This document shows, one piece after another, positions 1 to 47,795 of a DNA stretch of 47,795 bases. The position numbers and the translations under genes were made by a program. Position 1 is the first letter of the stretch, and each line of letters starts with the position of its first letter. The notes beneath the pieces are model-generated. The model made no database searches. It worked only from the letters and a program-made list of their open reading frames with translations, and was not told where the DNA came from. The DNA lies in the IMG/VR virus record IMGVR_UViG_3300034062_005671, positions 1 to 47,795 of that record, one strand, 5' to 3'. This DNA comes from a virus.

Positions 1-2000
1 ACTACCGCTAGTTCCACTTGAACCTGATGTACCATCCGAACCGCTAGTTCCACTTGAACCTGATGTACCGTCTGAACCGCTTGTTCCTGAAGAACCACTT
101 GTACCATCACTACCGCTTGTTCCTGAGCTACCTGAAGTTCCTGAAGAACCTGAAGTACCATCCGAACCACTAGTTCCACTTGAACCTGAAGTACCATCGC
201 TACCGCTAGTACCTGATGAACCTGAAGTACCATCCGAACCACTAGTTCCTGATGAACCACTTGTACCATCTGAACCTGAAGTTCCTGAGCTACCTGAAGT
301 TCCATCACTACCACTAGTTCCTGAAGAACCTGAAGTACCATCCGAACCACTAGTTCCACTTGAACCTGAAGTACCATCCGAACCACTAGTTCCTGATGAA
401 CCACTTGTACCATCGCTACCGCTAGTGCCTGATGTTCCTGAGCTACCTGATGTACCATCACTTCCACTAGTTCCTGAAGAACCTGAAGTTCCATCTGAAC
501 CGCTAGTTCCACTTGAACCTGAAGAACCTGAAGAACCTGAAGTTCCATCTGAACCGCTAGTTCCACTTGAACCTGAAGTACCGTCTGAACCGCTAGTTCC
601 TGATGAACCCGATGTACCATCGCTACCGCTAGTTCCTGAAGAACCTGAAGTACCATCACTTCCACTAGTCCCTGATGAACCACTTGTTCCATCGCTACCG
701 CTAGTTCCATCACTTCCACTAGTTCCTGAACTACCTGATGTGCCATCACTTCCACTAGTTCCTGATGAACCTGAAGTACCATCCGAACCGCTTGTCCCTG
801 AAGAACCTGAAGTCCCACTTGAACCGTCAATACCACTAACACCAGATGTTCCACTCGTTCCACTTGAACCTGAAGTTCCATCACTTCCGCTAGTTCCTGA
901 GCTACCTGATGTACCATCACTACCACTTGTTCCTGATGAACCACTTGTACCATCACTACCGCTTGTTCCTGATGAACCCGATGTACCATCACTTCCACTA
1001 GTTCCTGAAGAACCACTTGTACCATCCGAACCGCTTGTTCCACTTGAACCTGATGTACCATCCGAACCTGAAGTTCCTGATGAACCTGAAGTTCCATCAC
1101 TTCCACTAGTTCCTGAAGAACCACTTGTACCATCTGAACCGCTTGTTCCACTTGAACCTGATGTACCATCCGAACCTGAAGTTCCTGATGAACCCGATGT
1201 ACCATCACTTCCACTAGTTCCTGAAGAACCACTTGTACCATCTGAACCGCTTGTCCCTGAAGAACCTGATGTACCATCACTACCACTAGTTCCTGAGCTA
1301 CCTGATGTTCCGTCCGAACCGCTTGTTCCTGAAGAACCTGAAGTCCCACTTGAACCGTCAATACCACTAACACCAGATGTTCCACTCGTTCCACTTGAAC
1401 CTGAAGTTCCATCACTTCCGTTAGTTCCTGAGCTACCTGATGTACCATCACTTCCACTAGTTCCTGAAGAACCTGAAGTTCCATCACTTCCGCTAGTTCC
1501 GCTTGAACCACTTGTACCATCTGAACCTGATGTTCCTGAGCTACCTGATGTACCATCACTTCCACTAGTTCCTGAAGAACCTGAAGTACCATCTGAACCG
1601 CTTGTTCCTGAACTACCTGAAGTACCATCGCTACCACTAGTTCCTGATGAACCTGAAGTACCACTTGAACCATCAATACCACTTACTCCAGAAGTCCCGC
1701 TAGTTCCTGATGAACCTGAAGAACCATCCGTTCCACTAGTTCCTGAAGAGCCCGATGTACCATCCGTTCCACTTGAGCCTGAAGTTCCATCTGTACCACT
1801 AGTTCCTGAAGAACCTGAAGAACCCGATGTACCATCTACACCACTAGTTCCTGAAGAACCTGAAGAACCACTTGAACCATCAATGCCACTTACCCCAGAA
1901 GTTCCACTAGTTCCTGAAGTACCGCTTGAACCATCGATACCACTTACTCCTGAAGTTCCGCTAGTTCCTGATGAACCACTTGAACCTGAAGTTCCACCCG
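1..2000 (-). repeat. Low-complexity Gly-X-Y coding repeat with internal duplications
   Basis: The DNA is built from 9-base units encoding Gly-X-Y triplets, for example variants of cctgaagaa, cctgatgta and ccatcactt on the plus strand. Two higher-order duplications are visible. Bases 782-921 recur at 1313-1452 (offset 531 bases, 59 triplets) with only two mismatches seen, at 796 and 890. A 108-base unit (12 triplets) is tandem from about 986, with copies starting at 986, 1094 and a partial one at 1202. All offsets are multiples of nine, so the collagen register is kept. Confidence 0.9.
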
Positions 2001-2859
2001 TAAATGAAACTGATATATTACCATCACCGTTATCGGTGACTACCGCATCTGAAAATGTTATTCCTGTTACGTTTGTTGCAGTTACTCCTGAAGTCGCATC
2101 ATAAACTGTAAGAGGACTACCTCCTCCACCCGATGTAAATCCTGATACATCAAAAGAACTACCATCACTATTATTTAATGTTAGTATTCCTAAATCACCA
2201 TCATATGTACCACCTGTAATAGTTCCTGTAAATCCTGTAATTGTTACAGTACCACCAGTATTATTATATAAATCTAATTCTTGTGTTCCTGAAAAATAAG
2301 TACCACCTGTAATTTGAATATCAGTACCATAAAATACCCTCCAACGAGCATTTTCTCTTGTCGTACCACTTTGTCCTTCAATGGTTGAACCTGTCCAAGC
2401 ATTGATGAAGTCTCTACCTGCTTGGGAACGGCTGTTAATTGTTGTTGTATATTCTGTCTCTGTTTTCGCAGAATTACCAGTCAAACCTGATAATGCAACC
2501 CATAATGACTCATAATTAGGTATAGTGTATTGATAAACAGTTTCTGTTTCTTGAACGAAAACTTGCATACCTAATCTTCTTCTACCTGAAGATATATTAT
2601 CTGAGTTTAGCGTTAATATATCGGGTGAAAATGCAGTACCAGTTCCTTTGGTGAATGTGATTGGGATTGTATTTCCAGAATTTTGAATTGACCCTGTTAC
2701 ACCGTAAGTTGACCAATTTAAATCGGATAAAGTATACACCTCCATGTACCCACCAGTTGATAACACGGAAAAGTTTGTACCATAAGTTACATTTCTAGCA
2801 ACACTTTCAGTCGTATTATTTTGAACACTAGATATCGGATTTTTATATGGGAATGACAT
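1..2859 (-). CDS. Collagen-like phage fibre protein, C-terminus beyond the window
   Basis: The frame is open from an ATG at 2859 to base 1 (953 codons) with no stop, so the protein continues past the left edge. Residues 1 to about 285 form a non-repetitive head domain beginning MSFPYKNPISS. From about residue 287 on, every third residue is glycine, giving roughly 220 Gly-X-Y triplets in view. The triplets are almost all GTS, GSS, GSD, GVS or GID, with no proline or lysine noticed, which is unusual for a collagen-like sequence. Collagen-like triple helices are known as shafts of phage tail fibres, and the position at the end of the baseplate/fibre block fits that role. The gene starts 24 bases after the stop of the Thr/Pro-rich gene, behind an A-rich leader. 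The receptor-binding tip, if present, would lie outside the window. A specific function is inferred only. Confidence 0.85.
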   Translation of the reverse strand, partial: MSFPYKNPISSVQNNTTESVARNVTYGTNFSVLSTGGYMEVYTLSDLNWSTYGVTGSIQNSGNTIPITFTKGTGTAFSPDILTLNSDNISSGRRRLGMQVFVQETETVYQYTIPNYESLWVALSGLTGNSAKTETEYTTTINSRSQAGRDFINAWTGSTIEGQSGTTRENARWRVFYGTDIQITGGTYFSGTQELDLYNNTGGTVTITGFTGTITGGTYDGDLGILTLNNSDGSSFDVSGFTSGGGGSPLTVYDATSGVTATNVTGITFSDAVVTDNGDGNISVSFTGGTSGSSGSSGTSGTSGVSGIDGSSGTSGTSGTSGVSGIDGSSGSSGSSGTSGVDGTSGSSGSSGTSGTDGTSGSSGTDGTSGSSGTSGTDGSSGSSGTSGTSGVSGIDGSSGTSGSSGTSGSDGTSGSSGTSGSDGTSGSSGTSGSDGTSGSSGTSGSDGTSGSSGTSGSDGTSGSSGTSGSDGTSGSSGTNGSDGTSGSSGTSGTSGVSGIDGSSGTSGSSGTSGSDGTSGSSGTSGSDGTSGSSGTSGSDGTSGSSGTSGSDGTSGSSGTSGSDGTSGSSGTSGSDGTSGSSGTSGSDGTSGSSGTSGSDGTSGSSGTSGSDGTSGSSGTSGSDGTSGSSGTSGSDGTSGSSGTSGSDGTSGSSGTSGSDGTSGSSGTSGTSGVSGIDGSSGTSGSSGTSGSDGTSGSSGTSGSDGTSGSSGTSGSDGTSGSDGTSGSSGTSGSDGTSGSSGTSGSDGTSGSSGTSGSDGTSGSSGTSGSDGTSGSSGSSGSSGTSGSDGTSGSSGTSGSDGTSGSSGTSGTSGSDGTSGSSGTSGSDGTSGSSGTSGSDGTSGSSGTSGSDGTSGSSGTSGSDGTSGSSGTSGSDGTSGSSGTSGSDGTSGSSGTSGSDGTSGSSGTSGSSGTSGSDGTSGSSGTSGSDGTSGSSGTSGSDGTSGSSGTSGS

Positions 2860-2883
2860 CAATTTATATTATTTTTTTTCATT

Positions 2884-4311
2884 TTATGATTTAGTATCTC
2901 CTTTAATGTAAAGTGTTGAGCTTGCTGGTGGTGATGCTGGAACTTCAAGTGCTCCCGCAGTTAACCATAATACTCGATAAGTTCCCGCAGGTATTGCAGC
3001 ATCTGAAGTAACCGTAACATTTACGGTAGATAAAACTGAGTCAGGTATTCCATCTGGTAATACATTACTTGAGCACGCTGCACCGTATCCTGCATCAACG
3101 GTCATATTATTCATAGTACCTCCAACTCCAGCAAGTGGTATCCAAATTGAATAGAAATATTGAATATCAGGGTCAACTTGTGCGGTTGTCACAGCGATTG
3201 TTCCAAATGTGTATTGGTTTTGAGTACATCCATAAGCATCTGTTCCCGAACCAGAAGCTTGTCTGATTGGTCCTGCAAAATTCGTCACAGGAGTAATGAA
3301 TCCATCAACAGGTGTACTCCAACCTGAGAAGTGAACATAAGTATCCAAATCAGGAGAATAGGTTGGTCCTGATGGCGGTGGTCCACCATCATTCCAATAC
3401 CCATACCAACTAGCCCCTTGGTCTAACATATATTGACCTATATTTGCAAGTGATGTACCATCACTTGGTTCAGGGAATAAATAAGCCGAGAACGGTAAGT
3501 TAGTTGGTGTTGGTGTTTGAGTTAATGTTGGAGTATTAGTTTGAGTTGGTGTTTGACTTGTTGTAGGTGTCGGTGTCTCAGTTGCAGTATTCGTAGGTGT
3601 TAAAGTATTCGTAGGTGTTTGAGTTACTGTCGGAGTATTAGTTGGTGTCTCACTTGGTGTTACTGTTGGTGTTGCAGTTTCAGTAGGTGTTTGAGTTGCA
3701 GTTAATGTGGTAGTAGTTGTTGGTGTAAGAGTTGGTGTTTCTGTTGGTGTTGGTGTTTGAGTCGCAGTTTCACTTGGAGTAACCGAAGGAGTTACCGTTG
3801 GTGTTTGAGTTTCAGTAGGTGTTTGAGTTGCGGTTAACGTAGTAGTAGTTGTTGGAGTAAGTGTCGGTGTTTCAGTCGGAGTTTGAGTAGCAGTTAATGT
3901 TGTGGTTGTAGTAGGTGTAAGTGTTGGAGTCTCCGCAGGAGTACCTGTTGGCGTTTGAGATAACGTCGGTGTTGGTGTTGGTGTCGCAGTATTAGTTGAA
4001 GTAATTGTAGGTGTCGGTGTAGCACCCGTCATCGGGTCAGTTTGTGTTGGAGTTGGAGTTAGTGTTGGTGTTGCACTTGGTGTAGGTGTAACACATTCAA
4101 GAGTTATTACAACTCCATTAAGCATTTGGGTTCTTGTTTGTGCCGAATAGTAAAGAACATTGTCAACATAAACATTAAATGGACCTAAAGCATTTGAATT
4201 TGAAGCTAATCTAACTATATAACTAGTACAACCAGTAATCGTCAGTTGTTGTTCGATTTCTGTACCGCATCCAGGAGCTTCGTTTGTAACTGTAATAAGA
4301 TATGTGGACAT
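2884..4311 (-). CDS. Thr/Pro-rich mucin-like virion surface protein
   Basis: The 475-residue product has three parts. Residues 1-73 are a small beta-rich domain with cysteines (segment [14 protein letters not shown], ending in LEC). Residues about 74-275 are a nearly pure Thr/Pro/Ser/Glu linker of TPT, TQTPT and TETPT units in which [20 protein letters not shown] occurs three times. Residues about 276-475 are a globular C-terminal domain with aromatic, Gly and Cys residues. The linker looks like an extended, possibly glycosylated stalk; that is inference from composition. The N-terminal domain resembles the neighbouring 119-residue protein (DVYISDVYG against NVYVDNVLY), suggesting a shared attachment domain. 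The gene leads its own short transcription unit, with a TATTTATTAA motif 13 bases before the ATG. I recognise no enzyme motif; a fibre or adhesin role is likely. Confidence 0.7.
3480..4090 (-). repeat. Thr-Pro coding repeat
   Basis: Degenerate repeat DNA encoding the Thr/Pro-rich linker; on the plus strand it reads as variants of ggtgtttgagtt, ggtgttggtgt and agtaggtgt. Three copies of a unit of about 60 bases encode the block containing [10 protein letters not shown], near 3690-3750, 3820-3880 and 3880-3940. The copies differ at third codon positions, so they are not very recent duplications. Confidence 0.8.
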
Positions 4312-4324
4312 TATATGTTTTTAT

Positions 4325-4334
4325 TTAATAAATA
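4325..4334 (-). promoter_or_regulatory. TATTTATTAA motif before the Thr/Pro-rich gene
   Basis: The minus strand reads GGTATTTATTAA, ending 13 bases before the ATG at 4311, in a 70-base gap. The same core precedes other operon-leading genes in the window. Whether it is a promoter -10 element or part of the translation leader cannot be decided from sequence. Confidence 0.4.
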
Positions 4335-4381
4335 CCACAACAATACTATTTCATTTAAAGGAATTAAAAATATTGGAAAGT

Positions 4382-4741
4382 TTAATCTAACGTAACAACA
4401 CAACTCTCAGGTTGAATTTCGATATTAACAGTACAATTTGACTCTTGAATATCAATATTGACAACACAAGACGCCATTTCAATTGTAATTTGGAAAGTAC
4501 AACCAAATGTACATTGTAAAATTTTAAAAACACTACACCCATTATCGTCCGTTAACGTTAACATGATTTCAGGAGCGGTATTGAATATAGAAGGTATTAC
4601 CGTATTGTATTCAACAATTGGTGGGACAGGTCCAGGGTTAATGGTACCAAGTAAAGTTTGATAGTTACCATACACATCTGAAATGTATACGTCAATAGGG
4701 TATGTTCCCCCCGTTATTTCGGTTATTCTTACTTGTGTCAT
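4382..4741 (-). CDS. Small virion-type protein with four 11-residue Cys beta-repeats
   Basis: I start this gene at the ATG at 4741, giving 119 residues and a classic ATGA overlap with the stop of the SprB-repeat gene (4738-4740). A TTG three codons upstream would also be in frame but is less likely. Residues 1-75 look like a beta-sandwich type domain (ITGGTYPIDVYISDVYG ... LTDDNGC) resembling the N-terminus of the Thr/Pro-rich protein downstream. The C-terminus holds cysteines at 81, 92, 103 and 114, exactly 11 residues apart, each followed by an alternating hydrophobic strand (CTFQITIE, CVVNIDIQ, CTVNIEIQ, CVVTLD). This suggests a small stacked or solenoid beta structure. No known function is recognised. 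The tight overlap implies coupled translation with the adhesin-like gene and a shared structure on the virion. Confidence 0.72.
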   Translation of the reverse strand: MTQVRITEITGGTYPIDVYISDVYGNYQTLLGTINPGPVPPIVEYNTVIPSIFNTAPEIMLTLTDDNGCSVFKILQCTFGCTFQITIEMASCVVNIDIQESNCTVNIEIQPESCVVTLD

Positions 4742-6873
4742 GTCAAACAAATTGTATCATAAACGATTAATAACTCAACAATGATTTCTTGACCATCCAA
4801 ACTATTACTATTTGGATTTGTCTCGATTGTTATTTGATTGTTACCCGCATCTACAGTAATATTCCCAATGCCAGGTATTGTTTGTAATAAACTAACAACC
4901 GTGTCGTAGTATTCATTATCAGTTGGCGCAACAACTAATGAAGTAGTTGTAAAGAAAGTATCACTTGTAGTTAAACCTAACGGATTAACGGAAACGTTCA
5001 CCGTATAAGTCGCAGAAATTAAACTACAACTTGTATTACCCGATGTTAAATCATCAAATCCATCATTTAACATTTGTAATAAACCATATTTTGTTTGAGA
5101 TTGAATATTAAACACTTCTGACCCCATGACATAAGTTTGGTATGACGCATAACTCGCATCACAAGTAATATCCGTAAATCTTTGTAATGAACATCCATTA
5201 CTATCAATAATTGTAACATTATAAGTTCCAGCGGTTAAACCACTGACTTGTATTTCTTGTGGATTGTTTGGAACATTGTCAGACCATATAAATGTGAATG
5301 GAGGTTCCCCTGATGAAATGAATGTTGTAATTGAACCATCAGAACCTGTACCACATGATGTTGTATATAAACTGTAATTTAACGTTGGACTTTGATTAAC
5401 GTAAACTTGAAGTGTTTGAGTACAACCTGTATTATCTGTAACAGTAATAGTATGTTGTCCCGATGAAACATTATTAAATGTTACTGATGATAAAGCAGTA
5501 TCTAAAACATTTACCAAACCATCTAATGAATAGTCATAAGGAGGTTCTCCCCCACTTGTTTTTGTTACCGTAATTAATCCATTATTTTGGTTACATGTTG
5601 TACCTGTTGTTTGTGTTGAAATTGTAAATGTATTTGTCGCGAATAAAGTTACTTCATCCATGTAATAACAACCTGAGGCGTCTGTAACAGAAACAGTGTA
5701 AGTACCCGAATATAAATTAGGGAATAATTGGTTTGTTTGGGCGTTGGCAATATTTAAAACATTACCATCAGGATATATTAAAGTATATGTATATGGTGTT
5801 GAGCCCCCATTTACCGCAACACTAATAGTTCCACCACTACTTGAACAAGTTGAACCTTGAGTGTTGATAGTAACTGAAGTTATTCCGTTAGGAGTTGCCA
5901 ATGTTGTCCCTTGAGTGAATGTACATAAACCAGCATCAGTAACCATAATACTAATGTCACCTGGAGATAAACCTGATATTGTCCATGAAGTACCATATTG
6001 TACCGACACTTGTCCCGTGGAAGCGGAATAATAGTAAGGTGCAGTTCCTCCCGTTATTTGTATAGTTAGAGCACCGTCATTTGACAAACAAGATGGTTGT
6101 GTCACTGTAAAGGTTCCAAAACCAAGGACTGGCACATCATTTATTGTTGCTGTTTGAGTGTTAACACAACCATAAGCATCTATAACGTCAACAGAATAAA
6201 CACCAGAAGTTAGTCCTGTCACTGTAGAACCTGTAGCACTTGTACTCCACTGATATGTGAATGGTCCAGTACCTGTCAATCCTGTAATCATGATTTTACC
6301 TATAGGACTATCACCACAAGCAGAATTTGGTACCGCATATAAACCATAATTTAATACTGGAGAAGATTCAATAATGAAATTCGATGTCTGAGCAGTACAC
6401 CCACCCAAATCTTCAACCGTCATATAATATGTTCCAGCGGTCAAACTACCAAATACAATAGTTTGTTGATTGGTAATCGCAGATTGTGAAAATACCCCGT
6501 CCCCGTGATATAGATAAAAATTAGTAGATGAATAATCGGATGTTGAACTACCTGTAACAAATCCGTTATTAAGATTACATGTCGTACTTTGTACTCCGAG
6601 AATACTAGCACATACCCCGCTCGATACTGGTATGTTAATGTAAAATTCGGCGTTCGTAGGTAAAGAGCTATCATTAACTCTAACCGCATAAGTATCACCA
6701 CTTAAACCCGTTTTAACTGCTGGCGCTACCGTAACAACGTCAGGTGACAATACAGGGTCAATCCATTGTACTGTGTACGGAGGAGTCCCACCCGTCAACA
6801 GTAAACTTATTGAACCTAAATTACTATTTGAACAGTCTCCAGTTACCGATATGTTATAATTAAAAACTGACAT
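4738..6873 (-). CDS. SprB-repeat adhesin-like virion protein
   Basis: The 711-residue product is mostly seven tandem repeats of about 75 residues, each with the pattern C-x(3)-NG or a variant, then GGxxPYxY, then GLxxGxYxVxVxDxxGC. This matches the SprB repeat, named from the flavobacterial gliding adhesin SprB and related to PKD/Ig-like folds. Examples are GGTAPYYYSAS and GLTSGVYSVDVIDAYGC. Most repeats carry one Cys near each end, so an intra-repeat disulfide is possible. Residues about 570-711 form a different C-terminal domain resembling the C-terminus of the 994-residue protein next door. There is no signal peptide, as expected for a protein assembled onto virions in the cytoplasm. The ATG overlaps the upstream stop by one base (TAATG). 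A role in host-surface adhesion is inferred from family and position. Confidence 0.8.
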   Translation of the reverse strand: MSVFNYNISVTGDCSNSNLGSISLLLTGGTPPYTVQWIDPVLSPDVVTVAPAVKTGLSGDTYAVRVNDSSLPTNAEFYINIPVSSGVCASILGVQSTTCNLNNGFVTGSSTSDYSSTNFYLYHGDGVFSQSAITNQQTIVFGSLTAGTYYMTVEDLGGCTAQTSNFIIESSPVLNYGLYAVPNSACGDSPIGKIMITGLTGTGPFTYQWSTSATGSTVTGLTSGVYSVDVIDAYGCVNTQTATINDVPVLGFGTFTVTQPSCLSNDGALTIQITGGTAPYYYSASTGQVSVQYGTSWTISGLSPGDISIMVTDAGLCTFTQGTTLATPNGITSVTINTQGSTCSSSGGTISVAVNGGSTPYTYTLIYPDGNVLNIANAQTNQLFPNLYSGTYTVSVTDASGCYYMDEVTLFATNTFTISTQTTGTTCNQNNGLITVTKTSGGEPPYDYSLDGLVNVLDTALSSVTFNNVSSGQHTITVTDNTGCTQTLQVYVNQSPTLNYSLYTTSCGTGSDGSITTFISSGEPPFTFIWSDNVPNNPQEIQVSGLTAGTYNVTIIDSNGCSLQRFTDITCDASYASYQTYVMGSEVFNIQSQTKYGLLQMLNDGFDDLTSGNTSCSLISATYTVNVSVNPLGLTTSDTFFTTTSLVVAPTDNEYYDTVVSLLQTIPGIGNITVDAGNNQITIETNPNSNSLDGQEIIVELLIVYDTICLT

Positions 6874-9857
6874 TATATACTACAATCTATATTAATATTT
6901 ATTCCAACATTCAAAACAACAGTTTCTTGAAGATTTTGTGTGATACAATTTAAGTTGGTAATTGTTAGTTCATTACCATTTAAGAAATAAGTATATCCGT
7001 AATCATATAACATTGGTAGATAATCAATCAAGGCATTTCTCCATTCAGTATTTGTAGGTACATCATTATATCCGTAACCACTATAGAATGTCTCTTGTAT
7101 TAATATATCACCACCAATTCGTAAGTCAACAAACCATTCAGTCTGAACCGAATTTTGACTACATTGATTAAGTGTTAACCCACTTGATGATAACATGTTA
7201 TTAATTCTATTTGCAAGAATACTATCAAAATTAGAAACATTTATATCACCATTTAACCAAGGATATATATTGAAATCGACATACTCGGTGCTACAAGTGT
7301 AATCAAATATGTTTGAGATAATAAAACAAGGGTCAACAGGTACTGGTACAAATTGACATCCCCTTTGTCGTCTATAAACAAATTTTTGTTTGTGAAGAAC
7401 AGAGTTTTCTAATCTAACACCACCATTCCAAATGGTAGTTGCAGGAACCATTTGCTCAATCAATTTAGTCCAATAAGGACCGATACCATTAACATAGTCA
7501 ATAAGTTTTTGGTACGTATATTTGTTATTTGGTAAACCAACAGTTTGTTCTGATTCAATATATTTCCACCATATAGATTGTAATGTAGGATATCCACCAG
7601 TCTTACCGTCAGAAATGTATTGTCTGTTTCTCGTATTAATCATATTCTGCCAAAAAGTTTGGGAGAATTCAAAGAATGTTTTCTTTTTAGGTTTTGGGTC
7701 AACATAAGTCCAATCCACACCACCTGGTACAGGATATCCAACAGTTAGACCTGATTCAGGTATTGGGTAATCATATTTTCTTGACTCATCCCAAACATCA
7801 TAAACCAAACCTTGGCCAGGATTAAGGAATATGTCTACGTTTTTAACGTTAAGAACTAATTTTTCATTATCGACAAAATAATATGCGTTATAATCTCCTT
7901 GAGTCGAAATTCTAACTCTGTCGTCATCAGACAACCATGACTTATTATTATCGACTACTTTTTGTAATTTAAATCCTTCAGTCATGTAAGGGAAATCTCT
8001 AAACCTGTTCAAATAAGTTTGACCATATGTAAACGGTTGTAATTGAGTTTGAATATTAAAGTTTTGTCCTGTATATACATTACCTGTAATTGTAACTGCA
8101 TCAGGACTTCTATGTTCTGGTGTTGTTTCGTACCATCCCGCACCTATTTGAAAAAAGTATGTTTCAGTATTAACAGGAGCCTTTGGATATCCAAATATAT
8201 CAATAGGGTAATCATCTAATGTAATATTCACATCCTGATAAGTTGAGTTGGTAGTAAATGCGGAATAGATATTACCTTGAATACTATATGTTTGGCCTGG
8301 TGCGTAAGTTGGAGTTTGTTGAACGTAAGTTCCACCTGATATCTGAGCCCATTGTGTGTAGAATTGGTCTAAATTAATTCTTTGGTCCGCTAAATAAATG
8401 TGTTCATTATATTCAATTAATGAATCAGGTGCGCCAATTAATCTTAATAAAAATTCAACAGACCTTCTCGTACCTTTTGATTTAAATAGGTAAGACGCAT
8501 TTAAAATTAAATTTCTATAATAAGCATAATTTAATTCTGTTGGCGTAAGAGCTCTTGCGTAACCAGGATATGTTGGTGTTGCGGTATTACCAAAAACAGA
8601 TGATAAGAAATCTTCATTTGTTATTGGTGAAAAATTTGAAGACCATCCTAATGTTTGTGATAAATTCACCAATAATTGTGACGGTATATCATTTGAAGGG
8701 TTGTAGTTTACTGAATTCATGTAAGCCAAACCTTCAATGAAAGTTTTAATTTGGTCAAAACTTCTTCCATAGATTTGAAATATTTTTTCAACCTTTCTAC
8801 CTAATGTGTCAAATTCTTTTAATGAATCAGAAACTAAAAACCTAGATATTAAGTTTGTCTTAAATGAGTCAAGATTAACAGCAATGGCTTGGATTTGTTC
8901 CAAATAAGAGTCAAATAAGAATGAACTAATATCTAAATTCCACACACCATCTTTCGGCCATGTAACTTGTTGATAATCTGTAAAGGTCTGTCCATATTCA
9001 TTTTGTTGTGGCACTTGGAATACCGCGGTATATTCAGGCCTAACCAATCTATTAACTAAAAATTTCTCAACCTCATCAAAGTCTTCTTGAAATGTCTTAT
9101 CAACAATATAATCATTTGGTCTTATTTGAAATTCTTCTTGGGTCGTGGTTGCAGTCAACCCAAAAGGTGAACCTGAAACATAGAATACAATTTCACCTGA
9201 GGATAATGTCTGTGATGGTGTAAATGATATAACTTTATAAATGTTATCATTAATACTAACACAGTAATCTAAATAGGTATTACTAAGATTTCTATATTTT
9301 GAAGTTAGAATTTCACTTGCAGCCAAATTAGTTGCGGCACTGACAGAGTAATCAATATCAAATGGATTTTTAATTCTATCAACATTAACTTTAAAGTACG
9401 TCTCGTCAGCTTGAACATCATACACAATATCAAAAGCCGTGTTACCCGTAACGTAATCGTTGTTACTAAATTGAATGTCTAATGACGCTGGAAAATAATT
9501 AATGATTTTAGTAATTGAAACTCTGAATCTTTCAGACAATGAACCGTACATTGAAAAGTTAAGAACTTGTGTGATGTCAAAGTTTGGATAAACTCTAAAT
9601 TGAGTTGCCAATATTCTTCGACTCTGTTCAAGACTGTCGATGTTCATTGCATCTAACGTCATTGGTTCTGAGAACGCTCCGACATTAAAAGTTCTATTAA
9701 CTTTTTCTGTTACTCCCGTTGTAAACTCAAAATTACCTTGCGTAAGTCCTCCACCCTCAACAGTTTGTAATCCTACAATGTTGTCGGAAAAAGTACCCGC
9801 ACCGTTTCCAGGTCTTGGTGGGTAAAAGAACTTAGTATTTTTTGTGTTTACCGCCAT
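6873..9857 (-). CDS. Large baseplate protein, gpI/gp7-like candidate
   Basis: This 994-residue protein follows the gp25 and gp6 homologues in the same block. In many contractile tails a gpI or gp7-type wedge protein follows gp6/gpJ. The middle segment, about residues 440-500, includes LFKSKGTRRSVEFLLRLIGAP, which resembles the lysine-glycine-threonine plus helix pattern of tail protein I. That similarity is by eye and is not proof. The N-terminus (MAVNTKNTKFFYPPRPGNG) and much of the rest are aromatic-rich beta sequence typical of baseplate proteins. The last 150 residues or so contain paired cysteines and end in NIDCSI, resembling the C-terminal domain of the SprB-repeat protein. It starts by TAATG coupling with the upstream gene and ends by TAATG coupling with the downstream one. 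The exact wedge role is unproven. Confidence 0.55.
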   Translation of the reverse strand: MAVNTKNTKFFYPPRPGNGAGTFSDNIVGLQTVEGGGLTQGNFEFTTGVTEKVNRTFNVGAFSEPMTLDAMNIDSLEQSRRILATQFRVYPNFDITQVLNFSMYGSLSERFRVSITKIINYFPASLDIQFSNNDYVTGNTAFDIVYDVQADETYFKVNVDRIKNPFDIDYSVSAATNLAASEILTSKYRNLSNTYLDYCVSINDNIYKVISFTPSQTLSSGEIVFYVSGSPFGLTATTTQEEFQIRPNDYIVDKTFQEDFDEVEKFLVNRLVRPEYTAVFQVPQQNEYGQTFTDYQQVTWPKDGVWNLDISSFLFDSYLEQIQAIAVNLDSFKTNLISRFLVSDSLKEFDTLGRKVEKIFQIYGRSFDQIKTFIEGLAYMNSVNYNPSNDIPSQLLVNLSQTLGWSSNFSPITNEDFLSSVFGNTATPTYPGYARALTPTELNYAYYRNLILNASYLFKSKGTRRSVEFLLRLIGAPDSLIEYNEHIYLADQRINLDQFYTQWAQISGGTYVQQTPTYAPGQTYSIQGNIYSAFTTNSTYQDVNITLDDYPIDIFGYPKAPVNTETYFFQIGAGWYETTPEHRSPDAVTITGNVYTGQNFNIQTQLQPFTYGQTYLNRFRDFPYMTEGFKLQKVVDNNKSWLSDDDRVRISTQGDYNAYYFVDNEKLVLNVKNVDIFLNPGQGLVYDVWDESRKYDYPIPESGLTVGYPVPGGVDWTYVDPKPKKKTFFEFSQTFWQNMINTRNRQYISDGKTGGYPTLQSIWWKYIESEQTVGLPNNKYTYQKLIDYVNGIGPYWTKLIEQMVPATTIWNGGVRLENSVLHKQKFVYRRQRGCQFVPVPVDPCFIISNIFDYTCSTEYVDFNIYPWLNGDINVSNFDSILANRINNMLSSSGLTLNQCSQNSVQTEWFVDLRIGGDILIQETFYSGYGYNDVPTNTEWRNALIDYLPMLYDYGYTYFLNGNELTITNLNCITQNLQETVVLNVGININIDCSI

Positions 9858-10765
9858 TAAGTTGTTATGTTTGTAAAGTTTTTACTGAAATCAATATTAT
9901 TACCTCTACTCTGTCTAACCTCATAAAGTAATGCGTTAAATTGGTCTCTAATTTCATATAAGTTGTATTGTCTGTATATGTTATTTTGAGGGTCATAGAT
10001 TGTGTAGATACCATCATCGATTGATTTGGTTTGATTACCGTAAAGAGCAATTGCAAGAGATGATACATCGTACTCAACCATTTCTATTTCCAAAGTAATT
10101 GGATTAAAGAATGTGTTTGATATAATAATGTTTTGATTTGGTTGTCCAATAAACGGAGTTGAATTTGGATTGTTTGTTGGCGATGAAGATGGTGATAGTG
10201 TTAAGAAAATCAAATTAGAATTTCCTTCAACATATCTATATCTAATACTTTTTTGTGTTGTATTTGTTTCATTCGTAACTACAGGTTCGCAAAAGAACGA
10301 TGAGGTTACAACTCTAAAGAAATTTGGAATCTTTGAACCATCAGGATTTAAGTATTCAATTCTAAAACCAACTAAACCTTGAGGTACAAATTTGTTTTGA
10401 TATTGTGTAGGTACATTTGTAATGTCAATTACAATTCCTTTTACGTTTGGTAATGCATTTAAGACACCACAGTCAGTAATTAGTGTTCTAATTTGTGCAG
10501 GTCTTAAATAAAGTGTGTAAATGCCAAGAGCATTGAACTGTTCTGCAGGTAATGTTAAATTATATAATCCACCCAATACCTCAACACCAGCATTTCCACC
10601 TGTTTGAGTATTGTTGAAATAAGGCTTAAGAATTGTTTGTGCATCAAGTTGTGTAAGGATAAAATTATCCGTAACATCCCTTGATGGAGTATAATTCATA
10701 ATAATCTGAACGTCTTCTGGTGAGACATCACTTGGTCGTATTGTGCCGTATGAACCTATTGCCAT
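9857..10765 (-). CDS. Unrecognised baseplate-operon protein, 302 residues
   Basis: No family is recognised. The protein has no signal peptide or membrane segment. It starts MAIGSYGTIRPSDVSPEDV, is rich in Asn, Thr and Tyr, has a Ser/Pro/Asn-rich stretch near residues 190-205 (LSPSSSPTNNPNSTPFIG), and ends with a helix-prone segment around YEIRDQFNALLYEVRQSRG. The composition is typical of a phage structural protein. It is the first gene after a 22-base gap that holds a CTATTTATAA motif 12 bases before the ATG. Its stop overlaps the start of the 994-residue gene as TAATG, so the two are probably made in linked amounts. It may be a wedge accessory or fibre connector; that is inference from position only. 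Confidence 0.55.
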   Translation of the reverse strand: MAIGSYGTIRPSDVSPEDVQIIMNYTPSRDVTDNFILTQLDAQTILKPYFNNTQTGGNAGVEVLGGLYNLTLPAEQFNALGIYTLYLRPAQIRTLITDCGVLNALPNVKGIVIDITNVPTQYQNKFVPQGLVGFRIEYLNPDGSKIPNFFRVVTSSFFCEPVVTNETNTTQKSIRYRYVEGNSNLIFLTLSPSSSPTNNPNSTPFIGQPNQNIIISNTFFNPITLEIEMVEYDVSSLAIALYGNQTKSIDDGIYTIYDPQNNIYRQYNLYEIRDQFNALLYEVRQSRGNNIDFSKNFTNITT

Positions 10766-10777
10766 ATCTTTTTATCT

Positions 10778-10787
10778 TATAAATAGT
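10778..10787 (-). promoter_or_regulatory. CTATTTATAA motif before the 302-residue gene
   Basis: The minus strand reads CTATTTATAA between the stop of the PKD-domain gene (10788) and the ATG at 10765, with 12 bases between motif and ATG. It is one of the repeated TATTTAT motifs in the intergenic gaps. Confidence 0.4.
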
Positions 10788-11897
10788 TTAGTTCTTTTTT
10801 TCAACGTTAAAAAATCCATATCCGTAGTTAATCATGTCACCTAAATTGTCAACTTCTCCCATTCTTTGGATTCTTTCATATGCAGAGTTCTTACCTCTTT
10901 CAACAAAAACATCTGTTTGGATTTGTGGTTGGTCAACTACTTTGATTAAACTTTCTTCTTTTGTTATTGGTCTTGATGTCAAATTATTTTCAGTAAATCC
11001 CGATGATTGTTCAAAGAAGATTGTTGTTCCGTCTATGTAATCATAGTAATCAACAGAATTAACTGTATAGGCAGTGAAGGTTGTTGCAGTATTGGTTATT
11101 GCACCCCATATCTGACCATTCTTAATAACAGGAACCCCAACTTGAAATTTGTTTGGTCCATACATTGATAATTCATTCAACTTAGATTTAGTTAGTCCTG
11201 AAACCGTGTATGGAACCGTTGTAAAATTATTTGATGTTTGAGCAGATACCACGTTAACCGCATCACCTGAAAATATGTAGTCATAACTAATTGGCGTTTC
11301 GAACCAATTACCCCCCGCAGGAATAAAAAACGCCTCACCATTTGGATTATTTATTACAACATCCGAATAAGGGGTTGTTATCGTTTTTTGAACCTTTGTA
11401 ACCCCCCAAGGATTTGTTTGTTTTAATGTGATTATATATTTGGCATTTGCAACAGGGTATGTATGTGAAATAGAATTTGGTGTGTAAGTAGTTATTATTT
11501 GGTCAGGCGTACCATCACCCCAATTTAAAATATAATTTGATAATTCTAAAAACTTTTGGAAATCACTTGATGTGTTATATATGTTATAGACATACGGATT
11601 GGTAGTCGTGGAAGAAAATATAAAATTAGCCACAACGTCTTTCTGTAATACCGCACCATCAAAAGGACTATAGTATCCAAAATCTACTGCAGTCTGTCTA
11701 AACAATATTGGAATCGTCACTCCTGTTAATAAAGAACTACCGTCGGTACCCCCACTCAAAACTTGAGTCATTGCCGAATAAACTCCAGTCGTTTCACCCG
11801 TATAACCAGGTCCAACGTTTTGACCTTGCATATCAACAGTAAAAATATCACCCTTAATTGTTTCGGGGGAAATTATAATATTATAAAAATCTTCCAT
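10788..11897 (-). CDS. PKD-domain baseplate-operon protein
   Basis: The 369-residue product contains a PKD-like domain at about residues 80-175. The diagnostic WGDGT is at 126-130, HTY at 145-147, and a closing strand follows (YIITLKQTNPWGVTKVQKTIT). PKD domains are Ig-like extracellular modules common in Bacteroidetes surface proteins and seen in phage structural proteins. The flanking regions are not recognised; the N-terminus (MEDFYNIIISPETIKGDIF) and C-terminus (MINYGYGFFNVEKKN) are probably attachment segments. The start codon overlaps the upstream stop as TAATG. A role in the baseplate periphery or in contact with host surface glycans or proteins is plausible but inferred. Confidence 0.65.
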   Translation of the reverse strand: MEDFYNIIISPETIKGDIFTVDMQGQNVGPGYTGETTGVYSAMTQVLSGGTDGSSLLTGVTIPILFRQTAVDFGYYSPFDGAVLQKDVVANFIFSSTTTNPYVYNIYNTSSDFQKFLELSNYILNWGDGTPDQIITTYTPNSISHTYPVANAKYIITLKQTNPWGVTKVQKTITTPYSDVVINNPNGEAFFIPAGGNWFETPISYDYIFSGDAVNVVSAQTSNNFTTVPYTVSGLTKSKLNELSMYGPNKFQVGVPVIKNGQIWGAITNTATTFTAYTVNSVDYYDYIDGTTIFFEQSSGFTENNLTSRPITKEESLIKVVDQPQIQTDVFVERGKNSAYERIQRMGEVDNLGDMINYGYGFFNVEKKN

Positions 11898-12718
11898 TAT
11901 GGGTTAACATATTCATACCATTTTATGGGTTGTAGAGTTCCCGCTCTTTGACCATCATTCAAATAGATGGTTTGATTTGGATTCATATTGAATACTTGAT
12001 ATTCTTGTTTCTCATAATCAAGATGAACCTTATAATAGAAATACTGTGAATTATCAAAAACATATTTATTACCCGATAAAGATGATTGAGGCATATTCAT
12101 CATTTTAACAAAAAATCCACGCTCAGCATCATAAAACTTAGCGGTCATATAAAATGTATCAATATCCAAGAAATTTCTTTTCTTTAACCAATAAATAAAG
12201 AAACCTTCTTTATCCCCCACATAATCCAAAACAAATGAAGGTTTTTTGATTGTTACATCAGTGGTTTGCATAATAGCATTCATCTTTAAACCTTGTTGGG
12301 TAGGTATAATTAATGTAATGTAGTTTTTCTGTCTCTTCTCATCAAAATTATCGTACAAGTCAAGTTTGAAAAAAGAATTTGAAAAATTGTTAGTATAGTA
12401 GTAAATTTCTTGTGTTGAGAAACCTTCAGCTCTATAGTCGGTAATCCAATTAGATTCTACATCTAATGAACTTCCTGACCAAAAGTAAAACTCGTATTTA
12501 ATATCCGTTGGTTCAGATGTTGTACCCGTCAATGGTGAGTGAGCAAATCTGCTAACCTCAAAATCTCGACCAACACCAATTACTTCAGTAATAATTTCGG
12601 TCTCAAACGCCTCGATACTTTGGTCTTGACCTAAGTCATCCCAAGTAAATTGTACGGGAATTGTAAGTTGGTTGTCCACAAATCCGTTGTTTCGAATTGT
12701 AACTTTATTCACATTCAT
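11897..12718 (-). CDS. Unrecognised virion-type protein, 273 residues
   Basis: No known family is recognised. The product is beta-rich with many aromatic residues (FYFWSG, QEIYYYTNNFSNSFFKLD, YFYYKVHLDYEKQEYQVF) and lacks membrane or signal segments. The ATG at 12718 lies inside the end of the preceding gene (14-base overlap), and its stop overlaps the start of the PKD-domain gene by one base. It is therefore locked in a coupled string with other baseplate-block genes. A structural role is likely from context; nothing more specific can be supported. Confidence 0.55.
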   Translation of the reverse strand: MNVNKVTIRNNGFVDNQLTIPVQFTWDDLGQDQSIEAFETEIITEVIGVGRDFEVSRFAHSPLTGTTSEPTDIKYEFYFWSGSSLDVESNWITDYRAEGFSTQEIYYYTNNFSNSFFKLDLYDNFDEKRQKNYITLIIPTQQGLKMNAIMQTTDVTIKKPSFVLDYVGDKEGFFIYWLKKRNFLDIDTFYMTAKFYDAERGFFVKMMNMPQSSLSGNKYVFDNSQYFYYKVHLDYEKQEYQVFNMNPNQTIYLNDGQRAGTLQPIKWYEYVNP

Positions 12719-14393
12719 CTATCAATGGTTTAATTGGGTATGCCACACCAAGTGTGTTATAGTTTATACCTTCAGGAATTAACCTGAAAATTAAATCTTT
12801 GAACGGATATTGAGCACTATTCAAAAATGGGTAATCAACACCTCTTTCAAGATTATCTTTAAATCCATAACTATATAAATCTCTCCATCTGAATTGTTGG
12901 TCGGATGCCGAGTAATAAGAATATGAAGGGATGTTTTCAACCTGTCCAACATTAGCGGTCTCTACGTAGTCAGAAAAAACTCTAATCGTCATTGAAGTGT
13001 GGGGTTTATAATAGAAACCTGGACTATTTGTGTCGTATAAACTTGTAGTTTGAAAGACATTCTGATTGTACTTTATCTTTTGATAGTATGGTGAAATAAC
13101 TCTTTCCAATTGGTCATAGTCATTCCATTCACAAAAATCACCGTCAATAACGTCATCTTTTTTAAGGTCTTGATTGTAGTAGAAAGTTTTAGTAGCACCA
13201 TTAGTTAAAGTATAGTTAGATGTTGGAATGTTAGTATCTGATTGATTATTTAATAAATCCCACCATGGACTAACAGGAGATGTTAAATTAAACTCCCACC
13301 CTTGTTTTAACCCAATACCACTATTTGGTTGATTAAAGTAACCTGTATATCCCTTATTAATTATAGTTAAAAACAATTCACTAACAGGTCTTTTCTGATT
13401 GTCCAACACGTTTAATAAATTCAAATCTTTAGCAACCGTAACATTATATGAATTACTACTTGTCTTTTGTGAAATCCTTGAAACTTGGTTTGGGGTAATT
13501 GAACTGTATTCAAACTTTTTTTCTTCACCGAAAACATTTTTTTCAAATCCGTTTTTAGTCATTATAGTCTCATCAACATCAGTTAATATCTTATGTTGTC
13601 TTATATAATATTTTGATTTTGTTTCAGTTAGATTTTCAGGATTGATTACTCTTTTGAAGGTACCTGTAACACTATTAGCAAATGTAGTTCCTGTGTATCC
13701 AAAATTATAAATGTTAAAAATATATTCACCACTATCAAACTCACCCGTCCCTAAAGAATACACTTGAAATAAATTCACTTGATTATAAAAGAATGATAAT
13801 TCAACATATTCACCAACTGTTAATCCATGTGGTGCGATACATTGAAAACTAATCACGTTAGCCCCATTTTGAGTTCGATTAAGTATTGAAAATGGTATCC
13901 CGTCAGATGCAACCCAATTAAATGAACTATTATTTAAATCATATGATAGTGGTTTACTATAATCATTACTATAAACATAACTTATATAGTAAGTCCAATT
14001 GTAGGTGTAGGCACTTTTAGATTTATAGTCTATGTGTTGGTCAGTAATGTTTGGTCTATAAAAATCAAATTCGTAATACTGAGGAAATCCTTTCCAAATA
14101 CCATTTACAGTAGATTGTATTGGGTCAACATAATATAAAGTATCCCTAAATGGTACGTATTGAGTAGTACCAGTATATGTATTGGCATATAAGTAAGTCA
14201 CTTTAAATGTCGGTCTAAATACAGTACACGCTTGTCTCTCATCGTTATATACTTGAGCCAAGTTAATACTTTGACTTCGGTCATACTCAACAATAAGTTG
14301 TGATTGACTTTCTAAAGTAACCGAAATTTCTTGGTCAACAAAAGGTGCTGACTTGTATTTTTGACTACTAGGTATGATGGTATATTTATTCAC
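12705..14393 (-). CDS. Unrecognised virion-type protein, 562 residues, GTG start
   Basis: The reading frame starts at a GTG (14393) that overlaps the end of the 1657-residue gene by 8 bases; no ATG lies close downstream in frame, so GTG is the probable start. The product is rich in Tyr, Asn, Ser and Thr, begins MNKYTIIPSSQKYKSAPF, and has repeated beta-like segments with VTGTF and FGYTGTTF turns. No signal peptide, membrane segment or enzyme motif is seen. It lies between the membrane-segment protein and other unrecognised structural genes and overlaps both neighbours, so it is probably a stoichiometric baseplate or fibre component. The function is unknown. Confidence 0.55.
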   Translation of the reverse strand: MNKYTIIPSSQKYKSAPFVDQEISVTLESQSQLIVEYDRSQSINLAQVYNDERQACTVFRPTFKVTYLYANTYTGTTQYVPFRDTLYYVDPIQSTVNGIWKGFPQYYEFDFYRPNITDQHIDYKSKSAYTYNWTYYISYVYSNDYSKPLSYDLNNSSFNWVASDGIPFSILNRTQNGANVISFQCIAPHGLTVGEYVELSFFYNQVNLFQVYSLGTGEFDSGEYIFNIYNFGYTGTTFANSVTGTFKRVINPENLTETKSKYYIRQHKILTDVDETIMTKNGFEKNVFGEEKKFEYSSITPNQVSRISQKTSSNSYNVTVAKDLNLLNVLDNQKRPVSELFLTIINKGYTGYFNQPNSGIGLKQGWEFNLTSPVSPWWDLLNNQSDTNIPTSNYTLTNGATKTFYYNQDLKKDDVIDGDFCEWNDYDQLERVISPYYQKIKYNQNVFQTTSLYDTNSPGFYYKPHTSMTIRVFSDYVETANVGQVENIPSYSYYSASDQQFRWRDLYSYGFKDNLERGVDYPFLNSAQYPFKDLIFRLIPEGINYNTLGVAYPIKPLIDECE

Positions 14394-17300
14394 TTAACGA
14401 ATATTTTGTTTTGAATTTATCCAATGCACTATTACCTTTTTTAATTCCAAAGTAAAAATGAAATGGTGCACCAACTAAAAATTTACTTGACGGTACACCG
14501 CCCATGGTGTAAGAATATCCTCCATTAGAATTTACATTGAATATATATCCTCTTTGGTATATATCATTTGTATTATTAGCACCAATAAAATAAGATGGTG
14601 GGTTTTGATTTCTTCTACTCAATGATTGATAATTGTATCCAAAAATACCTGTACTATTCAAATCTGACGATTGGTTGGTTTTCCAATTGTTATCTTGGGA
14701 ACCAAATATGTTAACTACCCCTTGAAATTGTTGTTTTAATTCCCACTGATAGAATGGCACATATTGTGATTTAATACCATAAGGATAAGTAATTGCGTTT
14801 GCCGTTGGGTTTGGTCTAAAATTAATAACTCCTGGTGTAACATAATCCTTATTTTGTAAATCTTCAGTTGTTGAAGAAAAGAATATACCCATTGTTGCAG
14901 CAGTTGCTGGTCCTAAAATCACAACTGGGTCACCAGGGTCTCCATTTGAAACATAGTATTCTGGCGAAAAAGGTATAACCCCAAACTCAGAATTTATCGA
15001 CATACTCTGAACCAAATCTCCATCAACTTTTTTATCAGGTCTACTAAATAACATGTTCAAACTATTATCGAGTCTGATTGGTAATTGTTGTAAAAAAGTT
15101 TTGTTAGATATTCTTGATATAACAAAGAGGTTAACTAAATCCGAAGTGTCAGAGTAACTCGTTGGATTTAAGTTATTCATAATATAAGCACTTGACGATG
15201 CTTCCAAGTCAATTTCTTTGTAAACCGCGTCTTTAACCCCTAAATTAATAATAGTAGTTGGAAATAGTAGATTTCTTTCGTTTGATGGATTTTGTAAAAA
15301 GTCGGTAGGTCTTCCAATGAATCTTCCCGAAGTTGTTCCAGACAAGAAAGGTGATGACCTATAGTAGAAATTATTTGTTTTATCATCAAAATAAACCAAT
15401 TGTTTAGGGAATTGTGGAGGTAGAGGTTTATTTTGTTTATCATAAAAAGTATCTACCTGTATTGGAAACGTGAATAACGAACCGTTAACCCAATTATTTG
15501 TAAATGTTTGTGAAAGAACACCTCTACACAAACCATAAAAAAATCTAAATCTGTAACCCCACTCACTAAAAGCCTTTATGTCATCAGCAATACCAAATAG
15601 AGGTTTTTCAATCAAAACGTAACAACCTTGTTTAACTACTGTATTACTGTCACAATTTGTGTCAACTCCAAAATTTGTTCCATCCCCTTGATAACAATCC
15701 AAACCAACCATGTTTTGACAATTACCTAAAGTGTTTAAAACGTTTGTCCCCGCAACTTGACCCTCAATGTCAGGAGTAACTTGTGACGCTCCTGTACTAT
15801 AACCTGGTGTTATATATGTTATATTATCACCATCATAAACATAAGTTGCAAATCCAAGGTTTTGTTGTAATAAACTAACACTACCTCTTAAATTTTCACT
15901 ATCAATAAAATCTGATGATGGTAATCTGTCAGTTCTCATAATATTTCTTGAGTAACCTGTAATGTTAAGTTGGGTTAGTCCTGTAAGTGATGGGTATAAT
16001 ATAGGGCTAAAATATACAGTACCAAATTGTCCATAACTTTGTAATGTTGGTGGTATGGAACTATTTGCAGGATAAACTTGTAAAGGATTTCCCCATGTAA
16101 TTGCCCCACCTGATAAATCTTCCGAAGTATCGTAATCATTTACAGAAATTGCACTTTCATAATATACGTTTGTAGTTTTAGTCGATACTCCTTTAACCGT
16201 ACTATATAATGGTGTTTGATTTACAAAAGAAGATGATGAATACGTTGCACCTGGCACTATAACCGCCCTTGAATTTCCATCTAACGCGCCATAGTACCCA
16301 ACATTACTTGTCGTATAAGAAGAGAACTGTAGTCCTGGCGTTGTTGAGCCAACAATACCTGGAGTAAAGAAATGTGATTGGAAATATATATTATTCTGTA
16401 CGTTGTGTTGAGGTGTAAATGTCTGCGACCCTGTAGGAACTTTTTGTATTGGGACGTTTAATCTTGTATTGGCAGTAAATGTCCAATTAGAATCACTTTC
16501 GTTGGTACCAAATAAAGTTCCAATAGAATATTTGTTTGGTATTTTAGGAGAATAGGGGTCAACTCCTCTTTGTAAGATTAAAATAACTTGTTCGGTAAAA
16601 CCATCAAAATAACTTGTAGGTGTTAAATTAACAGTATTTTCTAAAGTTCTACTATTTGGTGGATATGGTATGAATCTTTCTGTATAATTTTCTATTATAC
16701 TTGTTTGTTGTAATACTCCTTGGAAAAACCCTCCTGTATTTGCTGAGTTTTCAACAAATGGAACAGTTACTCCATTAACAGTTGATGTACTTATTGTTAT
16801 TGCGGTTAATACTTGATAATATTCAATGTCCGATGGGTACACATATCTTTGACATGTTTCCCCACTGTTTATTAAAGTGTAAGTTGCAGTACCACCTAAA
16901 GTACCTAAATTAATACAATCATCGTTTGATATTGTCTGAACACCTAATGTAATAGCATTAAAAGTGTTACTATCACCGACACAATCTCCGTACGTAATCG
17001 TACCTAAACTTGTAACATCAACTGTAATATCACTGACACAATTTACGTTTGTATTTGCAGGTATTGTATATAGAGTAGTTAAGCCGTTTAATGGATTTGT
17101 TGGGTCAGCATATTCAACATTAATTGTAAATTCATTTGTTTGAAGTCTTCCATTAATACCACTTACAGTACTACCCGCCGTTGTTGTTGCACTCCATAAA
17201 TAATTACTATCTGTAGTACTGTCAGGATTTACAAAACTTAATAAAGTACCCGCAGAAAAAGATTGTGTCGCAAGAACAGTTAGTGTATTGTCATAATGAT

Positions 17301-19359
17301 GAGTTAAATTATTTTCAGAAGCAAATGTGACTTTAATTTTATTAGTACCTTCAAAATATTTGGTTTTTAAATTAAAAATATTGATTCGTTCACCAATAGG
17401 TATTGTTTGTTTCTGTATTGACGAATACAATGGAACGGCACCTTTAGCACATTTAAATGATAATGGATTTGATGGGTCTAAATTATTTGTTGCAATTGCA
17501 AGTGGTATAGTATTAACCCAATTTGAATTTGCAAATTGTTGACTAAGTTTTGTAGTATAAAGTTCAGGATTTGAAACTTGAGTTAATAAACCTGAATCAG
17601 GTACTAAAACTGATTCTGAGTAGTTTAAATTTTCGGGTTGTGTTGAACCGCAATCACAAGCTTGACAATCGGGCCATGTTATCATCGGTAATTTTATAGT
17701 TCCGACTTTTTCAACTTTACGGAAAGGGAGCAATAAAATCGCCCAAGGTGGAAGGTTTCTTAAAACTTTATTTTTTAATACATTATTAACTAAAAATGCA
17801 ACTAAACTAAATATAATAATAAACGGAACACCTATATATTGAATAACCGTAAATAATATTGAAAATAAAAAATATAAAAAATCAAAGTTCCTAAACCCTT
17901 CGTTAACAGGAAATTTATTTATAGTGTTTTCACAATCATTATCGTCAATTTCTTTAATACCAACAAATCTACCTCTACCACCATTTTTGAATTGGTCAAT
18001 AAGTCCTGAAACCGTGTACACTCTATTGTACTGAAATTCATAAAACGTGTCGTCACAATTAACCGCAGCATCAATATTTGTATAACCTGACCAATCCAAA
18101 CCAAAATAATAAGAACCCGCCAATCGTTTTTGGATAGTTGAACTTGAAGAATAGTTTGGGTCGTTGTCTACGTTAGTTGTCCATCCGTATTCTCTAACAT
18201 TTGGGACTAAATAATACGGTCTTCTAACTTGTTCTGTTAATGTTGCAGGTTGAGCCCATTTAATTTTAAATCGGTACTTACTTTTTGTGGGTATACCTAT
18301 TGTTGGGTCATTAGATACTATTTTTTCACCAAATTCATTGGTGATATAATAATCCAAATTCATAGGTAGCTCGGTCAACCAAACTCCGTCACCGTCAATA
18401 ATATTACCCGATTGCGCTAAACTATATTGTTCTAAGACTGGATATCCCTGACTATCTTGGTCAATAGTTTGTCTAATTGCTAATATCTGTCCAGGACCTG
18501 TTTGTAAATCACATAGGTTACCAAAATTATCTTTTGGTCTAGCGCTTTGTCTAATTCTGAAACTATCTGCGGTCGAATATATTGACCCCATAAACACAGA
18601 TGTTGGTTGTATATCAATATTTGCCTCATCACGTAAATCAAAATCAACTCGGTTTATTGCAATATCACAAATGGTTGGGTCTCCCCATAATGGAGATACC
18701 TCAACAGTCTTCACTAAATTGATTATCTGTGGTAAAGAATTTAAATCATTTGAACTTCTAAATGTATTACCAGCAACTTGAGCATCGGTGGCTAGTCCCA
18801 TTCTTATTAAATCTTGAGGTGTTAATGAGAACTCACCTATATCAGATAAATCAACATCCATAACTATAGTTTGGTTACCTAATGGAACCCCCATAATCAT
18901 GTAGTCACCACTTTCGTTGGTCTTTGCGGTTAATTTATAATATCTATCAAAAATCTCAACCGCGGTGGCCCCTGTTAGTACGTCAAGTCTTGACGGTAAA
19001 GTACCCGTAGCTGCGTGTGTTGAAAATGATTTTTCATAAGGTAATAAGTTGTACCTGTATCCATCTTCATTTTTATCTTCGGGTGATTTATATGGATAGA
19101 TACTTGAGATTATTGGGTTGGATTCGTCAATAGGTAAAATTGGTATAAAAATAGATACTCGGGCATTTGGTAATCCAAATCCATTGTTGGCAGTAACCCT
19201 ACCAACAAGAACACCATAATCCGCACAGTTTCTATTATAAACATCCTCCTGTTGAATTTTTAAAGATAGAATCTCTAGTTGTTCAAACTCTTGGTCTAAC
19301 TGTACATTAATTGTTTTAGTGATACCTAACTCGGTTCTTATTCTATATGATTGACCCAT
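14386..19359 (-). CDS. Giant baseplate-block protein with CarboxypepD-like domain and membrane hairpin
   Basis: The 1657-residue product has at least three visible parts. Residues about 48-175 look like a carboxypeptidase regulatory-like (CarboxypepD_reg) Ig fold: VLVGRVTANNGFGLPNARVS followed later by TNESGDYMIMGVPLG. Residues 492-545 are strongly hydrophobic, with two or three predicted transmembrane helices (FDFLYFLFSILFTVIQYIG, VPFIIIFSLVAFLVNNVL, NLPPWAILLLP) separated by a basic stretch. They are followed at 565-570 by CQACDC. The remaining 1000 or so residues are Ser/Thr/Asn-rich beta sequence with few charges. A membrane hairpin in the middle of a baseplate-operon protein is unusual; it might enter the host envelope during injection, or the protein may not be a virion component. 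It leads a transcription unit after a 92-base gap with a CTATTTATTAA motif. The function is unknown. Confidence 0.7.
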   Translation of the reverse strand: MGQSYRIRTELGITKTINVQLDQEFEQLEILSLKIQQEDVYNRNCADYGVLVGRVTANNGFGLPNARVSIFIPILPIDESNPIISSIYPYKSPEDKNEDGYRYNLLPYEKSFSTHAATGTLPSRLDVLTGATAVEIFDRYYKLTAKTNESGDYMIMGVPLGNQTIVMDVDLSDIGEFSLTPQDLIRMGLATDAQVAGNTFRSSNDLNSLPQIINLVKTVEVSPLWGDPTICDIAINRVDFDLRDEANIDIQPTSVFMGSIYSTADSFRIRQSARPKDNFGNLCDLQTGPGQILAIRQTIDQDSQGYPVLEQYSLAQSGNIIDGDGVWLTELPMNLDYYITNEFGEKIVSNDPTIGIPTKSKYRFKIKWAQPATLTEQVRRPYYLVPNVREYGWTTNVDNDPNYSSSSTIQKRLAGSYYFGLDWSGYTNIDAAVNCDDTFYEFQYNRVYTVSGLIDQFKNGGRGRFVGIKEIDDNDCENTINKFPVNEGFRNFDFLYFLFSILFTVIQYIGVPFIIIFSLVAFLVNNVLKNKVLRNLPPWAILLLPFRKVEKVGTIKLPMITWPDCQACDCGSTQPENLNYSESVLVPDSGLLTQVSNPELYTTKLSQQFANSNWVNTIPLAIATNNLDPSNPLSFKCAKGAVPLYSSIQKQTIPIGERINIFNLKTKYFEGTNKIKVTFASENNLTHHYDNTLTVLATQSFSAGTLLSFVNPDSTTDSNYLWSATTTAGSTVSGINGRLQTNEFTINVEYADPTNPLNGLTTLYTIPANTNVNCVSDITVDVTSLGTITYGDCVGDSNTFNAITLGVQTISNDDCINLGTLGGTATYTLINSGETCQRYVYPSDIEYYQVLTAITISTSTVNGVTVPFVENSANTGGFFQGVLQQTSIIENYTERFIPYPPNSRTLENTVNLTPTSYFDGFTEQVILILQRGVDPYSPKIPNKYSIGTLFGTNESDSNWTFTANTRLNVPIQKVPTGSQTFTPQHNVQNNIYFQSHFFTPGIVGSTTPGLQFSSYTTSNVGYYGALDGNSRAVIVPGATYSSSSFVNQTPLYSTVKGVSTKTTNVYYESAISVNDYDTSEDLSGGAITWGNPLQVYPANSSIPPTLQSYGQFGTVYFSPILYPSLTGLTQLNITGYSRNIMRTDRLPSSDFIDSENLRGSVSLLQQNLGFATYVYDGDNITYITPGYSTGASQVTPDIEGQVAGTNVLNTLGNCQNMVGLDCYQGDGTNFGVDTNCDSNTVVKQGCYVLIEKPLFGIADDIKAFSEWGYRFRFFYGLCRGVLSQTFTNNWVNGSLFTFPIQVDTFYDKQNKPLPPQFPKQLVYFDDKTNNFYYRSSPFLSGTTSGRFIGRPTDFLQNPSNERNLLFPTTIINLGVKDAVYKEIDLEASSSAYIMNNLNPTSYSDTSDLVNLFVISRISNKTFLQQLPIRLDNSLNMLFSRPDKKVDGDLVQSMSINSEFGVIPFSPEYYVSNGDPGDPVVILGPATAATMGIFFSSTTEDLQNKDYVTPGVINFRPNPTANAITYPYGIKSQYVPFYQWELKQQFQGVVNIFGSQDNNWKTNQSSDLNSTGIFGYNYQSLSRRNQNPPSYFIGANNTNDIYQRGYIFNVNSNGGYSYTMGGVPSSKFLVGAPFHFYFGIKKGNSALDKFKTKYSLSE

Positions 19360-19371
19360 TAATCTCTTTAG

Positions 19372-19382
19372 TTAATAAATAG
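19372..19382 (-). promoter_or_regulatory. CTATTTATTAA motif before the 1657-residue gene
   Basis: The minus strand reads CTATTTATTAA 12 bases before the ATG at 19359, in the 92-base gap after the gp6-like gene. An identical 11-mer precedes the 1680-residue gene at 44098-44108. The rest of this gap (to 19451) is plain AT-rich sequence with no hairpin that I can see. Confidence 0.45.
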
Positions 19383-19451
19383 TTTATGTGGTATTTTTAA
19401 AGTTTACGCACACAATTAAATAATAACTTAAAGAAAAAATAAATAAACTTG

Positions 19452-21290
19452 TTAAGAGAAAGTAATTGATTGGAAGTTCTTAACTGACACTCTGATGTCT
19501 TTACCAGGATATCTGATTTGATAAACTTGTGATGGTTGTGCAAATATTGTATCATCAACAGGTGCAATCAATTTTACTTCAGGGTCGGCATACTCCATTG
19601 AAGTTTCCGCTGAAGAGTATTGTCCTCCAACTTCATTGAACACCTCTAATCCTGCAACAGTTAATACTCCGTTAGTGTTTTGAATAATACTTCTTATCTC
19701 TGACAGATATACGTTCTGACCTAACTGTCTTGTTTGTGGGTTAAAGTATGCAGAAACTTTATCAATCACACTTGAAATAACCTGTCCTGAGTTTTGAGCC
19801 GAATCCAAAACAATTGAAACATCAACACTCAAGTCAATAACCTCAGCACTGAATATCGATATGTAGTCATTCATCATACGATAATTTGATAGGTAGTTGG
19901 CAATATTTTGTCTCAAAGTATTTGAAACAATATTTGTTAATTTACCTGATGTATCGTATGATAAAATTTGAATTAAAATTTTGTTGTCGTTTTCTGTAAT
20001 TGAAACTTTGGCAGGTGCCCCAAACTGAGCTGGCATGTTTCTAATAATTGATTCATAATCCTGTACTGTAACCGCTCTCTTTTGAGCCGCAAAGTTAAAC
20101 GATACATAGTTTCTAATTTCTTCTAATGATGGTATACCCGCACCACCAACCGCTGCCGTTACGTTAACGCATCGTAATGAGTTGATTACTGCAGAGTTTG
20201 TTGTTTCAGATGGACCATTAACAAAGAATGAAACTGTACCAATTTGATTAATAACATTCGTACCTAAGTTTGTTGCTAATCCACCACCAACTCTATATTG
20301 TATAAACAAAGTAGAATTAGGTGTTAATGTAGAACCTAATGAAAAATTGTTTGAATATTTCTGCAATTCTAATGTAGTACCTAAAGTTGTGAACTGATTC
20401 AATTGGTCTTGAGCAGTATTTGTACCACCACCAAATGTCATTTTTTTAAACCCTTCAGGTGTGTATTCAGTAATAAACCTATCTTGTGTTTGAATATACC
20501 TACCTACTTTAATACCAGGTTGGTCAGATACTTTTGTTGGGTCTTCAATAAAGACTCTATCTTCGGCTAAAGCATCTACCTCATACCACCTATTCTCAAC
20601 ACCTAAAAATTCTGCGGTAGTTGGTATGTTAGTATATTGAGTTCCATTCTTTAATAAAACACTTGTTATACCTAACACATTTTTTTCAGGTAAAAACAAC
20701 TCAAAGAATGGTTTAACATCATTTGCTCCAATAACTCTCTTGAATACTTTTGTGATACCATTTACAACAATTTCTCTTTTTGTAATTGTGTAGTTAACCA
20801 ACACGTTATTTGAATTAAAGTTTGGTATTTTAATTCTATTTGGGAAACCTTGAGCATTGTACGGTGACGCAAAATCAATGTCATAAACATTTTCAAATAC
20901 AACACCAGCTCCAACAACTTGAGAACCTCTTTGTAGTGTTCCCAAATATCTTTCATCTTCTTTATCCCCAAATGCTGGAACTGTAACTGAAAAATCAACT
21001 AAAGCAACTGAAGGTCTTTGACCTGGTAATTTTAACCCGTAGGTTCTGGCAATGTTATAAATTGATGACCTTTGTTGAGCATATTGTAATACAGTCTCTT
21101 GAACACTTCTATCAATGTTATAGTGTAAGTTATCTGCAATTGCTGCATTTAAATCAATGAAAACAGAAAATACCGAAGCGTCGTTAAAGTCTTGAATTAA
21201 ATCAGGGTAATACGTTCTAGTATAATTTAAGAGTTCAGTTCTAATTGACTGATAATCTCTTGTTGCGTACGATATTCTATTATTTGCCAT
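19452..21290 (-). CDS. gp6: Baseplate wedge protein, gp6/gpJ-like
   Basis: The 612-residue product is close to the length of T4 gp6 (660). It begins MANNRISYATRDYQSIRTEL, continues with PDLIQDFNDASVFSVFIDL and LHYNIDRSVQETVL, the usual N-terminal layout of baseplate J/gp6 proteins. The C-terminal half has the typical AVTVQDYESIIRNMP segment followed by the alpha/beta unit around AEVIDLSVDVSIVLDS and YLSEIRSIIQNTNGVL. These proteins dimerise in the wedge and form the inner ring of the baseplate that triggers sheath contraction. The gene follows gp25 by 5 bases, matching the conserved gp25-gpJ order of contractile tails. Assignment is by recognisable sequence pattern and order. Confidence 0.9.
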   Translation of the reverse strand: MANNRISYATRDYQSIRTELLNYTRTYYPDLIQDFNDASVFSVFIDLNAAIADNLHYNIDRSVQETVLQYAQQRSSIYNIARTYGLKLPGQRPSVALVDFSVTVPAFGDKEDERYLGTLQRGSQVVGAGVVFENVYDIDFASPYNAQGFPNRIKIPNFNSNNVLVNYTITKREIVVNGITKVFKRVIGANDVKPFFELFLPEKNVLGITSVLLKNGTQYTNIPTTAEFLGVENRWYEVDALAEDRVFIEDPTKVSDQPGIKVGRYIQTQDRFITEYTPEGFKKMTFGGGTNTAQDQLNQFTTLGTTLELQKYSNNFSLGSTLTPNSTLFIQYRVGGGLATNLGTNVINQIGTVSFFVNGPSETTNSAVINSLRCVNVTAAVGGAGIPSLEEIRNYVSFNFAAQKRAVTVQDYESIIRNMPAQFGAPAKVSITENDNKILIQILSYDTSGKLTNIVSNTLRQNIANYLSNYRMMNDYISIFSAEVIDLSVDVSIVLDSAQNSGQVISSVIDKVSAYFNPQTRQLGQNVYLSEIRSIIQNTNGVLTVAGLEVFNEVGGQYSSAETSMEYADPEVKLIAPVDDTIFAQPSQVYQIRYPGKDIRVSVKNFQSITFS

Positions 21291-21295
21291 TTATA

Positions 21296-21766
21296 TTAAA
21301 TATTGATAATCACAAAATCACTCTGACCAAATGTAGAACCATTGGTCGAATAATCTAATCTTATTTTTGCGGTATATTCTGACGTACCCTTACCAGGGAA
21401 TCGGTATACGGATGATTCACTTGTACCTAAAAGATTTTGACCTGTTGCAATGTCAACTTCTTCTTGGGCGTCCGCAGGAGTAATACTTAAACTATTAACC
21501 AATAAATTTGGCATGAATGTTTCAATAGCATCTCTTATGTCAGATTCAATGGCATTAAATGTAAGTCCGTCAAATGGTTCAAATAGAAACTCATAAAGTC
21601 TTGTTCCAAACTGAGGTAAGAAATATCGAGAACCTTTTCTTGTTAATAATAAATGTATTAAGTCGGCCTTAATCTCCTGAGATTCTAATTCAGTAAGTTC
21701 TAAGTAGTCACCTCGTCTAGAATCCCTAAAGGGAAAATTTATACCATAAGTAATTCCATCTGCCAT
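21296..21766 (-). CDS. gp25: Baseplate wedge protein, gp25 (GPW/gp25 family)
   Basis: The 156-residue product carries the gp25-family core: an N-terminal helix, ESQEIKADLIHLLLTRKGSR, then FLPQFGTRLYEFLFEP and a following helix IESDIRDAIETFMPN. gp25 joins wedges to the first sheath ring and is conserved across contractile systems, including the type VI secretion protein TssE. T4 gp25 is 132 residues; this one has a somewhat longer C-terminal beta segment. It sits first in the wedge block, 5 bases before the gp6-like gene, after the terminator that closes the nucleotide reductase gene. Confidence 0.92.
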   Translation of the reverse strand: MADGITYGINFPFRDSRRGDYLELTELESQEIKADLIHLLLTRKGSRYFLPQFGTRLYEFLFEPFDGLTFNAIESDIRDAIETFMPNLLVNSLSITPADAQEEVDIATGQNLLGTSESSVYRFPGKGTSEYTAKIRLDYSTNGSTFGQSDFVIINI

Positions 21767-21767
21767 A

Positions 21768-21779
21768 ACTATAAATATA
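21768..21779 (-). promoter_or_regulatory. TATATTTATAGT motif abutting gp25
   Basis: The minus strand reads TATATTTATAGT immediately before the ATG at 21766. The core matches the motif before the tail tube gene. It is too close to the ATG to be a -10 element for this start, which argues for caution about the promoter reading. Confidence 0.25.
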
Positions 21780-21810
21780 ATACTATCTATTTTTCTTTAA
21801 ATAGATTAAA

Positions 21811-21840
21811 AATGAAAAATCCCGAATGAATCGGGATTTT
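21811..21840 (-). terminator. Intrinsic terminator after nrdA
   Basis: A perfect 10-base stem (21816-21825 with 21831-21840, core TCCCGA/TCGGGA) and 5-base loop start 4 bases after the nrdA stop. On the minus strand it is followed by TTTTTCATTTTT. The A-tract on the other side would let it work in both directions. It separates the DNA metabolism block from the baseplate wedge block. Confidence 0.9.
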
Positions 21841-21844
21841 CAAA

Positions 21845-24271
21845 TTAGGAACTACATCCAAAACATTCAAAAGGACTATCTTCAGGTTTTTGAGTTAGTT
21901 CGTATATCTCAACTTTTGGTTGTACAATTTTGGTTTTAGGTTGTTGTATTTTTGATACATCAACCGCTAAGTGTTTAGCCCCTGTTGAAATTGCTTTAGT
22001 TCTAACATAATAACATAATGTCTTTAAACCTTTTTCCCATGAATGGAAGTGTGATGAGGTAATCTTAGACAATGTTGGGTTAGCCATATAGATATTCATT
22101 GATTGTGATTGGTCGATAAATGGTGCTCTGTCCGCCGCCATGTTAATCAATTCTCTTTGTGAAATCTCCCAAATTGTTTTGTATTTACTAATCAAGTGTT
22201 CAATACGTTTAACTTTCTTTGTATAGTTTTTATCCTCAGTATCAAGGTGATTATTAAAATTAATGTTTTGAACTGAACCTTCATTTAAAATGATTTCATT
22301 TTTCAAATCCTCACTCCAAATACCAATCTTTTCAAAGTCATTAATCAAATACTTGTTCACAATCATAATTTCACCACCAACAACTCGTCTGTTAAATAAC
22401 GCTGAGTGAGCTGGTTCTGTCATTTCAAATGAACCTGTAATCTTAGCTGAAGATGCCACAGGCATCTGAGCCGTGAATAATGAGTTACAAACACCGTAAG
22501 TTTTAACTTCTTCTTTTAAAGAATCCCAATTCCAAAGACCACTTAATCCTTCATAATCTAACCCCCACATATCAAATTGGAATACCCCTTTTGACATTGG
22601 TGAACCTTTAAAGTGAGCGTATGGTTTGTGTATCATTGTTTTACATAATTCCATACTTTCAGTGATTGCTGCAAAGTAGATAGTTTCAAAAATGTTTTTA
22701 TTCAATTTCTTAGCATCTTCAGATGTAAAGATGTAATCCATCAAATAGAATACGTCCGCTAAACCTTGAGTACCAATCGCAATTGCTCTTTGGTCCAATC
22801 CACCCTTTCTACCTTTTTCAGTTGAGTAACTGTTTATGTCGATAACTTTGTTAAGAGCTCTAACAACTTTTCTCACTTCACTATAAAGTAAGTTATAGTT
22901 AAACTCACCTTTCTCAATAAAGTTTTTCAATACCATCGAAGATAGTGTACAGATTGCCGTAGTTTCTTCATCGGTGTATTGGTAAATCTCATTACAAAGA
23001 TTTGATTGTTTAATCACCCCAATGTTTTGGTGGTTTGTTTTCTTGTTAGCATTATCTTTAGAACATAAGTAAGGAACACCAGTTTCAACTTGTGATTCGA
23101 TAATCTTAGTCCAAACATCTTGAGCCTTAACTTTTTTACCAAGACCTAACTCAACCGCTTGGTTGTAGTTTGCTTCGTATTCGTCACCATAACATTCTTG
23201 AAGTGGTTTTATACCCGCCTTAATAATGTCGTTAGGACAAAACAAATACCAATCAGAACTTTCCTTTACCGCTCTCATGAAGTTGTCAGGAATCCAAAGA
23301 GCTGTGAATAAATCTCTTGCTCTTAATTCTTCCGCACCTGTGTTCTTTTTAATATCTAACAAGTCCATAACATCTTTGTGCCATGGTTCGATGTAGATAG
23401 CAGCACTACCAGGTCGTCTTCCTTGTTGGTTAAAGAATCTTAACGACTCGTTAACTATTTTCAAATACTTCAACAATCCACCCGCAAATCCACCTGATGA
23501 ATTGATACGACTTTCTTTACTTCTGATGTTAGACATTGATAAACCAATACCTGCAGCGTCTGAAGAATAAGTTGAAATATCATTCAGTGTTTGTAATAAA
23601 CCATTACGTGAATCTGAGTTATTATAATGTAAAACACAAGACGCTAATTGAGGGACTTTGGTTCCTGAATTAATAATTATTGGTGTCGCTGGTGAAATAA
23701 GTTGATTTGATAATGAATGGTAATATTCAACCGCTTCTTCAAATGAGTTTGTTACCCATAGAGCAACTCTCATGTACATGTGTTGTGGTCTTTCTATTAC
23801 TTTACCTTGTGGTGTTTTTAGTAAATACATTTCTTGTAATGAACGCCAAGCAAAGTAATCAAAGTTATAATCATTCTCATGATTAATAACCTCATCAATT
23901 TTGTCATGACCATAAGAGTCCATGATTTCAATTAACTTGTCATTGATTACACCAGTTGAATGTAACTCCATAATAGTCTCACAAAAACTATCATTAGTTT
24001 CTTTGTGGTACGCAGAAATTGCAACTGACGATGCTAATCTTGAATAGTCGTGGTGACTACCAGTATAAGCCGCAGCAATTTCGTAAACTAACTTATCCAA
24101 CTCTTTGGTTGTGATAAGTCCTTCAGTTGGGACTGATGTAATGACTTTGATGAAGATTTCATCAGAGTTTACGTTCAATCCTTTTGCCGCACGTTTAACT
24201 CGATTATAGATTTTTTGAGGATTAAATGATACGTCCTCACCGTTTCTTTTTTTAATTTTTAATGACATCAT
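21845..24271 (-). CDS. nrdA: Ribonucleoside-diphosphate reductase, class I large subunit
   Basis: This 808-residue protein reduces ribonucleotides to deoxyribonucleotides for phage DNA synthesis. Residues about 3-95 form an ATP-cone regulatory domain (LKIKKRNGEDVSFNPQKIY). Active-site residues are visible: redox Cys212 (QLASCVL), the N-x-C-x-E triad at Asn424, Cys426 and Glu428 (NLCNEIY), and the second redox cysteine Cys441 (AICTLSS). The C-terminus CFGCSS gives the CxxC pair needed for re-reduction by a thioredoxin or glutaredoxin; neither is in the window. Length and motifs indicate an intact enzyme. Two adjacent ATGs (24271 and 24268) could serve as start. It follows nrdB by 12 bases and ends at a strong terminator. 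Confidence 0.97.
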   Translation of the reverse strand: MMSLKIKKRNGEDVSFNPQKIYNRVKRAAKGLNVNSDEIFIKVITSVPTEGLITTKELDKLVYEIAAAYTGSHHDYSRLASSVAISAYHKETNDSFCETIMELHSTGVINDKLIEIMDSYGHDKIDEVINHENDYNFDYFAWRSLQEMYLLKTPQGKVIERPQHMYMRVALWVTNSFEEAVEYYHSLSNQLISPATPIIINSGTKVPQLASCVLHYNNSDSRNGLLQTLNDISTYSSDAAGIGLSMSNIRSKESRINSSGGFAGGLLKYLKIVNESLRFFNQQGRRPGSAAIYIEPWHKDVMDLLDIKKNTGAEELRARDLFTALWIPDNFMRAVKESSDWYLFCPNDIIKAGIKPLQECYGDEYEANYNQAVELGLGKKVKAQDVWTKIIESQVETGVPYLCSKDNANKKTNHQNIGVIKQSNLCNEIYQYTDEETTAICTLSSMVLKNFIEKGEFNYNLLYSEVRKVVRALNKVIDINSYSTEKGRKGGLDQRAIAIGTQGLADVFYLMDYIFTSEDAKKLNKNIFETIYFAAITESMELCKTMIHKPYAHFKGSPMSKGVFQFDMWGLDYEGLSGLWNWDSLKEEVKTYGVCNSLFTAQMPVASSAKITGSFEMTEPAHSALFNRRVVGGEIMIVNKYLINDFEKIGIWSEDLKNEIILNEGSVQNINFNNHLDTEDKNYTKKVKRIEHLISKYKTIWEISQRELINMAADRAPFIDQSQSMNIYMANPTLSKITSSHFHSWEKGLKTLCYYVRTKAISTGAKHLAVDVSKIQQPKTKIVQPKVEIYELTQKPEDSPFECFGCSS

Positions 24272-24283
24272 ATTGTTTTAATG

Positions 24284-25231
24284 TTAGAAATCTTCCTCAA
24301 AGGAGATTGTTTCATTTAATTTTGCTTTTTGATATTCAACCGTTCTTGACTCAAAGAAATTTCCTTTTGTCTCAACAGCAATTTGTTCCATAAATTTAAA
24401 TGGTTGTTCAACATTGAATTCTTTTTTACAACCCAACTTAACTAACAAACCATCAACAACGAACTCAAGATATTGTTTCATTAAGTTTGAGTTCATACCA
24501 ATTAAAGATACTGGTAATGATTCAGTGATAAATTCTTTTTCAATTTCTAATGCCGATAATAAAATTTCTCTAATTCTTTTTTCACTTGGTCTGTTTTCAA
24601 CGTGGTTGTTTAACAAGTGGATTGCAAAATCACAATGTAAGTTTTCATCTTTAAAGATTAAAGAATTGGCATTACACAAACCTTGCATGATACCTCTTGA
24701 TTTCAACCAAAAGATTGAACAGAATGAACCTGAGAAGAAGATACCTTCAACCGCCGCAAACGCAACCAATCTTTCTTGGAACGATGCTTTCTCAATCCAA
24801 TCCAAAGCCCATTTAGCTTTCTTTTGAACTGCTGGTAGATTGTCCAATGCGGTGAAACATAAATTCTTTTCTTCCTCATTTGAGATATAAGTGTCAATAA
24901 GAAGTGAATACATCAAGCTATGGATGTTCTCCATCATAAGCTGGAACCCGTAGAAAAATTTTGCTTCAGGGTATTGTACCTCACGATAAAAGTTTTCAGC
25001 CAAGTTTTCATTAACGATACCATCAGAAGCCGCGAAGAACGATAAAATGTTTTTAACAAAATATTGTTCGTTCTCAGATAGATTATTCCAATCTCTGATG
25101 TCATTAGTTAAATCTACTTCTTCAGCCGTCCACAATGCCGCTTGGTGCATTTTGTAGTATTCCCAAATATCATTGTGCTGGATTGGGAAGATAACAAACC
25201 TATTAGGGTTCTCTATTAATATTTTTTCCAT
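24284..25231 (-). CDS. nrdB: Ribonucleoside-diphosphate reductase, class I small subunit
   Basis: The 315-residue product is the radical-bearing beta subunit partner of the adjacent large subunit. All expected metal ligands can be found: Asp40 (AEEVD), Glu101 and His104 (MENIH), Glu162 (AAVEG), Glu196 and His199 (DENLHC). The radical tyrosine is Tyr108, four residues after His104, as in the standard tyrosyl-radical enzymes, so this looks like a class Ia/Ib-type beta rather than a Tyr-less type. The subunit order is B then A in transcription, opposite to T4. The leader is A-rich (about twenty bases of mostly A before the ATG) with no Shine-Dalgarno, in Bacteroidetes style. Confidence 0.97.
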
Positions 25232-25252
25232 AATTGTTTTTTGTGTTTTTTT

Positions 25253-26632
25253 TTACGATTGTTTTTGTTCTTCTCTTTGTTTTCTCTTTTCCAAAAGTTC
25301 CTTAACTCTGTCTCTTTTTCTTTCCTCTTGTTGTTCTTCAAAACCTAAGAATGTTACCGACGATTCAGTATCAATTTCAAGTAGTTCGTTGTTGAACTTA
25401 CAGTTCTCAAACACTACCCCATCTTTACCAATACGTGATTTGGTAATCGCAATAGTTGCTAAGTTCATTTCTTTTTGTTGTAAAGTTTTCGCCACGGAAA
25501 TGATAACGTGTCCAACTTGTGCTTTCTTAATAGAACCACCCATCTGGTCGGTGGTAACAACCTCAGAAGATATAGAGCTTCTGTTACCCTGTGTTGCTGT
25601 CCATCCTACTAATGATAGTTCGTGACACATTGCCTCGAAACCTCTCATTACGGAACCTTCAGCCTTCCATTCATCTTTACTTGTACTCTCAGGAACCACA
25701 CAATCGATATAGTCCAAAAGAACCAAGTCAATCTTAGTACCATCAGCAATCATCTTTCTGATTTGGTTTTTGATTTGGTTCATTGACATCGAATCCGATG
25801 GAAGTTTTTTCAAGATTAACTCGTTCTTCATCGTTTCTTTGATGTCAGTGATTTTAGCCATTACTTCCTCTTTGTGTTTTACCAAGTTGTCTGGTTCGAT
25901 ACCCGTCCAAAGTGTGAAGTGTTTACGTTGTACAATCTTTGGGTTGTCCTCAAAAAAGATTTGAAGTACATTGTATCCAAGATTAAACGCATTGTTCGCA
26001 ATCTTTGTTAAGATAGTTGTTTTACCAACACCTGTAGGTGCTAAGATAACACCAATTTCTCCTTTTGCCAAACCACCTTTAAGTAGTCTGTCAATACCTG
26101 GTATTCCAATCGCAATTGGGTGACGGAAGTCCTCATCAAGTACGGTGTCAAGGTTAGAGAAGATATCAGTTGTTCCTGTATCTCTTTCCCCAACCTGAAG
26201 AGCTTCACGTACCAAACCTTCAACTTTGTCATAAGATTCAAAGTCACCTTCGGTAATGATTTTTTGGGCTTTGTCCATCGCCTTCTGTAATTCTTGTTGT
26301 TTACAGAACTTCAACGCTTTTTCTTGAACGAACATTGTTCCTTCAAATGGTGCATCTTTTACTTGTTTGATAGTGTCAAGGACAATTTTTGCAACTAATT
26401 CTTGTGAAATTTCTGATTTTACAATCTGCTCAAGAGTATCGAAGTTAGGGGTAGATTGGTATTTTGCGTGGTACTCCTTGGTCATTTGCAAGATAATCTT
26501 GAAGTATTTGTTATCAAAATAAGAACTCTCAATTACATCCATAATTGATGTAGAAAATTCTTTATCCACGATAAGTTGGTTTAAAAGTTGTATTTGGAAT
26601 GTATTCCCTAAGTAATCAAAATTCTTGTTCAT
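25253..26632 (-). CDS. Replicative DNA helicase, DnaB/gp41 family
   Basis: The 459-residue product has the two-domain layout of DnaB-type helicases: a helical N-terminal domain (residues 1-150) and a RecA-like motor. Walker A is LAPTGVGKTT at 197-206, Walker B is LVLLDYID, and the later GWTATQGNR segment matches the DnaB motif that contacts DNA and nucleotide. It would unwind the phage fork as a hexamer and work with the gp32 and UvsX homologues encoded upstream. T4 gp41 is a similar 475 residues. No primase gene is in the window. It is preceded by a 38-base gap with a CTATATTTAATAA motif and followed 21 bases later by nrdB. Confidence 0.92.
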   Translation of the reverse strand: MNKNFDYLGNTFQIQLLNQLIVDKEFSTSIMDVIESSYFDNKYFKIILQMTKEYHAKYQSTPNFDTLEQIVKSEISQELVAKIVLDTIKQVKDAPFEGTMFVQEKALKFCKQQELQKAMDKAQKIITEGDFESYDKVEGLVREALQVGERDTGTTDIFSNLDTVLDEDFRHPIAIGIPGIDRLLKGGLAKGEIGVILAPTGVGKTTILTKIANNAFNLGYNVLQIFFEDNPKIVQRKHFTLWTGIEPDNLVKHKEEVMAKITDIKETMKNELILKKLPSDSMSMNQIKNQIRKMIADGTKIDLVLLDYIDCVVPESTSKDEWKAEGSVMRGFEAMCHELSLVGWTATQGNRSSISSEVVTTDQMGGSIKKAQVGHVIISVAKTLQQKEMNLATIAITKSRIGKDGVVFENCKFNNELLEIDTESSVTFLGFEEQQEERKRDRVKELLEKRKQREEQKQS

Positions 26633-26656
26633 ATTGTATTTTTTCGTCCGTCTGTT

Positions 26657-26669
26657 TTATTAAATATAG
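26657..26669 (-). promoter_or_regulatory. CTATATTTAATAA motif before the helicase gene
   Basis: The minus strand reads CTATATTTAATAA in the 38-base gap before the helicase, 24 bases from the ATG at 26632. It is a weaker relative of the TATTTAT motif (TATTTAA). Confidence 0.25.
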
Positions 26670-26670
26670 C

Positions 26671-27120
26671 TTACTTTAAGTCAAATCCCAAATAATCAAA
26701 AGATAATTTTTGAGCTGAAAAAATGTCAGTTAATTCTTTTAAAACGTCTTTCAAAAATGGTCGTACATCAACCGTATAACGAACTTTTGGTGGGAACAAT
26801 TTTCCGTCAAAATTTCTATGACAAATTGTCTGCTCCCCAATTTTAACGTAAAGGTTAAATTCTTCTTTACCATCAGTAAACGATGTGTCCATAATTGCAG
26901 GGTCTGTAACAATCGCATCTTTGTTGTCCATCATGTACACAACTGTTTTCATTTTTAAGTTGTACTCAAGGGAATCTTTAAGTCGTTTAATAAACTCGTA
27001 TAACTCCAAAGAATTTTTTGCTTTTGGGTTGTACCCACGAACATTAAAAAATCTCTGAACAACGATGTTGTCATTCAACGTAAGTAAGAATTCCATTTTG
27101 GTGCTGTCTTGCTCTTTCAT
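26671..27120 (-). CDS. Unrecognised protein of the replication block, 149 residues
   Basis: The 149-residue soluble product shows no motif I can assign. It begins MKEQDSTKMEFLLTLNDNI; a second Met at residue 9 is an alternative start. It has a RFFNVRGYNPKAKNSLELYE segment and ends with a helix-strand DVLKELTDIFSAQKLSFDYL. The gene is wedged between the 5' nuclease (3-base spacing) and the helicase, so a role in replication or nuclease/helicase loading is plausible. No zinc-binding cysteines or nucleotide-binding loop are seen. The function is unknown. Confidence 0.65.
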   Translation of the reverse strand: MKEQDSTKMEFLLTLNDNIVVQRFFNVRGYNPKAKNSLELYEFIKRLKDSLEYNLKMKTVVYMMDNKDAIVTDPAIMDTSFTDGKEEFNLYVKIGEQTICHRNFDGKLFPPKVRYTVDVRPFLKDVLKELTDIFSAQKLSFDYLGFDLK

Positions 27121-27123
27121 AAT

Positions 27124-28125
27124 TTAATTTTTGTTTGTATTTCTTTTTTCTTTTCTTGTTAATTTCATAAAGGGTTTGAGGAAGTTAACCCAAGCTTCAT
27201 CGTTCTTGGGTAGATACTTAAAGAGACCATCTTCCATCATCATTCTCATTAAGTTCTTATATCCCCTATCTGTAGGGTCTATAGTGTCGGTTAAAATCTG
27301 TTCAACTAATTCTTTTCCATCGGCAGTAATTAAAGGGTTTGTAAGGTCGACTATCTTTTTGTTGGTTGTATAAAACTCTTCTCCAAATATAGTTGATTTA
27401 GTTTTACCAGTCAAAAGATTTGTCAATGTTTTGGAAGGTTTCTCTTGCGGGAGATTTCGTGCATAATCCAAGATTTCTTCGATAGTGCATGGTTTCTCCT
27501 GCAATTGTGGGAATAACTTAACTAAAGTTTTTTCTCCAAGTCCTTGAATACCATCAATGTTATCGGACTTGTCTCCTGTGAATACTTTAGTCACCAATAC
27601 ATTATAGTGAGGGATGTCCACCTTGTTGATGGAAATCATATCTCCGTTTTTAAAGTATTGTTTTGTGATTGGGGAGTAGATGGTTACATTCTCGGAGATA
27701 AGTTGTGTAAGGTCTTTATCCGCAGAAAAAATGATAATCTGTTCGTCTTTGGATATCTTACAATAATGAGCAATGAGGTCATCCGCCTCATTATCTTCAA
27801 CCTCAATTTGTCTTACGAAAATTTCTTCGAGATATTGTTTGACACGAGCTCTTTGATACAAATACGATTCGTACTTGTATTCATTCATACTCTCTCGTCT
27901 GTTCTCTTTGTATTGGGGATAAATTGATTTTCTTATAGATGAATTTGATTCACCATCCCAAAATACAACAACCTTATCATGGTTGTGTTCTTCAAGGAAT
28001 TTACGGAGTATATTCACAAAGTGAAATACTCCACCCACGTGGTCTCCGTTGTTAAAAACATCTTTGGCTCCGTGGAATCCTATTTTAAATAAGTTATTAC
28101 CGTCTACTAATAGTGTCTTAATCAC
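27124..28125 (-). CDS. rnh: 5'-3' exonuclease, RNase H/FEN family
   Basis: The 333-residue product has the acidic metal-binding pattern of the T4 RNase H/FEN-1 family: Asp8 (LLVDGNN), Asp57 (FWDGE), the arch-region YPQYKENRR, the DNEADDLIA cluster at 111-119, SADKDL with Asp136 and Asp138, and the helix-hairpin-helix region GDKSDNIDGIQGLGEKT at 184-200. Such enzymes remove RNA primers and flaps from lagging-strand fragments. The start is a GTG at 28125, placed immediately before the first beta strand; the nearby ATG is out of frame. The gene follows uvsX by 29 bases and precedes the 149-residue unknown by 3 bases. Confidence 0.9.
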   Translation of the reverse strand: MIKTLLVDGNNLFKIGFHGAKDVFNNGDHVGGVFHFVNILRKFLEEHNHDKVVVFWDGESNSSIRKSIYPQYKENRRESMNEYKYESYLYQRARVKQYLEEIFVRQIEVEDNEADDLIAHYCKISKDEQIIIFSADKDLTQLISENVTIYSPITKQYFKNGDMISINKVDIPHYNVLVTKVFTGDKSDNIDGIQGLGEKTLVKLFPQLQEKPCTIEEILDYARNLPQEKPSKTLTNLLTGKTKSTIFGEEFYTTNKKIVDLTNPLITADGKELVEQILTDTIDPTDRGYKNLMRMMMEDGLFKYLPKNDEAWVNFLKPFMKLTRKEKRNTNKN

Positions 28126-28154
28126 ATTTGTGATTTAAATGGTGAAACAATATA

Positions 28155-29156
28155 TTAATCCTCTTTTTCTTCTTTCAATGTGAAATCACCGTCAGTTCCA
28201 ATAATTTCTTTCCAATAGTCAGCGTGTTCTTTTTTGTATGACTCAATGGACGCTTTTTCTTCTGACGCTTCTTTACCTGCCAAGAATCCGTGTGGTGTCA
28301 CAATAATCTTACCGTCTTCATAACCTAAACCATTGATGTGGTTTTTCATTACGGAAACTTTAGTTCTAATTGCAAACTTAACACTTCTCTTATCTTTGGT
28401 TGCAGTAATCTTATTTGTTCCTGCACCTTTTTGATTACCAAATAAGAATACTAATGATGAGTTTAACCAAATAGCTTCACCACCTTTAGCTTTAATTTTT
28501 GGTTGACCAAATGGATTGTCAGGTAATTCAACCCAAGGTTGGTTAACGATAACCAATGTGTTTTCGTATTTTGAATCAGATTTACGTGAACCTGAAATAC
28601 GTTGATTGATACCCATACCGATTTTATCCGCTAATACAGATGCGTTGTGTTGTTTACCACCTTTACCATCAAATGTCATCTTACAAGGAACTGAACCAAC
28701 TGAATCCCACAAGAATAATAAACTGTAATCCAATTCACCTTTTTCTTGTGCGTCTAATAAACTATTAATGTAGTCAGTAATTTGTTCAATGTAATCAAAG
28801 TCATTGTTGAAGATGTAAAAACCATCCCAATCAATCTCACCTGTTTCTTCATCGACAACTTCCTCACATTCAAAACCCATAAGTTTTGCGTGTTCAAAAG
28901 ACCATTTCTGCTCTGTAATAATGAATACAGGTAGAATACCTTTCTTTTGGGCATCAACTGCAGATTTAACTAAAGCAGTTGTTTTACCTGTATCAGAGTG
29001 ACCCAAGAACATATTTAAGTGCCCAATCGCAGGACCAGGTAGTCCAACCGCATCCAAGAAGTCAGGACCTAAATCAAAAAATCTCTGTGGTTTGTATTTA
29101 GCCGAAGTAGAGAATTTTTTCTTTACCGCACTAAAATCGTTCTTTTTAATCGCCAT
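28155..29156 (-). CDS. uvsX: RecA-like recombinase UvsX
   Basis: The 333-residue product is a RecA/UvsX strand-exchange ATPase. Walker A reads GHSDTGKTT (52-60), a variant of the bacterial GPESSGKT. The catalytic glutamate is probably Glu82 (IITEQKW), and Walker B ends in LLFLWDSVGS with Asp151. A segment near 190-235 (GINQRISGSRK ... LVIVNQPWVEL) corresponds to the DNA-binding loops and the ATP-sensing strand. In T4-like phages UvsX drives recombination-dependent replication and repair, acting on gp32-coated single strands. The ATG overlaps the end of the small upstream gene by 11 bases. The C-terminus is acidic and lysine-rich (FTLKEEKED), as is common in this family. Confidence 0.93.
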   Translation of the reverse strand: MAIKKNDFSAVKKKFSTSAKYKPQRFFDLGPDFLDAVGLPGPAIGHLNMFLGHSDTGKTTALVKSAVDAQKKGILPVFIITEQKWSFEHAKLMGFECEEVVDEETGEIDWDGFYIFNNDFDYIEQITDYINSLLDAQEKGELDYSLLFLWDSVGSVPCKMTFDGKGGKQHNASVLADKIGMGINQRISGSRKSDSKYENTLVIVNQPWVELPDNPFGQPKIKAKGGEAIWLNSSLVFLFGNQKGAGTNKITATKDKRSVKFAIRTKVSVMKNHINGLGYEDGKIIVTPHGFLAGKEASEEKASIESYKKEHADYWKEIIGTDGDFTLKEEKED

Positions 29157-29373
29157 AATTCGTTGAATAAAATTGTTTTAGGGTTACAAGTTTATCTGAA
29201 GCGTTTGCAAGTTTTTCGACAAAATTATCCATTTCTTCCAAGTGTTGAGGGTGTTCCCCAATTCCTACCGCATTCTCCATATAAACCATTAATGTTGCCT
29301 CAGCTTCAGCAACTTCACTCTCGTATTTCAATACAAGAGATTCAAACATTTTTTTTCCTATTCTATTTTCCAT
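29146..29373 (-). CDS. Small acidic coiled-coil protein upstream of uvsX
   Basis: The 75-residue product is almost entirely helical by composition, with heptad-like hydrophobics (FESLVLKYESEVAEAEATL ... FVEKLANASDKLVTLKQFY). It overlaps uvsX by 11 bases, so the two are probably translationally coupled. The position between gp32 and uvsX raises the possibility of a recombination mediator (UvsY-like role), but UvsY of T4 is nearly twice as long and I see no sequence match. It follows the gp32 terminator, so its mRNA comes from readthrough or a local promoter. Confidence 0.65.
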   Translation of the reverse strand: MENRIGKKMFESLVLKYESEVAEAEATLMVYMENAVGIGEHPQHLEEMDNFVEKLANASDKLVTLKQFYSTNYGD

Positions 29374-29390
29374 GTGTTATTTTTTATAAA

Positions 29391-29433
29391 AGAAAAGAGC
29401 TTGGACACTACGTCTAAGTAAATGTCCAAGCTC
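29391..29433 (-). terminator. Intrinsic terminator after the gp32-like gene
   Basis: An 11-base perfect stem (29397-29407 with 29423-29433, core GAGCTTGGACA) encloses a 15-base loop just after the gp32 stop. The minus strand continues TTTTCTTTTAT. It probably lets gp32 be made in excess over the downstream recombination genes. Confidence 0.85.
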
Positions 29434-29440
29434 AGTTAAA

Positions 29441-30289
29441 TTAGAATGGTAATTCAGAGTCAGCTTCGTCGTTAGCCTGTGGGTCAACGATTGGTGTAGA
29501 CTTACCACCACCGATAGATGTTGTAGATTCAGTATCGTTTGAATATACATAACCACCTTTTTCACTATCCCATTTTGGAGTTTCTCCACGAGCAATCGCC
29601 TCAAGATAATCAACAGGTTTTTTAGAATATACGTCCATCCAAGTCATCTCGTCATTAATCCAAGCATCTCCTTGAGCTTTGTCTTCATGAACAGGAGCTG
29701 GGTCATCGTACATGATTGTAGAAATACTTGTGTACTCTTTACCTGCAGGTGTTTTAGATTTTGTCAATTCGATAACAAGGTCACGTCCTTTTTCAGGGTC
29801 GGTGATATCTCCTTTGTTTCTCCAAATTGGAATGATTTTATCCAAGATACCATCATTCTTATAGTTGTGTTTAAATCTCCAAAATTTAACACCATCTTCT
29901 TCGTGGTCACGGTCGATAACCTTAACGATGTAGAATTTACGAGATTTGTATTGTTTTGCCAATTCTTTGTCTGACTCTTTACCCGTAGACATCAACTCTT
30001 CGTAAACCTCATTCAAAGGTGAACGCTCGTTGTCATTTTTTCCTGGGTCATAAAATTTGTTCCACTGACCACCAACTTGAATTTCGTGATACCATGCTTC
30101 TTTGAATGGTGAAGAACCATCTGCTGTTGGGAGGATACGTACTCTACGTTGTCCTGATTTCTCCTTGTCAGAAAGGATACAAGCGAAATACTTTTTCATT
30201 CTTTCGTCTTGTGACATTTTACTTTGGGCCCCGCCCCCTTGTTGTGCTTTTTCGTACTGTGCCAATACGGCGTCTAATGAACTCATCAT
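29441..30289 (-). CDS. gp32: Single-stranded DNA-binding protein, gp32-like
   Basis: The 282-residue product resembles T4 gp32 (301 residues) in layout: a short basic N-terminal cooperativity region (SQDERMKKYF), an OB-fold core (RRVRILPTADG ... FYIVKVIDRDHEEDGVKFW ... GRDLVIELTK), and an acidic flexible tail. The only cysteine is Cys37, so the zinc ribbon of T4 gp32 (one His, three Cys) is absent. The tail ends in EADSELPF, resembling the acidic -PF tip of bacterial SSB that docks partner proteins. Two adjacent ATGs occur (30289 and 30286). It has its own strong promoter and its own terminator, giving an isolated unit suited to high expression. Confidence 0.92.
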   Translation of the reverse strand: MMSSLDAVLAQYEKAQQGGGAQSKMSQDERMKKYFACILSDKEKSGQRRVRILPTADGSSPFKEAWYHEIQVGGQWNKFYDPGKNDNERSPLNEVYEELMSTGKESDKELAKQYKSRKFYIVKVIDRDHEEDGVKFWRFKHNYKNDGILDKIIPIWRNKGDITDPEKGRDLVIELTKSKTPAGKEYTSISTIMYDDPAPVHEDKAQGDAWINDEMTWMDVYSKKPVDYLEAIARGETPKWDSEKGGYVYSNDTESTTSIGGGKSTPIVDPQANDEADSELPF

Positions 30290-30322
30290 GTTTTTATATA
30301 TTTAAGTTTAATTTGTTTTACA

Positions 30323-30351
30323 ATTATAGTCTAGTTTTACCACTTTGTCAA
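30323..30351 (-). promoter_or_regulatory. Strong sigma70-type promoter for the gp32-like gene
   Basis: The minus strand reads TTGACA, 17 bases, TATAAT, an exact match to the bacterial housekeeping consensus and spacing. It also contains TTTG then 20 bases then TATAATTG, one mismatch from the Bacteroidetes TTTG/TAnnTTTG pattern. Transcription would start near 30316, leaving a leader of about 27 bases. It sits directly after the terminator of the upstream gene. Confidence 0.85.
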
Positions 30352-30381
30352 ATAAAAAAAGGTCACCTTTTGGGTGACCTT
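30351..30381 (-). terminator. Intrinsic terminator before the gp32-like gene
   Basis: A 9-base perfect stem (30359-30367 with 30373-30381, AAGGTCACC/GGTGACCTT) with a 5-base loop is followed on the minus strand by seven T residues counting the stem end. It lies 20 bases after the stop of the 233-residue gene and touches the gp32 promoter, insulating that promoter from upstream transcription. Confidence 0.9.
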
Positions 30382-30400
30382 ACATTATTTGTTGTGTTTG

Positions 30401-31102
30401 TTATTTGTATTTGAATTCGTCTTCAAATCCGTTACCTTGGAAAGAATTCTTAATATCGTTAACATTGATGTCGGTCACGTCATCAGGTGTTAAAACATAA
30501 TCATTTTTTCCCGTCTTTTCCATCTCTTCCGACTTATCATCAAAAAATTGTGATAATTTTTGACTGTAAGGATATGAGTCATAAGTTCTTAACTCCAATT
30601 TTTCTTGTGGAGTTTTTTCACGATACTTCTCGATTTTGTTTTCAAGAGCATTTAACTTATTCATAATCGCATCCATCTCACCTAATCTTGATTCCAATTT
30701 ACCTAATTGTCCAAATAAGTTTTCAAAGTAATCGTCTTGTTTTGATTGAATGTCTTTTTGAGTGGTAACCAATTCAGTAATGTCAAGTTCTTCACTATCA
30801 CCACCTTCTTCGGTACCTTTTTCCATTGATTCACCTTCATCATCGATTTTCTCAACATCAGGGTCATTTTCAACATCGATAGGTGTTGCAGGTGCCTCTC
30901 CCGCTGGTGGTGCTCCCGCAGCATCAGGTGCTGGTGGTGGAACCGCCGCTGCGTCTGCAGGTGGTGGAGGAGGTGCCGCTCCTGCATCAGGTGCAAGTGC
31001 AGCTAAATCATCAGGAGCTGACTCTGTTGCCTGTTCCAAAATATACTTGTTGATACTTCTGTATCTTTCAATTTCACTTAATATTTTTTTGTCTATACCC
31101 AT
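30401..31102 (-). CDS. Pro/Ala-rich coiled-coil protein, function unknown
   Basis: The 233-residue product has four visible parts: a helical N-terminus (residues 1-27, KKILSEIERYRSINKYILEQ), a Pro/Ala-rich flexible linker (about 28-75), a very acidic stretch (76-108), and a coiled coil (about 110-165, ending KLNALENKIEKYREK) followed by a tail ending FEDEFKYK. No enzyme motif is seen. The linker is locally GC-richer than its surroundings because of Ala/Pro/Gly codons. It follows the 74-residue gene by 4 bases, and the pair trails the hub gene, so a virion or assembly role is possible, but adjacency to gp32 allows others. Confidence 0.7.
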   Translation of the reverse strand: MGIDKKILSEIERYRSINKYILEQATESAPDDLAALAPDAGAAPPPPPADAAAVPPPAPDAAGAPPAGEAPATPIDVENDPDVEKIDDEGESMEKGTEEGGDSEELDITELVTTQKDIQSKQDDYFENLFGQLGKLESRLGEMDAIMNKLNALENKIEKYREKTPQEKLELRTYDSYPYSQKLSQFFDDKSEEMEKTGKNDYVLTPDDVTDINVNDIKNSFQGNGFEDEFKYK

Positions 31103-31106
31103 TGTA

Positions 31107-31331
31107 TTAACCGTTTAACAATTGCTTTATACCTTTAGATGTTTCAACTCTTACTTTTCTATTGGCAGTTGTTTGGTGACCAGCTCTTTCAATAAGACCG
31201 TCTCTTTCTCTAACAGTATAACAATCTCCCGTATCTAAATCACAAACTTGTTTAGTACCGTCACCGTTATCTTCTTGAGAAAATCTTGTAGATTTACCAA
31301 GGTAGTTGTCTAATGCTGTTTTAATATCCAT
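31107..31331 (-). CDS. Small unrecognised protein, 74 residues
   Basis: The 74-residue product starts MDIKTALDNYLGKSTRF and contains a short polar middle (EDNGDGTKQVCDLDTGDCYT) with two cysteines seven residues apart, then a basic C-terminus (TANRKVRVETSKGIKQLLNG). It is not recognised. It leads a two-gene unit with the 233-residue coiled-coil protein, after a 38-base gap containing a TATATTTATATA motif 11 bases before the ATG. The tight spacing and normal codon use support it as a real gene. Confidence 0.6.
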   Translation of the reverse strand: MDIKTALDNYLGKSTRFSQEDNGDGTKQVCDLDTGDCYTVRERDGLIERAGHQTTANRKVRVETSKGIKQLLNG

Positions 31332-31342
31332 AATTATGTTTC

Positions 31343-31354
31343 TATATAAATATA
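31343..31354 (-). promoter_or_regulatory. TATATTTATATA motif before the 74-residue gene
   Basis: The minus strand reads TATATTTATATA 11 bases before the ATG at 31331, in the 38-base gap after the hub gene. It contains the recurring TATTTAT core. Confidence 0.35.
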
Positions 31355-31369
31355 TCGTTATTTGTTAAA

Positions 31370-34300
31370 TTATTGAGGGAATGCAAATGGGAAGAATTGT
31401 GTTGCACTACTATTTTCATTTGGTTGTTGTATTTTTCTAGCACTTATTTTTAACTTACAAAGTACTCTACTAGTACCTTGTGGAATATCAATACCTTCAT
31501 TTTCAAAATAAAATAACACATCTTCAGCATTTATCACATATGTTGTTGGATTATTAAAGAAATCATCCATGTAACTAGAAGGTATTGTTCCTTCACCTAA
31601 AACAACTTGAACAACTTGATTGTTAGATGTTGCACTCATTCTTACAAATTGATACGTCAATGATGGCAGAGGAGCACTTAAGTATAACCATTCAGCATTT
31701 CCTAAAAATCCGCCAGGTATTAATTCAGGATTGATTTTCACTGTTAGTTCATAATCATTAGCATCAAATTCCGATACCATAACCACAGGTCCTGTTTGTT
31801 GTGGGTTGGTATTACTATTTGGTGGTACTGCAGGTACAACTGTTGGTGGAGCAGGAGTAGGTTGTTGAGGATTGTATGTAAATGTATTTGTGGTGGTGCC
31901 ACTACCATGAATACCATAAACACTAATGGTGTTGTTTTGAGGTACGGTCGTATTACTAAACGGTACAACTACCACAACACTTGCAGAATTATTTATTGTA
32001 ATACCAGTAGTCACGCTAACATTGTTTATTGTGACAGATGTAATACTACCCAAGTCAGTTCCTGTTAAATTTAATATGGTTCCCGTAACACCTGTTAATG
32101 GTGAGAACGATGTAACATTAGGTGGTAAACATGATGGTGGTGGTGGATTTGACGTGTTTAAATTATTAGTTGCACCTTTACCACCACTAGCAATTTGTTG
32201 AGCCTGAGCATCACCCGCAGTTTTAATTGTTTTTGCTGACGCAACATTTAATTGTACGTCACCAGCAGACTTAATACCTTTTTTAACTGTATCAATTGTA
32301 GTTTTAAATTCATTTTGATTTTCATCAAAATATGATGGTGGTATGTTAGGATTCGCACTTGTAGCTGGTAACCAATAACAAACATAATATTTTGGTAAAC
32401 CTAATGGTGCCTCCCCATTTTCACCGTAGAATATTCTATTAATATTCGGTGTTAATCTTGCAACCATAAAACTTAAAAACTTATCAAGGTTTTCAAAGTT
32501 AGCAATTGGCGTTGATGATGGTGAACCCGTAGAATTTGGTACGTCAACACAAGACGCTTGTTTCTGTATAAAATATTGTGTACTTGGTCCCCAATAAAGT
32601 GATAAATCTACGTTGGCAAAGTTGTTATTATAACCATAGAAACTATCTTTATTGAACGTCTTAATATAACACATTAAATAAATTAATACTTGTAAATCAG
32701 GGTTGTCAGTTTTATTTCTAATTTCGTCCGCTAACTGCAATGGAGATAAAGTAATTGTTGCCGATTCTTTAAAATCACCCCACGTCGAATAGTTTGTATT
32801 AAGTTTTTCTGTACATGAGTTAACTGAGGCCGCAACATTATTACCTTGTTGTTGTAACAATGCCGTCTTATTAATATTTGTAGTAGGTTTGTTTGGCTTA
32901 TTATCTTTTTTGGCCAATATAGCACTTTCAATTTGAGTTAATAAGTTTTGATTAATACTTTGAAGTAAGTTATCAATTGACGGTAAGTCGTAAATACCTT
33001 GTCTAACCCCCGTAAAACTTGTTTGGAATTCACCAGCATTTATTGTATGACTTACATCAGTAATTAGATAAGGTCCATTGAACATCGGAACGTGTCTTAA
33101 ATTAAAATACATTGTTGGTTGTATCAACGCATTTCCAAATGATACAATATTACACTGATAACTTCTTTGTTTGTAAAGATTATATAATCCCACATTTTGA
33201 GTTGCACTGTTTTTTCCATTGGCCTGATTAACCATATTCAATTGTGTTTGAATTGTTTCAGACGTTGCCTTACCACTATCCATTGAAACGTTAAATGAGT
33301 AGAAAATATTTTGATTTCTAGTTCCAATATCAACATTAAATCCTACACATCTATTGGAAACTGCCCAATCTTTTTTACCTTGTTGATTTTCAATTAAAGG
33401 ATTTTCCGAAGCTCTTCTTAACTCAAATGAATCATTTCTATACCTTGAATTACCTTTTGGTAAATCTAAGTGCGCCGATGGTAATCCCGCATAAAAACAA
33501 ACCATTTTTGGACCTGATTTTCTATAGTCAACATCAAGGAATGTTCCCCACATATTATCGGCAAATTCTAATGAGCCCTCAGTGTTTTGTGAAATTGTTG
33601 TACCATCCACATCTTGTACATTGTAGAAGTTAACATACGCAGGTAATGGCATCACATTAAATTTGTTTTTAATCAATATACCACTTAAGAATGTAAAAAC
33701 ACTCATTTCCATATTCATGGACGTTTCTTCAAAAGTTTTTGTACCCAACAAAGTATCTTTTAATGATATGATGTCAACGATTATTGTGTCACCAATATTT
33801 CTTGATGCTCTGTCTAAAAATAAGAAATCTTCAAATAATGTCTTACTTGTAAAATCACCACCCGAAATCCATTTGTCATTTAAGGCCTTAAAAACTTCAT
33901 AGTTTTCAACTTTACTTTGTTGTCCATCAATTACACTTTGAATTGATTTTTCAGGAAGTTCTTGTTGGTTTGGTAACTTAGCCCTAACTCGATTTAATAC
34001 TTGGTTCAAGAATAAATCTTGTAATGCAGATGTACCATCTAAGTAAGTTTGTAATCTTGATTTAAATTCATTACTATTCAGTGTTGGTGTCAATAACTTT
34101 TGAGTCGCATATTGTTTTATCAGTTGGGAACACAATGTAATGTTAGCAACCGAAAACTCAATATTATTGTCTATAAAGAAATCGGTAATATATGAACCTT
34201 GGTCCGTGTAAACCAAATTTTGAATCGTCGAAAATCCAATTTCAGTTTCTAATGCCAACCATTGTGATTGAAATAATGCTTTGGATTGTGCCAACGTAAT

Positions 34301-37300
34301 AGTACCTCCTGCCGATGGTAAAGAATTTGTAACATAAGTCCCAAAATTTATAGGGTCAACAATATCATTTGCCCCTCCATTTGAAGCCAAGAAAGAATCC
34401 ACAACTCTTCGTTTGTAGTTTGAAGGATTACCGTATTTCAAAATAACATCATACTCCAAGAAAGACTTTATTGTTGTTGAAAATGATGATAGTTGTGTGT
34501 TAGGTATTGTATTAAAATACTCAGTAGTTGTTTGACCCGCATTACTTTCAATGGTCATAAGACTTCTGAACAAATATTGGAAATTTTTATAAACCGCATT
34601 ATTATCTACAGGAGACTGACCAATTGGAACCGCAACTTGCGGTCCTAACTCAATATCCGCAACGGGTCTACTAAAGTTTAAAAACTCTTGTTCAAACTTA
34701 TCTAAAATACTTTTATCAAAAACTGAAAATATTTCTTCGATATTTGAATATTCATCTGTAATTAAAAATTTAAATGGTGCTTGTTTTGTATTACCAGTTA
34801 AAATTTTATTTAGATACTTATCAGGACTCGGTTTAATTATCTCGTTACTTTTGAAGTATCCATAATTTGGTGCCGCCCATAATAATCTAACAGACCCATT
34901 ATAAATTGATGGGTCATTTAAGAAAGAAAAGTTTTGAACGTTGTTTTGTAATAACTCAGAGCTAACTTGATTGAATGGTGTACCAAATGATGGTACGATG
35001 AAATACTTAATACTTGTAGTATTTTGATTTGGAGAACAATTTCCTGAAAGCGCTGGTAAGTCCATAACAGTATCAGGTAAAATAACAGACCAAGTTTGTA
35101 TTGTAGATGCCGTTGGACTTCCTGTCGCAATACCAACATTTGAACTTGTTGGTATAACGTTTGAGTCTACAAAATTATAGACTTTCATGCCACCATTTAT
35201 ACTTGCCTGAATTTCTTGATTATCATAATTAACGTATAAATCATAACCATTATAAAATACGTTAAAGTCATTTATAACTTTAGGGTAAAATCCTGTTTGT
35301 ATTTTTTGGATTGTTGGGTCTGAAGTATTTTGTAATGTTATTTTTTTAACACCATCAAACTCAAATTCATATGTTTTTGTATCCGCACTTGTTATCGGGT
35401 CATAATTAGTTTTATAATCAAAATTAGTCCACGCACTATCCAAGAAATCAACTCCGTTAGTTTTGTAGTACTTGTATCGATACCATATTGAACCCATTTT
35501 AAGGACCCAAGAATATGGCATTTTATGGATAGCACCAAACTTTTTGAAACAAGAAGCAATATAATCTAACTCACTTGACGCACCATCTGTTCTATATCTC
35601 TCTCTTAGTGATGCAAGTGGTAATGAATTAATGAATAAATAAGCCGCCTGAACATAAGGATGTTTATCTTTTCTTCTCCAATTGTAAACACCGTTTTGAA
35701 TTGCATTTACCATGTAAGGAGTATTCAACATTGAAGTTGTTGTTTCTGTAGTTGCGTTCGTAATTGCTCTTGTATGAGTAATATAACTTTCCGTTGGTAC
35801 AAATTCGTCAGGATTTTTTCTTAGAGTATAAAATACGTTAAGCCCTGTTTCAGAAATTTCAGTGGTTGGATTTGAAACTTTCAAATACGAAAAATTAGTA
35901 ACTGGTCTATTCGTCGTATAGTTATAAACACTATTGAAATTTGAAATTACATTTCTTTCTTTAAAAACGGTCAATACTTGTTTAGTATCATACACACCAT
36001 TACCTTGACTTCTATTACTTTGACTCATGTTTTGAGAAACCCAAGATGGATTTGTAAAAGGATAAGTGTCAATTATCAAAGGTTCACTTGTCGCATTTTT
36101 AACCAATTGCTCCAGTGCCTCATATTTAGCAATTATTTGTGGTTCTTTACCTAATTCGTTTGTTGTTAAAATATTAAAAGAGTTTTCCGTTAAATTTCTA
36201 ATGTATGGAGTCACAAAGAAATCTCTTATGTATTCTTGATAAGCTTTACCAGTACCTTGGTTTGAAATGTTAGATAAAAACTGTGGGTAATTTTGAGCGG
36301 TAATATCGTAATTCTTAAGTTTCAATGTTAAGAATGGTGCACTAATACCTAAACTTGTAACAATATTACTAGTTTCAGAACTTAAAATTAAGTCAGTCAA
36401 TTGACTTAGTTGGTTACCAGTTGCCCTAACAAAATTTGAATAGTTTGAAGTTAAGAATTGTCTTTCCCAAATTTCATAGAAAAATTTTATTTCCTCTTTG
36501 TTAACGTAAGCAATACCATTTGAGGGGTATTCAATCGCATTTATATTAATAATGTTTGTGGTCGCCTGACTATCTGTTGGTACTTGGGCAACAGGTGGAT
36601 TAAACTTTTGAGTTAATCCTTTCATATATTCTTCAACAAATTCAACTTCAGGCCATTTTTCGTAAAGATATCCTTTTGTAATATCAACAACAGATGGGTC
36701 TGCAATATATGTAAGTTGAAACCTTCCCTTTTTATCTTCAGGAGTTTCTTTAAAGAATTGAGGCCAAGGGTAAACAGGAACTTTAGCCGTGGATAAACCT
36801 TGATTCTCATTTTGAGCTTCTTGTGATATTGAGGTTTTATCCGTAGTATCAACACCAGGTGCAGAAGACGGGTTATCTAAAATTGCCAATTGTCTTACTG
36901 GGTCATATTTAACATTCCAAGCATTTGTATGGACCTCATCCATCAATCTTATGAATGCTTCTGCAGACGCCATAATAACCGCAGAAACATTTCTAACAGT
37001 TGGTTTAAATCCTATACCTAATGTTGGGTCTTCAATTTTTCTTTGGAAGTCAGCAGTTAACCTTGTTTCGTATTCTGTTAATTGTCTATTAGCCTCAGCT
37101 TCCATTTGATATATCAAATTTTCAAACCTTGGTCTTGTAAGGTTTGTAACTGTATCACTTTTAAAAACAAAAAGAGGTGGTATGACAAGATTTGTACTTT
37201 TATTAGGATTAGGAATGGCACCTGAACTCAAAGTTGTTTCAAGTTGTTCTGATAATATCTTACTCAAATAATCTGAAGTAGTTTTTTTATCCGCCTCACT

Positions 37301-38731
37301 TACCACAGTACTCCCTACTTGTTGTTGTGTAGTTTTTTCTAAATCAATATCATTTAGATTAACATTTTCTAATAACGTATCGTAAGTAATACTATTTTTA
37401 ATGGGTGTGGCACCTCTAGTACCAAGTGTTGGGTTTTCCGCCAATAATTTATTAAATTCCGAAGTATAACCACTTAATAATGTTTTTGCGGTTTGTTGTT
37501 TATCAACCTCAATACCATCTTTAAACGTATACGTAAATGTACCGTTTTTCAATACGATAGGCTTTGGATTCATAAAAGTTCCAAACCAAGAAGTTTCAGA
37601 ACCATAAACCTCATTATAATAATTTTTTAAAGTTTCTTTATAAGCCCTAATGTTTGTTAAGGGTTCAACATCCGCCTTAATATATGTGTTGATAATATTT
37701 TTTTCTAAATTTTCTAACGAGTTCATAAACTGAGCAAATGTCAGTTCGGGAAAATCTGGGTCTAACAATCCTTTAGCCTTATACTCACTATATACTTCTT
37801 TAACTTTCTGATATCCTTTTTCACTCACAACCTGAACTGTAACATTATTTTGACTCGCAGTCGATTGACCAATATTACCCCCCGTTTGTTTTGTTTGTGC
37901 CTCTATATTTTTATTACCACCTTCAGTTGATGTCGGTGATTTAGTAAAATCAAATCTTGTACTGTACATGTGTGGAGCAGCAAGAAGATTACCCATAGAT
38001 ATTTCATTCAAAATATTAAACTTATATCCTACAAATTCTAAACTTATTGAATAGTTTCCACTAAAAGAGTTAAATCTAGCATTAAAAGTTTTTAAATTTA
38101 ATTGGTATTTTATCGCTTGTCCGTAATATCCCTTTAGTGTTAAATAAAATGGTGGGTATGGTAGGTTAAAAAACGCTGCGTAAGGTGAGTTATCACCCAA
38201 TTGAAATAGTGCTCTTCCTTGTATGTCTTCTAACTCCATTGTTACTGTAGGAATAAATGAAGTATTTGTAGTTACACTAATATTTGTAATACCTAGTAAA
38301 CCATTATCTTTTGATGTCCCACCTGGATTTACAACAGTTACTTTATTGTATGGAGTATTACCATTATTTGGTTCTACCAACTGACTACGAATTTGATTAT
38401 CCCCTAAACCATTTCTGGAGTTTTTACCTGTTAATTCGTCATAATACCCTGTGGTCAACGAAGTCCCCTCAGTAGGTCGTAAAAAATTAATTTTTGCAAC
38501 AGAAATTACTGTTGCGGTATCTTCAGGAGTTCCTCCAACCGCTAATTTAGTCCTTGGTAATAATTCAGCTTCAAGGTTGGCGAACATAACCATCTTTTCA
38601 TGGTCAACCAATCTTTCACGAATATTACCAAACGCGTCAATAGTTTTATTCGGGTCAACAACAATTATGTTGTTATAATCAAATTCAACTAAAATATTTC
38701 CGCTATTGTCCCCTGGTGTGTTACCTGCCAT
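31370..38731 (-). CDS. Giant baseplate hub protein with TIG domain and possible lysozyme-like segment
   Basis: The 2453-residue product is far longer than T4 gp27 (391) and gp5 (575). Near residues 185-245 (LTLKGYYGQAIKYQ, NYSISLEFVGYKFN) and again at about 1840-1910 (ALIQPTMYFNLRHVPMFNG, YLITDVSHTINAGEFQTSF) it shows patterns seen in hub proteins of the gp27/gpD type. The second match is the clearer one. Residues about 1985-2115 (LQLADEIRNKTDNPDLQVL, YGYNNNFANVD, FENLDKFLSFMVARL) resemble the fold outline of glucosaminidase or lysozyme-like tail enzymes, but I cannot place catalytic residues. Residues about 2200-2285 form an IPT/TIG Ig-like domain, then a Pro-rich linker and a C-terminal beta domain. 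The ATG overlaps the gp53-like gene by 11 bases. Hub identity is inferred from pattern and gene order. Confidence 0.65.
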   Translation of the reverse strand: MAGNTPGDNSGNILVEFDYNNIIVVDPNKTIDAFGNIRERLVDHEKMVMFANLEAELLPRTKLAVGGTPEDTATVISVAKINFLRPTEGTSLTTGYYDELTGKNSRNGLGDNQIRSQLVEPNNGNTPYNKVTVVNPGGTSKDNGLLGITNISVTTNTSFIPTVTMELEDIQGRALFQLGDNSPYAAFFNLPYPPFYLTLKGYYGQAIKYQLNLKTFNARFNSFSGNYSISLEFVGYKFNILNEISMGNLLAAPHMYSTRFDFTKSPTSTEGGNKNIEAQTKQTGGNIGQSTASQNNVTVQVVSEKGYQKVKEVYSEYKAKGLLDPDFPELTFAQFMNSLENLEKNIINTYIKADVEPLTNIRAYKETLKNYYNEVYGSETSWFGTFMNPKPIVLKNGTFTYTFKDGIEVDKQQTAKTLLSGYTSEFNKLLAENPTLGTRGATPIKNSITYDTLLENVNLNDIDLEKTTQQQVGSTVVSEADKKTTSDYLSKILSEQLETTLSSGAIPNPNKSTNLVIPPLFVFKSDTVTNLTRPRFENLIYQMEAEANRQLTEYETRLTADFQRKIEDPTLGIGFKPTVRNVSAVIMASAEAFIRLMDEVHTNAWNVKYDPVRQLAILDNPSSAPGVDTTDKTSISQEAQNENQGLSTAKVPVYPWPQFFKETPEDKKGRFQLTYIADPSVVDITKGYLYEKWPEVEFVEEYMKGLTQKFNPPVAQVPTDSQATTNIININAIEYPSNGIAYVNKEEIKFFYEIWERQFLTSNYSNFVRATGNQLSQLTDLILSSETSNIVTSLGISAPFLTLKLKNYDITAQNYPQFLSNISNQGTGKAYQEYIRDFFVTPYIRNLTENSFNILTTNELGKEPQIIAKYEALEQLVKNATSEPLIIDTYPFTNPSWVSQNMSQSNRSQGNGVYDTKQVLTVFKERNVISNFNSVYNYTTNRPVTNFSYLKVSNPTTEISETGLNVFYTLRKNPDEFVPTESYITHTRAITNATTETTTSMLNTPYMVNAIQNGVYNWRRKDKHPYVQAAYLFINSLPLASLRERYRTDGASSELDYIASCFKKFGAIHKMPYSWVLKMGSIWYRYKYYKTNGVDFLDSAWTNFDYKTNYDPITSADTKTYEFEFDGVKKITLQNTSDPTIQKIQTGFYPKVINDFNVFYNGYDLYVNYDNQEIQASINGGMKVYNFVDSNVIPTSSNVGIATGSPTASTIQTWSVILPDTVMDLPALSGNCSPNQNTTSIKYFIVPSFGTPFNQVSSELLQNNVQNFSFLNDPSIYNGSVRLLWAAPNYGYFKSNEIIKPSPDKYLNKILTGNTKQAPFKFLITDEYSNIEEIFSVFDKSILDKFEQEFLNFSRPVADIELGPQVAVPIGQSPVDNNAVYKNFQYLFRSLMTIESNAGQTTTEYFNTIPNTQLSSFSTTIKSFLEYDVILKYGNPSNYKRRVVDSFLASNGGANDIVDPINFGTYVTNSLPSAGGTITLAQSKALFQSQWLALETEIGFSTIQNLVYTDQGSYITDFFIDNNIEFSVANITLCSQLIKQYATQKLLTPTLNSNEFKSRLQTYLDGTSALQDLFLNQVLNRVRAKLPNQQELPEKSIQSVIDGQQSKVENYEVFKALNDKWISGGDFTSKTLFEDFLFLDRASRNIGDTIIVDIISLKDTLLGTKTFEETSMNMEMSVFTFLSGILIKNKFNVMPLPAYVNFYNVQDVDGTTISQNTEGSLEFADNMWGTFLDVDYRKSGPKMVCFYAGLPSAHLDLPKGNSRYRNDSFELRRASENPLIENQQGKKDWAVSNRCVGFNVDIGTRNQNIFYSFNVSMDSGKATSETIQTQLNMVNQANGKNSATQNVGLYNLYKQRSYQCNIVSFGNALIQPTMYFNLRHVPMFNGPYLITDVSHTINAGEFQTSFTGVRQGIYDLPSIDNLLQSINQNLLTQIESAILAKKDNKPNKPTTNINKTALLQQQGNNVAASVNSCTEKLNTNYSTWGDFKESATITLSPLQLADEIRNKTDNPDLQVLIYLMCYIKTFNKDSFYGYNNNFANVDLSLYWGPSTQYFIQKQASCVDVPNSTGSPSSTPIANFENLDKFLSFMVARLTPNINRIFYGENGEAPLGLPKYYVCYWLPATSANPNIPPSYFDENQNEFKTTIDTVKKGIKSAGDVQLNVASAKTIKTAGDAQAQQIASGGKGATNNLNTSNPPPPSCLPPNVTSFSPLTGVTGTILNLTGTDLGSITSVTINNVSVTTGITINNSASVVVVVPFSNTTVPQNNTISVYGIHGSGTTTNTFTYNPQQPTPAPPTVVPAVPPNSNTNPQQTGPVVMVSEFDANDYELTVKINPELIPGGFLGNAEWLYLSAPLPSLTYQFVRMSATSNNQVVQVVLGEGTIPSSYMDDFFNNPTTYVINAEDVLFYFENEGIDIPQGTSRVLCKLKISARKIQQPNENSSATQFFPFAFPQ

Positions 38732-39044
38732 AATAATAAAAATAATTTTCTAAAGCGGCTTTATAATCCTGTAAAGAAGGTAGTAGTGGATACGGAATAA
38801 TCAATACCGCACCATCGAATATGTTATTTTCCAAACCACCAAATTGTGGATTTGCCTGTAAAATCAACCAACCAAAATATGGTGAGTTATAATACTCTTG
38901 AGAAACAACGTCCAGTCTACTTCTTGCAACTTTATATATGTAGGCCTTGTCCGTAGGTTTTTGTGGTAGTTGCACAAATGGAACTACAGTCTGTTCACCG
39001 TTAATTAAGAAGTCACTATATCTATTCCAATATTGATATGCCAT
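38721..39044 (-). CDS. gp53: Baseplate wedge protein, gp53-like with LysM fold
   Basis: The 107-residue product begins MAYQYWNRYSDFLINGEQ and has a LysM-like core at about 33-88: YIYKVARSRLDVVSQEYYN, YFGWLILQANP and GAVLIIPYP. This follows the y.V...dtL..ia..y....w.i...N....G..l.IP pattern. gp53 of T4-like phages is a wedge component with a LysM-related fold, joining adjacent wedges. It is coupled on both sides: TAATG with the 1680-residue gene and an 11-base overlap with the hub gene. Confidence 0.8.
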   Translation of the reverse strand: MAYQYWNRYSDFLINGEQTVVPFVQLPQKPTDKAYIYKVARSRLDVVSQEYYNSPYFGWLILQANPQFGGLENNIFDGAVLIIPYPLLPSLQDYKAALENYFYYYGR

Positions 39045-42000
39045 TAGTTAAGTTTTACTTTAGAAATAAACACTGATGCACCTAATTCGTCATTCCATGT
39101 TTTATTATTTGTGTTTTGGTTTTCAACAGCTCCAAGTCCTTTTATTAGTGTCACCCTACCCTCATCATTCGCATTTTCACTAGTGTAAGTGAACAATCTT
39201 TCTTTACCAAGTGTATATGGTGTAAACTTCAAGAAGTTTTGTAATTTTTCTTTTTCAATATAATCAATAAACTCTTTAGTTAAATCATTTTCATTCACAA
39301 AAGCGGGTTTAGCACTAACCTTCCAATAAGCGTCAAAAAGATTATTTAAGGTTGTTGTTGAAGTGTCACCAAGAATACTAGGATTATTAAGTATATTACC
39401 AATTAAGGCATTTTTAAATGTTTCATACTTTTTATCGTCCACAACATCATTAGAAATTATCATATACACTCTTCTAAATGAAGGTTTATCAAAAAGATTT
39501 ATTCTACTAAAAGGTACAAATACTTTTTGGTTTTCAGGTAATTTATAACCTTTATCAAAAACCAAAATACCTTCATAAGATTTACCCCCAATACTAAGAC
39601 CTTTAGTTTCAAAAGTAGTTACTGAACCAACAACTTTATTAAATCCACTAATACCTAAACTAATTAAAGTTAAATCTTCTTTTAGTTCATCTAAAGTATT
39701 TGTAACATTTTGCGAACTAGTGTGCACTTGTGAAGTACCAGATATCACATAACTTATAACTTTACCCATCTTGTCTTGTTTTCCATCAGTACCTCTATTG
39801 GTAAAAGTAGGTGCATAATAAACAATAGTATTTGACTTCGCTAATGAACGAATATAAATCTGTTGGGCATCAGTCATACTTTGAGTTATAGTTGTTATTG
39901 GATTTAGAAAAGAGCCTTTTTTATCCTCAACAAATTTTGAATAATTTTCTTTTAATTGTCTAATTATTTTATTTGAAATATTTTTTTGTGGTTCATTCAT
40001 AAACTCTATAAAACCTTCATTACTGTTTTTTATATCTTTCAGTAACTCATCAAAAATAACGTCGACTCTTTGTTGGGTATTGTTTGGTTTTCCATACAAC
40101 ACTGTGTCACTTTGAGCGGTAGTAGAGATTTTACCATCCATATAATTTCTTTCTAACATCCACTGTTGTCTCATAGCATTATTATATTGATTTGCAACCT
40201 CTCTATTCTTGTTAACAACTGTAGTAAAATATGTTTGGGTATCCGTTACTAAATTATCCATGAAAGTTTTATAGTTAATTTCACCAGTCTCAATTCCTGA
40301 AACATTAACTTGACTACTAACTATACTTCCAATTGTGTTTTCGTTACTTTGTCCATTATCAACCGCAGCATTATTGATTGTTGGAGGCACAACACCAGAA
40401 ATTGCCGCAAATTGTAAAAACTCTTTATCCAATACTTGATAACTTGTATCAGTAACATCTGCCCTATCATCGTAAATTTCAGTATTGGCATAGTAGTTAA
40501 ATGTTAATGCATTCTGTAACTTATCAACAGATTCTTTAAGACCACTACCACCAACAAAATTAAATGCTAATGTTACCTTTGCAATCATTGGCTGAACACC
40601 AATCCCTTCAGGGTTAATATCTAATTGTTCGTACGCTAAACTTAAACTTGTTGGGATTATTTTTGTATTATAAAAATCACCAATTCTCAATATTAATACT
40701 GGTGGTGTACCAAAAGCTGTGTTTGTGGCATTGTTATATTCTAAAACATCTTTACCACCAACAGATTTTACAACAGGTATAGTATCACCTGGCCTCATAC
40801 ATTGTTGTAAGAATGTTAATCTTGTATTCAATCCTTCAGGTGTAATCGCGTGGAAAGCAGGTTGGAAGAATTTCAATTTATCTTTTAGATTATCAAACAC
40901 CATAGGTGTCTCTTCTTTGATTACCTCAAAATAATCACACTCAGATAATAAAGACCTCAAAACCCTTTTTGTAATATTATCTCTAACAACTGCAACATTT
41001 TCTATTTGAGTTTGAGTTTCAGTTTTAGTTACAACATTACCCGTCACAACAGTTATATACTTGGGTGGTAAAACAGGGTCGGGAGATTTTAACTTATTAT
41101 CTATTTTTGATATGAACGCCCTTCTACAAGACATTGCTGGTGTTGTGTAAATATCTTTAGCCCCAACCTGAGTATCACCACCAACCGCGTTTTGGTTTGT
41201 GTCGGTACAGTTTACAGATTGAGCTGGTGACATCTCATTAACAGAATAAGGTTCTTGAGTCTTTTTAGATTTTAGTGGTGTTGATGTTGCAACTTCACCA
41301 AATCCAGTACCACTAACAACCAACAATCTTTTTTCTTCAATATATTTTTTTGTTGCAGGATTCTCGTTAAAAAATCTTATAACCGATGCAATCCTTCTTG
41401 CCGCCAAAGATTTATTGTATTCAACAGTTTGTGGTGCAGAACAACTTGAGTCAATTGAAATTGTAACAGTACCAGAAGTACTATTTTTAATTTGCTCAGC
41501 AACATCAATAGCCAATTGTTGAGCAATTTTATAGTTTGGTGTAATTACAGTATTATAAAATTCATCTAACTGAGGACCGTTTGATTTTTTTGAATACGTT
41601 GGTTTTTCTTCAATATATTCATCATACATTTCATTGTAATTAGGTGCAGTTTTTGGTCGTGGGTAATCATTTGAAAAATAAAAACCAATTTGTTCGTATT
41701 TTGACAAATCAATACCTCCATTACCATTACTACCACCAGAACCTGTAGCTCCTCCACCACTATTTGGTGCCGCGAGTTCAGGTTCTACTTTAATTGTGTT
41801 TGCAATATATTCCATTTGTTCCCTTGTAACTTCTTTTGAAGTAATTGCTTGTTGCATTTGAAACAAATCATTTGGATTAATTGTATAGTATTTTTTAGCT
41901 AATTCATAGATATCATATTTTCTACACCCCGCAAAGAATGAATCCAATATTCCATCAATTCTTGTCTTGTTAGTTTCATTACCTAAAACTTTATTAACAA

Positions 42001-44086
42001 TAACATTCAATACTGATGGGTGGTCAACAACAATATCCCAAGTTAAACTACCTGTTCTACTTGTATTTTTATATGTATAAATGGGTTCAGGTCTTCCGAT
42101 AAAATCATTTTGATTCCAACTTGCCTGTACTGATTCGTTGAATGTTAAGTTATATGGTGGGAACCACATTACTCTACCTCCGTTAGGACCTCTCTCACAC
42201 ACCGCCAAATCTGACACAGAGTAACCAGGCGCATTTGATGTCGCCCACGCCAAGTTCTCCAATGAGAACATATATTTCTTAGCATAAGCGTTATTCATCG
42301 TACCAATAATATTGGTCGAGTCTTGACCTCCTTCTTGTTTGTTTGGTCCAATGTTAAGATTATAAGTCTTATCCAATACCGACCAAGAAAATCTTCTACC
42401 TTCAGTTGTTATACCGTCAGTCTTTTGAAGGTCATTGTATTGTAAGTACGGAACGTCTTTGGCAAACACACGACAGTATTCAGTACCAACCTCTTGTCCG
42501 ATTGCCCCAACATAACTTAACACTCTTGAACCTTTCGTCATTTCTTTATACCCATCATTGAATACTTTACTAACTTGGTCAATTGCATTACCCGCGTGTT
42601 TTAAACGATTACCACCTTGTGGTTGGCTATCAATAATTCTTTGAGTGTCGTCAAGAATAGAACCTTCTCTAAATGTTCTTTCCGTTGACTCAGTGGTATT
42701 ATACGATGATGGTTTAAAGTCTTCGTCGTCATTAGTTATTTGTCCACCAATACCAACTTTTTTACCAGCATTACCTTTGTATTTTGGTGACACCCATGTG
42801 AAACCACCTTCAATACCCCCACCGTTACCATAGGTCGGTCCGTTAGCACCAAGTCTAATTTCTTTACTTGGTCCTTCATATAACTGAGCCAACTCTTCAG
42901 GACCATAAACAGGAGCTTGAACTTCATTTCCATAAGGGTCATTTGGTAATGAACCTGATGGTGAAAATATTCTTGATGGTTCAGACGTTGTTGAACCAAC
43001 GTAATAATTGGCATTGTTTGTATTGGTTCCAACAAGGGCCCCACCCAAACGGTCAATTAATGTTCGGTCATAACTTGGCTTGTATCTGTTAAAGTTTATA
43101 TTCTTAAACAATAAAGATTTTTGTCCTTGTCCCGTATTTTCAAAAAATATTTGAGAACCTGTCTTACCCGCGCCTAATAGGTTACTAATAAAGTTACCTG
43201 CCGCAGCTAACGGATTACCAAGTAACGCTTGTTGGATTGTTGTTGGTTGTGGCGGATTAATATTTGGGTCCCAATAAGAACCTGGTATAGTTGAGAACGG
43301 TAATTGACTACCCCCAAGACTTAACGCAAATTGTGCTGCAGCCCCTAAAGGATTGTTAGGTACCGTAATATTATAGTTTGGTTCAATTATCGGAACATTA
43401 CCTGTTAAAATATTAACAAGGTTTGTACTACTATTAACATTTAAAATGTTTGCCCTACCAATTGTTTCTCTAATAATAGCTCTACCGATTCGGTCTTCAA
43501 ATTCTCTCTTTAAAGTTTTTGCACCTAAACGAGCGATGAATGAATCCGCGCTTAATAATCCATTACTACCAAGAGGGTCGGGACTTAATAGGATAGAAAC
43601 TGAACGATAAGACGATGCGTTAAACGTTGGGTATGGTTGTCCATTTGGTGGTCTGTCTTGGTCAGGTCTAACCGTCTCTAATGTTGTTACCGCTTCACCC
43701 GCATCAAAGTTATTTGAACTTGAATACGCATTTAATGGTCTCCACTTTTGAGTTGCCGCAAATCCCGTATCAACGATGTGAGCGTCTTGTTGACCTGGTC
43801 CATATTCCCCGTTATTTGAAACAGTATTTAAATTTCCTGAAATGTCGGGAGCAAATTCATATCCACCTTCATTACCCCATCTGTTAAGGGTATATTGTTT
43901 GTCGGCAAAAAATGTTGTATCAATTAAGAAATCAGGACTATCAATAACAGAAATATCCCCCTGAACCACTTCGTAAGTAATTGGCGGGGTTGCAGGGCTT
44001 GGTGATTTACCGTAAGGTTTTAAATTACGGGTCATCAGTTTTTTTCTGAAGCCTTCGGTACTAATATAATCTAATGGACTACCCAT
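39044..44086 (-). CDS. Large tail/baseplate protein with OmpA-like segment
   Basis: The 1680-residue product follows the tape measure and precedes gp53, where T4-like phages place tube-baseplate proteins (gp48/gp54). Residues about 640-700 carry RVMWFPPYNLTFNESVQASW, DFIGRPEPIYTYKNTSRTG and SLTWDIVVDHPSVLNVIV. Of these, the GRxEPxYxY...R pattern recurs in myovirus tail proteins. After a Gly/Ser linker (about 772-790), residues about 795-955 look like an OmpA/MotB domain with an insertion: IGFYFSN, then VTISIDSSCSAP, VEYNKSLAARRIASVIRFF and SGTGFGE. OmpA domains bind peptidoglycan, so this could position the tail on the cell wall; the usual binding Asp is not obvious. The C-terminal 700 residues are unassigned. 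The start has a CTATTTATTAA motif 11 bases upstream. Confidence 0.6.
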   Translation of the reverse strand: MGSPLDYISTEGFRKKLMTRNLKPYGKSPSPATPPITYEVVQGDISVIDSPDFLIDTTFFADKQYTLNRWGNEGGYEFAPDISGNLNTVSNNGEYGPGQQDAHIVDTGFAATQKWRPLNAYSSSNNFDAGEAVTTLETVRPDQDRPPNGQPYPTFNASSYRSVSILLSPDPLGSNGLLSADSFIARLGAKTLKREFEDRIGRAIIRETIGRANILNVNSSTNLVNILTGNVPIIEPNYNITVPNNPLGAAAQFALSLGGSQLPFSTIPGSYWDPNINPPQPTTIQQALLGNPLAAAGNFISNLLGAGKTGSQIFFENTGQGQKSLLFKNINFNRYKPSYDRTLIDRLGGALVGTNTNNANYYVGSTTSEPSRIFSPSGSLPNDPYGNEVQAPVYGPEELAQLYEGPSKEIRLGANGPTYGNGGGIEGGFTWVSPKYKGNAGKKVGIGGQITNDDEDFKPSSYNTTESTERTFREGSILDDTQRIIDSQPQGGNRLKHAGNAIDQVSKVFNDGYKEMTKGSRVLSYVGAIGQEVGTEYCRVFAKDVPYLQYNDLQKTDGITTEGRRFSWSVLDKTYNLNIGPNKQEGGQDSTNIIGTMNNAYAKKYMFSLENLAWATSNAPGYSVSDLAVCERGPNGGRVMWFPPYNLTFNESVQASWNQNDFIGRPEPIYTYKNTSRTGSLTWDIVVDHPSVLNVIVNKVLGNETNKTRIDGILDSFFAGCRKYDIYELAKKYYTINPNDLFQMQQAITSKEVTREQMEYIANTIKVEPELAAPNSGGGATGSGGSNGNGGIDLSKYEQIGFYFSNDYPRPKTAPNYNEMYDEYIEEKPTYSKKSNGPQLDEFYNTVITPNYKIAQQLAIDVAEQIKNSTSGTVTISIDSSCSAPQTVEYNKSLAARRIASVIRFFNENPATKKYIEEKRLLVVSGTGFGEVATSTPLKSKKTQEPYSVNEMSPAQSVNCTDTNQNAVGGDTQVGAKDIYTTPAMSCRRAFISKIDNKLKSPDPVLPPKYITVVTGNVVTKTETQTQIENVAVVRDNITKRVLRSLLSECDYFEVIKEETPMVFDNLKDKLKFFQPAFHAITPEGLNTRLTFLQQCMRPGDTIPVVKSVGGKDVLEYNNATNTAFGTPPVLILRIGDFYNTKIIPTSLSLAYEQLDINPEGIGVQPMIAKVTLAFNFVGGSGLKESVDKLQNALTFNYYANTEIYDDRADVTDTSYQVLDKEFLQFAAISGVVPPTINNAAVDNGQSNENTIGSIVSSQVNVSGIETGEINYKTFMDNLVTDTQTYFTTVVNKNREVANQYNNAMRQQWMLERNYMDGKISTTAQSDTVLYGKPNNTQQRVDVIFDELLKDIKNSNEGFIEFMNEPQKNISNKIIRQLKENYSKFVEDKKGSFLNPITTITQSMTDAQQIYIRSLAKSNTIVYYAPTFTNRGTDGKQDKMGKVISYVISGTSQVHTSSQNVTNTLDELKEDLTLISLGISGFNKVVGSVTTFETKGLSIGGKSYEGILVFDKGYKLPENQKVFVPFSRINLFDKPSFRRVYMIISNDVVDDKKYETFKNALIGNILNNPSILGDTSTTTLNNLFDAYWKVSAKPAFVNENDLTKEFIDYIEKEKLQNFLKFTPYTLGKERLFTYTSENANDEGRVTLIKGLGAVENQNTNNKTWNDELGASVFISKVKLN

Positions 44087-44097
44087 CTATAACTTTA

Positions 44098-44108
44098 TTA
44101 ATAAATAG
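44098..44108 (-). promoter_or_regulatory. CTATTTATTAA motif before the 1680-residue gene
   Basis: The minus strand reads CTATTTATTAA 11 bases before the ATG at 44086. It is identical to the motif before the 1657-residue gene and lies in the 41-base gap after the tape measure gene. Confidence 0.45.
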
Positions 44109-44127
44109 GTTAATTGAGTTTTTTTTA

Positions 44128-45969
44128 TCATTGATATGCAACAACTCCTGAACCTTTTGTATCTTTTCCAAGATTAGCAACATATTGTTTAAACGCATCA
44201 CTATTGAATATTTGCGTTAATTGTTGTTGTGTTAAACCATTCGCCCCAACAGACCCATCTATTGTAATTTTTATGTTTCCTGTAACGTCATTTTTTACAT
44301 TAGTTGTGCTAGGTTGTTTTGACTCTATTTGTTTCGCAGCAACTTTAGACTGTATACTTTGTCCTAATATATCCGACTCAGATAAAGGTTTGACTTGAGC
44401 CTTTTCTTTTACCGCATTGGCAGCGGCATTTGTTTTAACTCCAGCAGCGCTTAAAGTTTCATTTATAAAGTTTTTAAATTCTTTTTCAATTCCGCTAGTT
44501 CCCGTAATTTTCTTATTCGCATCCTGTAATAAATCTTTCAAAGCATCAACACCTGTTTGACCTAAACTATTAGCTTGGCTCATTATACTGTTTTCTAACT
44601 CTTCAACTTGTTTACTAAAATCTTGTTCACTTAATTTACCAGCATCTTTTTGAACAAATAGTGCACTCATTTTATCAACTGCGTCGGTAACTTTTTTAGT
44701 AATTTCCGCGCTTTCAGGAACCGCTTTATCGATTGAACTAACAACCGCTCGACTAATTCTTTCAGCACCTGTAAGATTACCTCTAATAACAGGTGTCGCT
44801 GCAACACCAAAAGTACCCTTAGCAATATTTGCATCCAATGAAGATTGAATATTTTTTAAAACGTCTAACTGACTTATTTGAATATCTTCTAAAGTTTTAG
44901 GTCTATTTTCTTGTTGTTCTCTTAATTTTTCAAATTCGTCTTGAGTTAGGTCTGCAAGTTTTTTCTGTTCAATATTACCTTTGTCATCTTTAATTTGAAC
45001 AACGTACTCACCTTCTTTACCCATCGTTGCCATGTTGGCCAACAATTTCTTATCTTCTTCATTTTCAAAACTAATTGAAGGGCTAATTGCCGATAATCTT
45101 TTATCTAAATCCGCAGCTGCCAAAGCAGTTTTAGATAATTCAGCAGCACTAATACCTGTAACATCAGCCATTTCTTTTAACATTAAGATACCTTGAGGGT
45201 TTATCTTAAATGTTTTTGTTTTTTCATCAAACTCAGTAAATTGTTTTGTCGCATTAATAATACTATCTTGTAATGCTCCAGGGTCGGTTAATGATTGATT
45301 CATTAACGCAAATGGGTCAGTAAGATTTCCAATTGAAACTCCTAATCTTTGGAACCCTGCAGCGGCTTCAATTGCACCTTCAGGTCCCATAACTTTGTTT
45401 GCAAAGTTTGCGGTGTTTTGCATATCAAACCTCAACATAGAAGCTTGTGCTGCCATTTTTGTTAAACCAGCAACACCATCGGCAAAACTAAATTGATTCA
45501 TCAACGCCATGTTGTCGGTAACTTCACCCATAACAACCTGAGCATTTAGACCAACACTTTGTACATATTCTATAGATTGTTCTAAGTTGGTACCAATTTG
45601 AGACGCCTCTACACCCGCCTGTGCAAAATTACGAACAATAGTCTCTGTATCTTTACCAATAATTTGACTAGCGGCAAATAATTTACTAACCTGTTCTTCC
45701 GTAGCCAAAACATTTCTTTCAGAACCTCTGGCAATATCTGCCATTGTTGATGAAACTTGTTCAATACTACCACCCAAACGAATAACACCAGCGGCAGACC
45801 TAGCAACCGCATCAGCCATTTCATCCATTCTGGTTCTACCTTGAAGAAATGCGTTGTTAAGATTTTCGGCACCTTGGTACATATCCCCAATAGATTCCAA
45901 TATCTTATCGATAGGAGATTTTAAGCCTTCTATGGAGTTTTTTAGATTTTCAAAATCGTTTTCCGCCAT
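44128..45969 (-). CDS. Tail tape measure-like protein
   Basis: The 613-residue product is mostly helical, Ala/Gln/Ser-rich and low in aromatics, with repeated polar heptads (MAENDFENLKNSIEGLKSP, ARSAAGVIRLGGSIEQVSS, NFAQAGVEASQIGTNLEQS). It ends in a short beta-like tail (GNIKITIDGSVGANG ... VVAYQ). This profile, together with the position downstream of tail tube and hub-assembly genes and upstream of baseplate genes, fits a tape measure (T4 gp29 has 590 residues). If so, the tail would be about as long as T4's, roughly 100 nm; that is inference. No lysozyme or membrane segment is evident. A hairpin and a CTATTTATATA motif precede it, so it may lead its own transcript. Confidence 0.75.
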   Translation of the reverse strand: MAENDFENLKNSIEGLKSPIDKILESIGDMYQGAENLNNAFLQGRTRMDEMADAVARSAAGVIRLGGSIEQVSSTMADIARGSERNVLATEEQVSKLFAASQIIGKDTETIVRNFAQAGVEASQIGTNLEQSIEYVQSVGLNAQVVMGEVTDNMALMNQFSFADGVAGLTKMAAQASMLRFDMQNTANFANKVMGPEGAIEAAAGFQRLGVSIGNLTDPFALMNQSLTDPGALQDSIINATKQFTEFDEKTKTFKINPQGILMLKEMADVTGISAAELSKTALAAADLDKRLSAISPSISFENEEDKKLLANMATMGKEGEYVVQIKDDKGNIEQKKLADLTQDEFEKLREQQENRPKTLEDIQISQLDVLKNIQSSLDANIAKGTFGVAATPVIRGNLTGAERISRAVVSSIDKAVPESAEITKKVTDAVDKMSALFVQKDAGKLSEQDFSKQVEELENSIMSQANSLGQTGVDALKDLLQDANKKITGTSGIEKEFKNFINETLSAAGVKTNAAANAVKEKAQVKPLSESDILGQSIQSKVAAKQIESKQPSTTNVKNDVTGNIKITIDGSVGANGLTQQQLTQIFNSDAFKQYVANLGKDTKGSGVVAYQ

Positions 45970-45986
45970 TTTATATTATCAGTTTG

Positions 45987-45997
45987 TATATAAATAG
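45987..45997 (-). promoter_or_regulatory. CTATTTATATA motif before the tape measure gene
   Basis: The minus strand reads CTATTTATATA directly after the hairpin at 45998-46025 and 17 bases before the ATG at 45969. Hairpin and motif abut, as expected for a terminator followed by a promoter. Confidence 0.4.
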
Positions 45998-46025
45998 AAG
46001 AAGGACTAATTTTTTAGTCCTTCTT
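45998..46025 (-). terminator. Hairpin at the end of the gp51-like gene
   Basis: A perfect 12-base stem (45998-46009 with 46014-46025, AAGAAGGACTAA/TTAGTCCTTCTT) has a 4-base loop of T on the plus strand. The stem contains the last codons and the TAA of the gp51-like gene. The U-tract after it is poor (TCTATTTAT), so it may attenuate or protect RNA ends rather than terminate fully. Confidence 0.65.
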
Positions 46026-46193
46026 GTTATCTTCAAGCCATTTATTTAGTAGATACTTTCTAACAAATATTGGCATTCTTTCAAAATCTTGGTAGGTTAT
46101 ACCTAATAATGTTCTTAAATAATAAAATTCGTCAATTTGACTTTTTCTATAATCAGAAGAAAGGGCGAAAAAAGTCGACCCCAAAACCAACAT
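46014..46193 (-). CDS. gp51: Baseplate hub assembly protein, gp51-like, overlapping gp26 in the +1 frame
   Basis: This 59-residue frame starts at an ATG (46193) inside the end of the gp26-like gene, 41 bases of overlap, and stops at 46014. It reads MLVLGSTFFALSSDYRKS, then IDEFYYLRTLLGITYQDFER, then MPIFVRKYLLNKWLEDNKKD. The pattern of an aromatic helix, a short turn and MPIxVRKYL resembles the small gp51-type hub assembly proteins, and T4 also has gene 51 directly after gene 26. The frame is entered either at this ATG or by a +1 shift at TTT TTT C just before the gp26 stop, which would give a gp26-gp51 fusion. The product is charged at its end and ends inside a hairpin stem. Confidence 0.75.
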   Translation of the reverse strand: MLVLGSTFFALSSDYRKSQIDEFYYLRTLLGITYQDFERMPIFVRKYLLNKWLEDNKKD

Positions 46194-46896
46194 TCACTGT
46201 TAGTTTTTCTCCTGACGGGGCCATAATAGTTTTGTTCATGTCTAATCTTGGTTCATTTTCATTCATAAATTTTCTGATGAATTTTGAATCCATAATTGGC
46301 ATTGACTCAATAAATTTAGCAATCCCCGCCTTATCGGATGAACCATTTACTTCAACAATTTCTCTTTCCATTCTCCAAGTAACTCGTGGTACTGTTCTAC
46401 CTTGTGGGTACATTGCCGCCATGGAATTAATGTCCATGATTTCACCGTAAGTTAATGGTTTTAATTTAATAGTAGATTGTGACTTTGGTAAAAGTACCGT
46501 GAAGGTACCATCTTCATTTGATTTTTGGTTACCAACAATTGATAACTCATCTAACATTACAGTTGTTTGGAATGGTTTTTTAGTTGCAGGGTCAGTGACA
46601 TTAATAGTCATTTCAGGACCAAACGCAGTATTTCTTAAAAAGATTAGAATTGCTTCAACGTCACCTTCAATTAAATCTTCAACTCTTACATCTGGCTCAT
46701 AGATTTTTGCTCTTAACAAGGTCATTGTTAAATCATTTGCACCACCCATAAGAATGTTCTCATCGGAAGCAGTAAGATATCCAACCTTTAAGGTTTTCTT
46801 TTTATTTTTATAAAATATACCTTGTGAAGGTAACTGAACTACATCGTGTGGTAGTGTAAAATTTTCTTGACCGTAGTCTCTTGCTTGATTTTCCAT
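46153..46896 (-). CDS. gp26: Baseplate hub assembly protein, gp26-like
   Basis: The 247-residue product has the N-terminal pattern of T4-type gp26 and related tail assembly chaperones: VVQLPSQGIFYKN followed by LKVGYLTASDENIL. The middle binds-type helix segment (IEGDVEAILIFLRNTAFG) and the C-terminal VNVGFGVDFFRPFF complete it. These proteins help assemble the hub or act as a tail chaperone and are usually not retained in the virion in large amounts. The last codons TTT TTT CGC contain a shift-prone T run before the stop at 46153. The gene sits just after a terminator that ends the tail tube transcript, 6 bases from the ATG. Confidence 0.78.
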   Translation of the reverse strand: MENQARDYGQENFTLPHDVVQLPSQGIFYKNKKKTLKVGYLTASDENILMGGANDLTMTLLRAKIYEPDVRVEDLIEGDVEAILIFLRNTAFGPEMTINVTDPATKKPFQTTVMLDELSIVGNQKSNEDGTFTVLLPKSQSTIKLKPLTYGEIMDINSMAAMYPQGRTVPRVTWRMEREIVEVNGSSDKAGIAKFIESMPIMDSKFIRKFMNENEPRLDMNKTIMAPSGEKLTVNVGFGVDFFRPFF

Positions 46897-46902
46897 ATAA
46901 AA

Positions 46903-46935
46903 AAATAACCGTAAAGTTTATTAGCTTTACGGTTA
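46903..46935 (-). terminator. Intrinsic terminator after the tail tube gene
   Basis: An 11-base stem (46906-46916 with 46925-46935, TAACCGTAAAG/CTTTACGGTTA) with an 8-base loop is followed on the minus strand by TTTTTTTAT, ending at the next ATG region. It would limit readthrough from the highly expressed tail tube gene into the low-abundance assembly gene gp26. Confidence 0.88.
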
Positions 46936-46968
46936 AATATAAGTGAGTATGATTTTATGTAAATAGTA

Positions 46969-47457
46969 TTAGTATACTAACACACATCTATCCATTCTTA
47001 AAGAAGCTGTGATATCCGCCAACGCATCTTGACTATAAGATAACGCTCCGAAGTTAACATCAGTTAAGAAAGTTCCATAAAGAATCCATTTCTCAACAAC
47101 AACTCCTGTAGGGTCCAACATTTCAAGGTCGATGTCTTTTTTGTAACCCGCAGCATAACCCATACGACCTGTCACTGATTCAGCGTGTAAACGAACCCAC
47201 TCCATAAGTGCTTGAGCCGCAGATGGTCCAATAGGGTCACGGAACTTAACACTAATCGGGTCCCAGTTAAATCTACCTGCAACGAATGTAGATGTGTTTA
47301 AGAATTGAATTTCAGTTGCTCCAATCTTGATAGATGGTCTTGAAGCACTTTCAACAAACCATTCGTTAATACCTAAACTTGATGGAAACCTTAAGATGAA
47401 ACGGTTCTGGCGTTTCGGTTCGTAAGGTATCGGCATTTTCATTAATAAATCAGCCAT
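46969..47457 (-). CDS. gp19: Tail tube protein, gp19-like
   Basis: The 162-residue product matches the length and layout of T4 gp19-type tube proteins (163 residues). It opens with MPIPYEPKRQNRFILRFP, then GINEWFVESASRPSIKI and FNWDPISVKFRDPIGPSAAQ, and closes with the usual strands WILYGTFLTDVNFGALSYSQ and ITASLRMDRCVLVY. It would polymerise as hexameric rings around the tape measure. It is bounded by a 97-base promoter-like gap and a strong terminator, so it is an isolated unit, as befits an abundant protein. A second Met at residue 6 is a possible alternative start. Confidence 0.93.
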   Translation of the reverse strand: MADLLMKMPIPYEPKRQNRFILRFPSSLGINEWFVESASRPSIKIGATEIQFLNTSTFVAGRFNWDPISVKFRDPIGPSAAQALMEWVRLHAESVTGRMGYAAGYKKDIDLEMLDPTGVVVEKWILYGTFLTDVNFGALSYSQDALADITASLRMDRCVLVY

Positions 47458-47492
47458 GTTATTTTAATTTTTGTTTTTTTTGTTGTTTATAT

Positions 47493-47505
47493 ACTATAAA
47501 TATAG
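47493..47505 (-). promoter_or_regulatory. CTATATTTATAGT motif before the tail tube gene
   Basis: The minus strand reads CTATATTTATAGT about 35 bases before the ATG at 47457, a distance compatible with a promoter -10 element and a normal leader. The rest of the gap (47458-47554) is A/T-rich, with an A-rich run just before the ATG. Confidence 0.45.
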
Positions 47506-47554
47506 TCTTGTTAAAAATTTTTTCTCTTTACTTTTAATTTGTCGGGATTATAAT

Positions 47555-47795
47555 CTACTTATATTCCTTCTTAACGCCTCCAGCAGTAGAATAAGTCTTA
47601 ACTATATTATCTGGTTTATCTTTAAAATGTTTACTCATTACTTCTACATTTCTAACATCATCATCTGAGAATCCAATACTAGGTTGCTCTGGAACAAAGT
47701 TATTAGATACATCATTTTTAAAAAATGCTCTTTTATTTAAGTCATTAGCCATTTGTTTAATATAAGAAACAAATCCCTCCATAGCACGAACTTTC
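47555..47795 (-). CDS. 3' end of an unidentified gene
   Basis: The frame is open from the right edge to a stop at 47555. An ATG at 47782 would give 75 residues, but the codons before it (KVRA) are also open, so the gene may begin outside the window. The visible part is polar and helical (MEGFVSYIKQMANDLNKRAF, DDDVRNVEVMSKHFKDK) and ends KTYSTAGGVKKEYK. No family is recognised. It is upstream of the tail tube gene, where sheath or connector genes usually lie, but this tail does not look like a sheath C-terminus. Confidence 0.55.
   Translation of the reverse strand, partial: KVRAMEGFVSYIKQMANDLNKRAFFKNDVSNNFVPEQPSIGFSDDDVRNVEVMSKHFKDKPDNIVKTYSTAGGVKKEYK

Follow-up and report, generated by a model that had tools for sequence, protein, structure and literature searches.

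In T4, as in modular tail fibres, the receptor-binding tip (that of gp37) varies and is exchanged on an anchor that is conserved. A passage of PMC7345892 states that gp37 determines adsorption specificity, and another that phage receptors in Flavobacterium columnare likely belong to the gliding machinery. In EPclA of an E. coli O157:H7 prophage, a trimeric triple helix was shown according to the part of PMC3368898 that describes it, and a table in PMC8968730 gives bacterial collagen-like proteins 19% Pro at X. Mycobacteriophage capsids, e.g., that of Che8, are described as glycosylated in an excerpt of PMC11256854.

The locus described here lies in a 47,795-nucleotide viral contig (the window), and it resembles several known systems while differing from each. 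As with T4 gp37, a variable, exchanged and putatively receptor-binding part sits on a conserved anchor; here, however, exchange appears to run through a Thr/Pro stalk and to carry the anchor of the next fibre along. Like EPclA and EPclB, one product is a phage fibre-type protein with a Gly-X-Y shaft between globular domains, whereas the collagen domain of EPclA has 111 residues (PMC3368898, in part) and that found here has 1,428 without Pro, with another anchor and tip. A Ser/Thr-dense scaffold, with glycosyltransferase genes nearby in some relatives, is shared with the BclA collagen-like spore glycoproteins (PMC8968730, in part) and the Che8 capsids (PMC11256854, in part); in contrast to both, glycosylation here is putative, and some relatives lack such genes next to the cassette. 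The same kind of Ig-like array occurs in the SprB repeat family and in GhpA, the grappling hook protein of Aureispira. However, the protein in the window has no terminal type IX sorting domain, shares a domain with a phage protein, and is 711 aa long vs. over 5,000 in GhpA (by the numbering of the GhpA entry). Finally, gp101, gp103 and gp104 of the isolate Flavobacterium phage immuto (NC_055915), annotated as tail fibre or tail spike, are likewise long low-complexity fibres in a row downstream of a T4-like baseplate block, whereas HMMs of the SprB-type protein, the Thr/Pro protein and the collagen-like anchor gave nothing significant among 13 immuto genes. We consider it probable that the four genes of this locus encode baseplate-anchored virion adsorption fibres of a T4-like phage that probably infects Bacteroidota.

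Layout of the locus and its recurrence in relatives

Four neighbouring genes, all on the minus strand, close the baseplate block (Table 1). As originally predicted, the first encodes SprB-type repeats, the second a Cys repeat of 11 residues, the third a stalk of Thr/Pro and the fourth a shaft of Gly-X-Y triplets. Linkage by overlaps or short gaps was also borne out. The junction of the 994-aa and 711-aa genes is TAATG (1-nt overlap), that of the 711-aa gene and gene 2 is ATGA (4-nt overlap), and gaps of 70 and 24 nt follow before the Thr/Pro and collagen-like genes, respectively. For gene 2, the ATG is the likelier start, since it overlaps the stop codon of the SprB gene as ATGA and is also where several homologous ORFs start.

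Table 1. Coordinates of the genes and their parts in the window
Feature	Position	Strand	Basis
994-aa baseplate-block protein, directly upstream of the SprB gene	6873..9857	minus	HMM; C-terminal domain shared with SprB protein
C-terminal domain of 994-aa protein	about 6876-7340	minus	related to SprB C-terminal domain
SprB-type protein, 711 aa	4738..6873	minus	Pfam SprB; own-repeat HMM
SprB repeats	about 5191-6792	minus	
SprB C-terminal domain	about 4741-5196	minus	
Gene 2, 119 aa	4382..4741 (start in ORF list, TTG 4750)	minus	Cys repeat; homologues
Cys repeat tail of gene 2	about 4385-4525	minus	
Thr/Pro protein, 475 aa	2884..4311	minus	anchor, stalk, head
Thr/Pro anchor	about 4090-4311	minus	
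Thr/Pro stalk	about 3499-4089	minus	
Thr/Pro head	about 2887-3498	minus	
Collagen-like fibre gene, cut by contig end	1..2859	minus	Pfam Collagen; anchor and shaft
Collagen-like anchor	about 1996-2859	minus	
Gly-X-Y shaft	from about 1995 down	minus	

The window holds PHROG baseplate wedge genes, which we take to be gp6 and gp25, together with hub and tail tube genes, and the capsid protein gp23 was found at about 7e-63 in two of 16 records (the relatives G002 and G009). T4-type baseplate and tail tube genes along with gp23 identify a T4-like myovirus. A second contig of the same phage encodes 711-aa and 994-aa proteins 100% identical to those of the window, and viral contigs of up to 295 kb yielded relatives in 250 stretches for one gene and 192 for another.

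The same order recurs in related uncultured phages. The SprB gene follows the 994-aa gene in 78 of the 78 loci in view, gene 2 comes next in 66/67, the Thr/Pro gene in 57/62 and the collagen-like gene in 50/54, in a set that includes many near-duplicates and was retrieved by way of the 994-aa gene. The four misses at the collagen-like step still hold a Gly-X-Y gene, and two of the five Thr/Pro misses (L100 and L102) hold a partly matching gene. Homologues are thus not confined to unrelated contexts, and the position behind the baseplate genes, conserved in relatives, is that expected of tail or adsorption fibres. Among 80 deeper relatives (L121-L200), the SprB C-terminal domain occurs in 33 loci; in 27 of these, a gene-2-type domain coincides with it or follows it, and a 994-type gene precedes it in eight and, on the other strand, in L183. 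The L200 locus includes the gene preceding SprB, which did not register as 994-type.

A tblastn search of 50,697 phage records returned one metagenomic record for the SprB protein (31% identity) and, at the limits used, no match for the 994-aa protein, gene 2, the Thr/Pro protein or the collagen-like anchor. The four-gene combination, suspected to be new, was not found in the isolate records in that search, and the titles and abstract openings listed from the openly searchable literature include none on phage proteins of the SprB type.

Domain architecture of the encoded proteins

The 711-aa protein matches Pfam SprB (PF13573) at E 4.2e-27 with five significant stretches. An HMM built from five of the protein's own repeats recovered all five and two untrained ones, residues 28-70 at 3.9e-5 and 133-159 at 4.7e-6 (E-values for one sequence), in agreement with the seven repeats first counted. 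The repeats are predicted to be Ig-like, and the best Foldseek match of the array is GhpA (E 5.2e-19; VIA Z 11.8, rmsd 16.9, 367 aligned). It is conceivable but quite improbable that the array contacts the host's own SprB-type moving adhesins and uses them as receptor; the repeats and the GhpA-like fold would fit such targeting of the gliding machinery, as would the Flavobacterium columnare receptors described in a passage of PMC7345892, but the Ig-like fold is general and fibronectin fragments score alike.

A type IX sorting domain was not found at the C-terminus, the only TIGR04183 match being internal (residues 112-158) and, at 20.6 bits, below the 23-bit cut-off; nor was a signal-like N-terminus seen by eye. 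Both argue against display on, or secretion from, the infected cell, e.g., as a surface coat or for superinfection exclusion. The architectures are indeed those of bacterial surface proteins, but the overlaps of 1 and 4 nt with the 994-aa gene and gene 2, as well as the Peptidase_S74 domain in a relative (see below), also point to virion parts, and we give display or secretion very little credence. Thus, the term host-like in the original prediction is half right: the array most resembles a bacterial protein, but it lacks the sorting signal and the genes are conserved across the phage family.

The C-terminal domains of the SprB-type and 994-aa proteins are related. Besides the SprB repeat pairs, three of 36 profile pairs compared by hhalign had E under 0.005: gene 2 vs. 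the Thr/Pro head (0.0012, only 31 columns), the SprB repeat vs. the collagen-like anchor (0.0027, only 15 columns), and the 994 vs. SprB C-termini (0.0035, probability 9%, 110 columns, a weak match). The last pair was followed further and gained HMM support. An HMM of the 994 C-terminus matched SprB proteins outside its training set (L169 at 8e-6, L185 at 1e-5, L157 at 2e-4), while the reverse search with the SprB domain found 994 proteins only at 0.08. A scan of neighbouring proteins, cut into 69 windows, placed the 994 C-terminus first (0.0039 over 31 columns; next, 0.022). Given this relationship of the two C-termini, the SprB protein probably docks at the 994-aa protein. A single anchor domain common to all four genes was also considered and is unsupported by the 36 profile pairs.

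The 994 HMM further reached a 1,336-aa protein of Mel-JY01 (4.6e-9) and immuto gp109 (5e-4) in a search of 25 proteins, comprising annotated genes at full sensitivity; both matched proteins lie near gp6 in their phages. Among solved structures, the best sequence match to the 994-aa protein had E 0.19.

The only PHROG match of the SprB protein is a Hoc-like capsid decoration (4.5e-8), which raises the alternative of a Hoc-like role, in which the Ig-like array and the Thr/Pro or Gly-X-Y fibres would cover the head or the tail and attach to particles, mucus or polysaccharide gels rather than serve as receptor-binding tail fibres. Hoc-type proteins likewise carry Ig domains, and the Ser/Thr-dense stalks would suit such a coat. 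However, the genes stand behind the baseplate block and the SprB protein, in which a Hoc-type decoration would need a capsid-binding domain, shares its C-terminal domain with the 994-aa protein, and we regard decoration as unlikely.

Gene 2 encodes a small N-terminal domain and a tail of 11-residue Cys repeats, whose length differs among relatives. The repeat is no chance pattern: the tail, a stretch picked by eye, has 12 matches at period 11, whereas none of 10,000 shuffles reached as many for any period between 5 and 19. Gene 2 matched nothing in Pfam, PHROG or NCBIfam. By eye, the core resembles a single SprB repeat, but four deep gene-2-type proteins had no Pfam match and hhalign against SprB segments gave E 0.006 to 0.035, so that a SprB repeat is at most a possible reading of it.

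The Thr/Pro protein consists of an anchor, a stalk and a head. The mucin-like stalk of the prediction is real in composition, with 96 Thr and 39 Pro among 196 residues and a Ser+Thr content of 52.6%. The head is predicted mostly above pLDDT 90. Among solved structures nothing was significant (PDB Foldseek, best E 0.15), and its best VIA row had Z 4.2, with a warning from the tool that the head was barely tested; a good structural match is the uncultured phage protein A0A6J5L892 (2.2e-14). The negatives count against no particular family.

The collagen-like gene runs off the contig end, and many contigs break off in such genes; Pfam Collagen covers its shaft at E 3.2e-95. The other contig of the same phage (L116) holds the whole ORF of 2,041 aa, with the anchor, an unbroken 1,428-residue Gly-X-Y run (476 triplets), a knob and a C-terminal tip, followed by a second collagen-like gene. 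The run follows the pattern Gly-[S/T]-[S/D] without a single Pro. Thus, the predicted collagen shaft holds as to its long Gly-X-Y periodicity, to which the name collagen is owed, but not as to the Pro that known collagens have at X/Y. If the rise of collagen holds, the shaft would be about 0.4 micrometres long here; one relative encodes a collagen-like protein of at least 3,685 aa. The shaft matches PHROG tail fibre and NCBIfam SclB models, which may reflect composition only, and a curated model would label the fibre "LPXTG-anchored collagen-like adhesin Scl2/SclB" (605.9 bits, cut-off 325). Knob families are common to fibres with unrelated anchors. Peptidase_S74, the endosialidase chaperone typical of tail fibres, ends the fourth gene of one of 16 records (G013) and is absent in G001, which is the same phage as the window.

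Variation and apparent exchange of the outer parts

From 48 loci with all parts, 29 representatives were compared. L063 dropped out, the start of its head having gone unrecognised, the head alignment excluded six loci outside the length limits, and the A2 set omitted L060 and L064, whose C-termini carry long extensions. Median pairwise identity was 79.6% for the 994-aa protein, 61.4% for SprB, 64.9% for the Thr/Pro anchor, 56.9% for the collagen-like anchor and 33.6% for the head, the most variable part of the Thr/Pro protein. With relatedness accounted for, head identity correlated with that of the collagen-like anchor (partial r 0.66, equalled in 0/1000 permutations; 0.63-0.74 on leaving one out; 0.66 with 23 stricter representatives), although linkage alone could explain part of this. 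Once the collagen-like anchor was taken into account, the head showed no such relation to the anchor of its own protein (r -0.01); the collagen-like anchor was also linked with SprB (r 0.31). L093 and L096 share 99% identity across 994, SprB and gene 2 but only 48% across the head, and in three pairs DNA similarity breaks off within the stalk. Related phages thus appear to exchange outer fibre parts through the repetitive stalk, and since the head tracks the anchor of the next gene rather than its own and the breakpoints fall in the stalk, head and collagen-like fibre would move as a block.

Exchange of the head fits selection by host range and again speaks against decoration. Together with the gene order and the shared SprB/994 domain, it gives good support to the composite adsorption apparatus originally proposed for the end of the baseplate/fibre block, which is also backed by Peptidase_S74 in one relative and by the tail fibre and tail spike genes of immuto.

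Probable host, possible glycosylation and a proposed model of adsorption

The host is probably a member of the Bacteroidota. Upstream of all 26 genes examined, none of six Shine-Dalgarno motifs occurs and 49% of bases are A, in a small test that excluded the two bases adjoining each start; this fits Bacteroidota. The Bacteroidota promoter motif provided no evidence (seven matches vs. 3.88 expected; 11 of 100 shuffles had as many). Alignment of the 994-aa protein against genome contigs confirmed no relative among 586 pattern matches, and gp23 of G002 found seven loci in mixed bins, namely Paludibacteraceae twice, Bacteroidales, Prochlorococcus, Mycoplasmatota, Acidobacteria and one unnamed.

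The Thr/Pro stalk may carry dense O-glycans, as mucin-like glycoproteins do. Glycosyltransferase genes adjoin the cassette in some relatives only. Eighteen sugar-gene queries matched 12 of the 80 L121-L200 loci, namely two query records (L121 and L122) and ten loci that form three lineages (L128; L144/L145; L146-L152), and one of the 80 L031-L110 loci, itself a query record. The glycosyltransferase matches of the near relative G002, at 77-96 kb, are not close to the cassette.

For the adsorption fibres favoured here, we propose that the SprB protein would use the shared domain to dock on the 994-aa protein or next to it and would project as an Ig-domain arm, which gene 2 may cap or link. Receptor binding would fall to the Thr/Pro head together with the tip of the collagen-like fibre. 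Length, flexibility and a site of recombination would come from the low-complexity stalk and perhaps from the Gly-X-Y shaft, by which the receptor-binding parts would be exchangeable while the anchors stay unchanged. A bolder version, which we offer tentatively, is that the locus forms a receptor-switching organ in which stalk hinges swap head and collagen-like fibre as a block, and that the proline-free shaft represents a phage fibre shaft of a new kind, which O-glycans from phage-encoded glycosyltransferases might hold together. The shaft raises the question of whether Gly-X-Y without proline can form a fibre. The locus links an uncultured group of T4-like phages with a defined set of attachment proteins that can be exchanged, and, if this is true, host range could be read from head type in metagenomes.

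Conservation and modularity of the cassette

The four adhesion-type genes described in the original prediction were all found on the minus strand of the window in the stated order, and its seven SprB-type repeats and 11-residue repeat were both upheld on re-analysis. The window, a virus record of 47,795 bases from IMG/VR, also encodes relatives of tail tube, hub and baseplate wedge proteins, together with ribonucleotide reductase, helicase and a UvsX-like recombinase. Its fourth, collagen-like gene is truncated by the record end; the whole gene is supplied by L116, a locus on another contig of the same phage (two proteins 100% identical to the window's), as a 2,041-aa ORF whose Gly-X-Y run continues uninterrupted for 1,428 residues and which also has a knob and a tip.

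The same gene order, which the original prediction proposed to look for in metagenomic Bacteroidetes phages, was sought with the 994-aa protein encoded directly upstream of the SprB gene, which gave 254 matching stretches, 250 of them encoding a relative. In the best 80 of these 250, with downstream order scored only as far as each contig extends, SprB was found in 78/78, gene 2 in 66/67, the Thr/Pro gene in 57/62 and the collagen-like gene in 50/54; many loci are near-identical, so these counts are not independent events. L092 and L101 pass from gene 2 directly to a Gly-X-Y gene that bears another anchor, L061 has a different gene behind SprB, and L100 and L102 carry genes that are Thr/Pro-type in part. 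In L098, long NTASG repeat proteins replace the collagen-like gene, and the first of them matches a beta-roll family (LbR_Ice_bind 1.4e-16, Pfam); by eye, the repeats of tail spikes gp101 and gp103 of Flavobacterium phage immuto are similar. The Thr/Pro stalk sits on gene 2 in L056 and L069 and on the SprB gene in L060 and L062–L066, with a further domain in some, so the stalk is portable.

A 742-aa protein encoded beyond the cassette in one relative was also used as query (192 relatives, 80 loci retained). The SprB C-terminal domain occurs in 33/80 of these loci, with a gene-2-type domain at or behind it in 27/33; a 994-type gene lies ahead of it in 8, L183 has one on the opposite strand, and most remaining loci of the 33 begin inside the SprB gene. 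L200, in which the gene visible ahead of SprB was not recognised as 994-type, has the continuous order SprB, a Thr/Pro gene whose head is related, a short gene bearing the collagen-like anchor, two additional Thr/Pro genes and the 742-type gene.

Coordinates of further observations in the window and related loci
Locus	Position	Strand	Feature
Window	21845-30289		Ribonucleotide reductase, helicase, exonuclease, recombinase and single-strand binding genes, flanked on both sides by tail/baseplate gene blocks
L116 (window's phage)	2-2620	minus	Second collagen-like gene behind the first, with another anchor, also off the contig end
L098 (relative)	15484-20472; 21115-22977		NTASG repeat proteins
L060; L064 (relatives)	12985-16245; 12985-16383		SprB protein lengthened by a Thr/Pro stalk and a further domain; the latter is propeller-like by eye and has no Pfam match
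L117 (relative)	6505-12671	minus	Four additional Thr/Pro-stalk genes in series, adjoining the 742-aa gene
L201 (183-kb relative G013)	1169-7432		Glycosyltransferase genes and others of sugar type in series behind the fibre gene, then unannotated genes

Probable exchange through the Thr/Pro stalk

In the AlphaFold2 model of the Thr/Pro protein, the N-terminal beta domain has block pLDDT values of 54-85, the stalk is of low confidence and most of the head exceeds 90; a PDB comparison that barely tested the head gave no significant match to it. Across 29 representatives the head varies more than any other part, with a median identity of 33.6% vs. 64.9% for its own anchor. Head identity tracks that of the collagen-like anchor in the gene behind (partial r 0.66 with 994, SprB and the head's own anchor accounted for; 0/1000 permutations), in agreement with leave-one-out and stricter representative selection, and is uncorrelated with its own anchor given the collagen-like anchor (r -0.01; 542/1000). 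The raw correlation of head with SprB is small (0.22; 1/1000), and that of the collagen-like anchor with SprB, given the head, is 0.31. In L093/L096, L104/L109 and L036/L037, a long DNA match stops within the stalk and, among the matches listed, similarity returns only in the next gene; in the converse pair, L083/L096, the head is 90% common and SprB 67%. Stalk lengths are unequal in L109/L110. From the correlation and the DNA matches ending in the stalk, we conclude that head and collagen-like anchor appear to be exchanged as one block, with breakpoints within the stalk. The two travel together because of linkage, and a functional pairing between them is possible.

Putative anchoring domain, SprB array and collagen-like shaft

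The SprB and 994-aa proteins appear to share a homologous C-terminal domain, at about 560-711 in the former and about 840-994 in the latter. When built from the 994 domain, an HMM matches SprB proteins that come from deeper relatives and were not used to train it; these matches lie near the C-termini (8e-6, 1e-5 and 2e-4). The reverse HMM gave 0.08. Direct comparison by hhalign was weaker, with E 0.0035 and probability 9% for a 110-column alignment, two short, unrelated-looking profile pairs reaching lower E; against 69 windows, the SprB domain ranked the 994 C-terminal window best. In its AlphaFold2 model, the SprB domain consists of a helix, two strands, a second helix and three strands, in that order. 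A search of 25 proteins with the HMM of the 994-aa family gave matches to near-gp6 proteins in Microcystis phage Mel-JY01 (4.6e-9) and in immuto (5e-4). Through the shared domain, the SprB protein may dock on or beside the 994-aa protein.

The SprB protein was modelled as a string of beta domains (mean pLDDT 83.7, pTM 0.36), and the closest solved structure to its array is GhpA of Aureispira (E 5.2e-19; VIA Z 11.8, rmsd 16.9, 367 aligned). Fibronectin fragments score similarly, indicating a general fold. No type IX sorting domain was found at the C-terminus.

In the 476 collagen-like triplets, X is Ser (238), Thr (225) or other (13) and Y is Ser (379), Asp (95) or other (2), with no Pro; of the 29,901 residues in such runs across the family's L031–L110 genes (duplicates counted), Pro makes up less than 0.05%. 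This near-absence, compared with 19% Pro at X tabulated for bacterial collagen-like proteins in one review (PMC8968730), means that a stable triple helix is not assured. At the 2.9 Å rise quoted for EPclA in PMC3368898, the 1,428-residue run would span about 0.41 µm. The collagen-like protein of relative G007 has at least 3,685 aa. Knob families K0, K1, K3 and K6 are borne by fibres of differing anchor families (66 distinct proteins, some being pieces of one gene), and Peptidase_S74 ends the collagen-like gene of one relative (1/16 records).

Possible glycosylation, likely host and probable role

Glycosyltransferase, methyltransferase and sugar-type genes lie behind the collagen-like gene in relatives G004, G007 and G013, and homologues occur near the cassette in 10 more L121–L200 loci of three lineages (query records excluded); none of the 18 query types is near it in L200. 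Such families also occur elsewhere in these genomes, PF00534 being found in 13/16 records (9 above cut-off), and glycosyltransferase-type matches in G002 are distant from the cassette. That the stalks may be O-glycosylated is a testable idea.

The nearest matches to gp23 of G002, at 42-43%, come from Mel-JY01, immuto and a metagenomic record, with Rhodothermus phage RM378 next (36%), and no Shine-Dalgarno motif was found upstream of 26 genes. A Bacteroidota host is likely, with Mel-JY01 and mixed bins leaving alternatives. A contig titled Prochlorococcus sp. AG-409-L21 (L208) carries a gp23 relative of 59% identity, through contamination or infection.

The predicted four-gene cassette is thus real, conserved and modular, and its role is probably adsorption. 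It would be a variant of tail-fibre systems, set apart by a shared end domain, stalk-borne exchange and a proline-free shaft.
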